Part shown: in pieces, positions 1 to 40,830 of the stretch
How positions within the stretch are numbered: the stretch's first letter is position 1
Layout: each line of letters opens with the position of its first letter
The notes under the pieces: generated by a model
What the model was told of the DNA's origin: nothing
What the model saw: the letters and a program-made list of their open reading frames with translations, nothing else
Databases searched by the model: none
Origin: a virus
Length of the DNA: 40,830 nucleotides
Virus record (IMG/VR): IMGVR_UViG_3300020603_000050
Location: 1 to 40,830 of that record
Direction: 5' to 3' (one strand)
Position numbers and translations under genes: made by a program

Positions 1-2018
1 TTACAGTATTAGTTGGAGTTACAGTATTAGTAGGTGTATTAGTTGGAGTAATAGTATTAGTAGGTGTTACAGTTTTAGTAGGCGTGATAGATGGAGTTAC
101 AGTATTAGTTGGAGTTACAGTATTAGTAGGTGTATTAGTTGGAGTAATAGTATTAGTAGGTGTTACAGTTTTAGTAGGCGTGATAGATGGAGTTATAGTA
201 TTAGTCGGAGTTACAGTATTAGTCGGAGTTACAGTATTAGTAGGTGTATTAGTTGGTGTTTGTGTTATAGTTGGAGTTTGAGTTCTTGTTGGTGTTAATG
301 AAATAGTTGGAGTAATAGTATTAGTAGGTGTTACAGTTTTAGTAGGCGTGATAGATGGAGTTTGAGTATTAGTTGGTGTTATGGTATTAGTAGGTGTTAT
401 AGTCGGAGTTACAGTATTACTTGGTGTTTGTGTTATAGTTGGAGTTACAGTTTTAGTAGGCGTGATAGATGGAGTTTGAGTATTAGTCGGAGTTACAGTA
501 TTAGTTGGTGTTATGGTATTAGTTGGAGTTACAGTTTTAGTAGGTGTGATAGATGGAGTTTGAGTATTAGTTGGAGTTATAGTATTAGTTGGAGTTACAG
601 TATTAGTTGGAGTTACAGTGTTAGTAGGTGTTACAGTTTTAGTAGGCGTGATAGATGGAGTTACAGTATTAGTTGGAGTAATAGTATTAGTAGGTGTTAT
701 AGTTGGAGTTACAGTATTAGTTGGAGTAATAGTATTAGTAGGTGTTATAGTCGGAGTTACAGTATTAGTTGGAGTTACAGTATTAGTCGGAGTTACAGTA
801 TTAGTAGGTGTTATAGTCGGAGTTACAGTATTAGTTGGAGTTACAGTATTAGTAGGTGTTATAGTCGGAGTTACAGTATTAGTTGGAGTTACAGTGTTAG
901 TAGGTGTTATAGTTGGAGTTTGAGTTCTTGTTGGTGTTAATGAAATAGTTGGAGTAACTGTAGGGGTGACAGTATTAGTTGGTGTTTGTGTTATAGTCGG
1001 AGTTACAGTATTAGTAGGTGTATTAGTTGGAGTTACAGTATTAGTTGGAGTTACAGTATTAGTAGGTGTTACAGTATTAGTTGGAGTAATAGTATTAGTA
1101 GGTGTTATAGTCGGAGTTACAGTATTAGTTGGAGTTATAGTATTAGTTGGAGTAATAGTATTAGTAGGTGTTATAGTCGGAGTTTGAGTTCTTGTTGGTG
1201 TTAATGAAATAGTTGGAGTAATAGTATTAGTAGGTGTTATAGTCGGAGTTACAGTATTAGATGGAGTTACAGTATTAGTTGGAGTTACAGTATTAGTAGG
1301 TGTTATAGTTGGAGTTTGAGTTCTTGTTGGTGTTAATGAAATAGTTGGAGTAATAGTATTAGTAGGTGTTACAGTTTTAGTAGGCGTGATAGATGGAGTT
1401 ACAGTATTAGTTGGAGTTATAGTATTAGTTGGAGTTACAGTATTAGTAGGTGTTATAGTCGGAGTTACAGTATTAGTTGGAGTTATAGTATTAGTCGGAG
1501 TTACAGTATTAGTAGGTGTATTAGTTGGTGTTATGGTATTAGTTGGAGTTCTTGTAATTGTTGGGGTAATGGTATTAGTTGGGGTAACAGTGTTAGTTGG
1601 CGTTACCGTATTAGTCTGAGTAATTGTGTGTGTTGGTGTAATAGTTGGTGTTTGAGTTTTTGTTGGAGTTATAGTATTGGTAGGAGTATTAGTTGGTCTT
1701 ACCGTATTAGTTGGTGTAATCGTTTGGGTTCTAGTTACAGTTGGGGTAACAGTTGAAGTTTTAGTGGGAGTAATAGTAGGAGTTGATGTTTTAGTAACTG
1801 TTGGAGTGACGGTATTAGTAGGTGTTATAGTAACTGTTGGAGTGACAGTTTCGGTTGGTGTAACTGTTGGCGTTGTAGTTGGGGTCGATGTTACAGTGGG
1901 TGTAACGGTTTCCGTTGGTGTAACTGTTGGCGTTGTAGTTGGGGTCGATGTTACAGTGGGTGTAACGGTTTCCGTTGGGGTGATGGTAGGTGTTACAGTA
2001 GGGGTTGGTGAAGGACAT
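1..2018. repeat. Degenerate in-frame tandem repeat encoding T-P-T units
   Basis: The DNA is built from 12-18 base units, such as the plus-strand words GTTACAGTATTAGTTGGA and GTTATAGTATTAGTAGGT, in shuffled order and always in multiples of three. A longer block containing AGTTCTTGTTGGTGTTAATG recurs at about 281, 923, 1187 and 1319. The last three copies are spaced 264 and 132 bases apart, which points to a 132-base higher-order unit that has itself been duplicated. Variation within units is mostly a few interchangeable codons, so expansion by slippage or unequal recombination under selection for the reading frame is likely. Units near 1700-2018 are more diverged and so perhaps older. Confidence 0.9.
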
Positions 2019-2791
2019 GGATAAGTTGATTCACAATCAGAACATGAAGTAAACGATATTGCATCGATGTAAACATACGCATTAGGTGAAAATGTTGGAG
2101 GTATTGAAGTAACACAACCATTAAAACCTGCACTTTCAACATAATAAACTCCACTCAATGGATAATAACTAAGAGGAATTGTTGAGATAATAACAATATT
2201 TGACGGGTCACAACAATATTGGAAATATCCCACTAAAGGTACCAATGTTTTTGTTGGTGTAATTGTTGGTGTTGAGGTGTTAGTCGGTGTTTGTGTAGGA
2301 GTTAATGTCGGTGGTGGGGGAGGACACACTCCTCCAACACAAAAATCCCCTATTGTAACAATAACTGAAGGGCTACTAACTGAAGGACTTTTACCACAAA
2401 AAGTTAATACCGTTTCAGGTGAAATAACAGTGTCTATATTATTACCACTACAATCAATAAAAGAAATTGTATGTTCAATAACATCCTCATTATTAAACTC
2501 AAGACAATTACAATTAACTGTCATTGTTGGTGTTATTGTAGGGGTTAATGTTGGCGTTTGGCTAGGTAAAATACATGGGCATACCTGTAAACAAGGACAT
2601 CCCTCAGAATCAATTAATCTTACAACAACTTCAGTTGCACCACTTAAAACGTTAGGTAATGTAAATTGATAGGTTGGTGGTATAGGAACTGATGACGCAA
2701 TTGGTACACACAATGATAATGTGATATCACATACCTCAATGTCGTAAGGACCTGTACCTGACGCACCAGTTATTTCTATTGATTGAATCAT
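1..2791 (-). CDS. Giant Thr/Pro-repeat virion-type protein, 3' end outside window
   Basis: The frame is open from the ATG at 2791 to the left edge, giving 930 codons with no stop, so the true C-terminus is not visible. The first 260 or so residues hold several small Cys-containing modules (for example a segment with CPCLQVCPC-like spacing) separated by short T-P linkers. From about residue 260 to the edge the protein is an almost unbroken T-P-T-[NVIKET]-T repeat. The two genes immediately upstream in the same direction (2812-3375 and 3375-6224) also carry T-P tracts, so the three probably form one late operon of tail, fibre or surface proteins. Such tracts are usually extended, stiff linkers or O-glycosylation targets; that role is inferred. 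The plus-strand V-G-V and S-Y-S-I frames here are shadows of this gene. I do not recognise the non-repeat modules. Confidence 0.85.
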
Positions 2792-2811
2792 TTAATAATA
2801 TATATTTATCG

Positions 2812-3375
2812 TTATTCACAATCTTCAGGAATAATATAATTATTATCTTCAGAAATTATAGGATTACCCGATTCACTCGTGATATAATAAGTAATAAGTG
2901 TTGGTGTTGGAGTTAATGTAGGCGTTTGAGTATTAGTAGGTGTTGGAGTTTTAGTTGGGAATGGTGTTATACACGGGTCCCAACTTGGTGTAGGTGTTGG
3001 AGATGATTTAGGTGTTTTAGTTGGTGTAACACTTTTAGTTGGTGTTGGTGTAATAAATTTACAAGGGTCAATAGTTTGAGTTGGTGTTTGGGTAGGAGTT
3101 GGTGTTGGTGTGGGGGTTTTTGTAGTTGTGTTACTAGGTGTTGGAGTTGGAGTTGGTGCAGGAACGTTTAAATAATAAGTACAACTTTCCTCAACAAGGA
3201 AAATAGTGTAATCACCATATGGTTTTAAAGGAGGAACTAATAAAGAAGGGTCGAATTCAAAAGGTAATGTAATATTACCCAAATTAATGACTTTGTTAGA
3301 CCCCGATGGTTTAAATAACACATTCGCCAATTCACCATCGTAATTTATACTTTTTATTACTATAATTTCACTCAT
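2812..3375 (-). CDS. Thr/Pro-rich putative virion protein (187 aa)
   Basis: A compact N-terminal region of about 75 residues, which looks beta-rich, is followed by a T-P-T-rich region (about residues 73-165). That region is interrupted by two short Cys-containing stretches (around TIDPCKF and SWDPCITPF), and the protein ends in a short acidic tail. The start overlaps the stop of 3375-6224 in a TAATG arrangement, so the genes are translationally coupled, and the next T-P gene begins 20 bases after this one ends. I do not recognise the N-terminal domain. The shared composition suggests this is a companion of the two flanking T-P proteins in one surface or fibre structure; that is an inference. 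Confidence 0.8.
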
Positions 3376-6224
3376 TAGTTAGACCTTTTTTCTATAGCTA
3401 AACAAACTTCACCGTTTTGTCTAATAAGTTTATTCATATCATTAAAAGAAATAAAGGCATGTCCTTGTTTACCCCAAGAACGACCCCAACTATTTTTAAT
3501 TCTAAATTGTTTTTTAATTGTATCAACACCATTGATAACATAGGCATGACCTCCAATCTTGAAACCCGAAACTTTCATTAAACCATTAATATTAGGTCTA
3601 TTCATCGATGAGTACCAATTAGTACCGACAACAACAGGTCCTTTAGTTAATACAGTCGATATTAAAACGTTTATATCATAAGTCCATAAATATTGCTCAA
3701 TTCTACCAATACTCTTTAAATATTTGGCCCCCGCTCTAACAGAAGTTCCTTTATAATTTTCACCAGGCCACTCATCTATTTTTTGAGCTTCTTTATAAAT
3801 AATTGTTGGGTGAACTATTGGAGCGATACCGCTATGTTTGATTGGCCCGTCCTCGACCCAATGAGCCCAAGCGTAACCAACACATTCAGAAGTTTTTCCT
3901 TGGTCTCCCCACCATTCATCGGACTCCCAATACATTGTAGTTGGTTTATTAGGAGTTAATTTTAACTTCCTTTCAATCAAATAATTTTTATCTCTTAAAT
4001 CCTCAATATATAATCTACCTAAAGGTTCGTTACCAAATGGGTCTTCAGTTGTTGTGGTTGGAGTATCTGCAGAAAGTATATAAGTAATGTCGTCAGGTTT
4101 ACATATTGTTGTTGAACAATTAGGACAATCTGGATTAAACATATTAAATTTACTTACAAGTAATTTAAAATTGTGTTTAACTTCAGGTGCCGATAATGGT
4201 TCTACATACATTCTAAATTGTGAGATTCCTCCATCAAAAGTACCTGCAAAATTTTGTTCGATTAAAATATTAGTAGTTAACCCATTGAATGTTGTTGCCG
4301 TTAAATCATTAGTTGGAAAACACTCAGGGTCTTGGATATAGGGTCCATTAGGAATTGTTGTTGAGGAGAAGGTTAAGTTTTCTCTAAGCCCTTGTGTTCC
4401 TCCGCCCCATGAGATATTAAATGGTACACCAACCTGTTTTTCTTTATCAGTATTTAGAGCTCTTGGTATAATTTCCTCAAAATCCTCGATAGTGTGAAAT
4501 ATCTTACCATTAATGTAGATTTTTAATCTACCCTTTCTCATTTTACCCTCAATTAACCATTTTTCATTTAAATTGATGATATCCATTTTTTCAGCAACTT
4601 TACCATTTTCTTTTGTGTAAGGAGTACTAATTAATGAGGTTGTATTATTTGCTAAAGATTCTAAATAAACTTGTTTAGTTATATCACCTAATCCACCACG
4701 ATATTTTAAATCACAGTAATCGAACCAAGTATATCTTTCCCAAACAACATTAACTTGGAACCAATGTTCTTCATTTAACCAAGCAGGATTTTCTTTTTCA
4801 CATCTTGGGTATATTGGTGGTGTACATATATCAGTTATAGTATATCCCGTTGAGTATGTGATTCCACTAGTAGAACACTCTCCTGAAGTTGTACAATCAC
4901 CTGTAAATCTTAAAAATCTAACACCTATTTTTGGGTTTTTAGGGTCTCCACATAATCTTAATGAAAAAGCATTTGACATTGAGTCGTATAATGGGTCCTT
5001 TTCACAAGTGTCCTCAATAGAAGAAAAACCTTCAGGTTTACAATCTAAACAGTCATCGCAAGTATCACACTTAGTACATGTAGGTGTACAAGTAGGGGTA
5101 ACAATACAATTATTACTTGTTGGGGTTGGTGTAGGACTTTGAGTTGGGGTTGGGGTGGGTGTTGTTGGGCAAATGTGTGTTTGACATTCCCACCCACAAT
5201 TCTCACATTGTGGTTTGTCGCAACCACACCCGCATGATAACTGTTTTGTCTTTAAACCACCACATGTATCACAACCATAATTAACTCTAGGGTCATGTTT
5301 ACCATCCTTAGACCTTGGCGGGTATACATATATACATCTACTATTCTTTATTGTTAAATCACAACATGCGCATGTACTTAAACCCGTTAAAGGAGTTGTT
5401 ACTCGAGTATAACCTGTAAAACAATCAGGAGTACCATCCGCATGATGATAAAACTTATTCTCGGCTCTAGTACCAAAATAAAAAAATGTATTTTTATTAT
5501 TTGGGTATATCCCATTTAATGTTGTCTCGCCAGGTCCTAGTACATATTCATTAAATAATCTCGGTTTAAGAATCATTTCGACCGACCACCCTTTGGTCAT
5601 CCTTTCAGGAAAAATTTCATAATCATAACCATGAAGTTTATAAAACCCTTGATAAAACCCTCCATATAATTCGTGGTATCTACCGATTACAGGGTCGTTT
5701 TTACTAACGACTTCATATAATACGGTATTATTAAAACCAGAAAATCTTACATTTGGAGTATTTGTATACCCCGTTACTTGGAACATTTTGAATCTTCTAT
5801 CAAAACTTAACCTATCAAATTTTAAAAAATCTGAAAATAAACCTTTAGTAAATGTTATGGTTTGACCTGTCATTTTATTTACTAAACCGTTATCAATTCC
5901 TGTTAAACCTATATCACATGAAGTTTCTGCAGTAAAACATTTCAAATCTAATTTATCAGGGTTGTAATAATTTTGAGAAACAAAAATATTGTTATTGTTA
6001 TAATTTTTATATGTTAAATTTAAATTTTGGACGGTATCAATATTATTTATGTCAATATTGATTGGTAGTTTATTACCATATGTTTGAGCGATTAAATAAG
6101 GTGAGAAAACAACCTCCTGATTAAAATCTGTTTCATCAGATGTTAGGGACATATCATAACTATCCAAATAAAGTTTTGGGTATAGGTTGTTCCTTACATA
6201 TTGATTTATATTTTGACTCGACAT
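3375..6224 (-). CDS. Large virion-type protein with LamG-like region and papain-like (C1) cysteine peptidase domain
   Basis: This is a 949-residue protein. The middle (about 210-640) resembles a concanavalin/LamG-like domain, with [13 protein letters not shown] early and [24 protein letters not shown] and [20 protein letters not shown] later. A Cys-rich segment with a T-P-T linker (about 285-405) is inserted into it. The C-terminal 190 residues form a papain-like domain: [14 protein letters not shown] gives Q775 and C781 at the six-residue spacing of papain, [11 protein letters not shown] gives H893, and [10 protein letters not shown] gives N911. All four catalytic positions are therefore present. 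No signal peptide is visible. The protein is first in an operon with the two smaller T-P genes, and a TATTTAT element lies 12 bases before its start. A role in the virion, for example processing, exit from or degradation of host surface protein, is inferred. Confidence 0.85.
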
Positions 6225-6235
6225 CTTTTTTTATG

Positions 6236-6242
6236 ATAAATA
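6236..6242 (-). promoter_or_regulatory. Putative promoter element TATTTAT, leftward
   Basis: On the minus strand TATTTATCATAAAA lies 11 bases before the ATG at 6224. With the element at 6256-6262 it forms a divergent pair in a 51-base intergenic gap, serving the T-P/peptidase operon. The assignment rests on recurrence of the motif upstream of other late genes in this window. Confidence 0.5.
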
Positions 6243-6255
6243 CATTAAAACGAAG

Positions 6256-6262
6256 TATTTAT
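6256..6262 (+). promoter_or_regulatory. Putative promoter element TATTTAT, rightward
   Basis: GTATTTATTGATAAAA lies 13 bases before the ATG at 6276. The arrangement (TATTTAT, two bases, TAAAA) mirrors the leftward element at 6236-6242, so this gap looks like a bidirectional late-promoter region. Confidence 0.5.
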
Positions 6263-6275
6263 TGATAAAAAAGTC

Positions 6276-7109
6276 ATGATTAATTTTAATAAAGAATACT
6301 TTAATAATAATTGTTATTTTTTCCTTAAAGATAAAGGTGATAAAATTTCCCTATATTATTCTGTTGCGGAAACTTTATCCGAATCTAGAAAAACCGATAA
6401 CAAAAAAGACTTCAATAAAAAAGATGAGAAAAAAGTTAAATCAATTGTCCAAAAATTTTTAACCAAGAAAGAAAAAGTTAAAAAGAAGGATATTGAAAAA
6501 GAACTTGATGATGTTAGTGATACTAAAGAAATAAATGAATTAATAGGTTCTGACGGTACCTTTAGAGACTCAAGTATTCCATTTATTAATATGTACTTAC
6601 ACCCAAAGAAGACAATGGACCAAACTATTGTTGCCACAAGACAAACCAATGACCCTGTAACTAGAGGTTATAGAGTTTATTACGGTGAAAGTGAAGAAAA
6701 GGATGGAGATATTGTTAAAGAGATTGATTTTTCAGATGCCTTTGGTTATGAAGAAACTAAAGATATGGATTTTATCGAATCAGTAAAAACTCTTAAAGAT
6801 ATGGGTGTTGATAACCCTGTTGAGAGGACTAATGACTTTGGTAAATTAAAAGGTCAAAAAAGAAAAAAGGGTAAACTTAAACAACGTTTAGTTGAGAAGG
6901 GTTCTTTAGAAGAGGCACAAAAACAAAGAATGATTAAAATGGTTGAGGATATGTTATCTAAAAAGGATAGTGATTATTCTGACGTTGTTAGAAAAGATTC
7001 CCCTGTTAGTAAAATATTAGTTAAAAACTTACAATCAATTAAAAAAATTGCCGACAAAGAAGGTATAAGTATTAATAAACTTATAAGTATTTTAAAAACC
7101 AGTGAATAA
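6276..7109 (+). CDS. Hypothetical phage protein, Lys/Glu-rich (277 aa)
   Basis: I do not recognise this protein. It is very rich in Lys, Asp and Glu. Residues 30-95 are a highly charged stretch likely to be helical, followed by a more ordered part containing INMYLHPKKTMDQTI and TRGYRVYYGESEE, then a basic segment around residues 190-205 and a helical C-terminus ending in DKEGISINKLISILKTSE. It is the first gene of a five-gene plus-strand cluster with a putative promoter directly upstream, and it overlaps the next gene by eight bases. The neighbourhood suggests a structural or virion-associated role, but the sequence does not show one. An (I/L/V)-x-E site occurs in RLVEKGSLEEA. Confidence 0.75.
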   Translation: MINFNKEYFNNNCYFFLKDKGDKISLYYSVAETLSESRKTDNKKDFNKKDEKKVKSIVQKFLTKKEKVKKKDIEKELDDVSDTKEINELIGSDGTFRDSSIPFINMYLHPKKTMDQTIVATRQTNDPVTRGYRVYYGESEEKDGDIVKEIDFSDAFGYEETKDMDFIESVKTLKDMGVDNPVERTNDFGKLKGQKRKKGKLKQRLVEKGSLEEAQKQRMIKMVEDMLSKKDSDYSDVVRKDSPVSKILVKNLQSIKKIADKEGISINKLISILKTSE

Positions 7110-7572
7110 AGATTTATACGGAAATAAAGTCCAATTACCTGAAGATGTTATGACCTATTTAAAACAATGTCATGACGCAGCTCAAGGTGCGGATGAAAAC
7201 ACCGAAGGTTTTAGAAGAAATAAAGAACTTAGAGATAATGGTGAAATTTCATACCAACAACTAAAAAGAATGAAAAATTGGTTTGATTCATTCAATGGAA
7301 GAGAAAACGATTTACCATTTATATTAAATGGAGGTCATTATGTTAGAAATTGGGTTGATAATACCCTAACATCAATGAGGGATGGTGTACATAGTTTAAA
7401 ACAAAATAGGTCTGAAGTTCTTCCTAACCAATTTATAGACCCACATGAAAAAAATGGAATAAACAATTTAAATAGACCATCAAAAAGTCATAGTAGTAAC
7501 ACCGAATATTATAATTTGGAGGTTACCGAAAGCCTAAAACGCATAAACGACTTAATTAAAAAAATAATTTAA
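7102..7572 (+). CDS. Conserved-looking phage protein with C-terminal tag-like helix (156 aa)
   Basis: The start is GTG at 7102, inside the last codons of the preceding gene; no ATG is available before residue 17. The core contains QLKRMKNWFDSF, LPFILNGGHYVRNWVDNTL and a charged N-terminal half, and has the look of a soluble helical protein. I recall similar proteins in environmental phages but know no function for them. The last 18 residues (LEVTESLKRINDLIKKII) resemble the RLTESDLxRIIKRVI segment found at the N-termini of 24390-24623 and 24630-24941, here placed at the C-terminus. The next gene starts two bases after its stop codon. Confidence 0.75.
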   Translation: MNKDLYGNKVQLPEDVMTYLKQCHDAAQGADENTEGFRRNKELRDNGEISYQQLKRMKNWFDSFNGRENDLPFILNGGHYVRNWVDNTLTSMRDGVHSLKQNRSEVLPNQFIDPHEKNGINNLNRPSKSHSSNTEYYNLEVTESLKRINDLIKKII

Positions 7573-7574
7573 AA

Positions 7575-7871
7575 ATGGCAGTAAATGAACCTTTAAATTT
7601 TGAACAACCTAAAAATGAGTTAAGTTCAATAGCTGAGGCGGAAAGAGCTAAATTATTACCTAAAAATGATTTTAAAAAGACCGCAAATGAATACTCAAGT
7701 GTTAATCCTGATGCTTTAGCCGATGGTGATGAGCAAGGTAAAGGTACGGGAGGATTTTTAGATGTTTATAACCAAGGAGCAGGAGCAATCCAAGATATTT
7801 TGGAAAGAAAAGCTGAAATAGTTATTAACGAATATCAACCTAACAAACCATACACAACACCATCCGCGTAA
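7575..7871 (+). CDS. Small hypothetical phage protein (98 aa)
   Basis: The ATG at 7575 follows the previous stop with an A-rich leader. The protein has a charged helical N-terminus, a central VNPDALADGDEQGKGTGGFLD stretch with a conserved look, and a C-terminus containing ERKAEIVINEYQPNKPY. It overlaps the next start by one base (TAATG), so it is coupled to the WYL-like gene. I recognise no catalytic motif. Small size, Gly/Asp-rich centre and position in a cluster of putative virion genes suggest a structural accessory protein, which is not demonstrated. Confidence 0.75.
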   Translation: MAVNEPLNFEQPKNELSSIAEAERAKLLPKNDFKKTANEYSSVNPDALADGDEQGKGTGGFLDVYNQGAGAIQDILERKAEIVINEYQPNKPYTTPSA

Positions 7872-8272
7872 TGAAACTTTACAACATAACTAAATCACTT
7901 ATTTTAGAAGTAGCTTCTGTCGAGTCTATAATAGATTCTATTAAGAAAAAACAAAAAATAGTAATTTATTATGATGGTGACGAGCCAGGTGGTAGGGGAT
8001 TACGTGTTATTGAACCTGTTTGTTTTGGTTACAGTAAAGCGGATAACCCTGTTTTAAGAGCTTGGGATGAAGAAGGTTCTTCACACACAGGATATAAAGG
8101 TGAACAACCATTACCTGGGTGGAGACTTTTTAGACTTGATAAAATTTTATCATTTAAACCGACCGCTGAAAATTTTAACACACCAAAACCTGGTTATAAT
8201 CCAAGAGGTGATAGAAGTATGAAAAGAGTAGTGATTAACGCGGTCTTTAATAATGAAGAAGAAAACATTTAA
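7871..8272 (+). CDS. Stand-alone WYL-like domain protein (133 aa)
   Basis: After a short N-terminal helix (MKLYNITKSLILEVAS), residues 17-95 match the WYL pattern: KIVIYYDGDEPGGRGLRVIE, then EPVCFGYSKADNPVLRAW, then GWRLFRLDKILSF. WYL domains of the SH3-like type normally sit on transcription regulators or CRISPR and defence regulators and bind nucleic acid or small ligands. Here there is no helix-turn-helix, and the neighbours are small phage proteins. The N-terminal LILE gives an I-x-E site of the type cut by T4-like prohead proteases, so packaging into the head is possible. It may instead act as a ligand sensor or single-stranded DNA binder in the infected cell. Confidence 0.7.
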   Translation: MKLYNITKSLILEVASVESIIDSIKKKQKIVIYYDGDEPGGRGLRVIEPVCFGYSKADNPVLRAWDEEGSSHTGYKGEQPLPGWRLFRLDKILSFKPTAENFNTPKPGYNPRGDRSMKRVVINAVFNNEEENI

Positions 8273-8274
8273 AT

Positions 8275-8868
8275 ATGACAAACGAAAATGATTTATTACA
8301 AAAATTAATGATATCCAAAAAAATGATGGATATTCATAATCAAATGCCGAGAAGTGGTCAAAATGTACCATTGGCAAATTACAACATTCCCAATACTGAA
8401 AATTTTGATAATCCTAAAGCTAATTACAACATTCCACAAGAATTTATGATGGAACAATCAAAACCAATTTATAATACCGAAACACCTACGGTAGATAGAA
8501 TTATGGGGTCTAAATTACCAGATGAAATAAAACAACTTATGATAGAATATCCAATTGCACAACCTAATGGTATGTCAGGTCCCACTTTATCAAATGAGTT
8601 AGTTGAGAAAGCTACGAGGTTAATGAATTCTAATGGTAATGTCATAAATGAGACAAATCCTAAAAGACAACAAACTAATCCAAATCAAATTAGTAGTTCA
8701 CTTACCGCAAAACAAATTAAAGATATTGTGAGAGAAACTGTTGAAGAAGTTTTATCTGAAAACGGTTTGTTGACCGAATCAACCCAAAAATCAAATGAGC
8801 TTTTCCAATTTAAAGTTGGAAAACACATTTTTGAAGGTAAGGTAACCAAAATTAAAAAAGTACAATAA
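8275..8868 (+). CDS. Hypothetical phage protein (197 aa)
   Basis: I recognise no family. The N-terminal 80 residues are Asn/Pro/Met-rich with two related motifs (PLANYNIPN and KANYNIPQE). A middle part with MGSKLPDEIKQLMIEYPIAQ follows, then a helix LTAKQIKDIVRETVEEVLSE, and then LLTESTQKSNELFQFKVGKH, which ends in a small beta-like region GKHIFEGKVTKIKK. The helix plus L-T-E site resembles the tag segments of other proteins in this window, although here it is internal and followed by about 35 residues. It is the last gene of its cluster and is followed closely by a terminator. Confidence 0.75.
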   Translation: MTNENDLLQKLMISKKMMDIHNQMPRSGQNVPLANYNIPNTENFDNPKANYNIPQEFMMEQSKPIYNTETPTVDRIMGSKLPDEIKQLMIEYPIAQPNGMSGPTLSNELVEKATRLMNSNGNVINETNPKRQQTNPNQISSSLTAKQIKDIVRETVEEVLSENGLLTESTQKSNELFQFKVGKHIFEGKVTKIKKVQ

Positions 8869-8872
8869 CTTG

Positions 8873-8899
8873 AACCCCGTCAATCGATGGGGTTTTTTA
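8873..8899 (+). terminator. Rho-independent terminator after the 6276-8868 cluster
   Basis: The stem AACCCC (8873-8878) pairs with GGGGTT (8889-8894) around a 10-base loop and is followed by a T-run. It sits five bases after the stop at 8868. An in-frame ATG inside the stem explains why the next open frame seems to begin at 8887; that start is rejected. Confidence 0.8.
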
Positions 8900-8961
8900 T
8901 TTATTATTATATTGATAATGTCTGTTTATCTGACTATATTTTCTATGTTATATATAAAAAT

Positions 8962-10179
8962 ATGTCAGAAAAAATTAAAGTTTTAGTATTACCATCAGAC
9001 CGTACAGGTGTTGGTAAATTTAGGTCGATTGACCCCCATATAATGTTACAAAACATGTATAATGATGATTTTCATGTCGATATCGATTATGAACCAAGAA
9101 TTAGTGACCCCAATTATTGGAAGAAGTACCAAATAGTCCATGTACATAGAAACATTGGTCAAAATTACGACTCCTGTCCTGCGATAATTAGAAATTTAAA
9201 ATCAATGGGTATTGTTGTAGTAGTTGATATTGATGATTATTGGTTACCGACAAAAGAACATCCTATCCATAGTATTATTTTACAAGAAAAAATACATGAA
9301 AAAATTGTTGCTAATCTAAAAGAAGCTAGTTATGTTACAACAACTACTGAAATATTTGCAAATGAAATACGTAAATTTAACAAAAACGTAATTGTTTTAC
9401 CAAATGCAGTGGACCCAAATGAACCTCAGTTTAAAGAACCAACATTAGAATCTGATAGAATTAGAGTTGGTTGGTTAGGTGGTTCTTCCCACTTACATGA
9501 TTTAAAGTTATTAGATGGATTTGTAACAAAAAACAGTTCATTAAAAAATAACATACAATATGTTTTATGTGGTTTCGATACTAGAGGTCATATAACAGAA
9601 ATTAACAAACAAACGGGAGAAAAAAAACAAAGACCAATTAGACCTGAAGAAACTGTTTGGGCTCGTTATGAAGAAATATTTACAGATAAATATAGTATTA
9701 TCGATGAAGACTATAAAAAATATCTAACGTTGTATGAGGAAAAAAATTATATGACTGATAAGTCATTACCTTATGTTAGAGTATGGACAAGACCTGTAAC
9801 ACAATATGCCTCTAACTACTCTAAGTTTGACATATCTTTAGCTCCAATCAAAAACCACATATTCAATAGAATGAAATCTCAATTAAAAGTGATTGAGGCG
9901 GGATTTTATAAAAAGGCATTAATCGCTTCCGAAATAGGACCTTACACTATAGACCTTAAACATTGTCTAAAAAATGGTGAGTTTGTTGATGGTAATGCTA
10001 TGTTAGTTAATGAAAATAGAAATCATAGTGATTGGCATAAATTCATTAAAAAATTATTACAAAATCCAAACCTAATGACAGATATGGGTGAAAGACTATA
10101 TGAAACTGTTAAAGACAAATACAATTTGCAAAATGTTACTACTTTGCGAAAAGAATTTTACAAATCACTAATTAAATAA
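8962..10179 (+). CDS. Glycosyltransferase, GT-B fold (GT4-like)
   Basis: This 405-residue protein likely transfers a sugar from a nucleotide-sugar to a phage or host acceptor in the cytoplasm. Its GT-B features are an N-terminal Rossmann half starting KIKVLVLPSDRTGVGKFRS, the VVVVDIDDYWLP segment, IVLPNAVDPN at the domain junction, VGWLGGSSHLHDL opening the C-terminal half, and KVIEAGFYKKALIASEIGPY in the donor-binding region where GT4 enzymes place their E-x7-E motif. The start at 8962 is chosen because an upstream in-frame ATG at 8887 lies inside the preceding terminator and would add a hydrophobic, AT-rich leader. It begins a packed gene block that contains four more glycosyltransferases. 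Confidence 0.85.
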   Translation: MSEKIKVLVLPSDRTGVGKFRSIDPHIMLQNMYNDDFHVDIDYEPRISDPNYWKKYQIVHVHRNIGQNYDSCPAIIRNLKSMGIVVVVDIDDYWLPTKEHPIHSIILQEKIHEKIVANLKEASYVTTTTEIFANEIRKFNKNVIVLPNAVDPNEPQFKEPTLESDRIRVGWLGGSSHLHDLKLLDGFVTKNSSLKNNIQYVLCGFDTRGHITEINKQTGEKKQRPIRPEETVWARYEEIFTDKYSIIDEDYKKYLTLYEEKNYMTDKSLPYVRVWTRPVTQYASNYSKFDISLAPIKNHIFNRMKSQLKVIEAGFYKKALIASEIGPYTIDLKHCLKNGEFVDGNAMLVNENRNHSDWHKFIKKLLQNPNLMTDMGERLYETVKDKYNLQNVTTLRKEFYKSLIK

Positions 10180-10182
10180 GTT

Positions 10183-10893
10183 ATGATTAATATACCAATT
10201 ACAAAAATTTTATTCTTAGACATTGAAACTGTCGGGGGTTGTCCCGACTATGATTCTTGTCAAAAATTTAGTCCTGAGATTGCTAGTCAATTTGAAAAGT
10301 ATTTTGATTGGTTCCAAAAAAGATTCCCTGAAGATGCTACGGTTGACATCGACTCTAAAAATTTTATGTTTAAACGAAGAGCTGCTCTAGTACCTGAGTT
10401 TGCAAAAATAGTTTGTGTATCAATGGCGTTTGTTATGGATAATGGAGATGTTAAAAAACAAACTTTTTCAGGTAATAACGAAAAAGAATTATTAATCCAA
10501 GTTAGAAATTTACTTGATAGGTGTCACAAATTAGATTTTTATTTATGTGGTCACAATCTTAAGAATTTTGATATCCCGATGTTAGCTAAAAGAATGATTA
10601 TCAATGGTATTATGCCGTCAAAAATTCTTCCATCTTATGATACAAAACCATGGGAAGTAAAGGCAATTGACACTAAAGAAATTTGGCAATACGGAGCGTA
10701 CTCCTCAATTGGTTCATTAGATTTAATGTGTAGTTGTTTAGAAATCCCAACACCTAAAGATGGTGAAGTTACAGGTGATAAGGTACATGAAACCTATTGG
10801 GAAAAACAAGATTTAAAATCAATCTCAGAATACTGTGAAAAAGATGTTGTTGTTTTAGTCGACACAATTAAAAAATTAAAAAATTTACAATAA
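10183..10893 (+). CDS. DEDDy 3'-5' exonuclease (PolB-exonuclease-like)
   Basis: The protein probably degrades single-stranded or mismatched 3' DNA ends during phage replication or repair. The exonuclease motifs are complete: FLDIET gives D13 and E15, GHNLKNFDIP gives D130, and YCEKDVVVL gives Y217 and D221, so this is the Tyr subtype. At 236 residues it is a stand-alone exonuclease domain of the kind classed as DNA polymerase B exonuclease-like. It lacks polymerase motifs, and no polymerase lies in this window. It sits three bases after a glycosyltransferase and its stop overlaps the dUTPase start (TAATG). An alternative role in RNA processing cannot be excluded from sequence. Confidence 0.85.
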   Translation: MINIPITKILFLDIETVGGCPDYDSCQKFSPEIASQFEKYFDWFQKRFPEDATVDIDSKNFMFKRRAALVPEFAKIVCVSMAFVMDNGDVKKQTFSGNNEKELLIQVRNLLDRCHKLDFYLCGHNLKNFDIPMLAKRMIINGIMPSKILPSYDTKPWEVKAIDTKEIWQYGAYSSIGSLDLMCSCLEIPTPKDGEVTGDKVHETYWEKQDLKSISEYCEKDVVVLVDTIKKLKNLQ

Positions 10894-11492
10894 TGAATGG
10901 ACTTGATGATTTAGACTTAAGTGAGTATGCAAAAAAACTCCAAAAAATGATTGATGAGAGTGGGAACGGTGAGTTGGATTATGATATGATTTTAAATGAC
11001 TTTGGGTTAGATATGAAATCTCTCGAGGATGATTTATCCAACTACAACCCTAAATTACCTCTTGGATTTGTAAAGTTACACCCTGATTCCGTTGAGCCAA
11101 AATACAATTATCCAAGCGATTCAGGATTTGATTTACATTCTGTAATTGACGTTGATATCCCTCCATTTGGTAGAGTTTTGGTACCAACAGGAATTTCTTT
11201 AGACATTAAAGACGGATATGAAATTCAGGTAAGGTCTAAAAGTGGGTTATCTTTAAAACAAGGTTTAATGGTATTAAATTCACCAGGTACTGTAGATAAT
11301 GGTTATACAGGAGAGATACAGGTGATTATATTTAACACCAACAACTATAATGTTATGATTCCAAAAGGAATGAAAGTTGCTCAAGCGGTTTTATGTCCTG
11401 TAGTAAATGGTAAATGGGTAGAGTTAACCGAAAATAAAAATCAAAAAAATAAAGATAGAGGGGAGAATGGATTTGGTTCTACAGGAATATGA
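10893..11492 (+). CDS. dut: dUTP diphosphatase (trimeric dUTPase)
   Basis: This enzyme converts dUTP to dUMP and pyrophosphate, keeping uracil out of phage DNA and feeding dTMP synthesis. All five motifs of the trimeric family are present: SDSGFDLHS (75-83), VRSKSGLSL (113-121), GTVDNGYTGEI (132-142, containing the catalytic-region Asp), KVAQAVLCPV (about 162-171), and RGENGFGSTGI (189-199). The family core is about 140-150 residues. This protein carries an additional acidic N-terminal extension of about 55 residues with no motif I recognise. Its start overlaps the exonuclease stop and its own stop overlaps the next start, as expected in a co-translated block. Confidence 0.95.
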   Translation: MNGLDDLDLSEYAKKLQKMIDESGNGELDYDMILNDFGLDMKSLEDDLSNYNPKLPLGFVKLHPDSVEPKYNYPSDSGFDLHSVIDVDIPPFGRVLVPTGISLDIKDGYEIQVRSKSGLSLKQGLMVLNSPGTVDNGYTGEIQVIIFNTNNYNVMIPKGMKVAQAVLCPVVNGKWVELTENKNQKNKDRGENGFGSTGI

Positions 11493-12835
11493 AAGAATTG
11501 AAGACTGTAATGAGAACTCATGATTTTGAGTTAGAGTTAAGAAAATTATGTCAAGATTTAAAACCCATATTAGGGGAATCTCCTACAATTGTTGAGTTAG
11601 GTTCCTATATGGGTGAGAGTAGTGCAATCTTCGCTCAAGAATTCCCAAACGGAATTATAATATGTATTGACTCTTGGGAAGGTGGATTTGATGATGCGGA
11701 TTCCGCTAGTTATGCCGATTACGTTGATGTTGAGGAACAATTTGATTTGAGAGCTTCTTTATACGGAAATATTAGAAAAATTAAAGGTTATACTACAGAT
11801 TATTCTATAGAATGTGATATGGTTTATATTGATGCCTGTCATAAATATGAATGTGTTAAAAATGACATCGTTCATTGGAGTCCGTTGGTTAAAAAAGTTA
11901 TTTCAGGTCATGATTATCAAACTGATGAGTTTGTTAATGTTCATAGACATATTGCGGGTGTTAGAGTTGCGGTCAACGAAATGTTAGGTAAACCTGATAA
12001 TAGTTATGGTGACGGTTCTTGGTATAAATTAATTTCTAATAAAGATAACCAAACAAAGAATGTTTATTGGTTTACTGGATTAAACACTCATAATCAAAAT
12101 AGTTATTTAAACTATATAAAGATGTATAAAGTTGCGGTGATAACCGCAAAAAAAACAAATCCGTTTTTAACACCTATCTTAATACTTGATGGTGAAGAAG
12201 ATTCCCATATCGAGGAATTAACTAAACTTGGTGTTACAGTAATAAACCATAGGATAACATTTTATGATGATTTAAAAAAACACTACGGTGATGACACAAT
12301 TGCTTATGGAGCCTTTTTAAGAGTTGATATACCAATTGTGTGTGAATCTCTTGATATTAAAGATGATTATGTTTTGTATACCGATAATGATGTTATGTTT
12401 ATGTCAGATATTTCTGACATTTTAGATAACAAACCTAATACATTTATGTGTGCTGGGGAATTTACAAAAGTTGGTAAACATTGGGATATGAATAGCGGCG
12501 TAATGTGGATTAATTGGAGGTATTTAAAAGATACCTATAATGAGTTCGTTGAATTTATTAAATTAAATTTAAGTAAATTTAATGTGTACGACCAAGACGC
12601 GTACAAAATGTTTTATAATGAATCAATTGAAAGATTAAACTATAGGTTTAATTATAAACCTTATTGGGGTCCGTTTAATGGCATTAAAATTTTACATTTT
12701 CATGGACCAAAACCAACTTTTAATGATGATAACTATATTGATTTTCCACATCAAACTTTAATAACACCATTCTTTCATGAAATGAAAGATAAATTCGACG
12801 AAATTTATGATAACAATAATCTATTCAACACATAA
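11489..12835 (+). CDS. Fused methyltransferase-like and GT8-like glycosyltransferase
   Basis: The protein has 448 residues in two parts. Residues 25-180 resemble a class I SAM-dependent methyltransferase: IVELGSYMGESS is motif I, CIDSW carries the acidic residue after strand 2, and YIDACHKYECVKNDI matches the Y-I-D-A-x-H-x-Y region of small-molecule or sugar methyltransferases. Residues 205-420 resemble a GT8 retaining glycosyltransferase: LYTDNDVMF supplies the DxD (D299, D301), MNSGVMWINW follows, and ILHFHGPKPTF supplies the conserved H-x-G-x-K-P. A bifunctional enzyme that adds and methylates a sugar is a reasonable inference. The start overlaps the dut stop (ATGA), and the 3' end overlaps the next gene by 29 bases. 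Confidence 0.8.
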   Translation: MKELKTVMRTHDFELELRKLCQDLKPILGESPTIVELGSYMGESSAIFAQEFPNGIIICIDSWEGGFDDADSASYADYVDVEEQFDLRASLYGNIRKIKGYTTDYSIECDMVYIDACHKYECVKNDIVHWSPLVKKVISGHDYQTDEFVNVHRHIAGVRVAVNEMLGKPDNSYGDGSWYKLISNKDNQTKNVYWFTGLNTHNQNSYLNYIKMYKVAVITAKKTNPFLTPILILDGEEDSHIEELTKLGVTVINHRITFYDDLKKHYGDDTIAYGAFLRVDIPIVCESLDIKDDYVLYTDNDVMFMSDISDILDNKPNTFMCAGEFTKVGKHWDMNSGVMWINWRYLKDTYNEFVEFIKLNLSKFNVYDQDAYKMFYNESIERLNYRFNYKPYWGPFNGIKILHFHGPKPTFNDDNYIDFPHQTLITPFFHEMKDKFDEIYDNNNLFNT

Positions 12836-14315
12836 AGACAAAGAGTATAATGATAAATTTAATGACCATCTTATACTAACATCAGGACTTCAGTGGGTAC
12901 AAGTATTACCTTATGTAAATCATAATGAATATTCACTATCTGAAGTTTACAATCAAGGAATCAAAGAAGCTAAGTATGACATTATTGTTTGTTGTCATAA
13001 CGATATTAAATTAGAAAAAGGATGGGGCGTTAAATTACTTGAGGATTTTTCTAATAATCCCGAATTCGGTATAATTGGAAAAGCAGGTACTTGTTATTTC
13101 CCTTCATCAGGTGTTTATTGGGAAAGGATGCAACAGACAATGGTTGGTCAAGTATACCACCATCCAAAAGGAGGTAAAAAATTTTTAAGTAAGTATTCAC
13201 CCAAATTACCTTTTTTAATTCCTGTTGTAAGTGTTGATGGATTATTTATTTCATTTGATAAAACAAAAATAAAACATTTATTTGACCAATCCTTTGGTAA
13301 ATTTCATTTTTATGACCACGGTTTTTGCATCCCAAATTATTTAGATAACGTTAAACTAGGAGTAACTTCGTCATTTGAAATTACTCACGAATCAATAGGT
13401 CAACCTAATCAAGAATTTTTTGAGTCTAAAGATAAATTTTTAGAAAAGTGGGGTAAAAATTTACCAATAGATTTAAAACCTAATGATGTTTATATACCTG
13501 AAATAACTGAAAAAACAATCAAGAATATTGGTAAAGTGGGAATCGTTATTGTCACTAAAGGTAAAACTAATCTTTTATTTAATTGTGTAGAATCATTTTA
13601 TAAAAACTGTAATAGTGATTTATTTGATATTTTTATTGGTGATACAGGGTCTTCTAAAGAAGAAAAAGAATGGATTAAAAATAATATATTACCAATGGGT
13701 AATATAAAACTAATCGAGTATGACTATTATAATTTTGCACAGATAAATAACGATATAGTTAAAAATCACATTTCAAGTGATTATGAATATTTGTTATTTT
13801 CAAACAACGATATTAAATTATTAAATAACGTTGTATACGGAATGTTAAAAATTTTTAATGACAATAAAAAGGTTGGTACTGTTGGTGCAAGACTTCATTA
13901 TGAAGATAACACAATACAACATGATGGTATTGTCACATTCATTGATAAAAAAAGAGCTTTCCAAGTGACACACTCTAATTTAAAATCGTATTACAATTTT
14001 ACAACCAATGTAAAAAAAGTTGTGGGTTCTACTGCGGCATTATTGATGATACGTAAAAATGTTTTTGAGAAATGTGGTTATTTTAATGAAAATTATATTA
14101 GTTGTTTTGAGGACGTAGAGTTGAATTTAAAATGTGTAACATTAGGATTTGATAATTATTATGACGGTTCTTTAGTTGCGTATCACTTAGAAAGTCAAAC
14201 CAGAAATGAGGACAGTGACAACCTTTTAAAAGTACAAACAGACTATTTTCAATCCTTACAACCTTTTGTTATTAATAATTTAGAAAAGATAAAGAAACAC
14301 ATAATTGTTATGTAA
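12807..14315 (+). CDS. Tandem GT2-like glycosyltransferase (two GT-A domains)
   Basis: The 502 residues contain two GT-A-like halves. The first (about 1-225) has IIYSTHKDKEYND, SEVYNQGIKEAKYDIIVCCHNDIKL and a later SVDGLFISFDK region. The second (about 240-480) has VGIVIVTKGKTNLLFNCVES, FIGDTGSS, YEYLLFSNNDIKLL in the DxD position, GSTAALLMIRKNVFEKCGYF and FEDVELNLKC, which is a textbook GT2 acceptor-side pattern. The two halves may perform successive transfers, or one may be non-catalytic. The ATG at 12807 lies inside the previous gene, giving a 29-base overlap. The gene is followed by a 72-base gap before phoH. Confidence 0.85.
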   Translation: MITIIYSTHKDKEYNDKFNDHLILTSGLQWVQVLPYVNHNEYSLSEVYNQGIKEAKYDIIVCCHNDIKLEKGWGVKLLEDFSNNPEFGIIGKAGTCYFPSSGVYWERMQQTMVGQVYHHPKGGKKFLSKYSPKLPFLIPVVSVDGLFISFDKTKIKHLFDQSFGKFHFYDHGFCIPNYLDNVKLGVTSSFEITHESIGQPNQEFFESKDKFLEKWGKNLPIDLKPNDVYIPEITEKTIKNIGKVGIVIVTKGKTNLLFNCVESFYKNCNSDLFDIFIGDTGSSKEEKEWIKNNILPMGNIKLIEYDYYNFAQINNDIVKNHISSDYEYLLFSNNDIKLLNNVVYGMLKIFNDNKKVGTVGARLHYEDNTIQHDGIVTFIDKKRAFQVTHSNLKSYYNFTTNVKKVVGSTAALLMIRKNVFEKCGYFNENYISCFEDVELNLKCVTLGFDNYYDGSLVAYHLESQTRNEDSDNLLKVQTDYFQSLQPFVINNLEKIKKHIIVM

Positions 14316-14368
14316 TATATACGTAAATAATTTTCGTATTCACATTTGTTAAAAATAAAATATATTTT

Positions 14369-14376
14369 TATAAATA
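14369..14376 (+). promoter_or_regulatory. T4-type late-promoter-like TATAAATA before phoH
   Basis: The exact T4 late consensus TATAAATA, in the direction of the gene, lies 11 bases before the ATG at 14388 in one of the few real gaps of the 8962-18615 block. In DNA this AT-rich a chance match is quite possible, and most other candidates in this window read TATTTAT instead. Confidence 0.35.
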
Positions 14377-14387
14377 TAATTAAAAAT

Positions 14388-15128
14388 ATGACTCAAAGAA
14401 AAAAACAACCTCCATTGTCTGAGGACTCTGAAGTTAAACCATTCTCAAGAAAAGAATTCATTAATTCGGTAGTTAAGAAAAAACAAAAAAATAAATTTTT
14501 ATCACCAAATCAAGAAGAGTATTATAAAATTTTAAAAGAAAATCAAATTACAATTTGTTCGGGACCTGCAGGTGTTGGTAAATCTTATATAGCAATGAAA
14601 GCGGCGGTAGATTTATTAATTGACCCGAATAACTCATATGAAAAACTAATAATTGTTAGACCTGCGGTAGAAGCGGAAGAAAAACTTGGTTCGTTACCAG
14701 GAAATTTAGAAGAAAAGTTAGACCCTTATATTTTCCCTTCATATTACTTATTAAATAAAATTATTGGTAAAGACGCTAGAGAAAAATTAAAAGAGGCTGA
14801 AATTATCGAAGTGTTTGCACTCGCTTACATGAGAGGTATGAATATAGACAACTCAATCTTAGTTTTTGAGGAAGCTCAAAACGCAACACCTAACCAAATT
14901 AAATTATTAATGACAAGGATTGGTTTTAATAGTAAATTCTTTATTTCTGGTGATTTGGAACAGACAGATAGATACAAAGATAAAAAACAATCAGGTTTAT
15001 ATGACGCATTACAGAAATTTCAAAATATTAATGATATCGGGGTTTACGATTTTAGAAACGCTAAAAATGTGCGAAACCCTTTAATTGCTAAAATATTAGA
15101 AAAATACGAAGATGAGAATAGGGATTGA
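14388..15128 (+). CDS. phoH: PhoH-like P-loop ATPase
   Basis: This is a 246-residue PhoH family ATPase, common in large and marine phages and presumed to act in RNA or nucleotide metabolism; its exact role is unknown. Walker A is GPAGVGKS (59-66) and Walker B is ILVFEEAQN (157-165). The family's IIVRPAVEAEEKLGSLPG and FISGDLEQTD segments are also present. The ATG at 14388 is chosen over a TTG at 14346 because it restores the usual N-terminal length and places a TATAAATA element 11 bases upstream. Its last 17 bases overlap the next gene. Confidence 0.9.
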   Translation: MTQRKKQPPLSEDSEVKPFSRKEFINSVVKKKQKNKFLSPNQEEYYKILKENQITICSGPAGVGKSYIAMKAAVDLLIDPNNSYEKLIIVRPAVEAEEKLGSLPGNLEEKLDPYIFPSYYLLNKIIGKDAREKLKEAEIIEVFALAYMRGMNIDNSILVFEEAQNATPNQIKLLMTRIGFNSKFFISGDLEQTDRYKDKKQSGLYDALQKFQNINDIGVYDFRNAKNVRNPLIAKILEKYEDENRD

Positions 15129-15708
15129 AATTAATGGTGTATTAAGAAATACGATTGGTAAAATAGAACAAACCTACGATAAATTCTTAATTCAAAAAAC
15201 AGAAGGGATAGAAGATGAGTCAGACTTTAAATATGAAATGATTCTACCTGTAACTTCATTAAATTTAGGAGAACACTTTAAATTTAAAGAACCTGATGAT
15301 TTATTTTCATTTTTATATGAGGAATTCCCAATGGAGATTTTTGGTCACTCTCAGTCTACTGAATATACAACTTTTAATGATTTAAACGATGTGTATGTTA
15401 ATCTTAGAGATAACCATGATTTTATAGTTGTTTCAGACGAAATCGGTAGGTCTAAGCCAGCTTCACTATTCTTCCTTTCAAAATTCGGATGTCAATTAGA
15501 AAGAGTATTTTTTTATAGTAATTATACAATAAAATCAATGTGGGAACAAATAGACATTTTACTTACATCCAACCCATCATTATTATTAGAATATCCTTCA
15601 GACAAAATTTTAATAAAATTCGAAACTGAATATAATAAACATATCGACCATCCTAACACAATTAGTACTATAAAGGAATTGGAAGATGAACTAAAAAAGT
15701 TTTTATAA
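15112..15708 (+). CDS. HAD-like protein lacking the catalytic aspartates
   Basis: The N-terminus MRIGIEINGVLRNT aligns by eye with the D-x-D-G-V-L-R nucleophile motif of HAD phosphatases and deoxynucleotidases, but the two Asp positions are Glu and Asn. Later GRSKPASLFFLSKFGC and DILLTSNPSLLLEYPSDKILIKFE match the rest of a nucleotidase-like fold (the Lys-Pro and the T-S-N-P loop). I infer a catalytically dead or altered HAD-like protein, perhaps binding rather than hydrolysing a phosphorylated ligand. It overlaps phoH by 17 bases and abuts the next gene with a TAATG. The family assignment is tentative. Confidence 0.65.
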   Translation: MRIGIEINGVLRNTIGKIEQTYDKFLIQKTEGIEDESDFKYEMILPVTSLNLGEHFKFKEPDDLFSFLYEEFPMEIFGHSQSTEYTTFNDLNDVYVNLRDNHDFIVVSDEIGRSKPASLFFLSKFGCQLERVFFYSNYTIKSMWEQIDILLTSNPSLLLEYPSDKILIKFETEYNKHIDHPNTISTIKELEDELKKFL

Positions 15709-15977
15709 TGTTAAAAATTTTAAATGAACACTACTATCTTGATTTAGATGCTATTGAGAAGTATACAAACGCAAAACCCCGGAAAGATTATTCGGGTTCT
15801 GCAGAAAACCATATTAGTGTTGTTAAATACGATATGGTTAAATTATTAACAGATGTGTTATTAACCGAAATTGAGGAAGTCGATGAAACGTTAGGTATTA
15901 AAAATAATGAGTTATCTATACCGTTTAAAATCGCTTTTAATAGTCTTTTAAATAAAAAATTATTAAATAAATATTAA
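15708..15977 (+). CDS. Small hypothetical phage protein (89 aa)
   Basis: I do not recognise this protein. It is small, acidic to neutral and probably mostly helical. The stretch YLDLDAIEKYTNAKP at the N-terminus and a conserved-looking VVKYDMVKLLTDVLLTEIEEVDE helix are the main visible features. There is no membrane segment. The TAATG overlap with the HAD-like gene and a one-base gap to the following glycosyltransferase place it in the same transcription unit, so it is likely expressed at the same time. Confidence 0.75.
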   Translation: MLKILNEHYYLDLDAIEKYTNAKPRKDYSGSAENHISVVKYDMVKLLTDVLLTEIEEVDETLGIKNNELSIPFKIAFNSLLNKKLLNKY

Positions 15978-15978
15978 T

Positions 15979-17040
15979 ATGAATCAGGAACAAATTACAA
16001 AATTAGAAAAGTCGATTGAGAACTTAAAAAACAAAAAATCTAAAATTTATCTATTAGTACAAGATACTAAGGGTAATGCAAAGGCATCTATATCCTACAT
16101 ATATAACTTGGGTATTGCCTTATTAGATAATGGGTACAACCCAATAATTCTACATGAAAAGTCTGACTACGCAGGTGTTGCTAATTGGTTAGGTCAGGAT
16201 TATATGGATAGATTACCTCATCAACCTATTGAGGGTCAGAATCTACAAGTCGCACCTGAAGACTTTATTGTTATTCCTGAACTTTACGGATTTGTAATGA
16301 GTCAGATTACTAAATTACCTTGTGGTAAAATAGTTCTTTGTCAAGCGTATGACCATATGTTAGAGACTTTACAACCAGGTCAGACATGGAACCAATTAGG
16401 ATTTTTTAAATGTATTACTACTTCAGAATTCCAAAAAGAATATATTACAAACGTAATGAGAGGGTTATCTATTGATGTGTTAGAACCTTTTATTTCTGAT
16501 AATTTTAAAAATCAAACATTACCACCAAAACCAATTATTGCTATTCATACAAGAGAACCAAGAGACACTGCAAATATAATTAAAACTTTTTATATTAAAT
16601 TTCCTCAGTATAGATGGATTACATTTAAAGATATGAGAGGATTGAGTGAAAAAGAATTTGCAAATTCACTTAACGATTGTTTCCTTTCTGTTTGGATTGA
16701 TGAGACAAGTTCCTATGGGACATTCCCTCTCGAATCTATGAAATCAGGTATACCTGTTTTAGGATTAGTTCCTAATTTATTACCTCATTGGTTAAATGAA
16801 GATAATGGTATTTGGATTAACAATAAAAACCAAATTGTAGATTTTATTGCAGATGTATTACAAAATTGGTTAGAGGATAATTTAAATGAAACTCTATTTG
16901 ATGGTATGAAAAAAACTGTCGGGGAATTACAGATTAAAGAAAATTTCAATAAGAATACTGTAAAATTATTTGACTACTATCTTAAATCTCGTCAAATATC
17001 GTTTGAAGAGCAATTATCTAAATTACAACCAGCAGAATAA
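15979..17040 (+). CDS. Glycosyltransferase, GT-B fold
   Basis: The 353-residue protein begins with a short helical segment and then the Rossmann-like KIYLLVQDTKGNAKASISY with a long stretch typical of an acceptor domain. PIIAIHTREPRDTANIIKTF opens the C-terminal half, and SSYGTFPLESMKSGIPVLG followed by VPNLLPHWLNEDNGIW matches the donor-nucleotide region of GT4-like enzymes (G-T-x-P-L-E-S-M-x-S-G-x-P-V). Its substrate is unknown. It lies between two small genes and the GT2-like gene at 17062, within the glycosyltransferase-rich block, and its leader before 17062 is A-rich with no Shine-Dalgarno sequence. Confidence 0.8.
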   Translation: MNQEQITKLEKSIENLKNKKSKIYLLVQDTKGNAKASISYIYNLGIALLDNGYNPIILHEKSDYAGVANWLGQDYMDRLPHQPIEGQNLQVAPEDFIVIPELYGFVMSQITKLPCGKIVLCQAYDHMLETLQPGQTWNQLGFFKCITTSEFQKEYITNVMRGLSIDVLEPFISDNFKNQTLPPKPIIAIHTREPRDTANIIKTFYIKFPQYRWITFKDMRGLSEKEFANSLNDCFLSVWIDETSSYGTFPLESMKSGIPVLGLVPNLLPHWLNEDNGIWINNKNQIVDFIADVLQNWLEDNLNETLFDGMKKTVGELQIKENFNKNTVKLFDYYLKSRQISFEEQLSKLQPAE

Positions 17041-17061
17041 AAAATTAAAATTAAAAACAAT

Positions 17062-17865
17062 ATGGAAAAATTTGACGTATCAGTAATATTACCTATCAAA
17101 TCTTCAGGTGCTAGAGGTTTTGACGAATACTTTACAAAAGCAATCGAATCATTAAAAATACAAAAAACCAAAATAAATGAATTAGTTATAGTACATACTA
17201 ATGAAACTCAATTAGTTGAATATTTGGACTCTTTTGATTTTTCAGATTTAAAAGTGAATAAAGTTTTATGGACAAAAGAACCTAATTTTTCAGAACAGGT
17301 AAATTATGGGGTTAGAAATGCTAACTCAAAATGGATTTCAATTTTTGAATTTGACGATGAGTATTCAAAAATATGGTTTAATAATGTTAAAAAATATTCA
17401 GAATCGTACCCTGATGTTGAGTCTTTTCTACCAATAGTGGTTGATACAGATGAAAAAGGTCAATTTGCAGGGTTCACTAATGAGGCAACATTCGCTTTAA
17501 ATATTAGTTCTGAAATGGGTGTGTTAACTAATGACACATTACAAACTTATCAAAATTTTCAAATTTCAGGAATGGTTATTAAAAAGGATTCTTTTTTAAA
17601 TTTTGGGTTATTAAAACCATCATTCAAATTAACTTTTGGGTATGAATTCTTTTTAAGGATGACTCACAATTCTATAAGAATTATGTCAATTCCTAAGATA
17701 GGTTATAAACACACAAATTTAAGAGAAGGGTCTATTTTCTGGAATTATAAGAATGGTGATAACGTACTTAGTGAAGAAGAAGTTAGATTTTGGATTGATT
17801 CGGCCAAAAAAGAATATTTCTTTATCAATGACAGAGCCATAAAATATGATGCTCAAGAAGTTTAA
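17062..17865 (+). CDS. GT2-like glycosyltransferase (GT-A fold)
   Basis: The 267 residues follow the GT2 pattern: DVSVILPIKSSGARGFDEYF at the N-terminus, INELVIVHTNE, FSEQVNYGVRNANSKWISIFEFDDEYS with an acidic DxD-like triplet, a middle acceptor region with QISGMVIKKDSFLNFG, and FGYEFFLRMTH near the end. It probably uses a nucleotide-sugar donor in the cytoplasm; the acceptor cannot be told. It immediately precedes the gp55-like sigma gene with no gap, which suggests co-transcription with the middle or late regulator. Confidence 0.8.
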   Translation: MEKFDVSVILPIKSSGARGFDEYFTKAIESLKIQKTKINELVIVHTNETQLVEYLDSFDFSDLKVNKVLWTKEPNFSEQVNYGVRNANSKWISIFEFDDEYSKIWFNNVKKYSESYPDVESFLPIVVDTDEKGQFAGFTNEATFALNISSEMGVLTNDTLQTYQNFQISGMVIKKDSFLNFGLLKPSFKLTFGYEFFLRMTHNSIRIMSIPKIGYKHTNLREGSIFWNYKNGDNVLSEEEVRFWIDSAKKEYFFINDRAIKYDAQEV

Positions 17866-18615
17866 ATGACTGAATCTTTAAATATATCGGGAAATACTGA
17901 TGTAGAATTAAAAAGAAAAGGTAGAAAACCTAAACAGTCTAATTATTTTGATGTACGTGAAGAGTTGGCGGTAATTGAATTTTTACAAGCCGAGACATTT
18001 GAAGAAAAAAATAAAATATACAATGACTTTTTAAGGAAACCTTTGGATAAGATGATATCTTCTATTATTAGGAGATATAAATTATACCGTAAAGATATGG
18101 ATTTTTATGAAATTCATATTGACACTCATTCTTTCTTAATGACTAAAATTGATAAGTTTAAACCTTCTAAAGAAAAGAAGGCTTACTCATATTTTGGGAC
18201 GATTTGTAAGAATTATTTGATGGGTCAGATAATAAAAGACCAAAAAGAGATAAATCGTAAAATTTCATATGAAGACATTTCTTTTGATTTAGAAAACAAT
18301 GAAGATTTTTCGTATAGTATAGAAAACGACACTCCCGATTCAGCCCAAGTAATCCAAAATTTCTTAGTCGAGTTAGATACTTTTTTAAAAGAAGAAAATT
18401 TAAATGAAAATGAGATTAAACTAGGTCACGCACTTTACGAAATTTTCGATAATTACGAAAACATTTTTGTAGGTGCGTCTAACAACAAATTCAATAAAAA
18501 TATAATCTTACTCTCACTGAGAGAAATGACTAATCTAACAACAAAAGAGATTAGAAGTTCAATGAAAAAATACAAAATAATTTATCTTGATTTAGTTGAG
18601 AAAATGGTTAAATAA
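17866..18615 (+). CDS. gp55-like late-transcription sigma factor
   Basis: The 249-residue protein resembles T4-type gp55, a minimal sigma factor that directs host RNA polymerase to late promoters. Residues 55-135 look like sigma region 2: FLRKPLDKMISSIIRRYKLY, then IDTHSFLMTKIDKFKP, then KAYSYFGTICKNYLMGQII, the last being the most diagnostic segment. The basic N-terminus (KRKGRKPKQ) and the helical C-terminus (LREMTNLTTKEIRSSMKKY) have no clear region-4 helix-turn-helix, as expected for this family. Length is somewhat above T4 gp55. The recurring TATTTAT element upstream of head and tail genes is the obvious candidate target. The assignment is by pattern, not alignment. Confidence 0.8.
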   Translation: MTESLNISGNTDVELKRKGRKPKQSNYFDVREELAVIEFLQAETFEEKNKIYNDFLRKPLDKMISSIIRRYKLYRKDMDFYEIHIDTHSFLMTKIDKFKPSKEKKAYSYFGTICKNYLMGQIIKDQKEINRKISYEDISFDLENNEDFSYSIENDTPDSAQVIQNFLVELDTFLKEENLNENEIKLGHALYEIFDNYENIFVGASNNKFNKNIILLSLREMTNLTTKEIRSSMKKYKIIYLDLVEKMVK

Positions 18616-18631
18616 AAAATGTAAATAAAAA

Positions 18632-18638
18632 TATTTAT
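18632..18638 (+). promoter_or_regulatory. Putative promoter element TATTTAT before 18644
   Basis: AAATATTTATTAAAC lies five bases before the ATG at 18644, in the short gap between the sigma gene and the tail/baseplate cluster. The spacing is shorter than the usual 12-15 bases, so any leader would be very short. Confidence 0.35.
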
Positions 18639-18643
18639 TAAAC

Positions 18644-19018
18644 ATGGGAAGACCTCAAAAAAAAGAAATTAATTTAAGTAAAGAATCTATACTTTCATTG
18701 ATGCAAGAAATATACAATGAATTAGTTGAGCAAAGAAACACTGCTATTAGAATTCAGAATAAAATGTTGTCAATGATGAAGGAACCTGAAGACATGACTC
18801 TTATTGGTCCTGTGATTGAAAAACAACAAAAAATAATAAACGATTGTGTTGAGAAAAAACTTTCACTCTCTAAGTTACAAGCAAGTATATGGGAAAAAAG
18901 TAATTCTAATAAAGAATCGTTCTCAATATCCGATTTAGATGTCGATGGTGATATAATACAAAACTTGTTAGAGAAAGATATTTCTAAACCAAACGACACA
19001 TATAAAATGAATAAATAA
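18644..19018 (+). CDS. Hypothetical coiled-coil protein (124 aa)
   Basis: I recognise no family. The first residues (GRPQKKEINLSKES) are basic. Residues 15-85 form one long predicted helix with heptad-like spacing (SILSLMQEIYNELVEQRN and later IEKQQKIINDCVEKKLSLSK), suggesting a coiled coil. The C-terminus is acidic and polar. It begins the putative baseplate cluster, one base before the next start, and probably assembles with those proteins. A small-terminase or chaperone role is conceivable, but nothing in the sequence demands it. Confidence 0.75.
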   Translation: MGRPQKKEINLSKESILSLMQEIYNELVEQRNTAIRIQNKMLSMMKEPEDMTLIGPVIEKQQKIINDCVEKKLSLSKLQASIWEKSNSNKESFSISDLDVDGDIIQNLLEKDISKPNDTYKMNK

Positions 19019-19019
19019 A

Positions 19020-20927
19020 ATGGCGTCATTAGATTTAAATGCTGATTATAAGAAAGCACAGGACAAAATCACTGCGACTAAGGCGTATACAGAACTTAAG
19101 TCTGATTATAAAAAGGCGAAAAAAAAGGCAGGTGAGTCGTTTGAAAAAACCAAATCTGATATTACTTCATCATTAAATGATGTAAAGAAAAAAACCAAAA
19201 GTTTTGAAAAACAAGTTAAGAATCAGCTTGAGCAACTTTTAGATATTAACAATTTAACAGGGGGTAAAGGTAGTAATTCTATTAAATATATTAAAAACTT
19301 ATTACTAAAAACGTTAAAGAACATCGAACCCAAGATACAAGAAATTTTATTAGAGGAGTGTTTAACCGCGGTTGGGTGTGACCAACAACAAACGTTTGAT
19401 GCTCAAGTTTTATATATTAAAGTACCTTCAGTAGATATTGGAGGGTTATTAATTAAAGACCCTGTTGAATCTCCTGGTAAAGTTATGTATGAAAAAAATC
19501 CTGTTCAAATACAAACTTACCCATTTTCAATGAACAAAGAATTGTATCTAAGAATACAAAGTGGACAACCATATTCAATTGATAACGGACAAAATTATGT
19601 TGGTAAATCAGGTCAAGATTTATTTGATATACAATATGTAGAACAGGATAATTTAGGACAAACAGGACCTTGGTTCAAGGTAACATTATATAACAGAATT
19701 AATAATGTTAACAAAGTTGGGGAGTTTCTGGCCGATTATTATAAAACAATAAAAATAGTTGATTTCACAACTATGATTGCCTACATCATAGAATCTTTAA
19801 CGGGGGCGATATCTATTAAAGCGAATATCGGAATTAACCAAGCGGGCGACGCTAGTAAATTTGCTTTAATATTACAAAGAATCTTAGGTCTTTGTTTTGA
19901 CAATACAAAAGAAATTGATGTTAGTGGAATTGCTAAAATTGCTGAATTAGATGGAGTTGATGACTCCTTCTTCGAGTTTACTGAAATAGATTTAAGAAAT
20001 ATTGACCTTAGAGTTGATAATTTAAAAAATGGGGTTGTTGAGTATCAGGATTGTGGTAATGTAAAACTTCCTATAGATGCTGACGCCATTATTGATTCGT
20101 TAGAAAATTTACAATTTGTTCCTGATAGTGATTTAGTTAATGCCGCAGACGCAATTACCCAATCAATTAGTAATAACCCTCAATGGCAAGGATTAGCCAT
20201 CGAAGGTAATATAGATGCGGCGTTAGACCTTAATTTTGTAAAATTAATGGCTCAAGGGATTGTGTATTCACTTTTATCACCTAAAATTTTATTACCGATT
20301 TTTATAATGTTAAAATCGATTGGTAATCAAATTGTGGACCTTGTAAAAAGCTACATAGAGTTTGCAAAACTATTCAAGGAATTCGTCATCAATTTAGTTT
20401 CTAAAGTAGGTGCCATTTTCGTAAAAGAGTTATTTGAATTAATTAAACGGGACATTAGAAATTTAATTCAACAAGTAATTACTGATATTGCCAGAGAACA
20501 AAGTGATAAAAGAATTACAATGATTTTAAAATTAATACAGTTATTGTTAACTGTTGCTCAATTTATTAGTGATTGGAGAAGGTGTAAGAGTGTCATCGAT
20601 GAAATCTTATGGTTGTTAAAAATTGCGGGTACAGGATGGGGAATTCAAATACCATTACCTTTACTATTTGCATCTCAAATATTAGATGGTTATTCCGAAT
20701 CTAGAGCCTTTATTGGGGCTATAGAAGAACTACAAAAAATAGGTGTTCCTACAGGTGCAATGCCTGATGGAAGTCCTAACTTAGATATTTTGTCTAAATT
20801 TTCACAAATGAAGGCCATGGCGAAAGAAGAATCTGAAAATGGTAAAGTACAAGTTGCGATTGGAGCCTTAGCAATAACACCTGCAGGTCTCACAGTACCT
20901 GCATCCTCATTTGGTAAAAAAATGTAA
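19020..20927 (+). CDS. Large tail/baseplate-region structural protein with hydrophobic C-terminal half (635 aa)
   Basis: The N-terminal 70 residues are a Lys-rich amphipathic helix (DYKKAQDKITATKAYTELKS and onward). A beta-rich middle (about 115-250) contains VQIQTYPFSMNKELYLRI. The C-terminal half has long hydrophobic helices, for example GIVYSLLSPKILLPIFIML and ITMILKLIQLLLTVAQFIS, and then IQIPLPLLFASQILDGY. The hydrophobic stretches may be membrane-active or tightly packed helices. It directly precedes a gp5-like baseplate protein, so a hub, tape-like or membrane-penetrating baseplate role is likely, though I cannot name the T4 counterpart. There is no signal peptide. Confidence 0.75.
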   Translation: MASLDLNADYKKAQDKITATKAYTELKSDYKKAKKKAGESFEKTKSDITSSLNDVKKKTKSFEKQVKNQLEQLLDINNLTGGKGSNSIKYIKNLLLKTLKNIEPKIQEILLEECLTAVGCDQQQTFDAQVLYIKVPSVDIGGLLIKDPVESPGKVMYEKNPVQIQTYPFSMNKELYLRIQSGQPYSIDNGQNYVGKSGQDLFDIQYVEQDNLGQTGPWFKVTLYNRINNVNKVGEFLADYYKTIKIVDFTTMIAYIIESLTGAISIKANIGINQAGDASKFALILQRILGLCFDNTKEIDVSGIAKIAELDGVDDSFFEFTEIDLRNIDLRVDNLKNGVVEYQDCGNVKLPIDADAIIDSLENLQFVPDSDLVNAADAITQSISNNPQWQGLAIEGNIDAALDLNFVKLMAQGIVYSLLSPKILLPIFIMLKSIGNQIVDLVKSYIEFAKLFKEFVINLVSKVGAIFVKELFELIKRDIRNLIQQVITDIAREQSDKRITMILKLIQLLLTVAQFISDWRRCKSVIDEILWLLKIAGTGWGIQIPLPLLFASQILDGYSESRAFIGAIEELQKIGVPTGAMPDGSPNLDILSKFSQMKAMAKEESENGKVQVAIGALAITPAGLTVPASSFGKKM

Positions 20928-20928
20928 T

Positions 20929-21141
20929 ATGAGTAAAAAACAAGACGCTGAAAAGGTATTAAAGATAATTAAAGATTTTAAATCACATTCAAATAAAGAT
21001 TTACAATTTGTTATGGACTTTATTAATGAAGATTTTAATCTTACTAAAGAAACGGTTATTAAATTAACACAACATTTAGATAAGTTAGAATTAACATATA
21101 ATACGGTTAAAAAAGAATACGACTCAAGAATTAAAAAATGA
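20929..21141 (+). CDS. Small helical protein between baseplate genes (70 aa)
   Basis: The ATG at 20929 follows the previous stop with a one-base gap and is preferred to an upstream TTG inside that gene. The 70 residues are Lys-rich and almost entirely helical (QDAEKVLKIIKDFKSHSN, then KETVIKLTQHLDKLELTYN). The stop overlaps the next start (AAAATGA). Its fixed place between the large structural protein and the gp5-like protein suggests an assembly or accessory role, but no family is recognised. Confidence 0.7.
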   Translation: MSKKQDAEKVLKIIKDFKSHSNKDLQFVMDFINEDFNLTKETVIKLTQHLDKLELTYNTVKKEYDSRIKK

Positions 21142-22715
21142 AAATAACCGAACAAAATAAGTATCAAATAATTTTTGAGGGGACTGTTTATGATAACAAG
21201 GACCCTATGATGCTGGGTAGACTTAGAGTTATACCTGCACCATATGTTGATTACGAATCAGCTAAAAAAGCAGTAGAATTTAAAGAAGGTGATGAATGGA
21301 CATCAAAAGACCCTTTTGTGTTCTTACCTTTATTACCTTTTTATATTAGCCAAGTCCCTGAAAATAAAGAATATGTTCACATTATTTATCAGAACAAAAA
21401 ATTCTTATATGAAAATCAATTCTACATACAAGGACCATTTTCATCACCACTAACTAGCCCGTTTGAGTATAATGAGGGTGCGAAGAAATATTTAGCGGCT
21501 GGTGACCAAATTAAAGAGGGTCGTAGTTTAAGAAATCCTGATGGTACATATAGAGATAAACCAAAAACATATGGAATTTTTCCTGAACCTTTAGACAACG
21601 GTTTATTAGGTAGAGGTAGTGCAGATGTTATTGTAAAAAAAGATACAGTACTAATTAGGGCGGGTAAGGTAATTGAACCTTTAAGTAAAAGTACTTTTCC
21701 ACCTGTAGGTAATTCTAATAGAGCATTTTTACAATTATCTATTTTTGGTCGAACTAAGAAAAATTTAGAACCTGAAGTTAGAGTTAATTTAAAAGAGGTT
21801 GTTAAAGTGGTTAAAAAAATGGTTATCTGGGATATTGAAAATCTTGAGAATACTCAAAATGTTTTTAACGGTAGTGTCGGTGTATACAATGTGACACCTA
21901 ATTCTGATATGGTTAACACTAAAAACTTCAAAGCGAAAACAATAACTCAATTAAGTCCAGGGTCCGATTATACATTGTTAAATGAAATTCGTTTTACAAA
22001 TAAAAGTTTTGATGAGGTAGTCTTTATTATAAACAAATATATTGATGGTGTTTTTACCTCTAACGTCAATGTATCCCCATACCCAACGTATGTTGTTACA
22101 GACCAATTTCCATTTATTACAACCCCATCAATCGCAACTTTTCAAAAAGGAAATAAATTTTCACCGACGGAAACCAATAATGATATTGCAGAATTAAATA
22201 ACTATATTAAATTTTACACTAAAATAAAATTAAGTCCTGGTAAAGTATCGAGCGGTTTCTTTTTAGTTTCAGAAAATAAAAATGGTAACGCCTTATTAGG
22301 TCCACAAAGTGAAGTTGTTACATCAACAGTTACTCCATTTGATTTTGAGGGTTCGGCTATTACTTATGGGGTTTTAGGGGCACAAAGATTATATTTAATA
22401 TCTCAAGACTCTGAAGGACCAAGAGGTAATGAAAGTACCAAATTATTAAATTCGTTATACGGGGTAGAGCAAGATAGTTTTATCGGTCAAGGTACCAAAA
22501 CTATATTAAACCAAACTTACCCAACAGTTAGAGGAGATGAATTAATAACATTGTTAAGAAAAATAATGTTATTTATAAAAGGTCACGTACATCCTATTGC
22601 AACAATGCCACCTGTACCCGTAGCTGCGGGTAATCTACAGAGTACAACTGAGATTGACCAATTATTAGCAGATGCTGAAAATACTATATTAAATCAAAAT
22701 ATCAGAATTAATTGA
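21138..22715 (+). CDS. gp5-like baseplate hub/spike protein (OB-fold)
   Basis: Residues 9-35 (KYQIIFEGTVYDNKDPMMLG, then RLRVIP) match the OB-fold entry of T4 gp5-type and VgrG/gpV-type hub proteins, where the pattern is G-x-V-x-D-x-x-D-P-x-x-x-G-R-x-x-V. Near the C-terminus LLRKIMLFIKGHVHPIATMP and the following PPVPVAAG recall the His-x-His segment common in baseplate spike or wedge proteins. There is no lysozyme domain in the middle; instead it holds a beta-rich region of about 300 residues. It probably sits in the baseplate at the tip of the tail tube. The gene overlaps the preceding small gene by four bases. Confidence 0.7.
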   Translation: MKITEQNKYQIIFEGTVYDNKDPMMLGRLRVIPAPYVDYESAKKAVEFKEGDEWTSKDPFVFLPLLPFYISQVPENKEYVHIIYQNKKFLYENQFYIQGPFSSPLTSPFEYNEGAKKYLAAGDQIKEGRSLRNPDGTYRDKPKTYGIFPEPLDNGLLGRGSADVIVKKDTVLIRAGKVIEPLSKSTFPPVGNSNRAFLQLSIFGRTKKNLEPEVRVNLKEVVKVVKKMVIWDIENLENTQNVFNGSVGVYNVTPNSDMVNTKNFKAKTITQLSPGSDYTLLNEIRFTNKSFDEVVFIINKYIDGVFTSNVNVSPYPTYVVTDQFPFITTPSIATFQKGNKFSPTETNNDIAELNNYIKFYTKIKLSPGKVSSGFFLVSENKNGNALLGPQSEVVTSTVTPFDFEGSAITYGVLGAQRLYLISQDSEGPRGNESTKLLNSLYGVEQDSFIGQGTKTILNQTYPTVRGDELITLLRKIMLFIKGHVHPIATMPPVPVAAGNLQSTTEIDQLLADAENTILNQNIRIN

Positions 22716-22722
22716 TATTTAT
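22716..22722 (+). promoter_or_regulatory. Putative promoter element TATTTAT before 22738
   Basis: GATATTTATTTAATAAAG lies in the 22-base gap after the gp5-like gene, 15 bases before the ATG at 22738. Its spacing matches the other instances and supports choosing ATG 22738 rather than the TTG at 22735. Confidence 0.5.
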
Positions 22723-22737
22723 TTAATAAAGTAATTG

Positions 22738-24198
22738 ATGTCAATAAATAATTCATATTTTAGCAGGAACAATACTATAATTTCCAATAGTTACACCAAT
22801 ACAGGTAGAAACCCTGTTACTGAAATATTCTTTGGTGAACTAGCAAGCTCAACATTTCCAAATGGATATAGTCGTTTTATATTTGATTTGGATTTATCTC
22901 TTCTTTTAGAAAAAATAAATGAAGGTACAATAAACACAAATTGTGTAGGTGACGGTGTTAAACATACATTACGAATGGTAAACACCTCAACTTTTAACCC
23001 TGAGTTATTAAATACCACAACATCACAATCAAGACAAAGAGCTACCTCATTTGACTTAATTTTATTTAGAATACCATATATTAATGACGACCCATCGACA
23101 CCTCAATTATGGGACGAAGGGGTTGGGTATGATTTTGCCGACTTACAATACGAGATTGATTATGATAGAAATTATTCTAATAGACCATCAAATTTTTACC
23201 AAAGAACAACAATAGATGATTGGTCAGAACCAGGAATTTATAATAATAAAAATTTAGGGAATGTACCTTTTAGTGCATTAACCATTATTGATGTCCAACA
23301 TTTTGAATTTGGTAATGAAAATATTGCCTTTGATATGACTAACGAAATCAATTCTATAATCGATGGTTCATTAATTAATGTTGCGGGATGGGGAATCGCA
23401 TTTAAACCTGAATTAGAAAATTTAACAGGTTTATCAGATGCTTATGAAGTACAATTTTTTACAAGACACACTCAAACGTTTTACGAACCTCATTTAGAAA
23501 CTAATTATGATGACTCAATTGATGACGATAGGAATCTTTTCACTTTAGGTAAAGTAAATAAATTATATCTATACCTCTATGAAAATGGTAATCCGATTAA
23601 CTTAGACTCAAATCCATTAGTAGATATATTAGATAATTCGGGAACACCAATTTTAACGGGACTACCGACATGTAGAAGAACCAATGGTGTCTATGAAGTT
23701 GTGGTACCTCCATTAGTTGGTTATAAAACACCTTGTACTTTTTCAGATAAATGGTACAACTTAGAATTAAACGGTTTTTTTATTTCACCAATACTAAATG
23801 ACTTCACTCTATATCCATTTAAAAACTCAATACAAATTGGAACAAGTTCGGTAGAGCCTAAATTATACGGGTTTGACTATTATGGTATCAAACAAGATGA
23901 GAAAATTTTAAATAGTGATGTCAGAAAAGTTGGGGTTATTGTAAAACAATCCTTTACAACTCAAAAATTATTACAAAAAGTTGATATTTATTATAGAGTA
24001 TATGTTCGAGAAGGTCAAACTGAAGTAGAGGTACAACAATGGACTATGGTTAACAGAACACCTAATGAGTACTTTTTTATTTTTGATACTCGAGATAAAA
24101 TACCAAACGAATATTTCATCGATTTAAAAGTTGAGAGTTCGGGTGAGGTGAACACCTATAAAAGACAAATAAAGTTTCAAATAGTAAACGAAAAATAA
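22738..24198 (+). CDS. Beta-rich virion structural protein (486 aa)
   Basis: The ATG at 22738 is used. The N-terminal half, with TEIFFGELASSTFPNGYSRF then IFDLDLSLLL, later FDLILFRIPYIND and TIIDVQHFEFGNENIAFDMT, resembles the DNRLRE-like jelly-roll domains seen in secreted and phage surface proteins. The C-terminal half has strand-rich segments such as LYLYLYENGNPINLDSNPLV, GVYEVVVPPLVGYKTPCTF and VDIYYRVYVREGQTEVEVQQ, which look Ig-like. It is probably a baseplate, neck or fibre component. It follows the gp5-like gene and has its own putative promoter. The domain names are tentative. Confidence 0.7.
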   Translation: MSINNSYFSRNNTIISNSYTNTGRNPVTEIFFGELASSTFPNGYSRFIFDLDLSLLLEKINEGTINTNCVGDGVKHTLRMVNTSTFNPELLNTTTSQSRQRATSFDLILFRIPYINDDPSTPQLWDEGVGYDFADLQYEIDYDRNYSNRPSNFYQRTTIDDWSEPGIYNNKNLGNVPFSALTIIDVQHFEFGNENIAFDMTNEINSIIDGSLINVAGWGIAFKPELENLTGLSDAYEVQFFTRHTQTFYEPHLETNYDDSIDDDRNLFTLGKVNKLYLYLYENGNPINLDSNPLVDILDNSGTPILTGLPTCRRTNGVYEVVVPPLVGYKTPCTFSDKWYNLELNGFFISPILNDFTLYPFKNSIQIGTSSVEPKLYGFDYYGIKQDEKILNSDVRKVGVIVKQSFTTQKLLQKVDIYYRVYVREGQTEVEVQQWTMVNRTPNEYFFIFDTRDKIPNEYFIDLKVESSGEVNTYKRQIKFQIVNEK

Positions 24199-24199
24199 A

Positions 24200-24388
24200 A
24201 TGGCCGAAGAAATTTTTAGCGCTAACACTGAACAACCTCTATGTATACTTGATTGTAGTGGGAATACTTTAACTGTCTTTCCTCCACACCCAATATGGAC
24301 TGATGGTATAGATGCGTCTGGTAACACAAGAACTGTAATGCAATTAGATGCCGTACAATTAGGGGGGATAAACGGATATTATAATTAA
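24200..24388 (+). CDS. Small hypothetical protein (62 aa)
   Basis: The ATG follows the preceding stop closely with an A-rich leader. The 62 residues contain CILDCSGNTLTVFPPHPIW and DASGNTRTVMQLDAVQLGG, two related short beta-like motifs (C/A-S-G-N-T-x-T-V). It ends in GGINGYYN. Because it lies directly behind the 486-residue structural protein, it is probably a small virion component. I recognise no family. Confidence 0.7.
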   Translation: MAEEIFSANTEQPLCILDCSGNTLTVFPPHPIWTDGIDASGNTRTVMQLDAVQLGGINGYYN

Positions 24389-24389
24389 T

Positions 24390-24623
24390 ATGAAAAAGAT
24401 AATAAGATTAACTGAAAACGATTTACATAATATTGTTAAGAGAATCATCAAAGAAGAAGAAAAAGAAACATTAATAAAAAAATTGATGAGAAAACTTAAA
24501 GGTGTTGATGACAAACAATTAGATTATAATATTAAAAATGACTTACCTTGGGATTGGAAAGGTTCTAAAGAGGGTTATTATGAAAAGATGGAAGGTCGTA
24601 GACACCATTCAGGTTCAAATTAA
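24390..24623 (+). CDS. Small protein with N-terminal RLTENDL tag (77 aa)
   Basis: The first 26 residues (MKKIIRLTENDLHNIVKRII then KEEEKE) form an amphipathic helix nearly identical in pattern to that of the next gene, and contain I-I-K-E, an I-x-E site. The remainder is small, basic and polar, with WDWKGSKEGYYEKMEGRRHH near the end. In T4, internal head proteins carry a short N-terminal capsid-targeting sequence removed by gp21 after (L/I)-x-E, and this tag fits that pattern. That it is packaged is inferred; the mature part is not recognised. Confidence 0.75.
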   Translation: MKKIIRLTENDLHNIVKRIIKEEEKETLIKKLMRKLKGVDDKQLDYNIKNDLPWDWKGSKEGYYEKMEGRRHHSGSN

Positions 24624-24629
24624 TAAACA

Positions 24630-24941
24630 ATGAAAAAGACAGTAAGATTAACGGAATCAGATTTAAATCGAATCATTAAAAGAGTTATTAATGAATCTGA
24701 CGAAGAATTTGATGACGAGATTGGTAATTCTAAATTTAGTGTCGAACCTAATGTTAGAATGCAACCAAGAGAAAAGGAGATTGAATCTTTATTTGGTAAA
24801 TATGATGAGCAAATCCCTGCTGACATTTTAAGATACATGAGAAAAAATCCCCAATTAATTATGGATAGATTAGCCAAAATATATGGTGAAAAGTTCATAA
24901 AATATGCAGATAAAGCATATGTGAAATATCTTAATATATGA
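24630..24941 (+). CDS. Small protein with N-terminal RLTESDL tag (103 aa)
   Basis: MKKTVRLTESDLNRIIKRVI is followed by NESDEE, so I-N-E is a candidate prohead-protease site at about residues 20-22. The rest contains an acidic stretch and a conserved-looking helical part (KEIESLFGKYDEQIPADILR, then PQLIMDRLAKIYGEKFIKY). It follows the similarly tagged 24390-24623 by six bases and overlaps the next gene by four bases, so the three form a cluster. I know this N-terminal pattern from uncultured phages but no established function. A packaged internal protein is the working inference. Confidence 0.75.
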   Translation: MKKTVRLTESDLNRIIKRVINESDEEFDDEIGNSKFSVEPNVRMQPREKEIESLFGKYDEQIPADILRYMRKNPQLIMDRLAKIYGEKFIKYADKAYVKYLNI

Positions 24942-25402
24942 AAAATTTAAATACACTTATAAAAAAAGTTTTAAGGGAAGAGGCGTACGAAAGTAGTAGA
25001 TATATGTTCTTTTCTAATTTAGAACAAATGAGAAGACAATGTGATTTACTATTAGATTTAGACCGTAACATGGTAGAATCTATTTTAGAGAATGGTCACG
25101 ATTGGGCACAAGACCATATTGCAGAATCTAAAAATACTTTAGACCAAGTTTTTGATTTTATAATGAATCAGTCAAAAAAAGATGGTATGGAATTATCTAT
25201 GAATATAGATGATAAAGATATGGTTATGATGGAAGGTAGAAAGAAAACGGGTACTAAATTATGTGCTCGTGGTAAAGCGGCCGCCAAGGCGAGGTACGAC
25301 GTATTTCCCAGTGCATATAGTAATGGACATGGAGTACAAGTTTGTAAAGGAAAGATAAAAGGTCTCGATGGTAAAAAGAGATGTTCACCACCTTATTGTT
25401 AA
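24938..25402 (+). CDS. Tagged protein with Cys-containing DUF5872-like C-terminus (154 aa)
   Basis: The N-terminus MKNLNTLIKKVLREEAYESS is a short basic helix ending in L-R-E, another candidate cleavage site. The middle is acidic and helical. The last 50 residues, beginning KKTGTKLCARGKAAAKARYD, continuing through VFPSAYSNGHGVQVCKGKIK and ending KKRCSPPYC, resemble the small Lys/Cys/Ala-rich DUF5872-type module seen in giant viruses and phages. Four Cys residues could bind metal. It is basic enough to contact DNA. It is the last gene before a strong terminator and overlaps the previous gene by four bases. Confidence 0.7.
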   Translation: MKNLNTLIKKVLREEAYESSRYMFFSNLEQMRRQCDLLLDLDRNMVESILENGHDWAQDHIAESKNTLDQVFDFIMNQSKKDGMELSMNIDDKDMVMMEGRKKTGTKLCARGKAAAKARYDVFPSAYSNGHGVQVCKGKIKGLDGKKRCSPPYC

Positions 25403-25410
25403 AAAATAAA

Positions 25411-25435
25411 AGAGACTAAACGTCTCTTTTTTTTT
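25411..25435 (+). terminator. Rho-independent terminator after the tag cluster
   Basis: AGAGAC (25411-25416) pairs with GTCTCT (25422-25427) around a five-base loop, followed by a run of T. It ends the long plus-strand unit that starts with the baseplate genes. Confidence 0.85.
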
Positions 25436-25467
25436 GTATTTTAATGTTTACCCATACATTTATTAGT

Positions 25468-25950
25468 ATGGATAAACAATGTAGTAAATGTGGTAAAATA
25501 AAGTCAGAAAATGATTTTTATAAAACACAAAGAGGTAGTAAATGTAAAGAATGTATTTTAATTGATACAAGAGAATATAAACGAAAAAAAAGATTAGAAC
25601 CTAAACATAGAATCAAGGAGAGTATTAAACAAAAAGAAAGAAGAGTAAGACTTTGGCAAAATACCTTAATAAATGATTCAAAACATCGTAACTTAGAAAA
25701 TACTTTAACGGTTAGTGATATTAATGAGATGTTTGAAAAACAAAACGGTTTGTGTTATTGGTTTAAAGTCCCTTTAATACCATCAAACTATAAGAAACAT
25801 CCCCAACAACCTTCTTTAGATAGGTTAGATAGAAATAAAGGTTACACTAAAGAAAATGTTGTATTATGTTGTTATTCCGCCAATATAGGTAGAAATGAGA
25901 ACGATTTAAATACGTGGACTAATTTTATTAACTTGTTAAAGACTATTTAA
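25468..25950 (+). CDS. HNH-family homing-type endonuclease
   Basis: The ATG at 25468 is preferred to one at 25444 because the shorter form begins at the zinc-ribbon-like CSKCGKIKSENDFYKTQRGS then KCKEC. The C-terminal part has the degenerate HNH pattern QNGLCYWFKVPL, then PSLDRLDRNKGYTKENVVLC, then ANIGRNENDLNTW. The H-N-H centre is represented by S-L-D-R-L-D-x-x-x-G-Y-T-x-x-N-V, a known variant of free-standing phage endonucleases. It sits alone between a terminator and a convergent gene, with 15 bases overlap at its 3' end, which fits a mobile intruder. The usual first catalytic His (in a D-H-I/V-x-P motif) is not obvious, so activity is uncertain. Confidence 0.75.
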   Translation: MDKQCSKCGKIKSENDFYKTQRGSKCKECILIDTREYKRKKRLEPKHRIKESIKQKERRVRLWQNTLINDSKHRNLENTLTVSDINEMFEKQNGLCYWFKVPLIPSNYKKHPQQPSLDRLDRNKGYTKENVVLCCYSANIGRNENDLNTWTNFINLLKTI

Positions 25951-26559
25951 AACTCTATTAATAATTTTAGATAAAGACTCCTCAAGAGTCTTTTTCTTTT
26001 TTGGTTTGTATGATGTCATCACAGGTTTTTGACCTTTACCACTTTGTGTATCTTTTTTCTCAGCCGCTCTTTTTTGTTGACACGCCGCTTTCTTTTGTGA
26101 ATCAGACATTTTACCCGCAACACCCGCCGCTCTACACTTAGGGTACGCACCTTTATCAGTATTAGGCCTTCCACATGGAGGATGTTTACCGTCCTTATCT
26201 TTACGACATATGTTAACCCAAGGACCTTTTGGTTGTGAAGAACCTTTTGGTTTCTTTTTAGTACCAAACCAAACCGCTAAATCTTCATTAATAGTGTGTA
26301 CATCATGTGTCGGAACATCGTAAGTACCATCAGTACCTTTTTCCCACATTCCTACTACACGAGCTTTATTATTCTTTAGAGTTTTTTGTTTACTAAGTTT
26401 ATTAAGTTCATTTTTTAAACTTACGTAAAATGGACCCATTTCGGATTTTTTCCATTTTTTTATACCTAATTCTTGTGGACCGTTATAAACACCTGCAGTT
26501 AATGAAGTCATCGTTGCTTCATTTATTGGTAATTTATTAACGTCAATCCATTCATCCAT
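25936..26559 (-). CDS. Cys-rich DUF5872-like protein with C-terminal tag-like helix (207 aa)
   Basis: The ATG at 26559 is chosen over a TTG further upstream. The N-terminal part (DEWIDVNKLPINEATMTSLT) is followed by a conserved central region with KGPWVNICRKDKDGKHPPCG, then YPKCRAAGVAGKMSDSQKKA and the basic GKGQKPVMTSYKPKKKK, resembling DUF5872-type proteins of phages and large DNA viruses. The Cys and His residues may bind zinc. The last residues (LEESLSKIINRVLNSL) look like the tag helices of other proteins here, but at the C-terminus. I-N-E near residue 13 is a possible protease site. The gene converges on the HNH gene with a 15-base overlap. Confidence 0.7.
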   Translation of the reverse strand: MDEWIDVNKLPINEATMTSLTAGVYNGPQELGIKKWKKSEMGPFYVSLKNELNKLSKQKTLKNNKARVVGMWEKGTDGTYDVPTHDVHTINEDLAVWFGTKKKPKGSSQPKGPWVNICRKDKDGKHPPCGRPNTDKGAYPKCRAAGVAGKMSDSQKKAACQQKRAAEKKDTQSGKGQKPVMTSYKPKKKKTLEESLSKIINRVLNSL

Positions 26560-26562
26560 ATC

Positions 26563-26570
26563 TATAAATA
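26563..26570 (-). promoter_or_regulatory. Putative promoter element TATTTATA before 26559
   Basis: On the minus strand AAATATTTATAGAT directly precedes the ATG at 26559 with a three-base gap. The spacing is short, so the transcript would be nearly leaderless or the element is coincidental. Confidence 0.35.
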
Positions 26571-26653
26571 TTTTAATAATGTAAAAACTTTTAACAAGAC
26601 CTGTTTTTATCAATATTTTATCCTATACTTAATTGAATATAAAAAATAAAATT

Positions 26654-27067
26654 ATGAGGAGAATTTTTAAAAGGTTGTACGTTAAGTGGTCATTATTATT
26701 AAAATATAAATTCATGAAGTCTGAGGATGATGAATTGTCGGAAAATGAAAGGACTTGTGTTAGTATTTGTAGAGGTTTAATTAGACATGACGATTCTAAG
26801 TTTTTAATCGCTCCTCTATCAGGTAAACGTTATATCAGAAATACAACTCTTGATTTATTTGTTATTTTAGATGATAGACGAGTAAGTATGACTAATCATG
26901 TATATCATTATGATGTTAGATTAGTACAGAGGGATTGGGATAGATTAACAAATATGTATGATAATAAAACAGAAAAAATAAGAATTGATTTAGAAAATCA
27001 AATTAAGTCTCAAATAAACTATTCCTTACATACAATTTTGGAAAAGGTTAACGGTTCATTAAATTAA
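26654..27067 (+). CDS. Hypothetical protein (137 aa)
   Basis: The ATG at 26654 is preferred to a TTG at 26633. A basic N-terminus (MRRIFKRLYVKWSLLLKYKF) precedes a compact domain with CVSICRGLIRHDDSKFLIAP, then LSGKRYIRNTTLDLFVILDD and a strand-like MTNHVYHYDVRL, and a helical C-terminus rich in Lys and Asn. No family is recognised, though the compact beta-rich core looks conserved. It is followed four bases later by a small gene, and the pair ends at a bidirectional terminator. Position among cargo-like genes is suggestive but gives no function. Confidence 0.7.
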   Translation: MRRIFKRLYVKWSLLLKYKFMKSEDDELSENERTCVSICRGLIRHDDSKFLIAPLSGKRYIRNTTLDLFVILDDRRVSMTNHVYHYDVRLVQRDWDRLTNMYDNKTEKIRIDLENQIKSQINYSLHTILEKVNGSLN

Positions 27068-27071
27068 AATT

Positions 27072-27308
27072 ATGGAAGAAAAATTATACGGAAAATTATT
27101 TAATAATATACAACTACAAGATGAAAATCATTTAGAGGTATTACTCGATACTATGGATAAGGACAGAGCAATTTATCTTTTGGTTGAAGCGATTAAATAT
27201 TGTCATAATATGAGTGCCTTTACTCTTGGTGAGTCTGAAGTTATTTCTAAATGTATTAGAGTATTAAGTAGGGAACAAGTTGGGAAGGGAACTGAAGATG
27301 ACATATAA
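27072..27308 (+). CDS. Small hypothetical acidic protein (78 aa)
   Basis: The 78 residues are acidic and helical, with YGKLFNNIQLQDENHLEVLL, then KDRAIYLLVEAIKYCHNMSA and GESEVISKCIRVLSREQV. There is no membrane segment or metal-binding cluster. The leader is A-rich, and the gene directly follows 26654-27067 in the same unit. I do not recognise it. Confidence 0.7.
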   Translation: MEEKLYGKLFNNIQLQDENHLEVLLDTMDKDRAIYLLVEAIKYCHNMSAFTLGESEVISKCIRVLSREQVGKGTEDDI

Positions 27309-27310
27309 TA

Positions 27311-27339
27311 AAAAAGACCGATTTGTAGTCGGTCTTTTT
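27311..27339. terminator. Bidirectional terminator between convergent genes
   Basis: GACCGA (27316-27321) pairs with TCGGTC (27329-27334) around a seven-base loop, with A-runs on the left and T-runs on the right, so it can act on both strands. It separates the plus-strand pair ending at 27308 from the minus-strand genes ending at 27360. Confidence 0.85.
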
Positions 27340-27359
27340 ATTTTACTATATTTTATTTT

Positions 27360-27863
27360 TTAACCAAAATTAAATTCTTGTCCCACCACATTAGGGTCTA
27401 TACCACCACCTCCTGATGCTGCGTCGGTTGAAGTTTGTGTTGTTGAGCCAGCAACCGTAGTTGTTGAAGTTACTGAACCACCCGCTACTGTAGTAGTAGG
27501 TGTTGTGGATACTCCTGTTGAGGTTCCTGCAGATGAACCTGATGAACCCTCGAGAGCGTTCATAATTGCACCAAGAGTTAAAGGACCAACTCTACCATCC
27601 TCTTTTAAACCAGCACTAAATTTTGTATTGAGTAATTTTTGAACTTCTAAACCTGTGGCTTTTCTAGTTGTTTTAGTAGTTGTTGAAGGAGTGCTTGATA
27701 CGGTCGGAGCAACAGTTTTAGGTCCAACACTAACTTCTTGTTTACCACCAACCACAAAATCTGTCACATCAGAACTTTCTTGTTCAGAAATAACTTTACC
27801 TCTCCTATAGTCAAAGAGATATTTCATTTCATTTATTTCTTTAAGTATATTAGTATTTTTCAT
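27360..27863 (-). CDS. Tagged protein with peptidoglycan-binding-like module (167 aa)
   Basis: Residues 1-27 form a helical leader (MKNTNILKEINEMKYLFDYR) followed by V-I-S-E at 24-27, a candidate prohead-protease site. Residues 71-104 (GLEVQKLLNTKFSAGLKEDG then RVGPLTLGAI) have the pattern of PG_binding_1 domains (Q-x-x-L then D-G-x-x-G-x-x-T). The rest is a low-complexity Thr/Ser/Gly/Ala linker. There is no signal peptide. Such a module normally anchors cell-wall enzymes. Here no catalytic domain follows, so binding may be its only role. It is the last of three related minus-strand genes. Confidence 0.75.
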   Translation of the reverse strand: MKNTNILKEINEMKYLFDYRRGKVISEQESSDVTDFVVGGKQEVSVGPKTVAPTVSSTPSTTTKTTRKATGLEVQKLLNTKFSAGLKEDGRVGPLTLGAIMNALEGSSGSSAGTSTGVSTTPTTTVAGGSVTSTTTVAGSTTQTSTDAASGGGGIDPNVVGQEFNFG

Positions 27864-27865
27864 AA

Positions 27866-28321
27866 TTATTTGGTAGTTTTGTTAAATACTTTTTTACAAA
27901 GTCTATAGTCTTTATTAGTTTTTCTTGTACCACAAGCTTGTTCTAAAGTTGTTGCCCCCGCAACAGGTGCCGCTGAGAATGTTGTAGTGGTAGCCGCGGC
28001 AGGTGTAGTAGGTGTAGTAGGGGTTGTTGGTGTAGTAGGTGTAGTAGGGGTTGTTGGTGTAGTAGGTGTAGTAGGGGTTGTTGGTGTTGCAGGTGTCGTA
28101 GGTGTTGCGGTTTTATTGGTCGCCGCCGCTGATGAACCTCCACCTAATTTTGCGATAATAGATGAGATTGTTTTAGGTCCTGCCACACCATCCGCAGTTA
28201 AACCTAAAGATTTTTGTATTGCCATAATATCGTCTTTAGCAGCCTCATTTAAAAATGATTTACTACCGTGTTTTAAAAGAATACTTCTTTTTTCTTCTTC
28301 AGTTATAATTAATCTTTTCAT
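27866..28321 (-). CDS. Tagged peptidoglycan-binding-like protein with TTP repeats (151 aa)
   Basis: Residues 1-26 (MKRLIITEEEKRSILLKHGS then KSFLNE) resemble the leader of the next gene and end in L-N-E before Ala-Ala, a good T4-type cleavage context. Residues 31-59 (DIMAIQKSLGLTADGVAGPK then TISSIIAKLG) form a PG_binding_1-like module. A TTP/ATP repeat (about 72-107) follows, then a C-terminal region with two Cys about 13 residues apart (ACGTRKTNKDYRLCKKVF). There is no signal peptide. The gene lies two bases from 27863 and 21 bases from the 28343 gene, so all three are probably co-transcribed. Confidence 0.75.
   Translation of the reverse strand: MKRLIITEEEKRSILLKHGSKSFLNEAAKDDIMAIQKSLGLTADGVAGPKTISSIIAKLGGGSSAAATNKTATPTTPATPTTPTTPTTPTTPTTPTTPTTPTTPTTPAAATTTTFSAAPVAGATTLEQACGTRKTNKDYRLCKKVFNKTTK
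28002..28082. repeat. Three perfect 27-base tandem repeats
   Basis: A 27-base unit (starting GGTGTAGTAGGTGTAGTAGG) occurs three times head to tail at 28002-28028, 28029-28055 and 28056-28082. It encodes nine-residue T-T-P units in the minus-strand gene 27866-28321. Perfect identity at third codon positions suggests a recent expansion. Confidence 0.9.
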
Positions 28322-28342
28322 GATTATATTTTTCTTAATTTA

Positions 28343-29362
28343 TTAAATTCCTAATTTAGTTCTAACTGCCTTAGCAGTCACATCATCAAACACACCTGTT
28401 TCCGCAACTCCAACAAGTTTTTGGACTTGTTTTACATTGGATTGAGCCACAGGACTTGGTGTTTTAGTTGCGGTTTTACCTGTTGTTGAGGTTTTACTTG
28501 ATGTAGAAGTTTTACTTGAGGTTGTTGGGGTTACTGTTGAGCCAGGACATGTATACGATTTCATAGTACCATCAGGAGCTTTATATCTTCCGTTGTCATA
28601 ATAAACAGAACCACCGATTGTGATTGCATAACTACCATTAGACATTTTACCTGGTTTAGCGTCCTTATTGTTAAGGATACATTTATATTTAGCCCACGAA
28701 GGTTGCCATTTAACCATAGACGCAATCATCGCGGCTTTAGCACTTCTTGAAATTGCTCCGAACATACCTCCTCCTGAAGATTTTCCTGCTCCAAGTTCTT
28801 CTGATTTTCTTTTAGCTGCTAATAATGGTTGGTATACATATTTATTCCATTCACTATCACTATCGATATCACCATCTAAATCACCTAATAATGTACTACC
28901 AGGGTAATTTTCAGCATATCTTTTATTAACCGCACATAAATCAGGAATTGTTGCGATTTGTCCTAATGCCGATTTAATAGCATCTTCATCGGTACCCCAT
29001 CCATCAATTGCGGTTCTCACTTGTTTTGAGATACTATCGAGAGTTCCTCCGTTCATTGTTGATTTACCCATACCTGAAGCATTACAAGCGTCAAATATTT
29101 TTTTAACACCATTATAAGACCCTGCAGATGAATTAACATAAGCCAAAGCGGCTCCCACAACACCACCTAAAGCAAGTCCTGTCGCTACCGCTCCCGCATC
29201 AGCTTCATCTAATTCAGAATATTCATACATATCTGATTTACCACATCCCTCACACATTCTATTATCCATGTCTTCGGTTATGTATTGTTTTCTTGTGGCA
29301 CTCTTATGAAGTTTTAAAATTCTTTCTTTTTCTTCTTCATTTAGAAAATACAATTTTTTCAT
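28343..29362 (-). CDS. Tagged protein with annexin-like repeat and C-terminal peptidoglycan-binding-like module (339 aa)
   Basis: The leader MKKLYFLNEEEKERILKLHK ends at Y-I-T-E (27-30), a candidate prohead-protease site; L-D-E before Ala at 51-53 is a second. Residues 55-76 are a Gly/Ala-rich hydrophobic helix. Residues 112-182 resemble one annexin repeat (AIDGWGTDEDAIKSALGQIA, then YAENYPGSTLLGDLDGDI), with the G-x-G-T-D-E signature except Trp at the second position. A small region with YAITIGGSVYYDNGRYKAPD follows. After a Thr/Ser linker, residues 310-339 (NVKQVQKLVGVAETGVFDDV) look like a shortened peptidoglycan-binding module. The annexin match is by eye. The protein may bind membrane or wall. 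Confidence 0.7.
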   Translation of the reverse strand: MKKLYFLNEEEKERILKLHKSATRKQYITEDMDNRMCEGCGKSDMYEYSELDEADAGAVATGLALGGVVGAALAYVNSSAGSYNGVKKIFDACNASGMGKSTMNGGTLDSISKQVRTAIDGWGTDEDAIKSALGQIATIPDLCAVNKRYAENYPGSTLLGDLDGDIDSDSEWNKYVYQPLLAAKRKSEELGAGKSSGGGMFGAISRSAKAAMIASMVKWQPSWAKYKCILNNKDAKPGKMSNGSYAITIGGSVYYDNGRYKAPDGTMKSYTCPGSTVTPTTSSKTSTSSKTSTTGKTATKTPSPVAQSNVKQVQKLVGVAETGVFDDVTAKAVRTKLGI

Positions 29363-29374
29363 AATTACATTGTT

Positions 29375-29386
29375 TATAAATAAATA
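29375..29386 (-). promoter_or_regulatory. Putative promoter element before the 28343-29362 gene
   Basis: The minus strand reads GATATTTATTTATAAAC, two overlapping TATTTAT copies 12 and 17 bases before the ATG at 29362. It is the only candidate start for the three-gene peptidoglycan-binding unit. Confidence 0.5.
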
Positions 29387-29430
29387 TCTTATTAGTTAAA
29401 AAAAAACATTTAGAATTCATTATCTAAAAA

Positions 29431-29452
29431 GAAAAGTGGGTTTCCCCACTTT
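29431..29452 (-). terminator. Terminator after the 29491-29733 fragment
   Basis: AAAGTGGG (29433-29440) pairs with CCCACTTT (29445-29452) around a four-base loop, with a T-rich tract downstream on the minus strand. It lies about 40 bases after the truncated surface-protein-like frame. Confidence 0.7.
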
Positions 29453-29490
29453 ACCTAATTATTTTTTTCATTGTCCCGTCTTCATACACC

Positions 29491-29733
29491 TCAAAAATTA
29501 AACCCTATAGGTAATAAAGCGGATGATACATTATCATCTAAAAAACCTGCGGTACTATTAGGTAATGTTCCTGAATACGCGGTATTATTCCAATTGGTAA
29601 AATTATCATAATTAACACCACCTGTTATTGGTGTATATGTTCCACTTGATGATGAGAAAGAATACCTACCTGATACTTGTCCTACAGTTACAAATGACAT
29701 TAAAAAAACTAATATCATTAATATAAACTTCAT
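29491..29733 (-). pseudogene. Truncated Bacteroidota surface-protein-like fragment with signal peptide
   Basis: The 80-residue frame starts with a clear signal peptide (MKFILMILVFLMSFVTVGQV). The next part, YSFSSSSGTYTPITGGVNYD and later DDNVSSALLPIGFNF, matches the opening of the repeat-rich secreted proteins of Bacteroidota that I recall (Y-x-F-x-x-S-S-G-T-Y-x-P-I-T-G-G, then L-P-I-G-F-x-F), which are normally hundreds of residues long. The frame stops directly after GFNF. A plus-one shift at that point continues as FEVYEDGTMKKIIR and then stops, a plausible C-terminal end of another protein. I infer a captured host gene with an internal deletion or frameshift. It could still be expressed as a short secreted peptide, since it keeps a promoter-like element. 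Confidence 0.6.
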
Positions 29734-29761
29734 AGTTATTTTTTTTAAGATTATTGTAATT

Positions 29762-29769
29762 TATAAATA
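29762..29769 (-). promoter_or_regulatory. Putative promoter element TATTTATA before the 29733 fragment
   Basis: The minus strand reads GAATATTTATAAATTAC, 28 bases before the ATG at 29733. The longer spacing makes it weaker than the instances before terminase and protease. Confidence 0.4.
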
Positions 29770-29865
29770 TTCTAAATTAAATTAATAATAAGTATAAACA
29801 CTTAATAAGTTTTATTAATTTTTAGTTAAATGAGCAAAGTATCAATTTAAATTATCAAACAAAAA

Positions 29866-29890
29866 AAAAGGTCAGATTTATCTGACCTTT
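29866..29890 (-). terminator. Terminator downstream of the major capsid gene
   Basis: GGTCAGA (29870-29876) pairs with TCTGACC (29881-29887) around a short loop, with a long T-run on the minus strand. It lies 22 bases after the capsid gene stop and closes the scaffold-capsid unit. Confidence 0.85.
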
Positions 29891-29911
29891 TTCTTATTTT
29901 TAAGATTTTGA

Positions 29912-31792
29912 TTATCTCAATTCTCTTAAGTCGAATGTACGGATACCATCAACAGTTACTCTACCATAGAAACGGTTGTTAACCATTTTCTTAGCGTATC
30001 TTGTCATAATACCTTTGATAGGTGTAAAGTTGAATGGGTTATACATTGTAGGTGTTAATTGTAGAGGTACATACGGTGCGTAGATGTAACCTGTGTCTAA
30101 CAATGACGTTCCCTTGTGACCAATTAAGATTTGGTTTGGTGGGAAGTAAGGGTCACGGTAAACTTGGTAACGACCTGATAATGTACCAACTCTTTCAATA
30201 CCCATGTTGTATTGGTCTTGCTCAGGAGACGCGTTAGATACGTGGAAGTATTCTAAATCATCAAAAATCGCAGAAACCTCAGAAGATACAACAATCCAGT
30301 TAGCTCCACCTCTTAAAGTAGATTTGTGGATTTGTGCTGACAATTGGTTGATTGCAGTAATCAATGTTTGGTTCCAGTCTTTTTGTGTATACGCAGTAGT
30401 AGCGTTGATTCTTCTCCATCCGTTGTAATCCCAACGTAAGTTCCAAGCCGCACCTTTTCTAAGGTCTCTTAAGATTTCACGGTCGATTTCTGCCGCAACT
30501 TGTTCAGATAATAAAGCCGTTAATTCAGCTTCAGCATCGATGTTGTGGAATGCCGCTACGTCTTGAGCCAATTCAGGTGACCATTGTGCTCTTAATTTTC
30601 TTTCAGTTACAGAAACTGTTACAGACTCAAGGTCGAAAGAAACCTCACCGATTTTGTCTTCGAATTCAAGTTCTTTGTAACGTCTAAATACTGCAGTGAA
30701 GTCATTAAGACCTAATGTATCGATTGTAGTACCTGTGTAACCATCTAAAGATGTTGCGTTACAGTTAGCACATACAGGACAAGAAAGGTCAACTTCTAAA
30801 AAGATACATCCATCAGGAGTACAAATATCATTAAAGTATCCACCATTTCCTTCTGTAGGCCAAGATGCTTGTGCTCTTGTTGATAAATTAGAAACAATTC
30901 CTTGTCCATATTGTTGTGTAACTACACGGAACAATAAAGAATTTGGTATAGTTTTAGCGTCGTCAGCAAAAACAACATTACATGGTGAATCATCATCTGT
31001 GAAATTTTCGTTAGCGAATACTCTTAAGTCTGCTAAGAATGATTCAGTATCATACTCATTTCCATCAGGTCCGATTAATTTACCATTACCTGTGTTAGCA
31101 AAACCACACATTTTAACGATTACTTTTCTTACGTTTTCGCCATTGTATTGACCATCAGCGTCAACTAAGTTAGAACCATTCCAAACTTGTACGTCTGTAG
31201 TTGCAGTAATCGCCGACCACTGACCTTTAGAGTAATCAAATAATCCTGGAGGGTCTAATTGACCTTCATTACCTTCATAGAATAAATCGTAAAGATTTTT
31301 CTTGTAAGTAGGATTGTAATTAGACGCAGTACCTGTAGTATAACCTTGACCAGCTTTAGCTTGGTCAGCAGTTAAACCGTTTACTGCTCCAACAGGACCG
31401 TAATGTTCTCCTGAACCACCTGAATAAGTCGCCGCATCATAACTACCATCTTTATACCCTTGGATTTTAGGTACGAAGTAGAATAATTTACCGATAGGTA
31501 AGTTCATAGCTTGTACAGACACGATGTCGTTAGCTAATAATTTAGAGAATACACGTCTAACGATTGGGAAAACAACAGTTTCAAATGAACCTGAAGAACC
31601 GTCAGAAGTTGCCTCATTAATTAGGTGAGACGCTTGGTTCTCATATAACTGAGCTACGTTCTCTTTTAAATGTCCTCTTAGACCTTCTAGGAATCCTAAT
31701 CTATCCCATTTGTTAATTGTATCTTCTTTGATAACTTTAAGGTGCTTAAGACCGATGTTACCAACAAGACCTGATTCTAATAATGCTCCCAT
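29912..31792 (-). CDS. Major capsid protein, gp23-like
   Basis: This 626-residue protein forms the head shell. The T4 gp23 signature is strong at VTVSVTERKLRAQWSPELAQ followed by DVAAFHNIDAEAELTALLSE and QVAAEIDREIL. Near the C-terminus TGYIYAPYVPLQLTP and FTPIKGIMTRYAKKM match the gp23 end. The N-terminal 60 residues end in SHLINE before Ala-Thr-Ser, equivalent to the T4 cleavage at E65 (L-T-E before Ala), so removal by the gp21-like protease is expected. It is about 100 residues longer than T4 gp23. A middle insertion holds five Cys within 21 residues (C324, C329, C338, C341, C344). The leader is unusually A-rich (over 20 A in the last 30 bases), fitting strong translation in Bacteroidota. 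Confidence 0.95.
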   Translation of the reverse strand: MGALLESGLVGNIGLKHLKVIKEDTINKWDRLGFLEGLRGHLKENVAQLYENQASHLINEATSDGSSGSFETVVFPIVRRVFSKLLANDIVSVQAMNLPIGKLFYFVPKIQGYKDGSYDAATYSGGSGEHYGPVGAVNGLTADQAKAGQGYTTGTASNYNPTYKKNLYDLFYEGNEGQLDPPGLFDYSKGQWSAITATTDVQVWNGSNLVDADGQYNGENVRKVIVKMCGFANTGNGKLIGPDGNEYDTESFLADLRVFANENFTDDDSPCNVVFADDAKTIPNSLLFRVVTQQYGQGIVSNLSTRAQASWPTEGNGGYFNDICTPDGCIFLEVDLSCPVCANCNATSLDGYTGTTIDTLGLNDFTAVFRRYKELEFEDKIGEVSFDLESVTVSVTERKLRAQWSPELAQDVAAFHNIDAEAELTALLSEQVAAEIDREILRDLRKGAAWNLRWDYNGWRRINATTAYTQKDWNQTLITAINQLSAQIHKSTLRGGANWIVVSSEVSAIFDDLEYFHVSNASPEQDQYNMGIERVGTLSGRYQVYRDPYFPPNQILIGHKGTSLLDTGYIYAPYVPLQLTPTMYNPFNFTPIKGIMTRYAKKMVNNRFYGRVTVDGIRTFDLRELR

Positions 31793-31835
31793 TTTTTTTG
31801 GTTTTTTATTTGCTTTTTTGTTTATTTATTTTTTA

Positions 31836-33569
31836 TTATCTTAATTTTGACATTAAGTCTTTCATTCTTAAGAATTGTGGATTTTCATATGTCTTAGACT
31901 CAATCAAGTTAACCGCTGAACCTGTAGAAGGAGTTTTTTCAATTACTCTTTCAAATGATTCGTTGATTGGTGATTGGTTTGATGACACAGATAATTCATC
32001 CTTAACTTGGTGATATAAATTCTTAGACTCTTTAATAGTTTCTACAGAATCAAATCTTCTTAATATATTTATTTTTTCTTGTTTAGACGTTGAGTGTTCT
32101 GTAAACAAACGTGTAGCGTAAGCCAAGTTTGAGTTAAACACCGCAACCTCATTCAATTTATTTCTGAAGATATTTAATGCTTTTCTGTATTCTTCATTTT
32201 TTTCTCTAAGGATTTGTATTTCTCTCGCGTCAACGTTTTCAAACGTAAGGTTTCTATTAGGAGTGATTCCTTTTCTAAGCCCTCTTCCTGATTTAGAACC
32301 ATTACCATATGTACGTGCCGCTTCTTTTGCTTCAAACTTTTTAGGTTTAACTCTAAATTCTCCATCCATTTGACCATTATCTTTGTCAGCGTCAAACTTA
32401 GATGCTTTTTTAGCGTTTCCAAATCCAATTCCTTTACCACCGTAACCTTGTTTTTTCACACGTAAGTTTTGGTTAGGTTTGCCATCATAAGAAAATTTAG
32501 GTTTACCCATTCCGACTCCAGGTATTTTACGTGACATTTTTTTACTTTCCATTACAGGTTCTTCCATATCTTCATCAATACCTAATCCTCCTGATATTCC
32601 TCCTGCTAAAGCACCACCCCAAGACCATTCTTCAAGTTCATCATAATCTCCATCTTTATAGTCATCCGTAGTGTCATATTCATCTTCATCTTCACCACGT
32701 CTACCAAAATGGTATTTTAAATCACGATATCTAGAGTGGCCCCGTTCAGAAAGTTCAGGTTCTTCTCCATCAAATTCAATTTCGTAAACGATATCATCGT
32801 TATCCTCACCTAATTGGTCAGCACCTTCGTCTCCGTACATTTTGTTCATATCAATACTATCGAAATCATCTTCATCTAAGGCACCCATATTTGCTTCATC
32901 GTCATAATCTTCGCGAACGGCAGCGTAAACACCTTCGTCCATACCACCAAGTCCAACAAAGTCAGAAGTGTCATCATAGTCAGAATCTTCAGAATATTCA
33001 TCTTCAACACCAAAAACTCTTTCAACAAGAGCATCGATATCTTCATTATTCATTCCATCTGTCGACCAATCTTCTTCATTCATATCACCTAATTCAGAGT
33101 ATTCGTTCAGATAATCTTCTTCTTCAATGTTTTCACCTACTATCATATATTCTTTGTTTGTTTCGTTATCTTTTAAGTTTATGTTCCCATTAGGGTCTTT
33201 AGTAACCACTATTTGGTCTTCAGGTCCAAGTAATTGAAACACTTTAAGAACTTCAGAACTAGGTTGACCTGTTAAGTCAATTACATCTTCAGAATCCGCA
33301 TCTACATCAACGTCAATGTCTTCATCACCTAAGTCGTTATCTGTATCCATATCATCTTCGGCATCCATATCAATGTCTGCGTCATCTTCAATGTCAACAT
33401 CTGTTTCAACCTCATCTTCATCTTGTTCAGATAGAGATTCTTTTACTAAATCTTTGATTTCTTGCTTCATCGTTGATGCAAGTATTCCTTTTGCATTTTC
33501 GGCAACCGCCTCTTCCAAATTCTTCATTTGGATGATTGCTTCTTCTACTAATGATTTTTCTTTTGCCAT
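31836..33569 (-). CDS. Prohead scaffold/core protein, gp22-like
   Basis: The protein has 577 residues, about twice T4 gp22. The N-terminal helix (SLVEEAIIQMKNLEEAVAEN) precedes a strongly acidic Asp/Glu-rich region (about 48-330), then a basic Gly/Lys-rich part (about 350-440). The gp22-like C-terminal helix region contains NSNLAYATRLFTEHSTSKQE and KINILRRFDSVETIKESKNL. Several (I/V/L)-x-E sites lie near the end (PINESFERVIEK and NLIESKTYE), as expected for a scaffold degraded by the prohead protease. Position between protease and capsid genes matches T4 order. The large acidic insertion may stand in for separate internal core proteins. Confidence 0.85.
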   Translation of the reverse strand: MAKEKSLVEEAIIQMKNLEEAVAENAKGILASTMKQEIKDLVKESLSEQDEDEVETDVDIEDDADIDMDAEDDMDTDNDLGDEDIDVDVDADSEDVIDLTGQPSSEVLKVFQLLGPEDQIVVTKDPNGNINLKDNETNKEYMIVGENIEEEDYLNEYSELGDMNEEDWSTDGMNNEDIDALVERVFGVEDEYSEDSDYDDTSDFVGLGGMDEGVYAAVREDYDDEANMGALDEDDFDSIDMNKMYGDEGADQLGEDNDDIVYEIEFDGEEPELSERGHSRYRDLKYHFGRRGEDEDEYDTTDDYKDGDYDELEEWSWGGALAGGISGGLGIDEDMEEPVMESKKMSRKIPGVGMGKPKFSYDGKPNQNLRVKKQGYGGKGIGFGNAKKASKFDADKDNGQMDGEFRVKPKKFEAKEAARTYGNGSKSGRGLRKGITPNRNLTFENVDAREIQILREKNEEYRKALNIFRNKLNEVAVFNSNLAYATRLFTEHSTSKQEKINILRRFDSVETIKESKNLYHQVKDELSVSSNQSPINESFERVIEKTPSTGSAVNLIESKTYENPQFLRMKDLMSKLR

Positions 33570-33590
33570 TTTGCGTTTTTTATTTTTATA

Positions 33591-33597
33591 ATAAATA
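33591..33597 (-). promoter_or_regulatory. Putative promoter element TATTTAT before the scaffold gene
   Basis: The minus strand reads GTAATATTTATTATAAAA, 21 bases before the ATG at 33569, just downstream of the terminator at 33688-33711. This starts a separate scaffold-capsid transcription unit. Confidence 0.5.
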
Positions 33598-33687
33598 TTA
33601 CCAATTATTAAAAAAGTTTTATTTTTAACTGTTTCAACAATTAGTTTTTATATTCCATAAATATTTCTATTTTTGACAAAAAACAAA

Positions 33688-33711
33688 AAGGAGGTCTATT
33701 GACCCCCTTTT
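33688..33711 (-). terminator. Terminator between the 33740 gene and the scaffold gene
   Basis: On the minus strand AAGGGGGTC pairs with GACCTCCTT around a four-base loop with one G-U pair, followed by a T-run. It separates the protease-DUF4494-like unit from the scaffold-capsid unit. Confidence 0.8.
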
Positions 33712-33739
33712 CTATGTTAATTAAACTATTGAAATCTAA

Positions 33740-33949
33740 TTATTCTATCACCTCATCTATTTTACTTTCAACAATAGCGGTTATTCGCCAATCTTGTGTA
33801 TAATGCTCAAACACCTTAGTAATTTTAGCTTCAACATCAGTTGGGTTATAACCCTTAACTAACTTTTCTTCTTTTTGTTTTTTTACTTTACCTGATTCTG
33901 AATCTACCATATCAATGGTAACTCGGGCAATGAAATATTTTTCGTCCAT
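33740..33949 (-). CDS. Small DUF4494-like protein (69 aa)
   Basis: The sequence MDEKYFIARVTIDMVDSESG, then KVKKQKEEKLVKGYNPTDVE and AKITKVFEHY, matches by eye the small DUF4494-type proteins of Bacteroidota and their phages, which have the pattern K-K-x-x-E-x-x-L-V-x-A-x-S-x-T-E-A-E-A-R-I. Their function is not known to me. The fold appears alpha/beta and soluble. It lies 12 bases after the gp21-like gene and before a terminator, so it is expressed with the head protease. Its presence supports a Bacteroidota host. Confidence 0.75.
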   Translation of the reverse strand: MDEKYFIARVTIDMVDSESGKVKKQKEEKLVKGYNPTDVEAKITKVFEHYTQDWRITAIVESKIDEVIE

Positions 33950-33961
33950 AAATAAATTTTT

Positions 33962-34687
33962 TTAGTATCCTAAATAATCGGATAACTTTCTCATTAAGTC
34001 AAGTGATTTATTTCCTGACTGTCCAACATTTCTTTCAATTGACATTTTTTTCTCCTCATCAAGATTTTCCTCGAAATTATTTTTGTCTTCAGGATTTAAA
34101 AATAAATAAGCCCCAGGTGTTGATGGTGACGAAACTAAATCAAAACAAATCAATTCAAAATCATCCTGCACTTCATTTTGTTCCCCAACCTTTTTTAATG
34201 AACCTACCCCACGAGAAGAAATACCAAGAGTTACCCCTTGTCTTAAATAGTTTGCCGCTAAATCACCTTTTGTGGAACACACACCTCTTTCATGAAATCC
34301 TGGGCTTGTAAGTAATTTTAATTTACCCATTAATATTGGTCCATCCCACCATACATCAGTTATAATATGAGATACTCTATCTAAGTCTATAAGAGAAGAT
34401 TCAGGGTGATTCAATTCAGATAATGATGTCCCCTTTTCAATCATTTTTTTGTAATTATCAGCTTCTCTTTTTAAAATCCTTTCAGGGTAAATTCTACCGT
34501 TCCTATTTGGTGTATTATATTTTTGTAATACTGCATAAAATTCAAAAGGTTTTGTATGGTCCATGAAATTTTTGGATTCTCTGATTAGTTCAGAATTATA
34601 CTTATCTTTAGGATTAATAAATCCTGCGTCATATTCGATAAGAATTCCTTTACCTACTTGGCCTGGTTGTATTATTTGTAAACTCAT
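33962..34687 (-). CDS. Prohead core serine protease, gp21-like
   Basis: The protein (241 residues) is a T4 gp21-type prohead protease (peptidase S77-like) that cleaves capsid and internal proteins after (L/I)-x-E. Visible motifs are TPNRNGRIYPERIL (59-72), the catalytic-His region SLSELNHPESSLIDLDRVSH (His94) and the Ser region GVTLGISSRGVGS (Ser157 or 158), followed by a conserved DFELICFDLVSSPSTPGAYL segment. The ATG at 34687 is chosen over a TTG at 34693 because it lies 13 bases after the TATTTATA element, the same spacing as at terminase. Position upstream of scaffold and capsid genes fits T4 order. Confidence 0.9.
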   Translation of the reverse strand: MSLQIIQPGQVGKGILIEYDAGFINPKDKYNSELIRESKNFMDHTKPFEFYAVLQKYNTPNRNGRIYPERILKREADNYKKMIEKGTSLSELNHPESSLIDLDRVSHIITDVWWDGPILMGKLKLLTSPGFHERGVCSTKGDLAANYLRQGVTLGISSRGVGSLKKVGEQNEVQDDFELICFDLVSSPSTPGAYLFLNPEDKNNFEENLDEEKKMSIERNVGQSGNKSLDLMRKLSDYLGY

Positions 34688-34700
34688 TGTCAATTTTAAT

Positions 34701-34708
34701 TATAAATA
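34701..34708 (-). promoter_or_regulatory. Putative promoter element TATTTATA before the protease gene
   Basis: The minus strand reads CAATATTTATAATTAAAATT, with TATTTATA ending 13 bases before the ATG at 34687. The spacing matches terminase (39977) and the 38189 small gene. Confidence 0.6.
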
Positions 34709-34723
34709 TTGAAGTATTTGAGT

Positions 34724-35170
34724 TTATACTTTTACTTTATCTTTTTTGCTTAAATAATAGGTGAAATACCTACTCTCTAAAAATCCTTTTTGGAAAACGT
34801 CTCGGGATAATTTTTTTAGTGAACCTCTTAAACTATTTGATTTAAAATCAATACCTTCTTCCTTTAAGTATAAATTTATTTCAAGGTTAAGAAATGATTT
34901 TTTTCCTAATGTTAACCCACTCGACCTTAAATCTAAATCAACAATAAATTTATCATCAAAGATTGATTTATCTAATGAATCTAACACAACATGTTTTATT
35001 GTTCTACTTAGATTTTGTACGACTCGACTCCAATTTTCCGAGTCTATAATTGGTTCTACCCATGTTTGAATGTTTAAATACAGTGACCTTAGATTAAATG
35101 AGTCCACTGTACCATAAATAACTTTGGCAGTTCTGAACCCTGCGATTTTTGAGGTTTTCCCCTTTTTCAT
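34724..35170 (-). CDS. Hypothetical head-module protein (148 aa)
   Basis: I recognise no family. The protein has a basic N-terminus, a middle with LRSLYLNIQTWVEPIIDSEN then VVQNLSRTIKHVVLDSLDKS, and a C-terminus with SFLNLEINLYLKEEGI and Lys-rich ends. It reads like a compact alpha/beta protein without membrane segments. Its place between portal and protease corresponds to where T4 keeps small prohead core genes (67, 68), but no similarity is visible. Its upstream region faces the divergent bS21 gene. Confidence 0.75.
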   Translation of the reverse strand: MKKGKTSKIAGFRTAKVIYGTVDSFNLRSLYLNIQTWVEPIIDSENWSRVVQNLSRTIKHVVLDSLDKSIFDDKFIVDLDLRSSGLTLGKKSFLNLEINLYLKEEGIDFKSNSLRGSLKKLSRDVFQKGFLESRYFTYYLSKKDKVKV

Positions 35171-35262
35171 TAAATTCCATATTTTTAAGTTTATTTTTCA
35201 AAAAAATAAGTATATTTGTATCAATAGTCAAAAAAAGAAAATTTTTAAGATATATGTAGTAT

Positions 35263-35457
35263 ATGATAATAGTTAAAGTGGATAATAAAAACTCAATAGA
35301 GAAAGCTCTAAAACAATACAAAAGTAAAATTATTAAGATAAGACAAATGTCTGAATTAAATAATAGAAAAACTTTTATAAAGAAATCAGTTATAAAAAGA
35401 CAGGAACTTCAAAAAGCTAAATACGTACAACAAAAATTTAAATCTAATTTAGATTAA
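35263..35457 (+). CDS. rpsU: Ribosomal protein bS21, phage-encoded
   Basis: The 64 residues follow the bS21 pattern: MIIVKVDNKNSIEKALKQYK, then a basic stretch with RQMSELNNRKTFIKKSVIKR and QELQKAKYVQQKF. The F-I-K-x-S-x-x-K-R and A-x-Y-x-Q-x-x-F positions resemble the Bacteroidota form. bS21 sits on the 30S platform beside the anti-Shine-Dalgarno region, and in Flavobacteria it helps hide that region. A phage copy could replace host bS21 and bias initiation on phage mRNAs; phage-encoded bS21 has been reported before. The gene lies alone on the plus strand inside the head module, and its stop overlaps the opposing stop at 35454-35456. Confidence 0.85.
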   Translation: MIIVKVDNKNSIEKALKQYKSKIIKIRQMSELNNRKTFIKKSVIKRQELQKAKYVQQKFKSNLD

Positions 35458-36170
35458 AGATTTTCTTTTAGTTTTTTCAGTTTGAATAGTGTAAACTTGT
35501 TACATTTTTCTGATGATACTCTCTCGATAGTTTCGTTTATTCGGGATAATGTTTCCGAATCGGAACCTTTTTTAAGATTTGATAATTTATTAATTACCTG
35601 ATTTTTAACCTCATTAAAATCATTATTTAGAGATGAATCGTCAGTGTTTAAAAAATCAATTAATTCTTTCTTTTCAGATTCATTTAAACTTTCAACGTAA
35701 CTAGAAATTGTTTTATTTGCTATTCCAACCATAGTACTTAATGGTAGATGAACATATTCTTTTTGTATAGGTTTTGGTTTTGTTAACGATTCTTTAATTA
35801 TTTTTTTACTTTTTATTTTAGATTCAATTGTTAAAACATCAGTGGAAAATAAACTATCAATTTCAGGATAGTCGTTGTTTGAATTGACGTTACTTACCCA
35901 ATTTTTTAATCTTAAAATATCTTTTTCTTTAACTTTATTAATTGTGTTTTCGTAAATGGTTATACATTCATTTATATAATCATTTGCAAGGATATCATTT
36001 AACCCTCTTTTATAATTTAATTCGTCATAAAGATAAAATAATTTACTAATGTTTTTATTCTCTAAAACATATACTTTAAATCTTTTCAATTCTTCTTTAA
36101 AAGTATCATTTGAGTACGACTCAACTAATACTTTTTCTATCTTTGATTTTAATAATCCAAACTTAACCAT
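35454..36170 (-). CDS. Hypothetical helical head-module protein (238 aa)
   Basis: The ATG at 36170 is chosen because it lies 14 bases after a TATTTATA element; an upstream GTG at 36200 would overlap the portal gene and place that element inside the coding region. The protein is Lys/Glu/Asn-rich and almost wholly helical, with KFGLLKSKIEKVLVESYSND at the N-terminus (V-L-V-E is a possible tag site), VGIANKTISSYVESLNESEK in the middle, and a coiled-coil-like end. It follows the portal gene, where T4 has prohead core proteins, so a core or internal role is plausible. I recognise no family. Confidence 0.75.
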   Translation of the reverse strand: MVKFGLLKSKIEKVLVESYSNDTFKEELKRFKVYVLENKNISKLFYLYDELNYKRGLNDILANDYINECITIYENTINKVKEKDILRLKNWVSNVNSNNDYPEIDSLFSTDVLTIESKIKSKKIIKESLTKPKPIQKEYVHLPLSTMVGIANKTISSYVESLNESEKKELIDFLNTDDSSLNNDFNEVKNQVINKLSNLKKGSDSETLSRINETIERVSSEKCNKFTLFKLKKLKENL

Positions 36171-36184
36171 CTTGTATTTTTTAT

Positions 36185-36192
36185 TATAAATA
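36185..36192 (-). promoter_or_regulatory. Putative promoter element TATTTATA before 36170
   Basis: The minus strand reads TTGATATTTATAATAAAA, 14 bases before the ATG at 36170, immediately after the portal stop. Its placement helps decide the start of the downstream gene. Confidence 0.55.
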
Positions 36193-38001
36193 TCAATCAC
36201 CTAAAAGTTTATTCAATCTATCCTCAATTTCACCCAAAGAATTTTTCGCTTTGGATAAATCTATGTAGGAACCATCGTCAGTTAAAGAATCAGATTCTAG
36301 TAATATTTTTAAATTATCTCTATTTAATGATTCAGGGGTTACTCCCGCATCACCGCCAGGTTCAGGTCCAGGAGGTGGTGTAGGTGCTCCCATATCCCCC
36401 CCGCCTGGAGGTGGTGGGGCGGCCCCTCCTCCCGCAGTATCACCTGACTTGGAACCATAAAGTTTATCAACATTATCAAATAAACCTGTGTGACTTATAA
36501 TTGTTGCAGTATTAGTTAATTCAGCACCAACGGCCTTTTCAATTCTTTGTTGTTGTAAATCAAGTTTTATTTCTTCATCTGAGAAACCTAAAATATGTTT
36601 TTTGGCCCATGAAACTGATACAGGAGCAATACCTTCTATTGCGGTTACTGCGTCTTTATATAATAATATTTTTTCTTTCCAAACGTCAACTTTTAATAAA
36701 TCAGCTTGTGTTGATGGGTTAGTTAATCCTAATGTAAAATTACCTAACTCATCTTCAAAACCTAACAGAAATAAATGTATAATCGCAATTTTATTTAATT
36801 CTGCAATCATACATTTTTGTATTCTATTAATAGTTCTTGCAAAACGAATATCTTGTAACGATAAATTTTTACCTTCACCAACAGGTTCTTCAAATCCTAA
36901 AAACGCTTTAGGTACTCGTAATGCGGTTAATAATTTTTTCTGAATATATTCAATATCAGCAATTTCAGCTAAATTTTGAGCCCCAGGTAAAGTGTCAATA
37001 GGTGATGCTTGTGCAGGGTCACGAACAGGAATAAAATAATCTTGGTCTACGGCCATCTGATTAAATCTTAAATCAACATTACCTGTTTTGTCATCTACTA
37101 TTTGATTTCTTTTAAATTTATTGGCAACTCTTTGTACGTATGCCTCAACGTCTTTGTCATCCATATTACCGACAAAAACTTTAAATACTCTTCTTTCAGG
37201 CGCTCTTGATGTTCTATAAATTAACATAGCGTCTTCAGATAATAATAATTGTTTCCAAATACGTCTTGCCTTTTCTAACATAGATGTTCCGTATGGAAGT
37301 TTTCTATCGTCACCTAACAATCTAAAATGTGCTATCTCCCAAGCATTAAATTCCATGTCTTTAATTTTCCATTTAAATCTAAGACCTTTATTCTCTGCAG
37401 GCTCCTCAATATTCTGTCTTGTTGCTTGTGCAGGCATACCTCTCTCTAGTCTTTCAATTTCGATATTTGGTAATTGCATACAACCAACCACACCTTTTTC
37501 TGAATCTAATTTTAAGTAAACAAAATTATCACCATATTTACATGTGTTTCTTGTCCACATTGGTAAATTAGTATTAATATCTAACACATTGTTAAATAAA
37601 TCGGCTAATATTCCTTTAATACGTTTAGATTCCGAATAAATTTGTAACATATAACCATTTTGGTCAACAGTTGTTGATTCTTCACCGTATATATCTAACG
37701 CGGCTGAAATCTCAGGAGTGTATTCCATAGATTCATAATCATAAAATGATGCTAACCTTGTTGGTTCGTAATAGACCGCCTGAGTATATAAGTTACTTTC
37801 AATCTTGGTCCATTGACCCGACAAATACATAGTTTGTTGAGCTTGTAATAACTCTCTATCGTATTCTTGTTTTGAAGTAGTTTTTAATAAATCTTTTTTA
37901 TCAAATTTGTACGTTGGGTAATCTTGATTCAATAAGGCATTGGGTCCGAGTGCATGGGACAACCTTTGCCAAACCGTTAGATTATTGTTATTATTTTCCA
38001 T
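36193..38001 (-). CDS. Portal vertex protein, gp20-like
   Basis: This 602-residue protein forms the dodecameric ring through which DNA enters the head. T4 gp20-like segments include YTPEISAALDIYGEESTTVD, EIAHFRLLGDDRKLPYGTSM, LLSEDAMLIYRTSRAPERRV, FIPVRDPAQASPIDTLPGAQ, and IADIEYIQKKLLTALRVPKA. The C-terminal 100 residues contain a Gly/Pro-rich low-complexity linker and then an acidic helical end, absent from T4 gp20 as I recall it. The leader includes a TATTTATA element 30 bases upstream. It lies between the 49-residue gene and the helical core-like gene. Confidence 0.92.
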   Translation of the reverse strand: MENNNNNLTVWQRLSHALGPNALLNQDYPTYKFDKKDLLKTTSKQEYDRELLQAQQTMYLSGQWTKIESNLYTQAVYYEPTRLASFYDYESMEYTPEISAALDIYGEESTTVDQNGYMLQIYSESKRIKGILADLFNNVLDINTNLPMWTRNTCKYGDNFVYLKLDSEKGVVGCMQLPNIEIERLERGMPAQATRQNIEEPAENKGLRFKWKIKDMEFNAWEIAHFRLLGDDRKLPYGTSMLEKARRIWKQLLLSEDAMLIYRTSRAPERRVFKVFVGNMDDKDVEAYVQRVANKFKRNQIVDDKTGNVDLRFNQMAVDQDYFIPVRDPAQASPIDTLPGAQNLAEIADIEYIQKKLLTALRVPKAFLGFEEPVGEGKNLSLQDIRFARTINRIQKCMIAELNKIAIIHLFLLGFEDELGNFTLGLTNPSTQADLLKVDVWKEKILLYKDAVTAIEGIAPVSVSWAKKHILGFSDEEIKLDLQQQRIEKAVGAELTNTATIISHTGLFDNVDKLYGSKSGDTAGGGAAPPPPGGGDMGAPTPPPGPEPGGDAGVTPESLNRDNLKILLESDSLTDDGSYIDLSKAKNSLGEIEDRLNKLLGD

Positions 38002-38030
38002 ATAATTAATTTAATCACAAACAGAAGTAA

Positions 38031-38038
38031 TATAAATA
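38031..38038 (-). promoter_or_regulatory. Putative promoter element TATTTATA before the portal gene
   Basis: The minus strand reads AACTATTTATATTACTTC, 30 bases before the ATG at 38001. It sits in the short gap after the 49-residue gene; the spacing is longer than the common 12-15 bases. Confidence 0.4.
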
Positions 38039-38039
38039 G

Positions 38040-38189
38040 TTATTGATTATTACCTTTACTATCACTACCTTTTTGTTGATTTATTTTATTATCACCGCCA
38101 GGTTTAACAGAACTAATTCCTTGACCAGGAACATTTAGCTTACTTCCATTAAATTTTTTACCCGACCTTTTTCTACTTGTTAGACCCAT
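38040..38189 (-). CDS. Small basic protein between terminase and portal (49 aa)
   Basis: The ATG at 38189 opens a 49-codon frame reading MGLTSRKRSGKKFNGSKLNV and then a Gly/Asn/Gln-rich tail. It is basic and disordered in appearance, with no family known to me. A TATTTATA element lies 13 bases upstream, at the same spacing as for terminase, and there is no overlap with other genes. In T4 the tail sheath and tube genes occupy this position; here only this small frame is present. Confidence 0.6.
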   Translation of the reverse strand: MGLTSRKRSGKKFNGSKLNVPGQGISSVKPGGDNKINQQKGSDSKGNNQ

Positions 38190-38201
38190 AGTTTTATTTT
38201 A

Positions 38202-39977
38202 TTATAAATATTGTCTACCACCAAATAACCAAGCGTGTTTCATATATTCTTCTCTTGGTATATGACCTGAATTAAATTGTGATATTCTTTCATTGTAATG
38301 CGGTATCACGGGATTAAACGCTATTTGTTGTGATACATTTTCATTATTACTAACCGACCATGAATCAATCATTGCTTTAGTATGTTCAGTTACTTTTGTT
38401 AAATTACTAAATGACGATTCAGCAACATAGGTTGCCATGGCAATACCCATAATAAGGTCATCGTGATGACCTTTTTGGTGGTCAGGTCTTCCGTTAATAT
38501 ATACAAATGTATTCATCTCGTTAAATAAACGGGAACTGTATATTTTAAACTCATGTCTCATTACCTCCTCAAATGAAGCAATTATCTGTACACGTTTATT
38601 ATTAAAATTTATTCCAGGGATTTTTTCTAATGCTTTAGGGTCATACTTCCATTTATTAGAAACATCAATACCATCAACGTATAAATTTTTATAACCCATT
38701 TCTTGCATTTTCCTTGCGGTAGAAACACCCATACCACCTGTAATATCAATCACCACAAAACAAGAATACATGTTGGCCCATTTATAACATATCTCAGCCA
38801 TTGTGTCAGGAGGTAATTTACCAACGTATTCTGCAACTTGTTCTCTATTATCAAAATCAATGATTTGGAAACAACTAAAATCTTCACTATCTCCTCTTGA
38901 TACATCAACTCCCATAACATATTTGTGACCTACAATGGGTTCTTTCCATATCCATAAAGCATTACCCATCATTTTGTTTGTCGGGGGTTTAATAGAATTC
39001 TCTTTAATTTTTTGTAACATTAAAGAATCGAATACGTTATCACCCGAACCTAAAAAGTTACATTCTAACTCTTGAGATACTTTTCTCTTATCATACTTAA
39101 GTTTTTTGACCATGTTCTCAAACCAAGTAGAACATGGTTTATAACCTTGATTCATTAACTCTTTTACTTCTTTATAATCCCTATTCTCAAAAGGTTTTTC
39201 TTCCCACTTTATAAAATCAGATTCATTATATTCTTCTTTATTTAATAAGTAGTGTATTATACTTTCAGTTTTAATAAAGAATAAATCTTTGGTATATCTT
39301 GGGTCTCTAAACCAATACATTTCAGTAATCTTAAAATCGTTCATGTTACGTAATGATTGGTCATAAATTTCATAATAGATTGGGTCGTATCCGTTAGGTG
39401 TGGAAACTACGATTACTTTACCTCCCGTAGATAATGAGGCCATACAAGCCGCCCAAAAATCACTGTCCGCTTCGATAAAAGCCGCCTCATCAAATACAAG
39501 TACAGTAGGTGTAAATCCTCGTAAGGCGTCTTTAGATGTTGCAACCGCCTTAACCTCACACCCATTGGTTAATTTGTAATGTTTAGTTGATTTTTTATTA
39601 GGGTCAATGTCAACACCCGTCCAAGACGGCCATTGGCTAACGAACATTCTAATTTTATTTGCCATTTCAATAGAAGTGTCCAATTTGTTAGCGATAATAA
39701 GAATCTTTTCAGGTTTTTCTTTTTTAGCAAAAACTAATTTTTTAGAAATCCAAGCACCTGTAACTGTTGATACACCTGCCTGTCTGTACTTTAATGCGAT
39801 ATTTTCGTTATACTGCTCATAGTCTTCAAGTAATGTTACTTGGTCTGGAAATAATTCTAACGGTACATATTTTGATACTGTATTGTCATATGTTTGCAAA
39901 TAGGTTCTTAATGCGTATGGAGTATCTCTCATACACTTAACATACTCTAAAAGAAGTTGTTCTTTTGTTAAACTCAT
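38202..39977 (-). CDS. Terminase large subunit, gp17-like
   Basis: This 591-residue protein cuts and pumps DNA into the prohead. The ATPase half has a Walker A variant in LKYRQAGVSTVTG (R-Q-A-G-V-S-T at 65-71) and Walker B in PTVLVFDEAAF (159-164), followed by VIVVSTPNGYDP, which is motif III. The nuclease half has MGVDVSRGDSEDFSCF (D358), FVVIDITGGMG (D411) and the C-terminal HHDDLIMGIAMA acidic pair. T4 gp17 is a similar length, about 610 residues. A TATTTATA element lies 13 bases before the ATG. It follows a terminator that ends the upstream gene, so packaging genes form their own unit. Confidence 0.95.
   Translation of the reverse strand: MSLTKEQLLLEYVKCMRDTPYALRTYLQTYDNTVSKYVPLELFPDQVTLLEDYEQYNENIALKYRQAGVSTVTGAWISKKLVFAKKEKPEKILIIANKLDTSIEMANKIRMFVSQWPSWTGVDIDPNKKSTKHYKLTNGCEVKAVATSKDALRGFTPTVLVFDEAAFIEADSDFWAACMASLSTGGKVIVVSTPNGYDPIYYEIYDQSLRNMNDFKITEMYWFRDPRYTKDLFFIKTESIIHYLLNKEEYNESDFIKWEEKPFENRDYKEVKELMNQGYKPCSTWFENMVKKLKYDKRKVSQELECNFLGSGDNVFDSLMLQKIKENSIKPPTNKMMGNALWIWKEPIVGHKYVMGVDVSRGDSEDFSCFQIIDFDNREQVAEYVGKLPPDTMAEICYKWANMYSCFVVIDITGGMGVSTARKMQEMGYKNLYVDGIDVSNKWKYDPKALEKIPGINFNNKRVQIIASFEEVMRHEFKIYSSRLFNEMNTFVYINGRPDHQKGHHDDLIMGIAMATYVAESSFSNLTKVTEHTKAMIDSWSVSNNENVSQQIAFNPVIPHYNERISQFNSGHIPREEYMKHAWLFGGRQYL
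38203..38210 (-). promoter_or_regulatory. Putative promoter element TATTTATA before the 38189 gene
   Basis: The minus strand reads ACAATATTTATAATAAAA, with TATTTATA 13 bases before the ATG at 38189. It overlaps the last codons and stop of the terminase gene, which constrains the terminase C-terminus (Gln-Tyr-Leu). Confidence 0.5.
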
Positions 39978-39990
39978 AAAACTATTTTAC

Positions 39991-39998
39991 TATAAATA
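39991..39998 (-). promoter_or_regulatory. Putative promoter element TATTTATA before terminase
   Basis: The minus strand reads TTAATATTTATAGTAAAA, with TATTTATA 13 bases before the ATG at 39977, directly after the hairpin at 40002-40033. Terminator followed by promoter is the clearest unit boundary in the head module. Confidence 0.6.
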
Positions 39999-40001
39999 TT
40001 A

Positions 40002-40033
40002 AAACCCTCACTTAATTTAATAAATGAGGGTTT
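40002..40033. terminator. Hairpin between the 40053 gene and terminase
   Basis: AAACCCTCA (40002-40010) pairs with TGAGGGTTT (40025-40033) around a 14-base loop. The T-run is short on the minus strand, so as a terminator of the upstream minus-strand gene it is moderate; it looks stronger on the plus strand. Confidence 0.6.
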
Positions 40034-40052
40034 ATTTTTGTTGTTTTGTATT

Positions 40053-40830
40053 TTATAATCCTAATTGTGAAAGGTCGATATCGTCATAATCATCATCGTC
40101 ATCGTCATATTGATTCATACTTCTTTCATATTCTTGTTTTTTTAATTCTGAAACTATTTCATCAACCATCCTTTGAATGAATTGTTGTCCTTTAGGGTCT
40201 CCTTGTAATATAAGTTTGGCAACTCTAAAGAATTCATTCGCATCTAATTTAGAAAATCTCATAAATAGATAATGTTGGATGTGTTTCATATCATCCTCGA
40301 ATAATTCTATCGGGTATGTCGCAACAAATTTTTCCCAAAAAATAGGTCCTAATCTTGAATCCCAAATCTCAGCAGGTAATGTATCTTCAGAACCCATAAC
40401 CATTTCTTGTTGTCTTGGGTCATCAGGTAATCCGTGAGTACCAAATACTTCATAAACACCTTTTACCAATTCATGAATTAATAACGGAAAAGTACCTGCC
40501 CTAGCCTTTACTGTTGGTGGGTCGGTCTCATCATCAATTTCACTTTGACCTAATTGTCCACCTCCCGAACCCGCCATATTTTCCATATCAGGGAAAACCC
40601 AATATAGATGTTCCATTAATGATTGGTTAACACCATACATCTGTAATAATCTTGGGTCAATATTGTTTATTTCATCAGCCGCCAAGACATACATGTGTCC
40701 ACCCTTGAACGCCGCACCTTGTATTAAAGAATTTATAAATCGTCTTTTTGCTTTCTCTAAATTGAATTTTTCGAACTCATCTACAAAGTTTAATAAATCT
40801 TCGGTATGTTCTTCACCTTCTTTAAAAGCA
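40053..40830 (-). CDS. Hypothetical phage protein upstream of terminase, 5' end outside window
   Basis: The frame is open from the right edge down to the stop at 40053, so at least 258 codons are visible. An internal ATG at 40694 is not the likely start, because the coding-like sequence continues upstream (FEKFNLEKAKRRFINSLIQG then AAFKGGHMYVLAADE). Other segments are RLLQMYGVNQSLMEHLYWVF, GTFPLLIHELVKGVYEVFGT and FPDMENMAGSGGG, with a very acidic end (a run of Asp before IDLSQLGL). I do not recognise the family. Its place immediately before terminase, ending in a hairpin, suggests a structural or packaging-associated protein. Confidence 0.75.
   Translation of the reverse strand, partial: AFKEGEEHTEDLLNFVDEFEKFNLEKAKRRFINSLIQGAAFKGGHMYVLAADEINNIDPRLLQMYGVNQSLMEHLYWVFPDMENMAGSGGGQLGQSEIDDETDPPTVKARAGTFPLLIHELVKGVYEVFGTHGLPDDPRQQEMVMGSEDTLPAEIWDSRLGPIFWEKFVATYPIELFEDDMKHIQHYLFMRFSKLDANEFFRVAKLILQGDPKGQQFIQRMVDEIVSELKKQEYERSMNQYDDDDDDYDDIDLSQLGL

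Follow-up and report, generated by a model that had tools for sequence, protein, structure and literature searches.

Why should at least six proteins encoded close together in one phage genome begin with the same kind of short segment, each ending in a hydrophobic-x-Glu motif? The window, the whole 40,830-nucleotide stretch of virus record IMGVR_UViG_3300020603_000050 that we analysed, encodes such proteins (named below by the first coordinate of their ORFs). The original prediction took the segments for capsid-targeting tags resembling the T4 CTS, cut off by a prohead protease, and their bearers for cargo packaged with the DNA and delivered into the host. Reading of the translations bore out (I/L/V)-x-E near the N-terminus of all six named proteins (Table 1). 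The MKK/MKN/MKR start, which had been claimed for five, is correct for those five and was undercounted: all six have it. The weaker candidate in the WYL-like protein 7871 also stood, (I/L/V)xE being kept in 8/8 distinct homologues in an alignment read by eye; the match of this protein to WYL (15.9 bits) is below the Pfam gathering cut-off of 21.8.

Table 1. Tags and head genes in the window
Feature	Position	Strand	Sequence or evidence
Class A tag of ORF 24390-24623	24390..24455	+	MKKIIRLTENDLHNIVKRIIKE; IKE = residues 20-22; relatives by profile HMM A1
Class A tag of ORF 24630-24941	24630..24695	+	MKKTVRLTESDLNRIIKRVINE; INE = residues 20-22
Short class A-like tag of ORF 24938-25402	24938..24979	+	MKNLNTLIKKVLRE; LRE = residues 12-14
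Third-variant tag of ORF 27360-27863	27783..27863	-	MKNTNILKEINEMKYLFDYRRGKVISE then Q; ISE = residues 25-27
Class B tag of ORF 27866-28321	28244..28321	-	MKRLIITEEEKRSILLKHGSKSFLNE then A; LNE = residues 24-26
Class B tag of ORF 28343-29362	29273..29362	-	MKKLYFLNEEEKERILKLHKSATRKQYITE then D; ITE = residues 28-30
Weaker tag candidate, N-terminus of WYL-like ORF 7871-8272	7871..7909	+	ends ILE, residues 11-13
C-terminal tag of ORF 7102-7572	7522..7569	+	VTE then SLKRINDLIKKII
C-terminal tag of ORF 25936-26613	25939..25986	-	LEESLSKIINRVLNSL
Major capsid protein (MCP), gp23 family	29912..31792	-	phrog_138 E 2.7e-67
Predicted MCP maturation site, INE then A	31613..31621	-	residues 58-60; conserved in alignment
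Acidic scaffold-like protein, between protease and MCP	31836..33569	-	position and composition only
gp21-like prohead protease	33962..34693	-	phrog_207 E 1.4e-42; PDB 5jbl E 2.9e-14

The window tags are members of conserved families found also in uncultured T4-like relatives, most of which are large. The class A consensus is MKKxIRLTESDLxRIVKRVIxE and that of class B is MKxLxITEEEKxRILxLH...(L/I)xE. Applied at start codons, regular expressions matched class A in 290 and class B in 93 of 4,986 ORFs of at least 100 aa, a set drawn from loci enriched for tags (retrieved with either the tag or the window proteins as query); the same expressions gave 0 matches when N-termini were shuffled and 0 when internal stretches were taken at random. 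Matches confined to the tag link otherwise unrelated proteins, which share a short N-terminus as in a T4-type CTS. Sequence comparison confirms tagging broader than first predicted, embracing all six proteins and dozens of unrelated proteins elsewhere.

Class A conservation ends at residue 22. Among 143 diverse N-termini, picked by residues 1-9 alone, residue 20 is hydrophobic in 143/143 and residue 22 is Glu in 139/143. After removal of all search-seed sequences (seed positions were compiled by hand), hydrophobic-x-Glu was found at the tag boundary of 122/123 tagged ORFs vs 17/123 in the downstream control window; the counts were 80/80 vs 10/80 for short-form loci, 13/13 vs 4/13 for loci fetched without class A, and 29/30 vs 3/30 for A3-fetched loci. 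The helix of the A3-fetched (long-form) loci typically has 4 extra residues, with Glu at position 26 in 59/72, and the motif is present in 71/72, seeds included. Class B has the site in 86/87 N-termini vs 16/87 and 21/87 in control windows. Within the family of the 24938 cargo, tags have been swapped and hydrophobic-x-Glu kept in 71/71 distinct N-extensions. The residue after the tag Glu is mostly Q, S, N or E in class A and Q or A in class B; this MCP has A, a mismatch that counts against the propeptide reading. E22 is not unique in its constancy, since L-T-E at residues 7-9 is equally invariant (both E9 and E22 are invariant among 140 class A cluster representatives); E9 might cap the helix or serve as a second site.

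The amphipathic helix that had been predicted for the tags is clear, judged by helical moment, for class A, 24938 and both C-terminal tags and not clear for the class B segments and 7871. The mean moment of class A is 0.84, vs 0.30 downstream and 0.37 for shuffled sequences; the class B segments and 7871 give low values of 0.09-0.26 (27360 was left out of the computation). The AlphaFold model of 24938 has a helix at residues 2-16, with pLDDT below 50 at residues 14-17. In the predicted models the site would lie where the tag helix ends and confidence drops, ahead of the cargo.

A site of the same kind had been noted in the MCP, as INE before Ala. In an alignment of 22 N-termini, of which four are gapped at the site and 18 were counted, the Glu (E60) is present in 17/18 and the following Ala in 17/18; the fuller sequence is LINE, then A. 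The tags end in an (I/L)-x-E motif resembling the site of their own MCP, and they are encoded alongside a gp21-family protease, both as in a T4-type CTS. The presence of this protease in the window, another element of the original prediction, is upheld by homology to T4 gp21 and by the motifs ELNHP and ISSRG ((I/V)SSRG), which align with those of T4 gp21 and contain the His and Ser that we take to be catalytic in gp21-type proteases. The scaffold-like protein found no family match in the profile search; near its N-terminus it has a conserved stretch, IK(E/D)LVKESLSE followed by Q.

We consider it probable (roughly 0.85) that the tags are removable propeptides that recruit cargo to the prohead and are cut by the gp21-like protease, the cargo then likely being ejected. 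The modular tag and site, the gp21 homologue and the genomic crowding of tagged genes all support the proposed capsid targeting and prohead-protease processing. In the course of events that we infer, a short N-terminal (sometimes C-terminal or interdomain) helix, amphipathic and basic in class A, would dock its protein into the prohead scaffold core during assembly; the protease would then cut where tag meets cargo, after (I/L/V)-x-Glu, and leave the cargo packaged within the head alongside the DNA. The likely purpose would be for a varied group of proteins to be ejected into the host on infection, as with the T4 internal proteins.

What the tags carry is diverse. The class A tag occurs on at least 238 ORFs, the downstream parts of which form at least 153 blastp clusters, and class B cargo forms at least 41. 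Pfam and PHROG searches with the longest 140 of the 153 cargo representatives returned few names, most representatives matching nothing; a few are enzyme- or regulator-like (NUDIX, alpha/beta hydrolase, sigma-70 region 4, HTH/sigma-like). In the window, the 27866 cargo has a peptidoglycan-binding-like domain that scores under the Pfam cut-off. The 28343 cargo has one annexin repeat, recognised both by family profile (E 3.1e-17 to annexin VI) and by fold, its mostly helical predicted model aligning with annexin over 74 residues (VIA-align Z 8.9, rmsd 1.9). Weaker scores came from Foldseek (best E 0.055) and single-protein Pfam (18.7, below the cut-off of 25), and a search for a four-repeat annexin core yielded one repeat as the best stretch, at about residues 100-185. 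A fold search with the 24938 model (mean pLDDT 68.6) found nothing. Some cargo, similar to transcription factors or NUDIX enzymes, is unlike classic head proteins and counts against the propeptide reading.

The tagged proteins might also be packaged and processed and then remain in the head, serving in the core or in organising the DNA, without delivery to the host. We think this unlikely, though it deserves to be taken seriously: tagged genes lie close to head genes, and a stand-alone relative of the 24938 C-terminal domain is encoded between the scaffold and MCP genes of Prochlorococcus phage P-SCSP2. Against it stand the scores of unrelated, seldom shared clusters (120/153 class A cargo clusters are singletons among the matches listed). 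Variable host-directed proteins fit better than a fixed structure because the cargo is unrelated, rarely shared and in some cases enzyme- or regulator-like. If delivery does take place, it may resemble a secretion system, with about 10-30 proteins per large genome, interchangeable tags (N-terminal, C-terminal or internal), release of the packed cargo by the prohead protease, an injected cocktail of early effectors and a cargo turning over much faster than the tags; we lean slightly towards this extension. Class A matches reach 19 per record, and one 335-kb record has at least 29 long-form matches.

Co-occurrence of tag and gp21-like protease, proposed at the outset as a check, was found: 21/24 tag-bearing records of at least 200 kb have a phrog_207 protease. 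In two of the three that lack it the contig ends first, explaining the miss; the 317-kb tagged record G066 gave no phrog_207 match. Tagged genes cluster downstream of the MCP gene (24/42 vs 1/36 upstream). With positions compiled by hand, and with tags near proteases possibly undercounted, a tag lies within 2 kb of the protease in at least 7/10 long-form records (expected 1.7), an excess that fades as the window widens (P = 2e-4, 0.001, 0.016 and 0.07 for 2, 3, 5 and 10 kb), and within 5 kb in 0/6 short-form records (expected 2.4). Tags common in phages without a gp21-like protease would have spoken against the link; among crAss-like phages (30 of 63 records searched, with class A profile A1), both the class A tag and the protease were found in 0/30. 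Profile A1 also detects long forms (7/7 genomes).

Whole-record HMM searches found no class A tag in 12 isolates (immuto, Mel-JY01, RM378, T4, phiKZ, crAss001, phi38:1, P-SSM2, G, phi14:2, SCTP-2 and Moabite) bar a 9-residue T4 match at E 0.054; of the uncultured records, LR756508 matched weakly (E 4e-4) and LR756511 did not match. Lak-A1 had no long-form match. When single tag peptides were compared by tblastn with 50,697 phage records, there was no match, or only E of 5 or more, and for this reason the search did not lead to an isolate with virion proteomics. Our literature search, with supplements and most subscription papers outside it, found no earlier report of the tag or of the string LTESDL. 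Six Bacteroidales MAGs have a tagged ORF and no phrog_207 match, which counts against a protease-linked reading; these rare chromosomal genes might be phage-derived or might encode host proteins that can get into phage heads.

Such tags in a few bacterial genomes without a phrog_207 match, together with the HTH/sigma-like proteins among the tagged, would suit localisation to some other phage structure (replication compartment, RNA polymerase or ribosome), with the Glu as a helix C-cap. We regard this as improbable, as it leaves unexplained why conservation stops exactly at hydrophobic-x-Glu, why the site survives in a lengthened helix or a swapped tag, why it resembles the MCP site and why tagged genes are concentrated downstream of the MCP gene.

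The same kind of helix had been reported at two C-termini. In 7102 it is kept in 33/33 distinct homologous C-termini; in 25936 the amphipathic helix is clear and the pattern used fits 47/92 distinct C-termini. The 7102 family has hydrophobic-x-E followed by S, N or D ahead of the helix in 33/33 distinct C-termini and a terminal hydrophobic-x-E in 0/33, whereas 25/47 pattern-fitting C-tags of the 25936 family retain the inner hydrophobic-x-E, which blurs the contrast between N- and C-terminal tags. The notion that all C-terminal tags have lost the final Glu held for 7102 and failed for 25936; since the latter family breaks the pattern, we do not rely on Glu loss as an argument for cleavage. In several 25936 relatives a full class A tag sits between the 25936-type protein and a further domain. 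Unrelated genes, many of them in tandem clusters, begin with the same residues, which might suggest a mobile translation-start cassette that recombination has spread and that plays no part in targeting. Conservation at the protein level makes this highly implausible, as do helices of the same kind in places that need no start codon, namely C-termini and interdomain positions.

To our knowledge, the injected proteins of huge Bacteroidota phages are not known. If the propeptide reading of the tags is right, a short profile would pick candidate injected proteins straight from metagenomes; the at least 153 class A and at least 41 class B clusters would be a sequence-readable list of possible injected proteins, turning this open question into a list of candidates for mass spectrometry. 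According to the available text of PMC9958956, the T4 CTS has already served to bring foreign proteins into phage heads, and the tags described here might be used likewise.

Several known systems bear comparison. The window bS21 gene is on the strand opposite terminase, portal, protease and MCP, the layout described for bS21-encoding Bacteroidetes huge phages, and the window phage probably belongs to the same broad group; the portion of that report at hand makes no mention of a tag (PMC9723584). SPN3US and phiKZ are giant phages that package many proteins and have a prohead protease specific for Glu. As far as the accessible parts of the sources go, SPN3US differs in that its cleavage site is A-x-E, which in most cases follows a long propeptide, that about 80% of the head proteins escape cleavage, and that a short tag common to dozens of proteins is not described (PMC10052503, PMC5694885). 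In P1, the N-terminal 30 residues of DarB direct a reporter to the capsid, although there, in the text available, the signal belongs to one large protein (PMC9024508).

The closest parallel is T4, where the CTS of IPII and IPIII is, in the available text, likewise a short MK-starting N-terminal propeptide that ends in (I/L)xE and is served by a gp21-type protease (PMC9958956). T4 also has a gp23-type capsid with an (L/I)xE site before A, and the [IL]xE pattern recurs in the N-termini of IPII, IPIII, IPI, gp23 and gp24 as given in the T4 record. The tags described here differ in being 14-30 residues long, in forming at least two sequence classes that do not align with T4 MKTYQEFIAE, in having mostly Q, S, N or E after the Glu, and in occurring on many more proteins per genome, also at C-termini and internally. 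With differing N-termini and the 9-residue A1 match as the sole hit, we claim no homology to the T4 CTS; the best reading, by analogy, is that the tag works like one.

The N-termini of all six window proteins in which the original prediction had seen a helical tag closed by a hydrophobic-x-Glu site, of the type cut by prohead proteases, read as claimed. Two tag classes were defined, A (MKKxIRLTESDLxRIVKRVIxE) and B (MKxLxITEEEKxRILxLH...(L/I)xE). With the 103-residue product of ORF 24630 as query (ORFs are named by first coordinate), 21 loci were recovered, several aligned over the first 22 to 35 residues only, and a profile built from 19 tags (A1) had matches in all 21 records, up to 19 per record. 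Among 380 sequences, class A starts 238 distinct ORFs, whose downstream parts form 153 blastp clusters with 120 singletons, an upper figure since single linkage at E 1e-3 separates remote relatives.

Class A N-termini were selected by residues 1-9 alone (MK[KR]..[RK]LTE). In 143 diverse examples residue 22 is Glu in 139 and residue 20 is hydrophobic in all; residue 21 is variable, and there is no conservation from residue 23 onward (Q 26%, S 23%, N 14%; n = 143). Three of the four without Glu22 have hydrophobic-x-E displaced by 3-4 residues, and in one it is missing. Since the tag itself had served to fetch many loci, we recounted with every seed N-terminus (those matched by the search) removed: hydrophobic-x-E occurred in 122/123, against 17/123 in an equal-width downstream window. 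The corresponding counts were 80/80 and 10/80 for short-form loci (Glu at 22), 13/13 and 4/13 for loci fetched by MCP (major capsid protein), 28343, 25936 or 7102 proteins, and 29/30 and 3/30 for loci fetched by the long-form profile A3. This long-form group comprises virus records up to 413 kb, with a helix mostly longer by four residues, about one turn; seeds included, 59 of 72 N-termini have Glu at 26 and 71 of 72 have hydrophobic-x-E. Class B N-termini, selected without use of the site, carry it in 86/87, versus 16/87 and 21/87 in control windows.

Tags are swapped on one and the same cargo. Annexin-like and peptidoglycan-binding-like cargoes bear class B tags in the window, and some of their relatives bear class A tags. 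In the 24938 family, the conserved part begins at (R/N)YMFFSNL(E/Q)Q and follows 71 distinct extensions (26 LTE-type class A, 45 short or other forms), all with hydrophobic-x-E in the last 22 residues, a count made with no control window; the 642-kb phage record LR756502 has a diverged copy that begins MENIKSFDSFNE. Similar helices had been proposed at the C-termini of 7102 and 25936. For 7102 this stood, (I/V/M)xE, then (S/N/D), then LxRINxLIKKII being kept in 33/33 distinct C-termini; the 25936 protein, which has a phrog_23735 domain, ends in a similar helix, and the pattern was matched by 47 of the 92 distinct C-termini of its family. Relatives, L059, L065, L069, L076, L087, L094 and L102 among them, have a complete class A tag after the phrog_23735 domain, linking it to another domain.

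The 40.8-kb viral record is probably a fragment; in those window proteins compared, longer contigs (72-103 kb) show 99-100% identity to it. Microcystis phage Mel-JY01 and Flavobacterium phage immuto are among the annotated phages with the best capsid matches, at <60% identity. The bS21 gene lying among the head genes (Table) recalls huge phages of freshwater Bacteroidetes, which have the same layout according to the accessible part of PMC9723584.

Table. Features of the window
Coordinates	Strand	Feature	Observation
	minus	gp23-family MCP, gp21-family head maturation protease, terminase	
36193-38001	minus	Portal	C-terminus with conserved ILLE(S/N), a possible protease site
35263-35457	opposite to head genes	Ribosomal protein bS21	Among head genes; Pfam S21, E 9.4e-9
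35454-36200		Head-module protein	KSKIEKVLVE before Ser near start, a possible protease site
28343-29362		Cargo 28343	One annexin repeat; ends in apparent peptidoglycan-binding repeat; conserved in related phages
24938-25402		Cargo 24938	C-terminal third: KLCARGKAAAK domain, encoded on its own between the scaffold and MCP genes of Prochlorococcus phage P-SCSP2; also in Pelagibacter phages
8275-8868		Internal helix, conserved, with VLxE at its end and NG(L/I/V)xxES after it	VGKH(I/V)FEGKVTKIKK-like conserved tail; by sequence looks like an internal tag or scaffold part
3375-6224		949-residue protein	TP-rich stretches; papain-like cysteine protease domain near C-terminus (Pfam E 2.5e-4)
362-2669	plus (frames)	Short repeats	Val/Gly-rich or Ser/Tyr-rich frames; more than one candidate coding frame

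The gp21-like protease of the original prediction was borne out by a match to T4 gp21 (PDB 5jbl, E 2.9e-14), with which its ELNHP and (I/V)SSRG motifs align. The proposed gp23-type site of the MCP, (L)INE before Ala, is likewise conserved in relatives (Glu 17/18, hydrophobic P3 18/18, following Ala 17/18). The protease family, phrog_207, was detected in 24 of 38 records, mostly tag-fetched and some MCP-fetched, and in 14 of 20 of a second set; one record, negative in both, is common to the sets. It was present in 21 of 24 distinct records of at least 200 kb. Manual comparison of two misses with overlapping sisters (G039 with G040, constant offset 26,637; G016 with G015, 140,813) revealed that the short contig ends before the sister's protease; for the third, G066, no such explanation was found.

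Of 80 loci fetched by MCP only, 42 extend far enough for a 5-kb downstream count, and 24 of these have a class A or B tagged ORF there on the MCP strand; in the 5 kb upstream, with both strands scored, such an ORF occurs in 1 of 36. In 7 of the 10 long-form records with the protease, a tag lies no more than 2 kb from it (expected 1.7, P ~2e-4); at 5 kb the count is 7 versus 3.3 expected (P 0.016), and at 10 kb P is 0.07. Among short-form records, 0/6 had a tag within 5 kb (expected 2.4).

AlphaFold models, of low to middling confidence in their tag parts, have the tag helix at 2-16 in 24938 (pLDDT <50 at 14-17) and a helix at 9-31 in 28343 (pLDDT <50 at 27-72), placing the predicted sites at the helix end where confidence falls, before the cargo. 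Among the matches listed (25 of 29 families), the 140 cargo representatives include NUDIX, DUF3293, DUF6576, UPF0227, alpha/beta hydrolase, sigma-70 region 4, annexin and peptidoglycan-binding, one or two each; most of the 140 had no family match.

The original prediction held that the tag should not be common in phages without a gp21-like protease. In crAss-like controls (30 of 63 records found, ~2.0 Mb, five from metagenomes that also yielded long-form records) we found neither the class A tag (0/30) nor phrog_207 (0/30); the queries do match in other records. The main evidence against a strict tag-protease link is the occurrence of tagged ORFs in six Bacteroidales MAGs with no phrog_207 match. 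Across ~85,000 species, one genome each, 57 stretches fit the 9-residue pattern; confirmation left 9 loci, three of them in one MAG, UBA3650, in which a single contig bears both a tag and the protease. The other six are in Bacteroidales MAGs (titles of two mention sheep rumen or reindeer), none with a match to phrog_207 or phrog_138, the gp23-type capsid family. Neighbours, from two ORFs examined in each of five loci, are Mg-chelatase (L396), transketolase (L401), inositol-phosphate synthase (L404), AAA ATPases (L397) and a transposase (L398); those of L399 are, by our reading of the ORF list, presumably lon, dnaK and murF. L396, L401, L404 and L399 are ordinary chromosome; for L397 and L398 the neighbours point neither way. 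Judged by sequence, such isolated ORFs could be phage-derived genes or host proteins able to enter heads. Phage contig L411 encodes a tagged protein to which the host cargo of L404 is weakly similar (E 9e-4, 21 residues, similar start by eye), so capture from phages may have occurred. Among 295 genomes drawn from the order to which a Prevotella MAG belongs, the long-form tag was found in one, the seed genome itself.

What we observe is a helix that behaves as a module and ends at a protease-type boundary, together with a similar site in the capsid protein, a protease to match, a genomic association with head genes and absence from the searched controls. We infer, with a probability of about 85%, that the tagged proteins are packaged and processed. 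The tag helix would dock in the prohead scaffold core, whose own conserved IK(E/D)LVKESLSE before Gln looks similar, the protease would free the cargo during maturation, and the cargo would be ejected together with DNA; delivery into the host seems probable, at appreciably lower confidence than packaging.

N-termini in the T4 record read MKTYQEFIAE before Ala in IPII and IPIII, ITE before Ala at 19 in IPI, LRE before Ser at 10 in gp24 and LTE before Ala at 65 in gp23; the positions in IPII, IPIII, IPI and gp24 we take to be true cleavage sites. The next residue differs: our tags have Q, S, N, E or A, the T4 proteins A (IPII, IPIII, IPI, gp23) or S (gp24). According to the accessible part of PMC9958956, gp23 loses 65 residues on maturation, gp21 cuts short N-terminal peptides off T4 internal proteins, and a capsid-targeting sequence (CTS) of roughly 10 residues carries foreign proteins into the head. 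Our tags probably act in a similar way, but they do not align with the T4 CTS and we therefore do not call them its homologues. No earlier description was found in the literature searched, whose scope excluded supplements and most subscription journals. The capsid-targeting signal as a kind is known from T4 and P1 (accessible parts of PMC9958956 and PMC9024508); the tag families and their scale are new, as are swapping on one cargo and the C-terminal and internal positions.
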